DNA of 32,236 nt from Candidatus Stahliibacteriota bacterium. Its GTDB lineage: Bacteria > Hydrothermota > Tepidihabitantia > SM23-42. Position 1 is the first letter of the stretch; each line of letters begins with the position of its first letter. The notes under the pieces were generated by a model. The model saw only the letters and a program-made list of their open reading frames with translations. It did not search any database and was not told the DNA's origin. The position numbers and the translations under genes are program-made. Positions 1 through 32,236 of the stretch are shown piece by piece. The stretch spans positions 1 through 32,236 of the forward strand of contig JAUVZL010000033.1 in NCBI GenBank assembly GCA_030602565.1, read 5' to 3'.

Positions 1-562
<562 letters not shown>

Positions 563-566
<4 letters not shown>

Positions 567-581
567 TAACTTTGTTACTTT
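563..581 (-). other. Perfect hairpin abutting the 16S 5' end
   Basis: AAAGTAAC, a three-base loop and GTTACTTT form a perfect 8-bp stem right at the predicted mature 5' end of 16S. It may take part in pre-rRNA processing. That role is inference. Confidence 0.5.
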
Positions 582-597
582 GATTGCAGGGATAAAT

Positions 598-641
598 ACA
601 GAATGATAACAGTGATAGAACATCACCGCAATCTATTCTGT
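598..641 (-). other. rRNA leader stem-loop
   Basis: ACAGAAT (598-604) pairs with ATTCTGT (635-641), enclosing a smaller GTGAT/ATCAC hairpin (612-616 with 622-626). It lies between the rRNA promoter and 16S, where structured leader RNA is expected. Confidence 0.45.
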
Positions 642-653
642 GTTTCTGTAATC

Positions 654-681
654 AAAGGCATTGGATTTATCCTATGCCTTT
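654..681 (-). other. rRNA leader hairpin
   Basis: An 8-bp arm (AAAGGCAT / ATGCCTTT), one mismatch and a further 4 bp form a strong hairpin in the rRNA leader. No U-tract follows in the direction of transcription, so it is probably a folding or processing element rather than a terminator. Confidence 0.5.
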
Positions 682-719
682 TGGACCTAATACTCTGGAC
701 AAATTTAGAGTTAATCGAT

Positions 720-731
720 TGTCAAAGATCA
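720..731 (-). promoter_or_regulatory. boxA-like antitermination site in rRNA leader
   Basis: On the minus strand the sequence is TGATCTTTGACA, close to the boxA sites of rRNA leaders (E. coli TGCTCTTTAACA). It lies about 25 bases after the predicted transcription start. In characterised bacteria boxA loads NusB/NusE for antitermination; here the role is by analogy. Confidence 0.55.
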
Positions 732-762
732 AGCATTTTCATCTTACATCTTAAGCATTTAT

Positions 763-790
763 ATTATATTCAAAATAGAAGACTTGTCAA
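763..790 (-). promoter_or_regulatory. rRNA operon promoter
   Basis: On the minus strand TTGACA (785-790), a 16-base spacer and TATAAT (763-768) match the sigma-70-type consensus at all 12 positions. Predicted start is near 756, giving a leader of about 190 bases before 16S. The -35 box lies only 8 bases after the stop codon of the upstream glgC, with no terminator between, so glg transcripts could read into the rRNA operon. Confidence 0.85.
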
Positions 791-798
791 GGGGGAAG

Positions 799-2088
799 TT
801 ATTGTCTATTGTCGGTTGTTGTCCAAGGTCGAGATTTGACCCCAATCGTCGTTCCTGATGCGCAACGCGTCTTAACCTTGGCACCGGGTGTAATGATGCA
901 GTTTTTTCCTATATTAGTATTGGATTGTACACTCGCCTTTTTACCGACAACTGTTATGCCGGTGAATAAATGTTCCGGAAAATCTTTGTTCGGTAAAACC
1001 CTTCCCAAACCCAATACTGCAGACGCGCCAATTCGTACAGCTTTATCAATAATACATTTTTTAATAACTGCTTTTGACTTTACAATCGAGTCATGAAAAA
1101 TTATTGAATCAATTATCTTGGCATTTTTATGGATGCGTACGCCAGGTGATAGAATCGAGTTTATTATATGTCCTTCAATAACACAGCCGCGTGCAATCAT
1201 AGAATTATGAACCTTAGCCGTACGGCTGAGATAGGCTGAGGGTCGGTCACCGATTTCGCCTTTAACTGAATAATTGGTTTTGACCTGCCACGCCTTCAGG
1301 TTAAGGTTAGATCTGCGATCTAGTAGATCCATGTTTGCTTGCCAATATGCATGGATCGTGCCGACATCCCGCCAGTAACCAGTGAAAACAAATCCATAAA
1401 CCCGTTTCTTTTTCAGTAGTATCGGAATAACGTCCTTGGCAAAATCGATGCCGCCTTGTTGTGCAGCGAGTTGCAGGGTGCGTACCAACACGTCTTTTTT
1501 AAAAACGTATACGCCCATTGAAGCGAGGTCGGATTTTGGCTCGGATGGTTTTTCCACCCACGCCGTGATTTTGCCCGTGCTGCTGATTGAAGCAATACCA
1601 AAGTGGTGGCTATGTTTTTTTGGCACTTTGATAAGACACACCGTGGCATGAGCTTGCTGCTGAAGGTGAAAGTCGACCAATCGCCTATAGTCCATATTGT
1701 AAATATGATCACCTGATACAACCAGGACCAATTCCGGAGAAAAGTCTTCAACAAATTCAAGGTTTTGATAGACTGCATCTGAAGTACCCTTGTACCAATC
1801 AGACATTTCTTCACCGGTTTTAGGTGGCAGTATCTCAACCAACCTGGTGCGTCCGAACAAATCCCATGGTTTGCCATTCTCAATATGAGCCATTAACGAA
1901 AGTGGTTTATATTGAGTCAAGACACCGACCACATCAATATTGGAATTGGCGATATTGCTCATTGTAAAATCGAAGATGCGGTAGATTCCCCCAAACGGAA
2001 TCGCCGGTTTGGCGCGTTCGCGCGCTAAGATATTGAGTCTTGAACCCACGCCACCGGCAAGAAGCATGGCTACGATATCTTTTTTCAT
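799..2088 (-). CDS. glgC: Glucose-1-phosphate adenylyltransferase (ADP-glucose pyrophosphorylase), catalytic type
   Basis: This 429-residue protein matches the GlgC family at the usual length. The family makes ADP-glucose from glucose-1-phosphate and ATP, the committed step of glycogen synthesis, in the cytoplasm. Visible motifs are the nucleotide-binding loop LAGGVGSRL (10-18), RAKPAIPFGG (25-34), GTSDAVYQN (101-109), SGDHIYNMDY with the metal-binding Asp127, VEKP with substrate Lys180, and YWRDVGTI with Asp241. The C-terminal part is a left-handed beta-helix with hexapeptide-like repeats. Its ATG overlaps the stop of the upstream paralogue by 4 bases (ATGA), so the two are translationally coupled. 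All catalytic residues I looked for are present, so this is the likely active subunit. Confidence 0.92.
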   Translation of the reverse strand: MKKDIVAMLLAGGVGSRLNILARERAKPAIPFGGIYRIFDFTMSNIANSNIDVVGVLTQYKPLSLMAHIENGKPWDLFGRTRLVEILPPKTGEEMSDWYKGTSDAVYQNLEFVEDFSPELVLVVSGDHIYNMDYRRLVDFHLQQQAHATVCLIKVPKKHSHHFGIASISSTGKITAWVEKPSEPKSDLASMGVYVFKKDVLVRTLQLAAQQGGIDFAKDVIPILLKKKRVYGFVFTGYWRDVGTIHAYWQANMDLLDRRSNLNLKAWQVKTNYSVKGEIGDRPSAYLSRTAKVHNSMIARGCVIEGHIINSILSPGVRIHKNAKIIDSIIFHDSIVKSKAVIKKCIIDKAVRIGASAVLGLGRVLPNKDFPEHLFTGITVVGKKASVQSNTNIGKNCIITPGAKVKTRCASGTTIGVKSRPWTTTDNRQ

Positions 2089-3323
2089 GACACCGTGCTC
2101 CCGGGTTGGATGTATTTAGTCTTGATGCGTGCGGCGGGATAGATTACAGTATTAGCGCCGATTGTAGTATGCTTGGGGATAGACGAGTTCTTGCCCAAAA
2201 TGGTTATGCCGGAACCCAACAGTTTATCGAATTGTTTTGAAAAGGTTTTTTTGCCGAATCCACCGACCACACTCTGCGCACCGATCCTTGAATCTTTGTC
2301 ACAGATGACTTTTCTTAATCGAGCCCTGGGGTCGATTATGACATCGTGAAATATTATAGAATCAGTTACCTCGGCACCGCGCGCAACATGAACCCCCGGT
2401 GAAAGGATTGAGTTCTTTACTTTCCCTTCAATTCTACATTCGTCACTGATGATTGAATTAGTCACCTCCGCATTGATATAAGCGGGTGTTCGATCCCGGT
2501 ATGTGCAGCGTTCAAGAAGATTGGTGCGGATCTGCCATTTGTCGAGGTTGATTTTGTGTTTAAGTAAATCCATATTTGTTGTATAATACGACTCAATGGT
2601 GCGCGCATATGCCCAGTAGCCTTGAAAAACATAGGCAAATACTTTGTTGTGTTTGGTGATTTTTGGGATAATGTCGCGACCGAATTCATGCGACGGCTGG
2701 GCTGCATTATCTTTTAAGACATCAAGAATGAATTCTGTTCTGAAGACATACAAAGTCATAGAGACCAAGTCTGAAGATGGTGAGCTTGGTTTTTCTAAAT
2801 ATCTGACAAGTTGTTTTTTGTTGTTGATAATGCCGTAGCCGAACCTGCTGCTCCTTTTTTCTATTTTTGTAAAGCATATTGTGGCATCGGCTTTGCTTTC
2901 CAGGTGGAAGTTAATCAGGGGTATGTAGTCCATGCGGTATATGTGATCTCCTGCTGCCACCAAGATATGTTCAGGCATAAATTCTTCGATATAGGCGGTG
3001 TTCTGATATACTGCATCAGCAGTGCCTCGATACCAGTCAGAACCTTTGAGCCCGCTATAGGGCGCTAATATCCTGACCCCTCTTTTACGACCGATAAAAT
3101 CCCAGTGTTCACCGGTGCCAATGTGGCGCACTAAACCATGGGGTCGGTACTGCGATAAAATGCCGACATTATCTACACCTACATGCATTAGGTTACTCAG
3201 GACAAAATCAATAATTCGGTATATACCAAAGATAGGGACGGCTGCTTTTGCCCGTGTTTCAGTTAGACAGAGAAGTTCATCGACCCTGCCACCAGCGAGG
3301 ACAAGAGCGAGGATATTATTCAT
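2085..3323 (-). CDS. ADP-glucose pyrophosphorylase paralogue with altered catalytic loops
   Basis: This 412-residue protein is clearly GlgC-like: GTADAVYQN (100-108), AAGDHIYRMDY with Asp126, LEKP with Lys178 and a C-terminal beta-helix. The usual GGxGxRL loop reads GGRVDELLCL (11-20), RAKPA reads RAKAA, and the canonical YWRDVGT reads YWAYART (236-242), losing the second metal-binding Asp. I recall GGRVDEL-type proteins as a subfamily annotated as glucose-1-phosphate adenylyltransferase. Paired paralogues occur in Firmicutes GlgC/GlgD and plant large/small subunits, so it may be a regulatory or non-catalytic subunit of a heterotetramer. It could instead use another sugar phosphate. It is the first gene of the operon and appears leaderless: the promoter ends at the start codon and no ribosome-binding site is present. 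Confidence 0.85.
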   Translation of the reverse strand: MNNILALVLAGGRVDELLCLTETRAKAAVPIFGIYRIIDFVLSNLMHVGVDNVGILSQYRPHGLVRHIGTGEHWDFIGRKRGVRILAPYSGLKGSDWYRGTADAVYQNTAYIEEFMPEHILVAAGDHIYRMDYIPLINFHLESKADATICFTKIEKRSSRFGYGIINNKKQLVRYLEKPSSPSSDLVSMTLYVFRTEFILDVLKDNAAQPSHEFGRDIIPKITKHNKVFAYVFQGYWAYARTIESYYTTNMDLLKHKINLDKWQIRTNLLERCTYRDRTPAYINAEVTNSIISDECRIEGKVKNSILSPGVHVARGAEVTDSIIFHDVIIDPRARLRKVICDKDSRIGAQSVVGGFGKKTFSKQFDKLLGSGITILGKNSSIPKHTTIGANTVIYPAARIKTKYIQPGSTVS

Positions 3324-3328
3324 CGTGT

Positions 3329-3356
3329 ATTATAGGAAATATAAAAGATGTGTCAA
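3329..3356 (-). promoter_or_regulatory. Promoter of the glg pair; leaderless start
   Basis: Minus strand TTGACA (3351-3356), 16-base spacer, TATAAT (3329-3334), a perfect consensus. The expected start is about 3322-3323, and the ATG is 3321-3323. Only five bases (ACACG) separate the -10 box from the ATG, leaving no room for a Shine-Dalgarno sequence. Confidence 0.85.
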
Positions 3357-3470
3357 GATAGGAATAGATAGCTCTTTTCTTGACTTCGTAGAGATCCTGA
3401 TTATGATTTGATATAAAGATATGGTAGAAAATTTTAGGCGATAAACTGATATAAGGTAACTAATCGACAA

Positions 3471-3660
3471 GTGTCATTATCCGGTTTGACTTTCGTGTCA
3501 TCATCCGGTTTAACCGGATGATCCAGAGAAAAGGAAAGATTTTATTTCTGGATTCCCTGGTCAAGCCAGGGAATGACAGAGGGGAGCCAGGGAATGACCC
3601 CGTACAACTTTCGTTTTACCCCGCTGTTTGTCACTACGGGACAAGCGGGGCAGGCATAAG
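3471..3660. repeat. Palindromic repeat unit, copy 1
   Basis: Starts with a 24-base unit GTGTCATTATCCGG... followed by a second, partial one. Next comes a perfect 11-bp palindrome ATCATCCGGTT/T/AACCGGATGAT (3500-3522), then ATTCCCTGG/TCAAG/CCAGGGAAT (3552-3574), then a CCCCGTACAACTT-type segment. A near-identical copy begins at 3766. The extra segment near 3619-3645 (CCCGCTGTTTGTCACTACGG...) is absent from copy 2. This resembles dispersed REP-like elements that yield spurious PGNDR/IPGLTRE-type peptides in many genomes. Confidence 0.8.
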
Positions 3661-3765
3661 GGGGAGTGGGCGAACCGTAGTGATACAGGAGGAAAAATGT
3701 ATGCAGTCATTACAATATAACTGGTTCGGATTTCAGGTTGATGGCAATGAACGTCATAAGTTCAA

Positions 3766-3960
3766 GTGTCATTATCCGGTTTGACTTTCGTGTCATCATC
3801 CGGTTTGACTTTCGTGTCATCATCCGGTTTAACCGGATGATCCAGAGAAAAGGAAAGATTTTATTTCTGGATTCCCTGGTCAAGCCAGGGAATGACAGAG
3901 GGGAGCCAGGGAATGACCCCGTACAACTTCGTTTTACGGGGCAGGCATAAGGGGGATCGG
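3766..3960. repeat. Palindromic repeat unit, copy 2
   Basis: Same element as at 3471. It has two full 24-base units and one partial (3766, 3790, 3814) where copy 1 has one full and one partial. The 11-bp palindrome is at 3819-3841 and the ATTCCCTGG/CCAGGGAAT hairpin at 3871-3893. Its right end runs into the tandem array at 3912. Confidence 0.8.
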
Positions 3961-4076
3961 GCAAATGACCCCGTACAACTTCGTTTTACGGGGCAGGCAT
4001 AAGGGGGATCGGGCAATGACCCCGTACAACTTCGTTTTACGGGGCAGGCATAAGGGAAAGTCGGGCAATGACCCCT
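3912..4076. repeat. 51-52 base tandem repeat, three units plus a partial
   Basis: Units start at 3912, 3964 and 4015 with a truncated one at 4067. Each begins AATGACCCCGTACAACTTCG and contains the inverted pair CCCCGTA/TACGGGG with an 11-base loop, then GGCAGGCATAAGGG. The spacing is too short and the units lack unique spacers, so this is not a CRISPR array. Confidence 0.85.
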
Positions 4077-4086
4077 TTGTTTTGTC

Positions 4087-4137
4087 ATTATCCAACTTGC
4101 TGTAGTCCTGAGTTATATGTCGAAGGAATTGGATAAT
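4087..4137. repeat. Inverted repeat closing the repeat cluster
   Basis: ATTATCCAA (4087-4095) and TTGGATAAT (4129-4137) are perfect 9-bp inverted arms 33 bases apart. They resemble the TCATTATCCGG start of the flanking elements and may mark the end of the cluster. No transposase is present. The rest of 4138-4222 shows nothing I recognise. Confidence 0.5.
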
Positions 4138-4222
4138 CCGGAGAAGATGAAAAAGAATTTTTATGTCTACATTATTGGAATTTTAATATTGTTTCGGATT
4201 CAGTATTTAGAGTTTATTGTTG

Positions 4223-5326
4223 TTATCCGATCGTTTCCTTTGCGATATTTTCTTTTTCATCCACGGGTGTACTGCACAATACATTAATCACCTGGGCATC
4301 ACGGAAATAGCGCTCGACCGGGTAATCCTTCATATACCCGTAACCACCGTAAATCTGGATTGACTGGGTGGTGATTTCAACTGCAGACTGTCCGGCATAG
4401 TATTTTGCCATTGATGCTGCCTGCGAGAAATTTTCATTGGCGTCGCGTTTCATCGCTGCATCATAGGTTAACAATCGGGTCGCTTCAATCCTGGTTATGG
4501 CATCAGCGATTTTTTCACGCACCATGCCGAAGTTGATAATCGCCTGTTCAAACTGAACTCTTTCTTTGGCATATTTTATGGCATTATCAATAGCACCCTG
4601 GGCAATGCCAAGGGCGATCCCTGACACAAAAATCCTGCCGAGGTTTTGTACCTCAGCCAGGATAGCTTCCCCTTGATTTTCAGCACTGATAAGAGCGTTC
4701 TGTGATACCGCACAGTTTTCAAAGACAAGTTCACCGATACCAGCGCTCTTCAAACCGATGATATTTGCATTTCCCTTCCTCTTGATGCCTGGTATGTCAT
4801 TATCAAGGACAAAAGCGGAGAATCCTTCATTTTCTTGGGAAGTGGGCAGGAAAGCAACTATTGGACCGTTAGCTTGAGCATTCAGGACAAAAGGATTTGT
4901 CCCGTTAAGAATAAAATCATTACCTTGTTTTTTAACCTTCACTTCATTAGTAGAACAATCTGCAAAACCCCCCACTATTTCGCCGAGCGCGGCTTTAGGA
5001 AGATATTTCTTCTTCATTTTCTCATTGCCAAATTTAAGAATCGGGTAGGCAAAGAAGGCATTATGGACCGCGATAATGAGTGCGGTTGATGCACAAACCT
5101 TGCTGATTTCTTCAAGGGAAACTACCGAGCTCATTGTATCCAATGCGGCGCCGCCCATGTCTTCAGGGATGGTAGCACCGAGTATGCCCATTTCTGCGAG
5201 TTGTTTTATATTGTCAAAAGGTAAACTACATGCTTCATCAAGTTCATCGACCTTTTCCAGAATAACCTGTTGGGCGAATTTCCTGAGTTCATTCTGCAGG
5301 AGTGTACATTCTTGATTCAATTTCAT
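4223..5326 (-). CDS. Acyl-CoA dehydrogenase-like subunit lacking the in-cis FAD loop and catalytic Glu
   Basis: This 367-residue protein has the acyl-CoA dehydrogenase fold (FAD flavoprotein oxidising acyl-CoA to enoyl-CoA, electrons to ETF). It retains IPEDMGG (53-59), the ERVQFEQAI helix (255-263) and QIYGGYGY (324-331), the segments that contact the partner subunit's FAD in known structures. It lacks the usual ALTEPxAGSD loop: at 119-127 it reads GGFADCSTN with about ten residues missing. It also lacks the IYEGTxEIQ motif with the catalytic Glu, reading INVLCSTPVDE at 347-357. Its ATG overlaps the upstream paralogue's stop by 4 bases, with AAGGAG just upstream. It is probably the non-catalytic half of a heteromeric enzyme; a degenerate homomer or another acyl-CoA role is possible. 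Confidence 0.85.
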   Translation of the reverse strand: MKLNQECTLLQNELRKFAQQVILEKVDELDEACSLPFDNIKQLAEMGILGATIPEDMGGAALDTMSSVVSLEEISKVCASTALIIAVHNAFFAYPILKFGNEKMKKKYLPKAALGEIVGGFADCSTNEVKVKKQGNDFILNGTNPFVLNAQANGPIVAFLPTSQENEGFSAFVLDNDIPGIKRKGNANIIGLKSAGIGELVFENCAVSQNALISAENQGEAILAEVQNLGRIFVSGIALGIAQGAIDNAIKYAKERVQFEQAIINFGMVREKIADAITRIEATRLLTYDAAMKRDANENFSQAASMAKYYAGQSAVEITTQSIQIYGGYGYMKDYPVERYFRDAQVINVLCSTPVDEKENIAKETIG

Positions 5327-6480
5327 GACTGCTCCTTCTGGTGTTTTATTCCCGTTTCCCGGATGATCTCGAGGGCAATAACTACGCGCTGGATTTCGTT
5401 CGTTCCTTCATATATTTGGGTAATTTTGGCGTCACGCAACCTTTTCTCAAGATAATGTTCTTTGAGCGTGCCATAGGGTCCCATAAGTCCAATGGCTTCA
5501 GTACACACTTTGACCGCGATGTCAGATGGGTAGAGCTTAGAAAATGATGATACCTTGGAAATGCCTTTGGCACTGGAATCGATCATCCGGGCACTTGCAT
5601 AAATGAGCGCACGTGCCGCTTCAATCTCGGTTGCCATGTCGGCGATCTTTTCTTGAACATACTGATTGCCCAAAAGATCATGTTTATAGAGAAAATCCAC
5701 TGCATCTTCGTAAGCCCCTTGAGCAATGCCTAATGCTATTGCACCTACGCCGGGTCGGGCTCGGTCAAAATTGCGCATTGTGTAGATGAACCCATAACCC
5801 TCCTTACCCATAAGATTCTCCTTGGGTACCCGACAGTCTTCAAAAACAAGTTCTGAGGTAACTGACGCCCTTATCCCCAGTTTGTGTTCTTCTTTGCCAA
5901 AAGATATTCCAGGGAAATTGTTTTCCACAATGAATGCTGAAATACCCCTGGCACCACGCGTTTTGTCAGTTGAAGCCAACACTGTATACACGTCAGAAAC
6001 ACTGGCATTTGAGATGAACTGCTTAACTCCATTTAAGATATAGTAATCCCCATCCTTGCGTGCAGTTGTCTGGATATTGGCTGCGTCGCTGCCTGCCTGG
6101 GCTTCAGTCAAAGCAAAGGCACAGAGTTGTTCACCAGTGGCAATTTTAGGTAAGTACTTTTTCTTTTGTTCATCGCTTGCGTAGTAAACAATTGGTCCAC
6201 TACCCAAGGCACCGACTGAGTAGGCAGTTGCAATGCCCGCGCAGACTCGGGAAATTTCCTCCACGGCAATACACATGTCCATGATCTTTGCGCCAGTGCC
6301 GCCATATTCTTCCGGGATAATAATTTTAAACATACCCTGGTTGCCCATTTCTTTTATAAGTTCAAGTGGGAATTCGGCTTTTTCGTCGAGCTCATCGCGT
6401 ATCGGGCGAACCATATTTTCTGCTATATCATGGGCTTTTTGCCATAACTGTTTTTCTTTCTCACTAAAAAAATATTCCAT
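5323..6480 (-). CDS. Acyl-CoA dehydrogenase, catalytic-type subunit
   Basis: This 385-residue protein has the family layout: N-terminal helices, IPEEYGG (55-61), FAD loop ALTEAQAGSD (123-132), YILNGVKQFISNA, and IYEGTNEIQ with catalytic Glu358. It makes an enoyl-CoA from an acyl-CoA in the cytoplasm; the substrate cannot be told. The segment usually reading RxQFGxxI is shortened (KHDLLGNQYVQ, 266-276), and the usual QxxGGxGY reads EAIGLMGPYG (328-337). Those are the residues that normally reach the neighbour's FAD, and the downstream paralogue keeps them. Start chosen from AGGAGG at 6485-6490 seven bases before the ATG. It forms a two-gene operon with the 4-base overlapping paralogue. Confidence 0.9.
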   Translation of the reverse strand: MEYFFSEKEKQLWQKAHDIAENMVRPIRDELDEKAEFPLELIKEMGNQGMFKIIIPEEYGGTGAKIMDMCIAVEEISRVCAGIATAYSVGALGSGPIVYYASDEQKKKYLPKIATGEQLCAFALTEAQAGSDAANIQTTARKDGDYYILNGVKQFISNASVSDVYTVLASTDKTRGARGISAFIVENNFPGISFGKEEHKLGIRASVTSELVFEDCRVPKENLMGKEGYGFIYTMRNFDRARPGVGAIALGIAQGAYEDAVDFLYKHDLLGNQYVQEKIADMATEIEAARALIYASARMIDSSAKGISKVSSFSKLYPSDIAVKVCTEAIGLMGPYGTLKEHYLEKRLRDAKITQIYEGTNEIQRVVIALEIIRETGIKHQKEQS

Positions 6481-6489
6481 TCAACCTCC

Positions 6490-6510
6490 TTATCCGCCTT
6501 AGGCGGATAA
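6490..6510. repeat. Perfect palindrome next to the acyl-CoA dehydrogenase ribosome-binding site
   Basis: TTATCCGCC/TTA/GGCGGATAA, 9-bp arms. On the minus strand it shares one base with the AGGAGG of the acyl-CoA dehydrogenase operon, so the RNA hairpin would sit directly against the ribosome-binding site. It may equally be a REP-like repeat. Confidence 0.6.
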
Positions 6511-6541
6511 ATGCCTAAAATCCAAAATTCCTAAAATACCT

Positions 6542-6617
6542 AAACCTCAATCGAGGTTTGGAAACCTCTCCCACAAATATTTCAGTTCCTTAAATGTGGG
6601 AGCGACTTCTAAGTCGC
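6542..6617. repeat. Cluster of nested palindromes in the divergent intergenic region
   Basis: AAACCTC/GAGGTTT (6542-6559) overlaps GAGGTTT/GG/AAACCTC (6553-6568). CTCCCACA (6568-6575) pairs with TGTGGGAG (6595-6602), and GCGACTT/CT/AAGTCGC follows (6602-6617). The GGGAGCGACTTCTAAGTCGC motif is of the kind seen dispersed in many genomes. The rest of 6481-6772 holds no gene I can support. A possible weak minus-strand promoter, TTGACA (6740-6745) with TAAACT (6717-6722) at 17 bases, could serve the acyl-CoA dehydrogenase pair. Confidence 0.6.
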
Positions 6618-6772
6618 GATTATAACGATATAAATAACGGCATCGTTATAGGTTAAAAAACGATAAACGACCAACCATACGGGTCGCTATGCCGAATAAC
6701 GTTAAACAATTTTTGATAGTTTATCCTATTTCACCATTATGTCAAGCGCTGGTAAAAAACGCCATATTTATC

Positions 6773-6800
6773 TTGACATCAAGATTAATGTGTATATTAT
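6773..6800 (+). promoter_or_regulatory. Promoter of the DUF6754/Roadblock operon; leaderless start
   Basis: TTGACA (6773-6778), 16-base spacer, TATTAT (6795-6800). Expected start is about 6807, and the chosen ATG is at 6809. No Shine-Dalgarno sequence fits in between. Confidence 0.7.
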
Positions 6801-6808
6801 TATTCGAT

Positions 6809-7978
6809 ATGTTGCTGATTTTAATGCTCATGGTGGGGATAAATGTTGAAGCTTTTGATACACCTAATGAATCTTCTAAAATTTTAAGTAGTTCAGAGCT
6901 ACCTGCTCCTCCAACCGAGGTTTTGGTAAAGGATAAGCCTAATGATGCAGGTGGTAGTATCATTGTTACCTGGGGAAAATCTGCTGATGATGTAGAAGAA
7001 AATGAATTAGTAAAGGAGTATCGAGTATTTCGCTCCGGCGCTCTGGATGGGGAGTTTGAGTTAATCGGAACTGCAAATAAGGGTTTTGAGAAATTTGTTG
7101 ACGGTACGACAATCGACGGCACTCAATATTATTACATGGTGAAAGCATCTGATGGCGTGGTACACTCACAATCAGCAGTAAGTGAAGCAGTCAGCTCAAG
7201 TGCTCAGTGGTTTCATACCGGCAGGATAAGCATGCTCGTGGCTACAGTAATAATTTGCTTCCTTATATTATGGTTTATAGGAAAGGCGAAAAAAGGCGAG
7301 AAACTCTACATCCGTCCAATTGCCGGCTTAGAAGCTGTGGATGATGCAGTGGGAAGGGCAACAGAAATGGGAAAACCAATTATGTACATCCCCGGAATTG
7401 CGGATATGGATGATATTCAGACAATTGCAAGTGTAATTATTCTTGGTAGAGTAGCACGTAAGGCAGCCCAATATGAAACTCCATTATTAGTTCCATGCTG
7501 TAGGTCAATTGTCATGAGTGCGGCTCAAGAAACAGTCAAGGAAGCTTATATCGCTGCAGGAAGATCTGATGCATATGATGCGGATAAGATCAGGTATTTG
7601 ACCGACGACCAGTTTGGCTATGCTGCCGGTGTGGACGGAATGATGCTCAGGGTAAAACCAGGAGCAATTTTCTACATGGGTTGTTTTTATGCTGAGTCTT
7701 TGATTTTGGCAGAAACAGGACATTCTACTGGAGCAATTCAGATTGCCGGGACTGCTATGCCGTCTCAATTACCTTTCTTTATTACGGCATGTGATTACAC
7801 GCTTATTGGAGAAGAGCTTTTTGCGGCAAGTGCATATCTTTCAAGAGAACCTCTGCTCCTTGGAAGTCTCAAAGGACAGGATATGGGAAAGGCAATTTTA
7901 ATTGCTATTCTTATCGGTGGAGTAATTCTGGTAAGTTTGGGATTCACGAAGATAATCGCCTTATTGGCGACCGGATAA
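6809..7978 (+). CDS. DUF6754-like membrane protein with fibronectin type III domain
   Basis: With the start at 6809 the protein has 389 residues. It shows a short N-terminal hydrophobic signal or anchor (1-15) and a fibronectin type III-like domain (about 33-130, with IIVTWGKS, EYRVFRS and QYYYMVKASDG). A membrane segment follows (140-158, then KAKKGEK, suggesting a cytoplasmic side), then a conserved domain of about 200 residues starting YIRPIAGLEAVDDAVGRA. A last hydrophobic segment ends it. I recall this domain as DUF6754; its function is unknown. A longer reading frame opens at 6689, but the promoter overlaps it. An ATG at 6788 is possible but lies within the promoter. First gene of a nine-gene operon, so it may organise the complex. 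Confidence 0.8.
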   Translation: MLLILMLMVGINVEAFDTPNESSKILSSSELPAPPTEVLVKDKPNDAGGSIIVTWGKSADDVEENELVKEYRVFRSGALDGEFELIGTANKGFEKFVDGTTIDGTQYYYMVKASDGVVHSQSAVSEAVSSSAQWFHTGRISMLVATVIICFLILWFIGKAKKGEKLYIRPIAGLEAVDDAVGRATEMGKPIMYIPGIADMDDIQTIASVIILGRVARKAAQYETPLLVPCCRSIVMSAAQETVKEAYIAAGRSDAYDADKIRYLTDDQFGYAAGVDGMMLRVKPGAIFYMGCFYAESLILAETGHSTGAIQIAGTAMPSQLPFFITACDYTLIGEELFAASAYLSREPLLLGSLKGQDMGKAILIAILIGGVILVSLGFTKIIALLATG

Positions 7979-7983
7979 CTATT

Positions 7984-8604
7984 ATGAAAAAAGAGATTCC
8001 ATTACTTATTACATTTATTGCGGGTATGGTGATGATATTGCAGTTTTTTATTCCTCATAGACCGTTTTCTGATTTGCAGCAACTTTTCAATACCTGGTTT
8101 TTAATCATTACTGTTTTTGCAATGATATTGGGTCTTGGGAATCTGTTCAAGGTTCATACGAAACGATTACAGCGCAGACCCAAAGGTTGGTGGTATAGTA
8201 TTGTTTTGCTTGCAGGATTTGCTATTATGTTTACTGTGGGAATGGTATGGGGACCCGCACGCGGTACTCCTTTTGACTATCTCTTTTGGAACGTGCACAT
8301 ACCGATGTCATCGATGATGTTCGCACTCCTTGCTTTTTTTGTAGCATCTGCATCCTATAGAGCATTCAGGGCGCGTACACCTGAAGCAACCTTATTGCTT
8401 GTTTCAGCTATTTTAGTGATGATTGGTCGAGTTCCACTTGGCAATTACATATGGGACAAATTACCTTTAATAGGTGATTGGATCATGAGTTATCCAAATA
8501 TGGCGGGTCAGCGGGCAATCATGATCGGTATAGCCCTTGGTATTGTTTCTACATCACTTAGAATCATACTTGGTATTGAAAGAACATATCTCTCAGGAAA
8601 ATGA
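7984..8604 (+). CDS. Multi-pass membrane protein, unknown function
   Basis: 206 residues with about six hydrophobic segments (roughly 7-25, 37-57, 70-92, 102-123, 133-150, 174-195) and basic loops such as KVHTKRLQRRPKG. I do not recognise the family. It starts 5 bases after the DUF6754-like gene and its stop overlaps the next ATG (ATGA), so it belongs to the same operon and probably the same membrane complex. No catalytic motif is evident. Confidence 0.8.
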   Translation: MKKEIPLLITFIAGMVMILQFFIPHRPFSDLQQLFNTWFLIITVFAMILGLGNLFKVHTKRLQRRPKGWWYSIVLLAGFAIMFTVGMVWGPARGTPFDYLFWNVHIPMSSMMFALLAFFVASASYRAFRARTPEATLLLVSAILVMIGRVPLGNYIWDKLPLIGDWIMSYPNMAGQRAIMIGIALGIVSTSLRIILGIERTYLSGK

Positions 8605-9425
8605 ACATAGTAGAACGTTTAGAAAAATTAGATCGGAGAATAATATTTTTGCTCACCTTACTTGCGGTAGTAATACCACTACTTCTGCCTATTGGTTTTA
8701 AAATCAAGGTCAGCGAACCGGTAAAATTATTTTACGATGCTGTCGAAGCGCTCCCTCCTGGTTCTATGGTGCTCGTATCAAGCGAATATAGTCCATCTAC
8801 AATGCCTGAAGTCTATCCCATGAATCAGGCATTGGCTCGGCACTGTTTTAAGAAGGATATAAAGATTGTCGGAATGGGGCTCTGGCCAGAAGGGATTCCT
8901 CTTAATCAGGCATCAATGGAACAGGCTGCTGAAGAATACGGGAAAGAATATGGTGTCGATTATGTGAACCTTGGCTATAAAGCTGGGGGTATTATTGTCA
9001 TCTCTGCGGCGGCTGAAAACATACCGAATACATTTCCCTTAGATTATGCAGGACGTCCAATAGAAGAATTCGAAATAATGGAGGGGATAAGGAATTTTGA
9101 TAACATCGATCTCATAATCAGCCTTTCAGCCGGTGATCCAGGCGTGAGACACTGGGTGATGATTGCTCAAGGAAGATATGGGAAGAAAGTAGCTGGCGGA
9201 GTTACTGCGGTGAGTGCTCCGGCGTTCTATCCATATTTGAATGCAGGGCAACTTCAAGGATTAATAGGAGGTATGAAAGGAGCAGCCGAGTACGAAACTC
9301 TACTCGAAACAAGTGGCACTGCTACTCGGGGTATGGATGCACAATCAATAGCTCATGGATTGATAATATTTTTAATTCTGTTTGCCAATTTCTTCTATCT
9401 ACTCGGCAAAAGGAGAAAAAAATGA
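8601..9425 (+). CDS. Membrane-anchored protein with large extracytoplasmic domain, unknown function
   Basis: 274 residues. A hydrophobic segment at about 14-34 follows a charged N-terminus (ERLEKLDRR), and a second at about 250-268 ends in GKRRKK. Both ends are therefore predicted cytoplasmic, with a soluble domain of about 210 residues outside. That domain looks alpha/beta (MVLVSSEY, IKIVGMGLWPEG, GIIVISAAAE, DLIISLSAGDPGVRHW). I cannot assign a family or substrate. It overlaps both neighbours by 4 bases (ATGA), indicating coupled translation. Confidence 0.8.
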   Translation: MNIVERLEKLDRRIIFLLTLLAVVIPLLLPIGFKIKVSEPVKLFYDAVEALPPGSMVLVSSEYSPSTMPEVYPMNQALARHCFKKDIKIVGMGLWPEGIPLNQASMEQAAEEYGKEYGVDYVNLGYKAGGIIVISAAAENIPNTFPLDYAGRPIEEFEIMEGIRNFDNIDLIISLSAGDPGVRHWVMIAQGRYGKKVAGGVTAVSAPAFYPYLNAGQLQGLIGGMKGAAEYETLLETSGTATRGMDAQSIAHGLIIFLILFANFFYLLGKRRKK

Positions 9426-10081
9426 TTGAAACCCTCGGCATCTGGATGGCTGCGTTTCTCACCTTATGTATACTCAGTTTTCTCTATAAAGACAACCCCT
9501 TTTACAAATTTGCCGAGCACCTATTTGTGGGCCTGTCTGCAGCGTACTGGGCTGTTTATTACTATTTTAATATCTTGCTACCAAATTTGATACAGCCTCT
9601 TTTTGGACACGGACAACTTCTTTTAATCATTCCTCTCGTGCTTGGAATTATGATGATCATGAGACTGTTTCCAAAAGTAGGTTGGGTGTCTCGCTGGCCC
9701 CTCGCCTTTATCGTAGGTTCTTATTCTGGTTATAACCTGATCACGTATCTTCAGAGTAAAGCATTGGAACAGGTAAGGGCTACGCTTGTTCCATTTATAC
9801 AAATAGAGAGTTGGAAGAATCTGTTTACCAATCCAGGAGTAATGACCTTTCTCAATGCGATTGCAGTTCCGGTAGTAGTAGTTGGGGTCACGACCGGCGT
9901 CATTTATTTCTTCTTTTCTAAGGAACACAAAGGAGTGTTTGGTGGGTTCGCGAGAATAGGTGTGTGGTTTTTGATGATTGCATTCGGTGCTTCATTCGGT
10001 TACACGGTTATGGCACGTATTTCTCTTTTGATTGGCAGAGTATATTTTTTGTTACATGATTGGCTGGGGTTGATACAGTGA
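9422..10081 (+). CDS. Multi-pass membrane protein, unknown function
   Basis: 219 residues with about six hydrophobic segments (near 5-23, 33-55, 66-85, 94-111, 138-163, 173-197), family not recognised. The ribosome-binding site AAAAGGAG precedes the ATG. It overlaps the upstream gene by ATGA and the downstream gene by GTGA. Probably an integral part of the same complex as its neighbours. Confidence 0.8.
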   Translation: MIETLGIWMAAFLTLCILSFLYKDNPFYKFAEHLFVGLSAAYWAVYYYFNILLPNLIQPLFGHGQLLLIIPLVLGIMMIMRLFPKVGWVSRWPLAFIVGSYSGYNLITYLQSKALEQVRATLVPFIQIESWKNLFTNPGVMTFLNAIAVPVVVVGVTTGVIYFFFSKEHKGVFGGFARIGVWFLMIAFGASFGYTVMARISLLIGRVYFLLHDWLGLIQ

Positions 10082-10920
10082 CAGGGTTTGATATAAATCT
10101 GAGAGAATTCTCACTCGGCGATGTATTGCAATTCTTAGCGCGGGTCAAGAAATCAGGTGTCCTTAAGGTTGAAGGCAGTGTATCCGGCGAGATATATTTG
10201 AAAGACGGTTTTGTCACCCATGCCGCAGATGGTTTAGAAAAGGGCATGGAGGCGCTATTAAACCTATCGTTCGTTGATCTTGAGACCGGAAGCTTTGAAC
10301 CCGGTGCTGATGCACCGGAGCAAACAATTTCTGAAGATGTTGGAAAACTGACTGAGAATATCGAGAAAAGGCGCATCGAATTTGAGGCGATTAAGAAAAA
10401 ATTGCCGCCCATGGATACGATATACACCAAATCAACACGCGATCTGGAATCAGCAGTTGCTTTGCGGAGAACAGATTGGCAGATTCTGGCATTGATCAAC
10501 GGAAAACGCCAGTTAGGTGATGTCATTACGCAGTCTAAGATCGGCGGGTATGAAGCCGCCAAGACAGTGACCTGGCTAAGGGAGCAAGGTTTGATATTAG
10601 ACCCAGCTGAAGCTGAGCGTGTCATGTCAAAATTATTGAATTTTCTAAAAATAGTGTTTGAGAATTTTGGCAAGAACGGTTTGAACTGGATGAAGCAGTG
10701 GGCTGAGAATGAGGGGGCAAACAAGAAAGTCATTGAGGCAGTGGATATTAACGAAGCGACTCTTGAAATAAGTCCAGCCGGTGAGCTTACGACTCTTGAA
10801 ATCGAAGAAGGGATTGGGAAATTCTTGAAGTACATTGAGGTTAAAGGACCTAAGCTCTATGGTAAAGTGCTTTTCAAGAAAAAGTGGCAAGGCTTTAAGA
10901 AGAAAACTAAAGTTCAATAG
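10078..10920 (+). CDS. DUF4388 (PATAN-type) domain protein
   Basis: About 280 residues, soluble. The N-terminus, FDINLREFSLGDVLQFLARV then GVLKVEG, GEIYLKDGFVTHA and ALLNLSFVDLETGSFEP, matches my memory of DUF4388/PATAN domains, which occur in bacterial signalling and gliding-motility proteins. A helical region (about 95-180) including WQILALINGKRQLGDVI looks like a winged-helix segment common behind DUF4388. The C-terminus is basic (KKKWQGFKKKTK). Start taken as GTG 10078, giving a GTGA overlap with the upstream stop and GGGG eight bases ahead; an in-frame TTG at 10060 is the alternative. It links the membrane genes to the two Roadblock-like genes. Confidence 0.75.
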   Translation: MTGFDINLREFSLGDVLQFLARVKKSGVLKVEGSVSGEIYLKDGFVTHAADGLEKGMEALLNLSFVDLETGSFEPGADAPEQTISEDVGKLTENIEKRRIEFEAIKKKLPPMDTIYTKSTRDLESAVALRRTDWQILALINGKRQLGDVITQSKIGGYEAAKTVTWLREQGLILDPAEAERVMSKLLNFLKIVFENFGKNGLNWMKQWAENEGANKKVIEAVDINEATLEISPAGELTTLEIEEGIGKFLKYIEVKGPKLYGKVLFKKKWQGFKKKTKVQ

Positions 10921-10928
10921 AATTAGCA

Positions 10929-11570
10929 ATGGAAACCCTTGATAAGATAGAAGAGATTATAAGCTACGCACTGATCAATGCCGAAGACGGTTCTGTTGAC
11001 CAGGAAAAAAGTGCAGGTAATGCTCCAATTGGAGATTTAACTGCCTTTTTCTCCTCGGCCGGCGAGGTAATAAGAGATAGCCTCTCAATGGGCACTATCA
11101 AATGCTTGTCACTGTGTTATGGGGACAACCGCCTGGTAATTTTCCCGCATGAATCCAAATACATCGGGGTTGAGATTGCACGGGGAAAAGAACCAGTTGA
11201 AATAATCAAAAAGATTCTGTCTTCGCTAACTATTGAAGAAAAACCCGAGATTAAACTACCCCGCAGCCTCAGTTCAAAAGTCAAGCAAATCAACCTACTC
11301 GTCGATGAATTCGGTGGTTCTGACAAAAAAGCCCACTGGCTTGAGTTGCTCAAACAAGGTTTAGGCGTCCTCGGTGGTGACATCTTGCCGTTGGTCGGTA
11401 TTATCAATGAGAAATTATCTTTTAAGGACAACCCTATCATGGATAAGGAAGATGATTTTGTACAAGGTTTGCGTTCGATTATTGATTTTCTTGTTAAAAA
11501 GGCAGTTGAAGAAATGGGTTCATCCCAGGCCCGGGCAAAGGTCCAGGCAGTTATTGAAAGGATGAAATAA
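10929..11570 (+). CDS. Roadblock/LC7-like protein with C-terminal helical domain
   Basis: 213 residues, soluble. Residues about 8-90 follow the Roadblock/LC7 pattern: YALINAEDGS, a helix GDLTAFFSSAGEVIRDSL, then IKCLSLCYGDNRLVIFPHESKYIGVEI. Such domains dimerise and regulate small GTPases, as MglB does for MglA. No Ras-like GTPase gene is present in this window. The C-terminal half is helical and unassigned. It lies 8 bases after the DUF4388 gene and 1 base before the next gene. Confidence 0.65.
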   Translation: METLDKIEEIISYALINAEDGSVDQEKSAGNAPIGDLTAFFSSAGEVIRDSLSMGTIKCLSLCYGDNRLVIFPHESKYIGVEIARGKEPVEIIKKILSSLTIEEKPEIKLPRSLSSKVKQINLLVDEFGGSDKKAHWLELLKQGLGVLGGDILPLVGIINEKLSFKDNPIMDKEDDFVQGLRSIIDFLVKKAVEEMGSSQARAKVQAVIERMK

Positions 11571-11571
11571 G

Positions 11572-12234
11572 ATGGCGCAGGAGCTACTCAATAGTTTTGA
11601 AGAGAAGGGTTTGTCTTGTCCGTTCATTGCCTCAAAAACAGGTGACTTAGTCGTCGCATCGAGCGCTGAGTCGATAAAAAACGAAATTGCCCAAATGACA
11701 ACAGTAATTTTTGAAACCATCGGTGCAGTTGGAGATATCGATATCGACAAAATAGAAATCTTGGCTGACTCAAAATGTCTTGTCCTCGCCTTAGATCAAG
11801 AAAATCTCATGGGCAGCCTGTTTGAACAGTCCGAAGACGTAGCAATAGATGACATATGGTCGTCCCTTCAAGAGCTCAAGGAGCAATCAGCAGGCATTGC
11901 AGTTGCTGAAAAGGCGAAGCCCAAAGAGAAGCCTGAGGAAAAGCCCAAAGAGAAGCCTGAGGAAAAGCCCAAAGAAAAGCCTGAGGAAAAACCCAGGGTC
12001 ATAATAGATTCAAGTATTTTGGATAATATGAAAGATGCAATGAAAGATTATCTGGGAGATTTTACAGAGCGTATTTTCAAGAACCAGCTGAAGGCGCAAC
12101 GCATAAAAGTTGAAGAGCTATATGACACTGATGCGCGCCGCTTAGTTTTTGCTCTTGGCAAGGCAGCCGGTATGATTATTGGACCTTCAAAAGGTCGTGA
12201 TATGACTAATAAGTTATTGGAACTACTAAAATGA
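11572..12234 (+). CDS. Second Roadblock/LC7-like protein with PKEKPEE linker
   Basis: 220 residues. The N-terminal domain (about 10-95) again looks Roadblock-like: CPFIASKTGDLVVASS, a helix IAQMTTVIFETIGAV, then KIEILADSKCLVLALDQENLMGSLF. A charged linker of three 8-residue repeats (KPKEKPEE, about 116-139, DNA 11917-11988) leads to a C-terminal helical domain (about 150-220). Paired with the preceding gene, it suggests a Roadblock heterodimer. Assignment rests on pattern only. Confidence 0.65.
   Translation: MAQELLNSFEEKGLSCPFIASKTGDLVVASSAESIKNEIAQMTTVIFETIGAVGDIDIDKIEILADSKCLVLALDQENLMGSLFEQSEDVAIDDIWSSLQELKEQSAGIAVAEKAKPKEKPEEKPKEKPEEKPKEKPEEKPRVIIDSSILDNMKDAMKDYLGDFTERIFKNQLKAQRIKVEELYDTDARRLVFALGKAAGMIIGPSKGRDMTNKLLELLK
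11917..11988 (+). repeat. 24-base coding tandem repeat, three units
   Basis: Three in-frame units AAGCCCAAAGAGAAGCCTGA-GGAA at 11917, 11941 and 11965 encode the KPKEKPEE linker of the Roadblock-like protein. The third unit differs by one base. Confidence 0.9.
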
Positions 12235-12271
12235 GGAAAAAGGCATCGGTTTTTGTTGTAGGAGGAGATAT

Positions 12272-12643
12272 ATGATTCAAAATTTTTTAATTGCAGCACC
12301 ATTCGGAATCGATCCCGGAACTTACCAGACACTCGCCGTAATCCCCAATTACGTTCTAGTGCTGGGAGCAGTGCTGCTGTGGCTTGCCTTCATTGTCTTA
12401 GGCATAATTGCACGTCGTTACGAGATTGTCCTTGGTGAACGGACGAATTGGCAATTCCTGGTCTTTGCACCTACTGGTATTCTTCTCTTCGCCCTTATTC
12501 AGTTGTACTATTGTGGTCTTGGTGGCAAAATGATGTTACCAAAGGGCGGTGTGAATTACGTTGCTTACGGTTTGTTTTTCATTTCGGGTATATTGTCTTT
12601 GATAGCTAATCTAAGGTTTTATGGAGTTACAAAAGGAGGATGA
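12272..12643 (+). CDS. Small membrane protein, three segments, unknown function
   Basis: 123 residues with hydrophobic segments near 25-47, 61-81 and 94-114. Preceded by GGAGGAG at good spacing. Family not recognised. It ends 1 base before the next small membrane protein, and the similar size and topology suggest the two work together. It follows the Roadblock gene by 37 bases without a terminator. Confidence 0.75.
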   Translation: MIQNFLIAAPFGIDPGTYQTLAVIPNYVLVLGAVLLWLAFIVLGIIARRYEIVLGERTNWQFLVFAPTGILLFALIQLYYCGLGGKMMLPKGGVNYVAYGLFFISGILSLIANLRFYGVTKGG

Positions 12644-12644
12644 T

Positions 12645-12995
12645 ATGAGAGCGGATATTCCAGCGGAGATTTTGTTCATTGTAGCAATTTTGTTAACCAT
12701 AGTTTCGTTATTTGTTTTTGGTCTAATAGTCAAGCGTTTATTGGTTCTTATTAAAGGCAAAGGCATCTGGATTTTTCCGATTATCGGCAGTTTATTCCTT
12801 CTGGTTCTTGCTGTCTTCCATGTCTACCGGATGTTATTCTATTTTCCCTTATTAGGCACAGCAGGACCAGCGGATCTCTTCGATTTGATTATCGGATCGC
12901 TTAGTCTATCGCGTATTGAAAGTTTTCTCTTGCTTGGTTCTGGTCTATTTTCCCTTGTTGGAGGCGTGCTTTATTACACGGCAAGTTCCAGGTAA
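12645..12995 (+). CDS. Small membrane protein, three segments, unknown function
   Basis: About 116 residues with hydrophobic segments near 7-30, 40-62 and 91-112. The ATG at 12645 is preferred because AAAAGGAGG lies at ideal spacing inside the end of the previous gene; an in-frame ATG at 12621 would add eight residues. Last gene before the exbB promoter. Family not recognised. Confidence 0.75.
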   Translation: MRADIPAEILFIVAILLTIVSLFVFGLIVKRLLVLIKGKGIWIFPIIGSLFLLVLAVFHVYRMLFYFPLLGTAGPADLFDLIIGSLSLSRIESFLLLGSGLFSLVGGVLYYTASSR

Positions 12996-13013
12996 GCCAT
13001 AGCCAAACAAAAC

Positions 13014-13041
13014 TTGACTTTCTTTTTTTGGTGGTTATAAT
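13014..13041 (+). promoter_or_regulatory. Promoter of the exbB-exbD-exbD-tonB operon
   Basis: TTGACT (13014-13019), 16-base spacer, TATAAT (13036-13041). The predicted start at about 13048 coincides with an ATG that opens a 7-codon frame overlapping the exbB start. The true exbB ATG at 13065 has AAAGGAGG seven bases upstream. Confidence 0.8.
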
Positions 13042-13064
13042 AACGTTATGAAAGGAGGAAATAT

Positions 13065-13703
13065 ATGCTAAGGGATTTTCAAATGGGTGTAGAAGGTGGC
13101 GGTGGTTTCGTGATGTGGTTTTTGCTTATTTGTGCGGTAATTGGCATCGGTATTATTTTAGAGAGGCTCTACAGCCTTTTTATTAAAGCGAGACTCAATC
13201 CAAAATCCTTCCATGAAAAAATTGTTTCAACTATTGATTCACAGGGCATCGATGCCGGGATCGCACTATGTGATCAGACCGGTGCCCCAGTGGCAAAAAT
13301 CTTGAGGGCAATTTTGGAAAAGGCGGAAAAAGGCAAGGATGCAATGGAAGAGATGGTTTCCCGAAGTGCGGCAAGTGAACTCGCATTTCTTGATCGAGGC
13401 ATGGCTTTGCTCGGTGGTCTTACAACAGTTTCACCTTTTCTCGGGTTCTTGGGTACAGTTATCGGTATGATTACTGCATTTGCTGCGATCGCTATTGCTG
13501 GTGAGGTCGAACCGACCGTTGTTGCCAGTGGTATCTCAACCGCGCTCATTACAACAAAATGGGGGTTGATCATTGCTACACCTCTGGCGATTATTCACAT
13601 TCTATTCTCGACCAGAGTAGATGGATACACCAGGGAAATGGAAGAAGCGGCGAGTTCCCTCATTGATTACTTTATTGAAACATACCCTAAAAGGAAAAAA
13701 TAA
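13065..13703 (+). CDS. exbB: ExbB/TolQ-family proton channel subunit
   Basis: 212 residues. It has an N-terminal membrane segment (about 14-37), a cytoplasmic helical domain, and two further segments carrying the MotA/TolQ/ExbB signature VSPFLGFLGTVIGMITAF (about 123-140) and ALITTKWGLIIATPLAI. With ExbD it converts the proton-motive force into movement of TonB. The order exbB-exbD-exbD-tonB and 1-base overlap with the next gene support ExbB over TolQ. Confidence 0.9.
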   Translation: MLRDFQMGVEGGGGFVMWFLLICAVIGIGIILERLYSLFIKARLNPKSFHEKIVSTIDSQGIDAGIALCDQTGAPVAKILRAILEKAEKGKDAMEEMVSRSAASELAFLDRGMALLGGLTTVSPFLGFLGTVIGMITAFAAIAIAGEVEPTVVASGISTALITTKWGLIIATPLAIIHILFSTRVDGYTREMEEAASSLIDYFIETYPKRKK

Positions 13704-14170
13704 TGCGATTGCGGGAAAAGAAAAAGCATGTACACGGTATCCCGACCGGTTCAATGGGTGATGTTGCGTTTTTGATTCTCCTTTTCTTCTTAGTATCAAC
13801 TGTTTTTACCAAGGATAAAGGTTTAAAAATGCTTTTGCCTGAAAAAACTGCAGATGAAAAAGAAGTGATTGTGGTGCCTAAAAATATTGTAACATTGACA
13901 ATTAATCCGGCCGGTGAAGTAAAAGTCAAAACGATTGGGTATGATGAATACCTTACGATCCAGGAATACGATAGGATTAGAGTTATTATTGAGGAAAGAT
14001 TACTCGAGCGTGATACCCTGCTCGTTGTGTCTTTGCGCGCCAGCAAAGAAGCACCATATGGTAGTATGGTCCATGTCCTCGACCAGATAAAACTTGCCAA
14101 GGTAATGACCGCCGACGATCGGGAACTAAGAGCAAACAAGATTAGTCTCATACCAACGAGTGAGGAATGA
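13703..14170 (+). CDS. exbD: ExbD/TolR-family protein 1
   Basis: 155 residues: short basic cytoplasmic N-terminus, one membrane segment GDVAFLILLFFLVSTVF (about 19-35) with the conserved proton-carrying Asp, then a periplasmic domain of about 115 residues. Overlaps exbB by 1 base (TAATG) and the next exbD by ATGA. It is somewhat longer than its paralogue, mostly in the periplasmic domain. Confidence 0.9.
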   Translation: MRLREKKKHVHGIPTGSMGDVAFLILLFFLVSTVFTKDKGLKMLLPEKTADEKEVIVVPKNIVTLTINPAGEVKVKTIGYDEYLTIQEYDRIRVIIEERLLERDTLLVVSLRASKEAPYGSMVHVLDQIKLAKVMTADDRELRANKISLIPTSEE

Positions 14171-14589
14171 TGAGAAAAAGCATTATTAGAAGAGCCACAA
14201 AAGCACATGAAATACCCACTGCATCAACCGCGGACATTGCATTTCTTCTGATTCTATTCTTCATGGTTACAACAGTCTTTAGACCTACTATCTTGCGCAT
14301 CTTTTATCAGTTGCCAGATGCTGAATCCACCCAGCGAATATTGATGCGTCGCAATGTTAGTTACATCTGGGTGGACAAAGACAGCAAAATATACATTGAT
14401 GATCACGTGGTGAATGTTGACATGATTGCTGGAAAAGTAGGGCCTAAGATTTGGGAAAACCCGGATCTGATTACCATGCTCAATATTGATCAAGGTATTG
14501 CTTATGGCGTGGTTGATGGTATCCTCGATCAATTAAAAGATGCAAAGGCATTTAGGATCACCTTTGCAACAGAATTCAGGAGAGAATAA
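14167..14589 (+). CDS. exbD: ExbD/TolR-family protein 2
   Basis: 140 residues with the same layout: basic N-terminus, membrane segment ADIAFLLILFFMVTTVF with the conserved Asp, and a periplasmic domain. Two consecutive ATGs (14167, 14170) make the start ambiguous by one residue. Two different ExbD proteins with one ExbB suggest an ExbD heterodimer inside the ExbB pentamer; this is inference. Overlaps tonB by 1 base. Confidence 0.88.
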   Translation: MMRKSIIRRATKAHEIPTASTADIAFLLILFFMVTTVFRPTILRIFYQLPDAESTQRILMRRNVSYIWVDKDSKIYIDDHVVNVDMIAGKVGPKIWENPDLITMLNIDQGIAYGVVDGILDQLKDAKAFRITFATEFRRE

Positions 14590-15194
14590 TGCATGATCTT
14601 AAAATGATGTACGGGGTATATCTAAGGGTCGGAATGTTCTCCAGCTTGATAATAGTCATCCTGGTTTTTCTTTTTGTCCCATATGCTGAACCAAAGCCAT
14701 ATAAGCTGAAGGCAGAAGTCATAACCATGGTGGAGGAGATTACGGCTGAGATAGAGAAGTATGAAGAACCGCCGCCAAAAGAACGACCCAAAGTGGCGGT
14801 TGAGGCAGAAAGCGAAGTCATAGAAGAGGCAGTTGAGACTATTGCGACGACCGAGTTTCAGGAAGATCTAATAAGAACAATACCCACTGGGCCGGAGATT
14901 GAGATCGTACCTTATTACAAAGTAGAGGTAAAACCTAAACCGATTTATAACCCGATACCAAAATATCCTGAGCTTGCGAAGCAAGCCGGTATTGAGGGTA
15001 CGACCGTTATCAAAATGCTCGTTGATATTGATGGTACGGTGAGCGAGGTTAAGATCCTGAAGTCAAGTGGCAATCAGATGTTGGATCAAGCTGCGCTTGT
15101 AGCGGCAAAGCAATCCAAATTTACCCCGGCAAAACAGCGGGATAAGTTCGTCCGTGTCTGGGTGTCCAGACCTTTCAGATTCCTGTTGAATTAA
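14589..15194 (+). CDS. tonB: TonB-family energy transducer
   Basis: 201 residues: short cytoplasmic N-terminus, membrane anchor (about 14-32), a Pro/Glu/Lys-rich stretch (EEPPPKERPK, about 59-68) spanning the periplasm, and a C-terminal TonB domain (about 120-201) with YPELAKQAGIEGTTVIKMLV, SSGNQMLDQAALVAAKQSKFTPA and a terminal WVSRPFRF. It would energise the TonB-dependent receptor encoded 1.2 kb downstream. Cotranscribed with exbB and both exbD genes by 1-4 base overlaps. Confidence 0.9.
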   Translation: MHDLKMMYGVYLRVGMFSSLIIVILVFLFVPYAEPKPYKLKAEVITMVEEITAEIEKYEEPPPKERPKVAVEAESEVIEEAVETIATTEFQEDLIRTIPTGPEIEIVPYYKVEVKPKPIYNPIPKYPELAKQAGIEGTTVIKMLVDIDGTVSEVKILKSSGNQMLDQAALVAAKQSKFTPAKQRDKFVRVWVSRPFRFLLN

Positions 15195-15219
15195 GGAATT
15201 ACGGATAGATTTTAGCCAC

Positions 15220-15247
15220 TTGACAATCAGTATAATTCAGTTATAAT
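15220..15247 (+). promoter_or_regulatory. Promoter of the lipoprotein/receptor operon
   Basis: TTGACA (15220-15225), 16-base spacer, TATAAT (15242-15247), a perfect consensus 25 bases after tonB. Predicted start is about 15254, leaving a leader of about 135 bases before the lipoprotein ATG. Confidence 0.85.
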
Positions 15248-15253
15248 TCTTTA

Positions 15254-15388
15254 AAGGAAAAAAGGAGGTGAGGCGATCAAAAGACAAACAAAATGTTGGA
15301 TGAAGGATAGAAAAAGAATGTGCATGATGACAATAGAGAACATTGTGCATATTAATAATAATAAGGAGGAACATTGAAAGGAGGAATA
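15254..15388 (+). promoter_or_regulatory. Long 5' leader with three strong ribosome-binding sites
   Basis: The leader holds AAGGAGGTG (15262-15270), AAGGAGG (15363-15369) before a TTG at 15374, and AAAGGAGG (15377-15384) before the lipoprotein ATG. A GTG at 15268 opens an 11-codon frame. From ATC 15276 a stop-free frame of 33 codons runs to TGA 15375-15377. A leader peptide is possible; no known riboswitch fold is recognisable by eye. Confidence 0.4.
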
Positions 15389-16408
15389 ATGAAGAAGAGC
15401 CTTCTTAGCCTCTTGATGATTGTAGGTATATTATTGATTACCTGTGGAAATGAGCCGCCAGAAGAGTTCTACAAGGGAACACCTGAGGATAGTACGGCAA
15501 TCCAATCATTGCTCGATAATAACCCAGAACTACTCATAACTGATGATATGTTTGACACCAACCTGATTGCAATTACCTTACCTAATGTTGAATTCGTTGC
15601 TACAGATAGCTATTTTCGCGTAGATTCAACAATCATCAAACAGCATGTTGACATGTGTGGCTTCAGAGACATCGATAGGAATCTTAATTATGATTTCTGG
15701 TTTGCCAAGGATACCACGTGTACCGTATATCTGAAGGATACATTTTCAGTCTTCTCGTATATGCACTGGGATGAACGGCGTACAGGATATTATTTCTGGG
15801 CAGGTGATACAGAAACAACCCTTGATACAGTTATTATTGACAGCACGGGTGGTACTCATTCATTGGCTTTCACTGGTAATGGCTATCGGATTATTTTCTT
15901 TGACTATGACAGTACCCGTGGTTGGGAACTCAAACGCGTGTCCTATGGAACTTACGACTTCCCGACAGCCGGTACTGAGGTCCCAGCTATAGATAAGGTA
16001 GTTTTGGTGTTTGATGACGGTACACGAGATTCCATAATCGACCATCACCCACAATACGACACGACCTACCCTGGTCATACAATGGCAAGGTTCAGGCATA
16101 TTGATTCGTTATTAGTAATCGATTATGCAGATCTTACTGCTGATAGCATGCTTTTTATACAGACAACACTCGGTTTTGGTCCTATTACCGACACGATGGT
16201 CCAATGGTTTGCATCGATAGGTGGTGAAAATAGAGTCCATCTACCCCGCATTGCTGGCGGCGCTAGTGGCACACTAAAAATAACCGGCTCCGGGATTACC
16301 AATCTCTCTATCGAATGTGTGGTTAGTAAAGGTTACTATTATGTAAAACCTGAAGGTGAATATAAAACAGAAGTGTGGCTCGTACCGGTCAGGATTGGAG
16401 GTTCATAA
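15389..16408 (+). CDS. Lipoprotein, unknown function, upstream of TonB-dependent receptor
   Basis: 339 residues from the ATG at 15389, which has AAAGGAGG at ideal spacing. The signal peptide starts MKKSLLSLLM and ends in a lipobox LITC with the lipidated Cys at residue 19. The mature part is rich in Asp, Thr and Tyr and looks beta-rich. I do not recognise a family. Its stop overlaps the receptor's ATG by 1 base (TAATG), so it is probably a surface or periplasmic partner of the receptor, as SusD-type lipoproteins are; it shows no SusD-like sequence. Confidence 0.8.
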   Translation: MKKSLLSLLMIVGILLITCGNEPPEEFYKGTPEDSTAIQSLLDNNPELLITDDMFDTNLIAITLPNVEFVATDSYFRVDSTIIKQHVDMCGFRDIDRNLNYDFWFAKDTTCTVYLKDTFSVFSYMHWDERRTGYYFWAGDTETTLDTVIIDSTGGTHSLAFTGNGYRIIFFDYDSTRGWELKRVSYGTYDFPTAGTEVPAIDKVVLVFDDGTRDSIIDHHPQYDTTYPGHTMARFRHIDSLLVIDYADLTADSMLFIQTTLGFGPITDTMVQWFASIGGENRVHLPRIAGGASGTLKITGSGITNLSIECVVSKGYYYVKPEGEYKTEVWLVPVRIGGS

Positions 16409-19152
16409 TGAAGAAATTGTTATGCCTTATTTTTATTGGGGCCTTTCTGTTTGCATCTGATTACGGTAGGATATCAGGTCGGGTGACAGATGAGGAGACA
16501 GGTGAGGCTCTGATTGGTGCTGATGTTTATTTGCAGGGTACTGAGCTAGGTGCTGCGACTGATGTCAATGGAGAGTATACGATATTGTATGTGCCGGTTG
16601 GTACGTATCAGGCGGTTGCTGCTTATGTGGGTTATAATGAGTTTACTTATACTCAGGTGATCGTGAATGCTGATCAGACCACGGTGCTCAATTTCAAACT
16701 GCCGCCTACCGTGATTACCATGGAGGCAATTACGTCGGTGGCAGAGCGTCCGATGATCGTGATTTCTGAGACTTCGACGGGTCGTGCAGTGACTTCAGAG
16801 GAGATGAGTCGTTTGCCGATTACGACGATCAACGAGGTCATCACATTGCAGGCGGGTGTTGTGGAAAGTGATTTAGGTACTCATGTACGTGGTGGTCGAG
16901 CCGATGAGATTACGTATTTTGTTGATGGTATTGTAACCAAGGTACCGAATACAGGTTGGCAGTCAGTGCGGGTTAATCCGAATGCAGTGGAAGAGGTTTC
17001 AGTGATCAGTGGTGGTTTTGATGCTGAGTATGGTGATGCGCTTTCTGGTATTATCAATATCCATACGAAGGAAGGTGGTACCAAGCATACCGGGACGTTC
17101 CGATTTATGACTGACGAGGTATTTGGTTCAGGCAACGAGAAATTGAATTTTGGTTACAACCTGTATGATTTCTCATTGGGTGGTCCGCTGCCAGTGTCGC
17201 AGCGTCTGCGTTACTTTGTTTCTGGTGAGGTAATGATGACTGATGCGTTCAGGGAAGCGTATTACAAGGTGCCGTCGCCGCGTATGGACTATCGTGGTCA
17301 GGCGAGGTTTTCCTATCTCTTCCCTGGTGCCAAGGGTAAGGTTACCTTTTCCGGGTTCATGTCCCGTGAACAGTATGTGGATTGGAGCTCGCAGAGTCTG
17401 AAGTATTTTGATATGATTTATATGAGTCGTGTCAAGAACTGGATTGCTTCGGCAACCTTCAATTATATGCTTACGGCTAAGACCTTGACATCGTTAAAGG
17501 TTGGTGCTACGCATTTTGACCGGGTTTATGGTAACCGTGATTATGAATGGGAAGCAGACCCTGATAATAATTGGCAGTGGTATCATGATTACCGGTTCTA
17601 TGCCGAGCATTTGATCGATTATCTGGTAGCTGGTGAGTTACAAGTAAGCCATATTGTGATCGACAGTGTCATGCAGTACCATGAAGAATATCTCAACCGC
17701 GGTCCTTTTGCTTTGCGCAATAGTCCTTATGCGATTGAAGGGTATTTCCGGACCTATGGTGATTATCGGGTCTGGCGTTATTGGAACAATGATGATTATC
17801 AGGGTCGTTTTGACATTACCCATTCAATCGGCAAGGTGCATGAGTTCAAGACCGGTTTGGATTTTATCCAGTACCAGATGCAGTACTATGACAATAATCT
17901 GCCCTGGGTGACCAATCCGTTCTGGGATTTTTATGACCGTGACCCTTACAAGTTTGCGTTCTATATGCAGGACAAGATGGATTTTGAGGGTTTGATCGCC
18001 CGTTTGGGTGTGCGCTTTGATTATTTTGATCCGAAGTCATTTACCTTTGCAAACCCCCAGGATTGGGATGATACGACGACGGTTGATGCTGAGACAAATT
18101 ACAAAATATCGCCGCGTCTTGGTTTTTCTTTGCCGGTTACTGACCGGATGAAGTTCCGTTTCAACTATGGTCAGTATTTCCAGCTGCCCCAGCTCGGTGA
18201 TATGTATGGGACGACTGATACGGCAGTAATCCGTCTTGCCTTGAGTCGTGGTAATACGATTATCGGTAATATCTTGATGAAGCCGCAAAAAACCGTGATG
18301 TATGAGGTCGGTATTGAGAATCAGGTTTCTGACGAGATTGCCTTTGGGTTTACTGCATACTTTAAGGACGTCTATGATCTTTCCCAGATTCGTGAGGTGC
18401 AGGCATTGCCCATGTCTTACTACCAGTACTTCAATGTTGACTACGGTAATATCAAGGGTTTTGAGTTCAACGTGAAGAAGCGGATGTCTGATATGTGGGC
18501 ACTGGCAGTTGTTTACACGCTTCAGTTTGCGCGTGGTACTGGTGCCTGGGCTGGCGAGTGGTATTATGACCACTATGATTATGGCATTGAAGTGCCGGTA
18601 ATTGATTACTGGCTTGATTTTGATGAACGCCATACAGTGAATGCTAATTTTGATCTTGAGTTGCCGAGCAACTTCTTCTTGATCCCGCTTCAGGATTTTT
18701 CCAGTTCCTTTATTCTATCGTTTCATTCAGGTCATCCGTTTACGCCCGAAGACCTCAGGGGTAACAGACTTGGTGATGAGAACTCAGCGCGTATGCCAGG
18801 TTACTGGAATGTCGATTGGAGTTTCAGCCGTCGGGTTAAGCTTGGTCCAGCCAATGTTGTTCTTTCAGGGATGATTTTCAACCTCTTCAATACTGACCAG
18901 GTGATCGATGTTTATGTTACCACGGGACTACCTGATGACCACGGTGATCCTGAACCGACAATTACCCAATTTGTCACCCTACCGATGTTCAGTAATCGTT
19001 ACACGCCGCAGGGTGATTTTAATCATGACGGTTTGATCAGTCCGAGTGAAGCCAAACTTGATTACATGAATGCCCTAAAAGATTACTATACTGACCCACG
19101 TAACCACAATAATGCGTTTAAAGTCAGGTTTGGCATAGGTATTGGGTTCTAA
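16408..19152 (+). CDS. TonB-dependent outer-membrane receptor with N-terminal carboxypeptidase-regulatory-like domain
   Basis: 914 residues from the ATG at 16408; an in-frame GTG at 16375 lies inside the lipoprotein gene. After the signal peptide comes a carboxypeptidase D regulatory-like domain (about 20-105, GRISGRVTDEETGEALIGA, DVNGEYTILYVPVGTY). Next is a plug domain (about 115-225, ITTINEVITLQAG, HVRGGRADEITYFVDGI, GFDAEYGDALSGIINI). A long aromatic-rich barrel ends in IGIGF, the terminal Phe typical of outer-membrane proteins. This is the layout of SusC-like and Cir-like receptors. The substrate is unknown. It would be driven by the upstream ExbB/ExbD/TonB. Confidence 0.92.
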   Translation: MKKLLCLIFIGAFLFASDYGRISGRVTDEETGEALIGADVYLQGTELGAATDVNGEYTILYVPVGTYQAVAAYVGYNEFTYTQVIVNADQTTVLNFKLPPTVITMEAITSVAERPMIVISETSTGRAVTSEEMSRLPITTINEVITLQAGVVESDLGTHVRGGRADEITYFVDGIVTKVPNTGWQSVRVNPNAVEEVSVISGGFDAEYGDALSGIINIHTKEGGTKHTGTFRFMTDEVFGSGNEKLNFGYNLYDFSLGGPLPVSQRLRYFVSGEVMMTDAFREAYYKVPSPRMDYRGQARFSYLFPGAKGKVTFSGFMSREQYVDWSSQSLKYFDMIYMSRVKNWIASATFNYMLTAKTLTSLKVGATHFDRVYGNRDYEWEADPDNNWQWYHDYRFYAEHLIDYLVAGELQVSHIVIDSVMQYHEEYLNRGPFALRNSPYAIEGYFRTYGDYRVWRYWNNDDYQGRFDITHSIGKVHEFKTGLDFIQYQMQYYDNNLPWVTNPFWDFYDRDPYKFAFYMQDKMDFEGLIARLGVRFDYFDPKSFTFANPQDWDDTTTVDAETNYKISPRLGFSLPVTDRMKFRFNYGQYFQLPQLGDMYGTTDTAVIRLALSRGNTIIGNILMKPQKTVMYEVGIENQVSDEIAFGFTAYFKDVYDLSQIREVQALPMSYYQYFNVDYGNIKGFEFNVKKRMSDMWALAVVYTLQFARGTGAWAGEWYYDHYDYGIEVPVIDYWLDFDERHTVNANFDLELPSNFFLIPLQDFSSSFILSFHSGHPFTPEDLRGNRLGDENSARMPGYWNVDWSFSRRVKLGPANVVLSGMIFNLFNTDQVIDVYVTTGLPDDHGDPEPTITQFVTLPMFSNRYTPQGDFNHDGLISPSEAKLDYMNALKDYYTDPRNHNNAFKVRFGIGIGF

Positions 19153-19168
19153 TCAATAGGAGGATATA

Positions 19169-22100
19169 ATGAAAAAGCTTATACTACCATTACTCTTGAT
19201 CACGGTTTTTGCTTTCGGCAAAACCGCAGTGCCGATTCAGCCAGGTCGCCCTGCCGAGATAAAGACCCACAATATCAATCAGGTTGAGATGTGTGTGAGC
19301 AATTATGGCAAATTCGGTCAAACTGAAGGCGGTGATGCTGGCTGCTGGTGGCCGGTTGGTTCTGAGCATGGCTACATATACGGCGCTGGTCCCTGGTTTG
19401 GTACAATCATTGACGACGATACACTCGTTACGATTGGTTATGGACCCCACGGCGGTGAGGCTGAGTACGTGCCCGGGTTAGGTGGTATGTCACAGAGCGC
19501 GGCTGAAGCGGTTATCTACATGTACCCAACACTCTGGCCGCCACCCCAGGATATATTTTCCATGGCACCACAGGATAACAAATCACATCAGGATTCCTGG
19601 TGCGCTTACAATGACCTTGATGAGAATGCTCATGTTCCAGGTGATACCAGACCAATTGGTCTTGAAGTTTACCAGACTGTTTATGCCTGGAACTTGAGCA
19701 CGACAGCAGATATCATCTTTATTCGCTACGAGTTGAAAAATATCACAGCACAGATCGAAGATCTAGGGCGAACCCTTACTGAGGTCTATTTTGGTGTGGC
19801 TACTGATAATGATATCGGTAATGAATCAGGTACTGCCGCTAATGATATAATCAGTGGTATTGTAGGGCAGTGGTATGTGATCGAGGGTGAATCACTCTGG
19901 GTTGATGACCTTGGCTATCAATGGCAGAATGTAATTGAACCAACTCCAGCACCGCCCTGGTGGCCAGGTGCTATTGGTTTTGATTATCTGCAGAGTCCCT
20001 GGGATTTACCGGATTCACCAGACCCGTTTGTAGACAAGGATGGTGATGGTATTAATGACTATTATGAGCGGGACAGTGTGTGGTTTTGGACTTATCATCC
20101 GCCGCCTGATCCTTTGTATGATGCTGACTGTGATGGTACGCCAGATTGGTGTGACCCATCACAAATCCCCCAGCTTGGCATGACTGCATTTAAGCGCTTT
20201 ACCTTGAACCTTGAGCCAAACCTTGATAATGAACGTTATATTACCTTAGCCGGGTACAACTTCAAGACTATGGTTTACGAGCCATATGATACAGTGCCGC
20301 CTTTACCTGATGACCAGCGTTTCCTGCAGTGCAGTGGTCCATTTGAACTGATGCCTGAATCGACCGTTGTTGTGCTCGTGGGCGTGATCTTTGCAGATTG
20401 GGATTGTTCTCTGCAAGAACGACCAGACTCAGCACTTGCGCCGGTAGATGCTACTTGTCAGTTCGTTTATGATATGAACTGGTTATTACCGGGTCCGCCT
20501 GCGCCGCCGACCTTGACCTGTATACCGGGTGATGCTCAGATAACATTGGTCTGGGATAGTAAGCCGGAGTATGATCCTGACCCGTATTGGCTCGTAGTGA
20601 GTGATCCGCTAAATCCGAACTTATATGATCCTTATTATCGTCAGTATGATTTTGAGGGTTATCGGATATGGCGCAGCCAAACTGGTCAAACTGGGACCTG
20701 GGAACGTCTGGGAGTTTGTGATCTGTATAATGGTATTACCTTTGAGTGGATAGCTGCGGATGGGAGTGATACATTGCGTGCTGAGGATACCGGGATTATT
20801 CATTCGTTCTTAGATGATGGGGTGCGTAATGGGTTTACTTATTACTATGCAGTGACTTCGTTTGACTACAACTGGGTTACATCTACTTATGATTCGATAT
20901 GGGTTATCGACTCGATCTGGTATGTTGATACTATTCCTGAACCTGATGAAAGCACCTTTGTTTATGTTTACGATACGCTTGAGGTTACTGGTCCGCGTGC
21001 CCTGGCTTTTGAGAGTGGTCAAGTTGGTATACAGTCTGCGCCGCGTCGTGATCCAGCCAATTTTGTACCCGGGATATGTTCATTAGAGCTGATTTCTGGT
21101 AACGAGTTATTAGGGGACAACATTGTTTTGGACATACCGTATCCTCTGGCGATGACGTCGTCTGATATGTATCTGGATTATCTTGATGTGGTCTATGATT
21201 CAGCGACGTACAGTGGTTTATATTCGGTCTATTTGCGTGATACTAATGGTTTGGCTGTGGACAGTGTATTTGCGGTAGTGGGTAACAATGAGGTTGTGAT
21301 TACGCATGCGTTTTCTATGTTGCATGGGGTTACGGTTGAGGCTAATTTAGTGTTTGATTCAATACCGGCCGACGAGTCGATATTCAAGGAGATCAAACAA
21401 GAGTCGGGTAGTACGTATCCGGAGAGTTTGATTGTGGCGTCAATGCCTAGTGCGTGGGCGAGTTATTTTGCTTTTTGGGCGTACCGTGGTAATGATTATC
21501 AGATCGAGTGGTATTCAACGACGAATCATCCAACGAATGCGAACAGTGTCAGGGTATTTGATTTGATGACTGGTGAGGAGATACCGTACCGTGCGTATGA
21601 TCCGGAGACGAGTCATGCTAATGATAGTTTAGCTAATGGTTGGTGTTTTCTGTCGCTTCGGGATGTCTCAGATACCTTGGTTTTGAATGGTTCGCCGTGG
21701 ACCCAGTATAATACCAAGTTCCTATACATTAACAGTGGTTTAGTGGGAATGAACAGGAATGGTCCGATGTTGCCGACTGGTCCGGTTCCTTCGACGAGTG
21801 ATGAGTGGTTAGCCGTGGCGCGTGAGGAGTTTACGCCGGCGCCGTTGAGTGCGTCGTTTGAGATCCACAGTACGCCCGCGTATTTTGATACGGTAACGCA
21901 GCTTGAGGCGTTCAATGTGAAGGTGGTGCCGAATCCGTATCTTCTTCATAACGAGTGGCAGACATCGTTTAGGCGGCGTCGGTTAAAGTTCATCAATTTA
22001 CCGTCGGATTGTACGATCCGGATCTTCAATTTGAATGGTGAATTAGTGAAGACCTTGTTACACCATCATACCTTAGAGCCTATTGAAGGTCAGCAAAAAG

Positions 22101-22237
22101 TTACAAACAGTGCTGGTGGTGACCAGTGGTGGGATCTCTTGAGTGAAAACCGTCAGTTAGTCTCGAGTGGTATCTACATTTTCCATATCCAGTCTGCAGT
22201 AGGTGAACAAGTCGGCAAGTTTGTGGTAATCCGATAA
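19169..22237 (+). CDS. Large secreted protein with Ca-binding-type repeats and type IX-like sorting tail
   Basis: 1022 residues. Signal peptide 1-18 (LLLITVFAFG). A region near 290-325 has two Asp-rich segments, DKDGDGINDYYE and DADCDGTPDWCD, like calcium-binding thrombospondin type 3 repeats. A fibronectin type III-like stretch lies around 445-570 (PPTLTCIPGDAQITLVWD, FTYYYAVTSFDYN). The C-terminus VVPNPYLL... RIFNLNGELVKTL... SSGIYIFHIQS... GKFVVIR has the pattern of a sorting tail or FlgD-like Ig fold. Likely exported to the cell surface. AGGAGG precedes the ATG, 17 bases after the receptor, within the same operon. Confidence 0.82.
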   Translation: MKKLILPLLLITVFAFGKTAVPIQPGRPAEIKTHNINQVEMCVSNYGKFGQTEGGDAGCWWPVGSEHGYIYGAGPWFGTIIDDDTLVTIGYGPHGGEAEYVPGLGGMSQSAAEAVIYMYPTLWPPPQDIFSMAPQDNKSHQDSWCAYNDLDENAHVPGDTRPIGLEVYQTVYAWNLSTTADIIFIRYELKNITAQIEDLGRTLTEVYFGVATDNDIGNESGTAANDIISGIVGQWYVIEGESLWVDDLGYQWQNVIEPTPAPPWWPGAIGFDYLQSPWDLPDSPDPFVDKDGDGINDYYERDSVWFWTYHPPPDPLYDADCDGTPDWCDPSQIPQLGMTAFKRFTLNLEPNLDNERYITLAGYNFKTMVYEPYDTVPPLPDDQRFLQCSGPFELMPESTVVVLVGVIFADWDCSLQERPDSALAPVDATCQFVYDMNWLLPGPPAPPTLTCIPGDAQITLVWDSKPEYDPDPYWLVVSDPLNPNLYDPYYRQYDFEGYRIWRSQTGQTGTWERLGVCDLYNGITFEWIAADGSDTLRAEDTGIIHSFLDDGVRNGFTYYYAVTSFDYNWVTSTYDSIWVIDSIWYVDTIPEPDESTFVYVYDTLEVTGPRALAFESGQVGIQSAPRRDPANFVPGICSLELISGNELLGDNIVLDIPYPLAMTSSDMYLDYLDVVYDSATYSGLYSVYLRDTNGLAVDSVFAVVGNNEVVITHAFSMLHGVTVEANLVFDSIPADESIFKEIKQESGSTYPESLIVASMPSAWASYFAFWAYRGNDYQIEWYSTTNHPTNANSVRVFDLMTGEEIPYRAYDPETSHANDSLANGWCFLSLRDVSDTLVLNGSPWTQYNTKFLYINSGLVGMNRNGPMLPTGPVPSTSDEWLAVAREEFTPAPLSASFEIHSTPAYFDTVTQLEAFNVKVVPNPYLLHNEWQTSFRRRRLKFINLPSDCTIRIFNLNGELVKTLLHHHTLEPIEGQQKVTNSAGGDQWWDLLSENRQLVSSGIYIFHIQSAVGEQVGKFVVIR

Positions 22238-22247
22238 GGAGGCTGTA

Positions 22248-23366
22248 ATGAGAATATTGAAATACCTTGGAATACTCTTGATAGTACTATCTCCACTCTA
22301 CGCTGATTTTGCAAAGTTGGGTACGTCTGGTGCTCAATTCTTGAAAATCGGTGTTGGTCGAGGTGCGGCAATGGGTGAGGCATTTGTGGCAATTGCTGAC
22401 GATGCCTCGGCAACATTCTGGAATCCATCCGGTTTGGGTACGATAACGCAGCGTGAGATCAGCCTACAGCACAATGAATGGATTGCCGATATCAGGCATG
22501 AATACCTGTCAGTAATCCTTCCCTTGAGTAACTTTGGCACTATGGGGATTAGCTTGACTGCATTGACCATGGGTAAGATGGAGATTTTGACCGTGGACGA
22601 CCCCAGCACTTCAATTCGTGAAGATACTGGTACGGGTACGTACTTTAATGCTTCTGATTTTGCGCTCGCTTTTTCCTTTGGCCGGATGTTTACTGATCGC
22701 CTTGCTGCTGGGCTTACCATCAAAGCAGTCCAGGAGATAATCTGGGATATGTCAGCAACTGGCATTGCCGCCGACTTTGGGATTCACTATAATACTGGCT
22801 TTAAAGGCCTGCGTATTGGGGCGGTGATCAGTAATTTTGGTTCTGACATGGATTTTAGCGGTCGTCAATTAGACAAAGCAGGTGAGCCATTCCCTGAAGC
22901 CCCTGAAGGTGAATATGAGAACATCCCGGTTCAGCTTAAGACAACGCCATTTTCAATGCCTTTAATCTTCAGGTTCGGTCTGGCTTTTGACCCGATTAGC
23001 AATGAATCTTCGAGGTTTACAGTGGCGCTGGATTTGAATCATCCGAACGACAATTACGAGACCATTAACCTGGGTTTAGAGTATGGCTACCTCAATACAG
23101 TTTTCTTGAGGGTTGGTTATAAGGCATACCTGAACATGGATTATATGAAAGCTATGACTGGGGGCGAACCGATAATCGACACAACCGAGAATGAGATTAC
23201 TGGCTATAAGTGGGGTGACAATACCGAATGGTTGCTAAATAACCTGACTGCTGGTATTGGTGTTAATATGACTACGGCAGGTAAAGTCTTCAAAGTTGAC
23301 TGCACCTATATGAATAAAGGTGTACTCAGTCATACTTATCGCTTCGGTTTGACCATCGGTTTCTAA
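22248..23366 (+). CDS. PorV/PorQ-family outer-membrane beta-barrel protein
   Basis: 372 residues: signal peptide 1-20, then GTSGAQFLKIGVGRGAAMGEAFVAIADDASATFWNPSGL, the hallmark start of PorV/PorQ (UPF0164-like) proteins, then alternating beta strands ending in RFGLTIGF with a terminal Phe. In Porphyromonas and Flavobacterium, PorV works in type IX secretion, shuttling tailed cargo at the outer membrane. Its position next to four genes with sorting-type tails fits that role. Other type IX genes are not in the window. Followed by a strong terminator. Confidence 0.87.
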   Translation: MRILKYLGILLIVLSPLYADFAKLGTSGAQFLKIGVGRGAAMGEAFVAIADDASATFWNPSGLGTITQREISLQHNEWIADIRHEYLSVILPLSNFGTMGISLTALTMGKMEILTVDDPSTSIREDTGTGTYFNASDFALAFSFGRMFTDRLAAGLTIKAVQEIIWDMSATGIAADFGIHYNTGFKGLRIGAVISNFGSDMDFSGRQLDKAGEPFPEAPEGEYENIPVQLKTTPFSMPLIFRFGLAFDPISNESSRFTVALDLNHPNDNYETINLGLEYGYLNTVFLRVGYKAYLNMDYMKAMTGGEPIIDTTENEITGYKWGDNTEWLLNNLTAGIGVNMTTAGKVFKVDCTYMNKGVLSHTYRFGLTIGF

Positions 23367-23378
23367 GTCATTTTTTGG

Positions 23379-23423
23379 GTGTGGTGCAGAGATAATATCT
23401 CTGCACCACACTTAGAGTTTTTT
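23379..23423 (+). terminator. Rho-independent terminator after the PorV-like gene
   Basis: A perfect stem of about 14 bp (GTGTGGTGCAGAGA / TCTCTGCACCACAC, loop about 5 bases) is followed by TTAGAG and a run of six T. It sits between the PorV-like gene and the next CDS, with no clear promoter downstream of it. Confidence 0.9.
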
Positions 23424-23442
23424 GTACTAAGGAGGTTGTATT

Positions 23443-26064
23443 ATGAAGAGGTTATGTGTTTTGCTCTTAGCGTGTGTCCTTGTTTTCGCATCTGATATCA
23501 TCCCCTTTAATAAAGTTGAAAATCTTGCACAAAGATTTGTCAATCAACGCTATGGTGCGCATCGGCTTGATGAGGTGATTACCTATCACGGGTTTGATGA
23601 ACTGCCCGGCGCTTATGCATTGGTCTACAAAAATAATAATAACGAGCCGTTGACAATAATCATGGGTGCTCGTTATACATCATCGCCGGTAAACGAAATA
23701 TCTAAGGCATTACCGCGCTCAAAAGATGCATTTGATGCAGTTCTGAATAAAGCAAGGACCTTAGGGTATGGTGAACCTGAGTTTCAGAAGTACTATTATT
23801 TTGGTCCGGGTGAAGAGTATTGTGCGTTCAAATGTGGTGATCAGGATTTGCTCATTAATTCCTGCACGTTCAGGATGATTGAAAAAGCCGAACTCTTCCT
23901 GCATAAGCCTGAACCCATGCCTGAACTGGAGCGGTTGACCCGTCAAAAATGGGAGAAATATTTTAATACCGCGAATTTCAGCACACGACAAGATTCAGGT
24001 TATATCCCTGGAGTTCCTTTTATTGATTGGACCTATGGTTGTTCACCAACTGCGGCATCGATGATTTTCTGGTACTGGGATACTTATGGTTATGGAAGGT
24101 TTGTTGATTATTTCTTTACGCGCTGGGAAATGGTCTATGAAGGCTGGAAGGATGGTGCCAATGTCAACAGGGAACTTTCAATCGCAATGCATACTGATTC
24201 CCTCACTGGTGCTACTACAATTAATTGGATCCTTCCCGGTATGCTTACCGTAGCAAATTCTTATAATGGTTATTCTTGTAGTGGTTCAACTTCACCCCAG
24301 GGTGGTTCGTGGAATCAGTACCAATTCTCCTGGATTAAAGGTGAAATTAATGCTGGAAGACCATGCCACTGGAATGTTTTGTACTACTATTATGGTGGTC
24401 AATTTATCAACCATTCAATTACTGGAGTGGGTTATCATATTATCCTGCCTGATACATTTGTCCAGATTCATACTACCTGGGGTTGGAGTGGTGAACCACT
24501 CTGGCCGTTATGGACATATAATAGTGGTACATACTCATACGACTACGTTGTAACGTTTATCCCGGGCGGCATGGTTAATGATAATATTTTTCTGGATGGT
24601 CCTAAAGGTCCTGGTTTGGTATTCAAAAACATGAAATACAAAATCAAGTGGACTAATGTCGGTTCACAGATTGACCATGTTAAGATCTGGTATTCTATAG
24701 GTAGGCAGGCATCTAGTTATGATTCATTGTACTGGACCCTCATTACGGCTAATGCTCCAAATACTGAAGAGTACTTATGGACCGCGCCAGACCAGGATTC
24801 TTCATTGCGCATTAATATTGCAGGATTGTCCAGTTCAAACCAGCGCCTTGCTGCAGACGGCGGTCTTACTCCGCTCGGCTCTGTTTTTCCTGATCATTCA
24901 TCTAATCTGGCGCTTGTCGGGCATTTGAATGCAACGAGTCAAGCCTATGACGTGGAGATTAGTGGCAATTACGCGTATATTGCAAATGGTACAAACGGTC
25001 TCATGGTTGCTGATATCTCTGATTCGTCAATCCCTGAAGAGGTTGCAACTCTGACACTACCTGGCAATGTTACGGCGATGGTTCGGCAAGGTTCATATCT
25101 ATACATAAGTGATCGGGAAGATACCATGCGCGTTGTTTCAATCTCTAATCCAACCAACCCTACCCAAGCTGGTAAAGTCGCACTTAGCGTTGACCAACCA
25201 AGGGGTCTATGTGTAACTGGTACACGCGCCTATGTCGCATGCCGCGGTACTGGCGTAGAGATCATAGACATATCAACACCGTCATCACCTTTAGTAATCG
25301 GCACGTTTAATACTCCTGGGCAAGCTTATGATATTGTAGTCGAAGACACCTTTGCATATGTTGCTGATGGTACAATGGGGCTTCGGATCTGGAGTGTCGC
25401 TGATCCATCAAACCCTTATGAAATCGGTTACGATAATACCAATGGTATTACGCAAGGGATTGATAAGTCAGGAGACTATGTATACCTGGCTGAAGGTGGC
25501 GCAGGTATCAAAGTTTTCAATGTGAATGATCCTGCTAATCCGCAGCAGCTTGGTACCCTTAATACCCCCGGTACTGCTACGAGTGTCAGTTTAAGTGATT
25601 CACTGTATGTTTGTGATGGTGGTGGTGGTCTTCTGGTGATCGATGTTTCAACACCCGGCAACCCTACCCAGGTTGGTTATTTAGAGAGCTTTGGAAGTGC
25701 TACCAATGTCGCCCATGTTGGCGAGTTGCTCTATCTTGCGGATGTCAGTGATGGCGTCTACGTGATCCACGAAGACCTATTACCCGCGGTCCAGGAGATA
25801 ACTGAGCAACCGCTCATAGCGAGATTCACCATTTCTTCACCCCAGACTAAATACCTGAAATTCAACATTGCCCTTGATCAAAAGACTGATCTTTCGGTCA
25901 AGATCTATGATGCCGCAGGCAGGTTGATAAAATCTATGATAAAGACGGGTTTAGAAAGTGGTGAACATGATTTTAAATGGTCAGTAAGTGCTGCTGGAGT
26001 TTATTTTGTACGTGTTGAGACTGACCATGGAACCGTGGTGAAAAAGGCAGTCTTCTTGAGATAA
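23443..26064 (+). CDS. Papain-fold (C39/C10-like) putative peptidase with LVIVD propeller and sorting tail
   Basis: 873 residues. Signal peptide 1-17; a prodomain-like region (about 25-155) recalling the inhibitory propeptides of C10 peptidases. A papain-like domain (about 185-376) carries the putative nucleophile Cys200 in DWTYGCSPTAASM, His324 in HSITGVGYH, and WGWSG (346-350). About six LVIVD-type beta-propeller repeats follow (about 490-775), such as YAYIANGTNGLMVADIS and YVYLAEGGAGIKVFNV. A sorting-type tail ends in AGVYFVRVE...KKAVFLR. It is likely a secreted cell-surface protease or peptide-binding protein. AAGGAGG precedes the ATG. Confidence 0.82.
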   Translation: MKRLCVLLLACVLVFASDIIPFNKVENLAQRFVNQRYGAHRLDEVITYHGFDELPGAYALVYKNNNNEPLTIIMGARYTSSPVNEISKALPRSKDAFDAVLNKARTLGYGEPEFQKYYYFGPGEEYCAFKCGDQDLLINSCTFRMIEKAELFLHKPEPMPELERLTRQKWEKYFNTANFSTRQDSGYIPGVPFIDWTYGCSPTAASMIFWYWDTYGYGRFVDYFFTRWEMVYEGWKDGANVNRELSIAMHTDSLTGATTINWILPGMLTVANSYNGYSCSGSTSPQGGSWNQYQFSWIKGEINAGRPCHWNVLYYYYGGQFINHSITGVGYHIILPDTFVQIHTTWGWSGEPLWPLWTYNSGTYSYDYVVTFIPGGMVNDNIFLDGPKGPGLVFKNMKYKIKWTNVGSQIDHVKIWYSIGRQASSYDSLYWTLITANAPNTEEYLWTAPDQDSSLRINIAGLSSSNQRLAADGGLTPLGSVFPDHSSNLALVGHLNATSQAYDVEISGNYAYIANGTNGLMVADISDSSIPEEVATLTLPGNVTAMVRQGSYLYISDREDTMRVVSISNPTNPTQAGKVALSVDQPRGLCVTGTRAYVACRGTGVEIIDISTPSSPLVIGTFNTPGQAYDIVVEDTFAYVADGTMGLRIWSVADPSNPYEIGYDNTNGITQGIDKSGDYVYLAEGGAGIKVFNVNDPANPQQLGTLNTPGTATSVSLSDSLYVCDGGGGLLVIDVSTPGNPTQVGYLESFGSATNVAHVGELLYLADVSDGVYVIHEDLLPAVQEITEQPLIARFTISSPQTKYLKFNIALDQKTDLSVKIYDAAGRLIKSMIKTGLESGEHDFKWSVSAAGVYFVRVETDHGTVVKKAVFLR

Positions 26065-26081
26065 CAGAAAAAGGAGGAATA

Positions 26082-27896
26082 ATGAAAATATGGACATGCA
26101 TGATAGTCGTTGCAATGGTTGCAACTATGGGGTATGGTTTTGTAATACCCGATAATGTCGAATGCCAGGATCTCATTGGCGATGAGAAACTTCCTGATTA
26201 CTGCATCCCCTATCTGGGTGATGGCCGGTATCTTCCCTATGAGGATTCGGTCATCGGAATGACGATGTATGATTATCAGGCGAATGCCAATTGTGGTCAG
26301 CGTCTTAAGGTCGATGATCTTGATCAGGCACATATCAACTGGATGTGGCAGCAGTATCCTACTCCGACCAGCCGTTACATTGCCTGGAATGCGCGTTATG
26401 TAGACGGTTCATTCTATGGTGAGACCCAGGCATCCGCTACCTGGAGTGGTTATCCATACCTTGACGTGACCGCGGATGCAAACCCTGAGGATCAGAGAAC
26501 AGTCATCGCTTATCACTGGAATGAAGGTGCTGGTTATTATAGCTGGATTGATATCGACGGAGGCAATCTCTGGGGAGCCTTTGGACCCCCGACTTCACCC
26601 GAGGTCGTTACGCATATCTGGCCCAAGATGTGTGTTGCGTCCAATAATAATATTATAATAGTGAGCGGTAATCAGAACTATGATACTCATCACATGTATC
26701 TGACGACTGATATGGGTGATACCTGGACATGGCTTGCTGATTATGATTCCTGTACACAGATGTCACAATTCCCCCGTCGCTCGCAGAATTCGAATAAGGT
26801 CGTTCATGCCTGGACCCGGTCAGGGGATCTGGCCAATGTGAAGCAGTGGTCTCTTGACGTGGTGTATCATATCTCGACTGATAATGGTGCGACCTGGGGT
26901 ACGCCGGTCAATATTACCAATTATACGATGCCTTATCAGATGGTTAATGGTGATTCAGCGATCTGGGCTTTTGGTTCGTCCTGTCCGGTATTTGACAGTA
27001 ATGACAATCTTCATATTGTCTGGTCAGTTTCTTTGGGCTGGGTGGAAGCTAATACGCCCTATGGTGGTGATCGTGCCAAGATCTTCCACTGGTCTGAGGC
27101 AACCGGTAATACCAATCTTGTCAGCAGTCCGAGTACTTTTTACAATGATCCTGATGGTTGGTGGCTTGAAGGCTCGGTTGGTGGTGATCCCTATTATCAT
27201 GGTGGTTGTGCAGGTTCCTGGCAGATGGTGGCTGACCGACCGCAACTCGTGATAGATCTGTCAAACAACGATCTCTATTGCTTATGGCAGGGTAATGCTG
27301 ACAGTACTGATTGTTCAGCCGGTGGTTTTCTCAACGGTGAACTTTATGCTTCCTATTCATCAGACGGTGGTGCGACCTGGTCAGACTATACGAATTTAAC
27401 CAATACTCCTTCGCATGGTGCTGCGCCTGGAGCATGTTTTGATGAGGACTATTTCACCGCCAATCCATTTGTCGTCAATGATTCAATCTGGGTTACCTTT
27501 ATCGAGGATAAAGATGCCGGTGGTGGTGTACTGGATCCAGCTCAAGGTGCACTTACTGACAATCCAGTGCACTGCTGGGTTTTCCCCAAGGAATATGCTC
27601 AGCCTGGAATTGAGGAGCATAATAATAGTGTGCCAGTAACGACCGCTTTGAACCTGTATCCGAATCCAGCAGCTAATGGTTCAGCAGTCAGCTATACAAT
27701 GATAAGATCAGGTAATGTATCACTGAACCTGTTCGATGCCACTGGTAGACTCATTAGTAATCTTGATACCGGTAATAAGGTTGCTGGTACGTATAATGTC
27801 GACATTGACACTCGTGAGCTTGCCAACGGTACATACTTTGTAATTCTTGATACAGAAGTTAAGAATGTGACACGTTCCTTAGTGATCATACACTAA
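26082..27896 (+). CDS. Secreted BNR/Asp-box (sialidase-like) repeat protein with type IX-like sorting tail
   Basis: 604 residues. Signal peptide 1-19. The body carries Asp-box motifs S/T-x-D-x-G-x-T-W: TTDMGDTW, STDNGATW and SSDGGATW, typical of sialidase-like beta-propellers. I see no proof of sialidase catalytic residues, so glycan hydrolysis is only a possibility. The last 90 residues (ALNLYPNPAANGSAVSY, LFDATGRLISNL, LANGTYFVILDT, SLVIIH) match type A sorting tails. It starts 17 bases after the papain-fold gene with AAAGGAGG and is followed by a terminator. A paralogue lies at 30378-32130. Confidence 0.85.
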   Translation: MKIWTCMIVVAMVATMGYGFVIPDNVECQDLIGDEKLPDYCIPYLGDGRYLPYEDSVIGMTMYDYQANANCGQRLKVDDLDQAHINWMWQQYPTPTSRYIAWNARYVDGSFYGETQASATWSGYPYLDVTADANPEDQRTVIAYHWNEGAGYYSWIDIDGGNLWGAFGPPTSPEVVTHIWPKMCVASNNNIIIVSGNQNYDTHHMYLTTDMGDTWTWLADYDSCTQMSQFPRRSQNSNKVVHAWTRSGDLANVKQWSLDVVYHISTDNGATWGTPVNITNYTMPYQMVNGDSAIWAFGSSCPVFDSNDNLHIVWSVSLGWVEANTPYGGDRAKIFHWSEATGNTNLVSSPSTFYNDPDGWWLEGSVGGDPYYHGGCAGSWQMVADRPQLVIDLSNNDLYCLWQGNADSTDCSAGGFLNGELYASYSSDGGATWSDYTNLTNTPSHGAAPGACFDEDYFTANPFVVNDSIWVTFIEDKDAGGGVLDPAQGALTDNPVHCWVFPKEYAQPGIEEHNNSVPVTTALNLYPNPAANGSAVSYTMIRSGNVSLNLFDATGRLISNLDTGNKVAGTYNVDIDTRELANGTYFVILDTEVKNVTRSLVIIH

Positions 27897-27921
27897 AGAT
27901 ACTTCATTTTGTCATTGTGTT

Positions 27922-27953
27922 AAAGGGGCAGGTTCAGCCTGCCCCTTTTCTTT
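27922..27953 (+). terminator. Rho-independent terminator after the BNR protein gene
   Basis: AAAGGGGCAGG / TTCAG / CCTGCCCCTTT forms an 11-bp perfect stem followed by a T-rich stretch (TTCTTT). Confidence 0.9.
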
Positions 27954-28202
27954 AATGTTCGAGCTTGTCGAGAACACACATTAAGGAATACGTTGAATGA
28001 TTAACTCCGTATTCGTAATTCGTTTTTCGTGTTCGTAATATAAGTGTAGTTGCCCGATTCATCCCGCCCTTTTACAAAAGAGCTGGATTCATCGGGCATT
28101 GTCTGATAAATCACCTGTCTGCGTGCGACGCACAGGCAGAGACGACTACATACTAACTCCGATACACCATTACTCCCTTACTCCAATACGCAGTTATGCT
28201 CT
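27954..28202. other. Intergenic stretch with small palindromes
   Basis: No gene seen. GTTCGAGCTTGTCGAGAAC (27958-27976) and an imperfect hairpin around GTGCG/A/CGCAC (28115-28139) look like dispersed intergenic palindromes. It separates convergent genes. No clear terminator for the minus-strand glycosyltransferase gene could be identified. Confidence 0.4.
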
Positions 28203-30002
28203 CTATTTATCCCACCTGTCCTTGTTCCCGAGAGATGGGATTTCCTTTTTGCGCAGAAGCATCTCCAAATTCATCCTTGCGGCTTTGTAGTGAGGATTGA
28301 TACTCAATGCCTGCCTGTATGCCCATTCTGCCTTATCTGCCAGATCTAGAATTGCATACAAAGTACCCAAGTTGCAATACGCTCGCGTATGTTCAGGGTT
28401 CATTCTGATGGCTGCCAGATACTCTCTTTCTGCCTCGGAATAGAGACCTTTTTTCCGATACATAAAACCAAGATTATGGTGCACATTGGATCTTGTCAGC
28501 GGATCGCATGGATCATACGGAGTCTGGAGAGCTTTGGTATATTCACCTATTGCCTTATTGTATAACCCGTTTTCACCGTAGACATAACCGAGGAAAAAGT
28601 GCTCTCGTAGCAGGTCTTTTTCCCGAACACCAAATAGATTTGAGTTGATAAAGACTAGCGCCGTGACAAAAATCACACAAGGGATGATGCAGTCGCGATA
28701 TCTGCGTGTTTTCATCTTTTCATATAACCAGAAAACAGAGCAAGAGGCAAAGATAATCAGAAATGGTAAAACAGGAACTCGAAATCGTGACGTTACAAAG
28801 AATGCGATAACTGAAAACATATAGAGGCATACAAACAGATATAGTAAGATCAACTTCCTCCACTGCTTACGACAGATGTACATACCTACTACACTAAGAG
28901 GACCAACGATACCAAATGGAAAGGCAAGACCAAATATCCAAATTAAGATTTTGAAAATGAACGAGTATTTTCTGCATGTATAAATGTTCTTATTGCTTTC
29001 AATTTCGTAGGCATTCCAGAAATAATAGATCTTTTTGAATTGCAGTTTAATGAAATCAAAAGGCTTGTCTTTCAGAAATTGAAATGCTTGATTGAACCAG
29101 AAGCCTGATACTTCAGAGGGTCGTAGCCTTTTACCCATTTTTCTTTGTGCGATTTGGACAGAAGAAAGCCATACGTTATCTACATCACCTTCTGTTGCCA
29201 TATGTAAACCTGGCGCAAGCGAACGTTTACCATCTGCTGTGGGGTTATTTCCTATATAGTAATTTATTCCCCCCTGACTGGAGATTAGAACAAAATCGTG
29301 TCCAACAAGATAGTTTCTGACAGTAATGGGTATAATAACAACACTAACTCCCAGAAGAAAGAAAACACAAGTCCTAAGCAAGTCCTTTCTTTTCTTATGT
29401 ATTATCAGCCAAAAGAATATTCCAATTGCAAATACAAGTACATTCGGTCGAGCAATAGCTGAAAGGCCAAATATGATTCCAGAAAAAAACCATGCAATGG
29501 GTTTGGACTTTCGGATATTTCTAAGCAGACTGAGGATCAACAATAGGTTTAGAAAGACGATTAACGAAGGTATTAGTAGCTCACCCTCAAAGTAAACGAA
29601 GATGCTATAGAAAGAAGCAATCAAGGCGGCAATGATTCCAATTCTTCGATTAAATAGCATTCGTGCGATAAAGAAAATTAAAACACAGCTAAAAGAACCT
29701 AATATCATTTGTATTAAACGAGGAATAAGATAGCTGTGACCAAAAATTGTGTAGGTTATTGAAAGAAAGTAGGGATACAATGGTGCCCTAAAGAAAACCT
29801 GTTCTCCAATCCAGTTACCCTGAGCAATATCTCGCGCCCAGGTGATGTGCCATTGTGCATCACTAATCGGGTTTTCGAAAAATGGGTTTGTTCTAATTTC
29901 TTGTAGATAAATAAAACGAACTGAAAGGGAGAGAAAGAAAATAAGGAATACAACTCTGTTTTTCTTCGACAGAAAAGTTCTAAGACTATCCTTTGTAAAC
30001 AT
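28203..30002 (-). CDS. GT-C (GT39-like) integral membrane glycosyltransferase with C-terminal TPR domain
   Basis: 599 residues from the ATG at 30002. That ATG has GAAAGGA at proper spacing; an ATG at 30026 would add eight residues but lacks a well-placed site. About ten to twelve membrane segments resemble ArnT/PMT-like GT-C enzymes, with the first-loop acid and partner motif ISDAQWHITWA (Asp48) and RAPLYPYF (72-79). These enzymes move sugars from polyprenyl-phosphate donors to protein or lipid on the outer side of the inner membrane. The last 130 residues hold about three TPR repeats (NLGFMYRKKGLYSEAEREY, NLGTLYAILDLADKAEWAY). The acceptor is unknown; proteins secreted by the neighbours are plausible. 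It has its own promoter. Confidence 0.85.
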   Translation of the reverse strand: MFTKDSLRTFLSKKNRVVFLIFFLSLSVRFIYLQEIRTNPFFENPISDAQWHITWARDIAQGNWIGEQVFFRAPLYPYFLSITYTIFGHSYLIPRLIQMILGSFSCVLIFFIARMLFNRRIGIIAALIASFYSIFVYFEGELLIPSLIVFLNLLLILSLLRNIRKSKPIAWFFSGIIFGLSAIARPNVLVFAIGIFFWLIIHKKRKDLLRTCVFFLLGVSVVIIPITVRNYLVGHDFVLISSQGGINYYIGNNPTADGKRSLAPGLHMATEGDVDNVWLSSVQIAQRKMGKRLRPSEVSGFWFNQAFQFLKDKPFDFIKLQFKKIYYFWNAYEIESNKNIYTCRKYSFIFKILIWIFGLAFPFGIVGPLSVVGMYICRKQWRKLILLYLFVCLYMFSVIAFFVTSRFRVPVLPFLIIFASCSVFWLYEKMKTRRYRDCIIPCVIFVTALVFINSNLFGVREKDLLREHFFLGYVYGENGLYNKAIGEYTKALQTPYDPCDPLTRSNVHHNLGFMYRKKGLYSEAEREYLAAIRMNPEHTRAYCNLGTLYAILDLADKAEWAYRQALSINPHYKAARMNLEMLLRKKEIPSLGNKDRWDK

Positions 30003-30074
30003 CACGTTTCCTTTCTTGTCCTCCATAATACTCGGCGGACAGTTCTCCTTGAAAGGCTATTAGTACACGGACAG

Positions 30075-30102
30075 ATTATATACAGTATGTCCAAAGGGTC
30101 AA
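30075..30102 (-). promoter_or_regulatory. Promoter of the glycosyltransferase gene
   Basis: Minus strand TTGACC (30097-30102), 16-base spacer, TATAAT (30075-30080). Predicted start is near 30068, giving a leader of about 65 bases. Confidence 0.75.
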
Positions 30103-30329
30103 TAGTAGAATGATGGAGTGTCTAGGTACCAAAGACTGCAAGATATCATCCTGTATGCTCCCCAGCGGAGCGTGTCTCCAGCCAACCTGTCCCGAATTAT
30201 TATGAGAGGAGGCGTGTTTTCAGCGTTTGCATACCTTCAGTCCGCCGTATTTTTTGGCGGTCGTGTTTCCCATGTTCTTGTGACCCATATTATCTCCATT
30301 ACACCACTACACCGGCACTCAGTTAATTC
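30103..30329. other. Intergenic stretch between divergent genes
   Basis: No gene supported. It contains one short inverted pair, CCGCC (30242-30246) and GGCGG (30256-30260), and no recognisable RNA. Confidence 0.4.
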
Positions 30330-30358
30330 TTGACAATCGATTACATATAGGCTATGAT
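30330..30358 (+). promoter_or_regulatory. Promoter of the second BNR protein gene
   Basis: TTGACA (30330-30335), 17-base spacer, TATGAT (30353-30358). About 13 bases of leader carry AAAGGAGG before the ATG at 30378. Confidence 0.8.
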
Positions 30359-30377
30359 ATGCTGAAAAGGAGGACTG

Positions 30378-32130
30378 ATGAGACATTTCGAAAGGTTAAT
30401 AATAGTCGTATTACTGGTCGTTTCGCTTGGTTTTGCGATCACACCACAAAAAGCGGATATTGAACCCTGCACCAATATTATTGGCGACATTAAACTCCAC
30501 AGCCGTCCCATACCCTGTCTTGGCGAAAGCCGAAGCCCCTGGTGACCAGATTGGAATCACCTGGTATGATTATCAGGCAAATGGAAGTTTTGGTCAGCGC
30601 ATTGATGTTGATGATAATGGTCAGGCTCACATTGATTGGATGAAAATGGATGCGGGTCAGACCCAGCGTTTTTGTGCCTGGAATGCTCGCTATGCTAATG
30701 GTTCATACTATGGCGAGACCCAGGCATGCTGGTCCTGGACTGGTTATGTGCAACTCGATATCACTCGAGATGCAAACCCTGATGATCAAAGAACAGTGAT
30801 TACCTTCCATGAGTTTGGCGCAACGTATTATTCCTGGATTGATATTGATGGTGGTAATCTTTGGGGCGCCTGGTCAAATGACCCCAAGAATGTCAATGTA
30901 TTGAATCATGTTTGGCTCAAGCTAGCAGTTGCGAATAATGGAAATATCGTGATGGTGACTGGACATTTTGGCGGCAGTGAGCATCATGGTTATGTGACGA
31001 CTGATGAGGGAGCAACATGGTCTTCTGATTTGTTCAATGATGATTCTTGCGCAACTTTATCCCAATTTATCCGCGCTTCTGAGAATACTGGTTCCAATAA
31101 AATGGTTTTTGTTAATACGAGCTTTATCACTGATTCAGCTGTCATTGGGCAGGTAGATAATGATGTATTCTATAGATTATCTACTGATGGCGGAGTGACC
31201 TGGGGTTCCCGAATCAATCTTACCAATTATCAGCCTTATCCAGTTGACAGCATTCGTGCTTATTGTAATGTAAATGCAATATTTGACAACAGCGATAATC
31301 TGCACATTGTCTGGGCGGGCAGAAGGGTAACAGACAACTACTATGAGGCATCAAATATCTATCACTGGGACGAGGTTTCTGGTAATATTACGATTGTCAA
31401 TAGTCCGAGTATATACTATACTAATCCCTGGTGGATTGAGACTGCTAGTGGTGGTGATTTTGGTAATTGGCGTATGCCGGCAGACCAACCGCAATTGATT
31501 GTTGATGCGAATAATGATTTGTATTGTTTGTGGTGTGGTAATGATGATTACAATGACTATGCGGCAGATGGTTATATCAACGGAGAGATTTACGGTGCGA
31601 TTTCGTATGATAATGGAGCGACCTGGACTGACTATACGAATCTAACGAATACCCGTTCACCGGGTGCTGGTCCTGGTGCGTGTGATGATGAGGATTACAT
31701 GACCGCGTGTCCCAAGGTTGTGAACGATTCGATATTTGTGACTTATGTAGAGGATAAGGATGCTGGTGGTTGGCCTCAGACTGAGGGTACTTTGACTGAG
31801 AATCCGGTGCGTTGTTGGGTGTTTCATAAGAGCTGGGTAGGTATTGAAGAACATAATAACAATGTCCAGGTGACAACCTCTTTGAACCTGTATCCGAATC
31901 CAGCAGCTAATGGTTCAGCAGTAAGTTATACGCTGGCAAGATCAGGTAATGTATCACTGAACCTGTTCGATGCCACTGGTAGGTTTATCAGTAATCTTGA
32001 TACAGGTAATAAGGTTGCCGGTACATACAATGTCGATATTGACACTCGTGAGCTTGCCAACGGTACGTACTTTGTAATTCTTGATACGCCGGTTGAGAAG
32101 GTTTCGCGTTCATTAGTGATCATACGGTAA
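30378..32130 (+). CDS. Second secreted BNR/Asp-box protein with sorting tail; frameshift after the signal peptide region
   Basis: The true start is the ATG at 30378, with promoter, AAAGGAGG and a signal peptide (MRHFERLIIVVLLVVSLGFA). That frame encodes NIIGDIKLHSRPIPCLGE, matching the paralogue's DLIGDEKLPDYCIPYLGD, and then hits TGA at 30543. Homology resumes in the +1 frame (GDQIGITWYDYQ) from about 30541 and stays open to 32130. The shift therefore lies at about 30528-30542, around CCCC at 30536-30539. The open frame alone could start only at a TTG at 30427, without a signal peptide. The body has Asp-box motifs (TTDEGATW, STDGGVTW, SYDNGATW) and the same C-terminal sorting tail as the 26082 gene. 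Sequencing error, real mutation or phase variation cannot be told apart here. Confidence 0.85.
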
Positions 32131-32178
32131 GGCATAAAACAGTAACTGAGTAATTCAGGCTGTTGATTTAGTGGAGTA

Positions 32179-32192
32179 GGGGCTTTAGCCCC
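32179..32192. repeat. Short GC palindrome downstream of the second BNR gene
   Basis: GGGGC/TTTA/GCCCC. No T-run follows, so it is more likely a dispersed GGGGCTAAAGCCCC-type repeat than a terminator, although weak termination is possible. Confidence 0.5.
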
Positions 32193-32236
32193 GTCAAAAG
32201 CAATGAAATTTCATCAGTTTTCACGAGCATAAATGC

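Follow-up and report, generated by a model that had tools for sequence, protein, structure and literature searches.

What machine do the nine consecutive genes at positions 6809–12995 of the window, the 32,236-nucleotide stretch of Candidatus Stahliibacteriota DNA analysed here, encode, and where does it end? The open reading frames gave nine genes (A–I) on the plus strand, with intergenic gaps of 5, 8, 1, 37, and 1 bases and 4-base overlaps at B/C, C/D, and D/E, in agreement with the layout (gaps of 1–37 bases, three 4-base overlaps) in the initial annotation. At least 12 genomes, which represent three families and two orders, share the A–I order, far more than expected by chance; the order is thus kept beyond close relatives, the point on which the annotation had staked its proposal. 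We conclude that A–I constitute a genuine operon that is conserved within candidate division WOR-3.

Proteins encoded by the operon

The product of A (6809–7978) matched DUF6754 (PF20539) at 409.6 bits (cut-off 27; E = 5e-123), and hydropathy and the predicted fold, which backs the Fn3 domain, place Fn3 outside, followed by a transmembrane (TM) segment, DUF6754 inside, and a C-terminal TM segment. The open frame of A begins at 6689. Hydropathy gave two TM segments for A, six for B (7984–8604), two for C (8601–9425), where they flank a large extracytoplasmic region, and at least four for D (9422–10081), which carries an invariant Glu (E32) near its first membrane segments. H (12272–12643) and I (12645–12995) each have three, as annotated. 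No TM segment was detected by hydropathy in E (10078–10920), F (10929–11570), or G (11572–12234). E matched DUF4388 (PF14332) over the Pfam cut-off (8e-12), as did eight of eight orthologues, and has a C-terminal extension; our literature search returned DUF4388 in one paper only. No Pfam family scored above its cut-off for B, C, D, F, G, H, or I.

Promoter-like sites, identified by consensus only, lie just 5' of A (TTGACA-16-TATTAT, 6773–6800) and 5' of exbB (TTGACT-16-TATAAT, 13014–13041), both on the plus strand with 11/12 matches; 29 such sites were found against 20.3 ± 4.1 expected from a shuffled background, which is a modest excess.

The ABCD module and the E–I addition

The distribution of the genes divides the operon into two parts. 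DUF6754 was present in all 61 genomes searched of the class, in 1–7 copies each and often in tandem, and A-B-C-D followed directly in order for 120 of the 139 A copies with enough flanking sequence. Many of the 19 other copies lie at contig ends or in fragmented or shifted frames. The module recurs in about ten uncultured candidate phyla of the Bacteroidota (FCB) superphylum, and many copies stand alone, with no TonB, PorV, or S-M-P neighbour. E-F-G-H-I, by comparison, is restricted to three WOR-3 families (f1–f3), where it occurs in 27 of 28 genomes (gene F itself likewise in 27 of 28) as against 0 of 33 others. Furthermore, ABCD has been replaced en bloc, with the break at the D/E boundary, and E–I together with exbBD-tonB stayed orthologous. 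Because of this distribution and the block swap, we divide the locus into two layers, a widespread four-gene module and a lineage-specific five-gene addition, in place of the single nine-gene unit of the initial annotation. Many organisms keep ABCD without E–I, and the Roadblock unit is therefore not essential to ABCD. The swap amounts to a natural experiment that would mark the boundary between engine and regulator.

A-B-C-D is thus a self-contained, uncharacterised module, and its co-linearity and exchange as a block suggest that the four proteins form one inner-membrane complex. The literature search found no paper naming DUF6754 and no described member of the four-protein module. Among the matches listed for the DUF6754 model, Foldseek returned Fn3 only, with model confidence low in part of the domain, and when profiles of A, C, F, and G were searched against PDB sequences, no informative relative emerged apart from Fn3.

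Two further ideas on the module were dropped. Homology between the alpha/beta domain of A and that of C was rejected, since hhalign of deep alignments returned only a short membrane-segment match with a probability of 2.9%. Ancient position-specific types (first, second, and third in tandem) are not claimed, as the bipartitions fit poorly (best Jaccard 0.37–0.59). By eye, the tandem position appears tree-like.

The fold of F and the GTPase question

The initial annotation described two Roadblock-like proteins. In regards to F, the matches listed by Foldseek for its AlphaFold model were overwhelmingly Roadblock/LC7 proteins or complexes with them (probability 1.00, best E = 1.8e-4), and the modelled order of elements, alpha-beta-beta-alpha-beta-beta-beta-alpha, is that of Roadblock structures; a C-terminal helical domain follows. 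No profile for F exceeded the PF03259 cut-off, and hhalign against local Roadblock families was negative, with a working positive control. F is therefore predicted to adopt the Roadblock/LC7 fold although it lies below profile detection. Roadblock profile tests of G were also negative; this soluble two-domain protein with a variable KPKEKPEE linker is Roadblock-like by its strand/helix pattern only. The annotated pair thus stands for F by predicted fold, but neither protein reached a profile threshold. A C-terminal domain common to E, F, and G was considered and rejected, as the F-G, E-F, and E-G comparisons gave no signal.

Neither the open reading frames nor Pfam revealed a GTPase within the A–I operon, which agrees with the annotated absence, and the unlinked MglA-like GTPase that had been suggested as a search target was found twice in the genome, at G000:C47, beside an MglB-like Roadblock gene, and at G000:C2. 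F would be a bacterial example of a protein with a predicted Roadblock fold that is encoded within a membrane-machine operon and not beside its GTPase.

These genes raise the possibility of a motility or polarity system, in which the unlinked MglA/MglB switch would have E-F-G as its effectors, and ABCD with ExbBD would generate force for gliding or for the polar placement of surface proteins. The two MglA-like GTPases, the MglB-like gene, and the presence of MglB and MglC among the structural matches of F favour it, and according to PMC8986121, the motors of type IX systems also drive gliding in Flavobacterium. However, the operon lacks a GTPase, ABCD is universal even where E–I is absent, and profile comparison detects no close relationship between F and MglB. 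We consider this explanation unlikely. F also differs from the MglA-MglB module in its extra C-terminal domain and its membrane-complex operon.

Envelope partners and the proposed role

The plus-strand genes that follow the operon encode an ExbB/TolQ-family protein (13065–13703; TolQ 2e-23 and ExbB 9e-17, both under the equivalog cut-offs), two ExbD/TolR-family proteins identified by profile search (13703–14170 and 14167–14589), and a TonB-family protein (14589–15194; TIGR01352, 73 bits, cut-off 27.1). The TonB C-terminal domain together with ExbB/ExbD identifies a TonB system. A conserved protein of about 340 aa with no family match (15389–16408; orthologues in L204 and L205) precedes a TonB-dependent receptor with CarboxypepD_reg, plug, and beta-barrel domain profiles (16408–19152), an exported protein of 1022 aa with a weak sorting-domain-like end (19169–22237; TIGR04183 0.0066, below the cut-off), a PorV/PorQ-family outer-membrane protein (22248–23366; NF033709, 208 bits, cut-off 90), and two type IX sorting-domain proteins, the first with LVIVD repeats and a C39-like region (23443–26064 and 26082–27896; TIGR04183, 36.6 and 39.1 bits, respectively, cut-off 23). 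The PorV-family shuttle and the cargo with C-terminal sorting domains are components expected of a type IX secretion system.

The gene order exbB-exbD-exbD-tonB lies 3' of A–I in families f1–f3; in genomes G020 and G005, exbB is not directly after H/I. The superoperon extends as far as PorV in three additional genomes, in two of which it also takes in the sorting-domain genes. In Fermentibacteria/Aegiribacteria, receptor-exbB-exbD-tonB lies 3' of ABCD, and ExbB/ExbD/TonB is thus the same partner of ABCD in two different arrangements. The exbBDD-tonB genes, annotated as a possible functional neighbour, are by their order across relatives a conserved neighbour and not a chance one.

Alternatively, ABCD, E–I, and the TonB/type IX genes may be distinct systems that only share their expression, as parts of an envelope regulon. 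The second promoter-like site 5' of exbB, the ABCD copies that occur alone, and the comparisons of E, F, and G, which gave no shared domain, fit this explanation, but the 4-base overlap at D/E, the retention of E–I beside a replaced ABCD, and the independent ABCD-TonB linkage in other phyla speak against it; we hold it to be rather unlikely.

The SprA translocon was found in 31/31 and 19/20 module-bearing genomes (50 of 51; 313 bits in this genome, cut-off 200), a co-occurrence that may mirror only common descent within the superphylum. As in type IX secretion systems, an ExbB/ExbD-type inner-membrane motor is present, and PorV-family and sorting-domain genes share one conserved superoperon in genomes that encode SprA. 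In contrast, GldM was detected in 0/31 and 0/20 genomes, in a search that lacked a true positive control, and ABCD and E–I are absent from the components listed in PMC7463736. ExbB-ExbD-TonB/Tol systems resemble the locus in adjacent, order-conserved genes that match at the family level. To our knowledge, standard Ton/Tol systems contain no DUF6754 quartet, DUF4388, or Roadblock proteins.

Outside this WOR-3 lineage, ABCD sits behind three linked genes, which encode S, a MutL-type ATPase (M), and a barrel protein (P). P was found in 60 of 61 genomes and M in 29 of 31; for 28 A copies, from Latescibacterota, Zixibacteria, Coatesbacteria, and Fermentibacteria/Aegiribacteria, either P is the gene immediately upstream or M lies in divergent orientation. 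Judged from gene order, the functional unit probably runs past A–I to include tonB, the receptor, the PorV-family protein, and the type IX sorting-domain proteins, with S, M, and P in trans. The annotated proposal is thus partly supported: a membrane machine that carries a Roadblock/DUF4388 unit on its cytoplasmic side holds, but its boundaries do not, as it extends past 12995 and in trans. This unit may act on the DUF6754 domain itself, as annotated.

We tentatively read the locus as an inner-membrane machine that serves export or uptake at the outer membrane and is controlled by a Roadblock/DUF4388 unit (probability roughly 0.4); the neighbour evidence pointing to it is mostly gene order, and we infer each mechanistic step. 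A would expose Fn3 outside and its invariant DUF6754 alpha/beta domain inside, C would place its large domain outside, and B and D, with invariant charged residues, would form the membrane core. Across the superphylum, ABCD would work with the cytoplasmic set of S, M (an actin-fold ATPase), and P, and ATP- and/or ion-driven changes in ABCD, together with the ExbB/ExbD/TonB motor, would influence transport at the outer membrane from across the periplasm. In the WOR-3 lineage, the cytoplasmic face may have gained a control unit of E and F (probably also G), which H and I would anchor or relay and which may respond to the state of an unlinked MglA-type GTPase. The machine would most likely have two clients, the TonB-dependent receptor and the type IX route through PorV and SprA, the latter partly encoded just downstream.

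A narrower version, in which ABCD, joined by S, M, and P and connected to ExbBD/TonB, is the inner-membrane engine of SprA/PorV type IX-like export in many FCB phyla without a GldLM motor, gated in WOR-3 by the Roadblock/DUF4388 unit under a Ras-like GTPase, appears rather improbable. If ABCD does energise or gate outer-membrane export, it would explain what powers SprA in bacteria other than Bacteroidota, in which the search did not detect the known motor.

M matches PF13941 across the whole profile, as do the GlmL/MutL accessory ATPases of glutamate mutase. S-M follows a glycine decarboxylase gene in WOR-3, similar genes lie 5' of S-M in Fermentibacteria, and P lies near an AccA-like gene in WOR-3. 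ABCD and M could accordingly be associated with an enzyme of the radical, B12, or lipoyl type, with the TonB genes importing the cofactor. We judge this very unlikely: M scores far under the GlmL equivalog cut-off (NF040745; 221.9 of 475 bits), no mutase is seen nearby, the downstream receptor has a generic architecture, and the PorV and cargo genes do not fit. M also differs from GlmL in its C-terminal extension and in its gene partners, which are P, S, and ABCD. MutL and P also occur as a natural fusion protein of 950 aa.

Operon layout and the ABCD module

The nine open reading frames on one strand at 6809–12995 (A to I), with the spacings and overlaps reported in the initial annotation, were reproduced in the window. 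The most sensible start of A is the ATG at 6809 (plus strand), 9 bases downstream of a near-consensus −10 box, and E starts at the GTG at 10078 (plus strand), which gives a 4-base overlap with D. Pfam supported the earlier assignment of A to DUF6754 and of E to DUF4388, and the remaining seven proteins (B, C, D, F, G, H, and I) matched no Pfam family above the cut-off. The nearest named loci to A were in candidate division WOR-3/Candidatus Stahlbacteria genomes (81–89% identity). The nine-gene system is real, is larger than first described, and is unnamed.

The source assembly (2.74 Mb, 104 contigs; the window is contig 58) contained four DUF6754 copies. Two further copies were followed by homologues of the membrane proteins B, C, and D in the same order, and the fourth was truncated by a contig end. 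DUF6754 was present in all 61 class genomes tested (1–7 copies each), some of which carried tandem arrays of three ABCD units. More than 560 relatives were found in a scan of 84,980 genomes, and the best 80 of these belonged to WOR-3, Latescibacterota, Zixibacteria, Coatesbacteria, Fermentibacteria, Aegiribacteria, Eisenbacteria, Edwardsbacteria, Cloacimonadota, and others. The genes followed one another directly as ABCD in 120 of the 139 A copies having room to show it; many of the exceptions lay at a contig end, had broken or shifted reading frames, or contained a single additional ORF. DUF6754 was found in none of 14 well-known control genomes, and no DUF6754 paper was found among 5.4 million full texts.

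Hydropathy and the positive-inside pattern suggest that A places Fn3 outside and DUF6754 inside, and that the large domain of C lies outside. Invariant charged residues in or beside the membrane segments of B (R126 and R129) and D (E32, R81, and R91) would fit a core for transport or energy coupling. The DUF6754 domain was the most conserved part, and its many invariant polar residues are compatible with a putative binding or catalytic site.

The E–I genes and the predicted fold of F

F was present in 27 of the 28 genomes of three families of the class (f1–f3) and in none of the 33 genomes of six other families. The full A–I order was observed in 12 genomes (the window, G007, G009, G012, G013, G018, G019, G020, G023, G025, G026, and G027), counting G023 despite one extra small ORF called inside, and partial strings were observed in six (G005, G008, G010, G011, G017, and G022). 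G027 belongs to a different order of the class from the window; the gene order is thus conserved beyond close relatives, contrary to the outcome that the initial annotation had named as refuting. Repeated KPKEKPEE-coding units at 11917–11990, in the linker of G, were absent from most orthologues.

G007 and G018 belong to one genus, and their E–I and exbB–tonB proteins were 63–94% identical, with only 45–55% identity in A–D. The A–D proteins of G018 matched those of G013, from another genus, at 70–81%, and the E–I proteins of G013 matched the window at 61–91%. The identity break falls at the D/E junction. The A protein of the window grouped with Latescibacterota copies located behind the linked genes P or S-M-P (support 0.93); this grouping points to horizontal exchange of an ABCD cassette, with loss of paralogues as a possible alternative. 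ABCD thus behaves as a single exchangeable unit and E–I as a unit accepting either version.

F and G had both been described as Roadblock-like. Neither was recognised by a Roadblock profile, and profile–profile comparison joined neither to the two Roadblock families that these genomes encode; in a control, the same method joined those two families to each other (83%, E 9e-6). In its AlphaFold model (mean pLDDT 78, five sequences), F had the Roadblock strand/helix order, and Roadblock/LC7 proteins dominated the Foldseek matches of this model in the PDB (Asgard Roadblock, Ragulator subunits, Streptomyces Roadblock, dynein light chain, MglB, and MglC). On this basis, F is predicted to have a Roadblock fold far diverged in sequence, and the earlier description stands at that level for F. 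The strand/helix pattern of G resembles Roadblock by eye only. A search for an unlinked MglA-like GTPase, which the initial annotation had proposed, identified two elsewhere in the genome, one adjoining an MglB-like gene. In Myxococcus xanthus, the Roadblock protein MglB is the GAP of MglA (PMC9481161). In G007, an MglA-like GTPase gene (L202:10605–11201) lies approximately 8 kb past the receptor gene of the operon.

Partner genes and linkage to Ton/Tol-type motors

Neighbour clustering outside WOR-3 identified a MutL-family ATPase, M (PF13941, 7e-125), and P, an unannotated protein of approximately 375 aa whose N terminus looks barrel-like on inspection, as the commonest ABCD neighbours. S (approximately 110 aa) usually accompanied them in the order S-M-P-ABCD, and 28 A copies either came right after P or were divergent from M. 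P and M were fused into one 950-aa protein in G028 (L139:6760–9612), and matches within one frame suggest that several other genomes carry such fusions. M scored well below the GlmL cut-off, so calling it a glutamate-mutase protein is not warranted.

In WOR-3, S, M, and P were present and unlinked to ABCD: in the source genome, S-M lay downstream of a glycine decarboxylase gene (G000:C93) and P on another contig (G000:C97). P was found in 60 of 61 genomes and M in 29 of 31. At the WOR-3 locus L131:7703–11200, the S and MutL-type genes come immediately after a gene for a glycine decarboxylase subunit, and similar genes were upstream of S-M in Fermentibacteria. At two WOR-3 loci (L174:2955–6503 and L185:5208–8601), the genes after P encode an outer-membrane-like protein, a carboxyltransferase resembling AccA, and another protein of the DUF4388 type.

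The exbB-exbD-exbD-tonB genes, earlier proposed as a functional neighbour, followed I in at least nine of the f1–f3 genomes read, with G020 and G005 as exceptions. In Fermentibacteria and Aegiribacteria, genes for a TonB-dependent receptor and exbB-exbD-tonB come after S-M-P-ABCD; at four Zixibacteria loci, exbB-exbD-tonB-type genes adjoin P and M and diverge from ABCD. These layouts indicate that ABCD is linked to a Ton/Tol-type motor in several arrangements. Beyond gene order and the predicted fold of F, we infer every mechanistic step: the machine would sense or spend cytoplasmic energy (M/P, an ion gradient) and act on the outer membrane, and E, F, and G would control it in this lineage.

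Relation to type IX secretion

The SprA translocon, which has been termed FCB-specific (PMC12611786), was detected in all 31 class members and in 19 of the 20 genomes from other phyla that carried ABCD. GldM was found in none of these 51 genomes using the same method, a search with no true positive control that leaves its absence unproven. Since SprA was present, GldM was not found, and PorL/PorM (GldL/GldM) form the inner-membrane motor according to a review (PMC7463736), ABCD and ExbBD may occupy the place held by GldLM in Bacteroidota. We consider this replacement unlikely, with odds of roughly one in five, because co-occurrence inside one superphylum is weak evidence. In G029 (L195:8110–17161), SprA is followed by a MazG-like gene and then by ABCD, which lies 0.5 kb downstream of SprA; a MazG-like gene was upstream of other ABCD copies too.

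Beyond tonB, G011 and G025 encoded a protein of approximately 340 aa, a TonB-dependent receptor, an exported protein of approximately 1000 aa, a PorV-family protein, and two homologues of the sorting-domain proteins of the window, arranged as in the window; the same string was read as far as PorV in G018. The sorting domains of the window exceeded their cut-off. A 12/12 sigma-70-type promoter match at 15220–15247 precedes the approximately 340-aa and receptor genes. The PorV-family gene of the window is at 22248–23366, a strong assignment (208 bits, cut-off 90), and 23443–32130 encodes three proteins that end in a type IX sorting domain; this block was conserved in relatives as far as 27896. 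Between two sorting-domain genes, the minus strand at 28203–30026 encodes a membrane protein that resembles PMT_2 glycosyltransferases and has TPR repeats.
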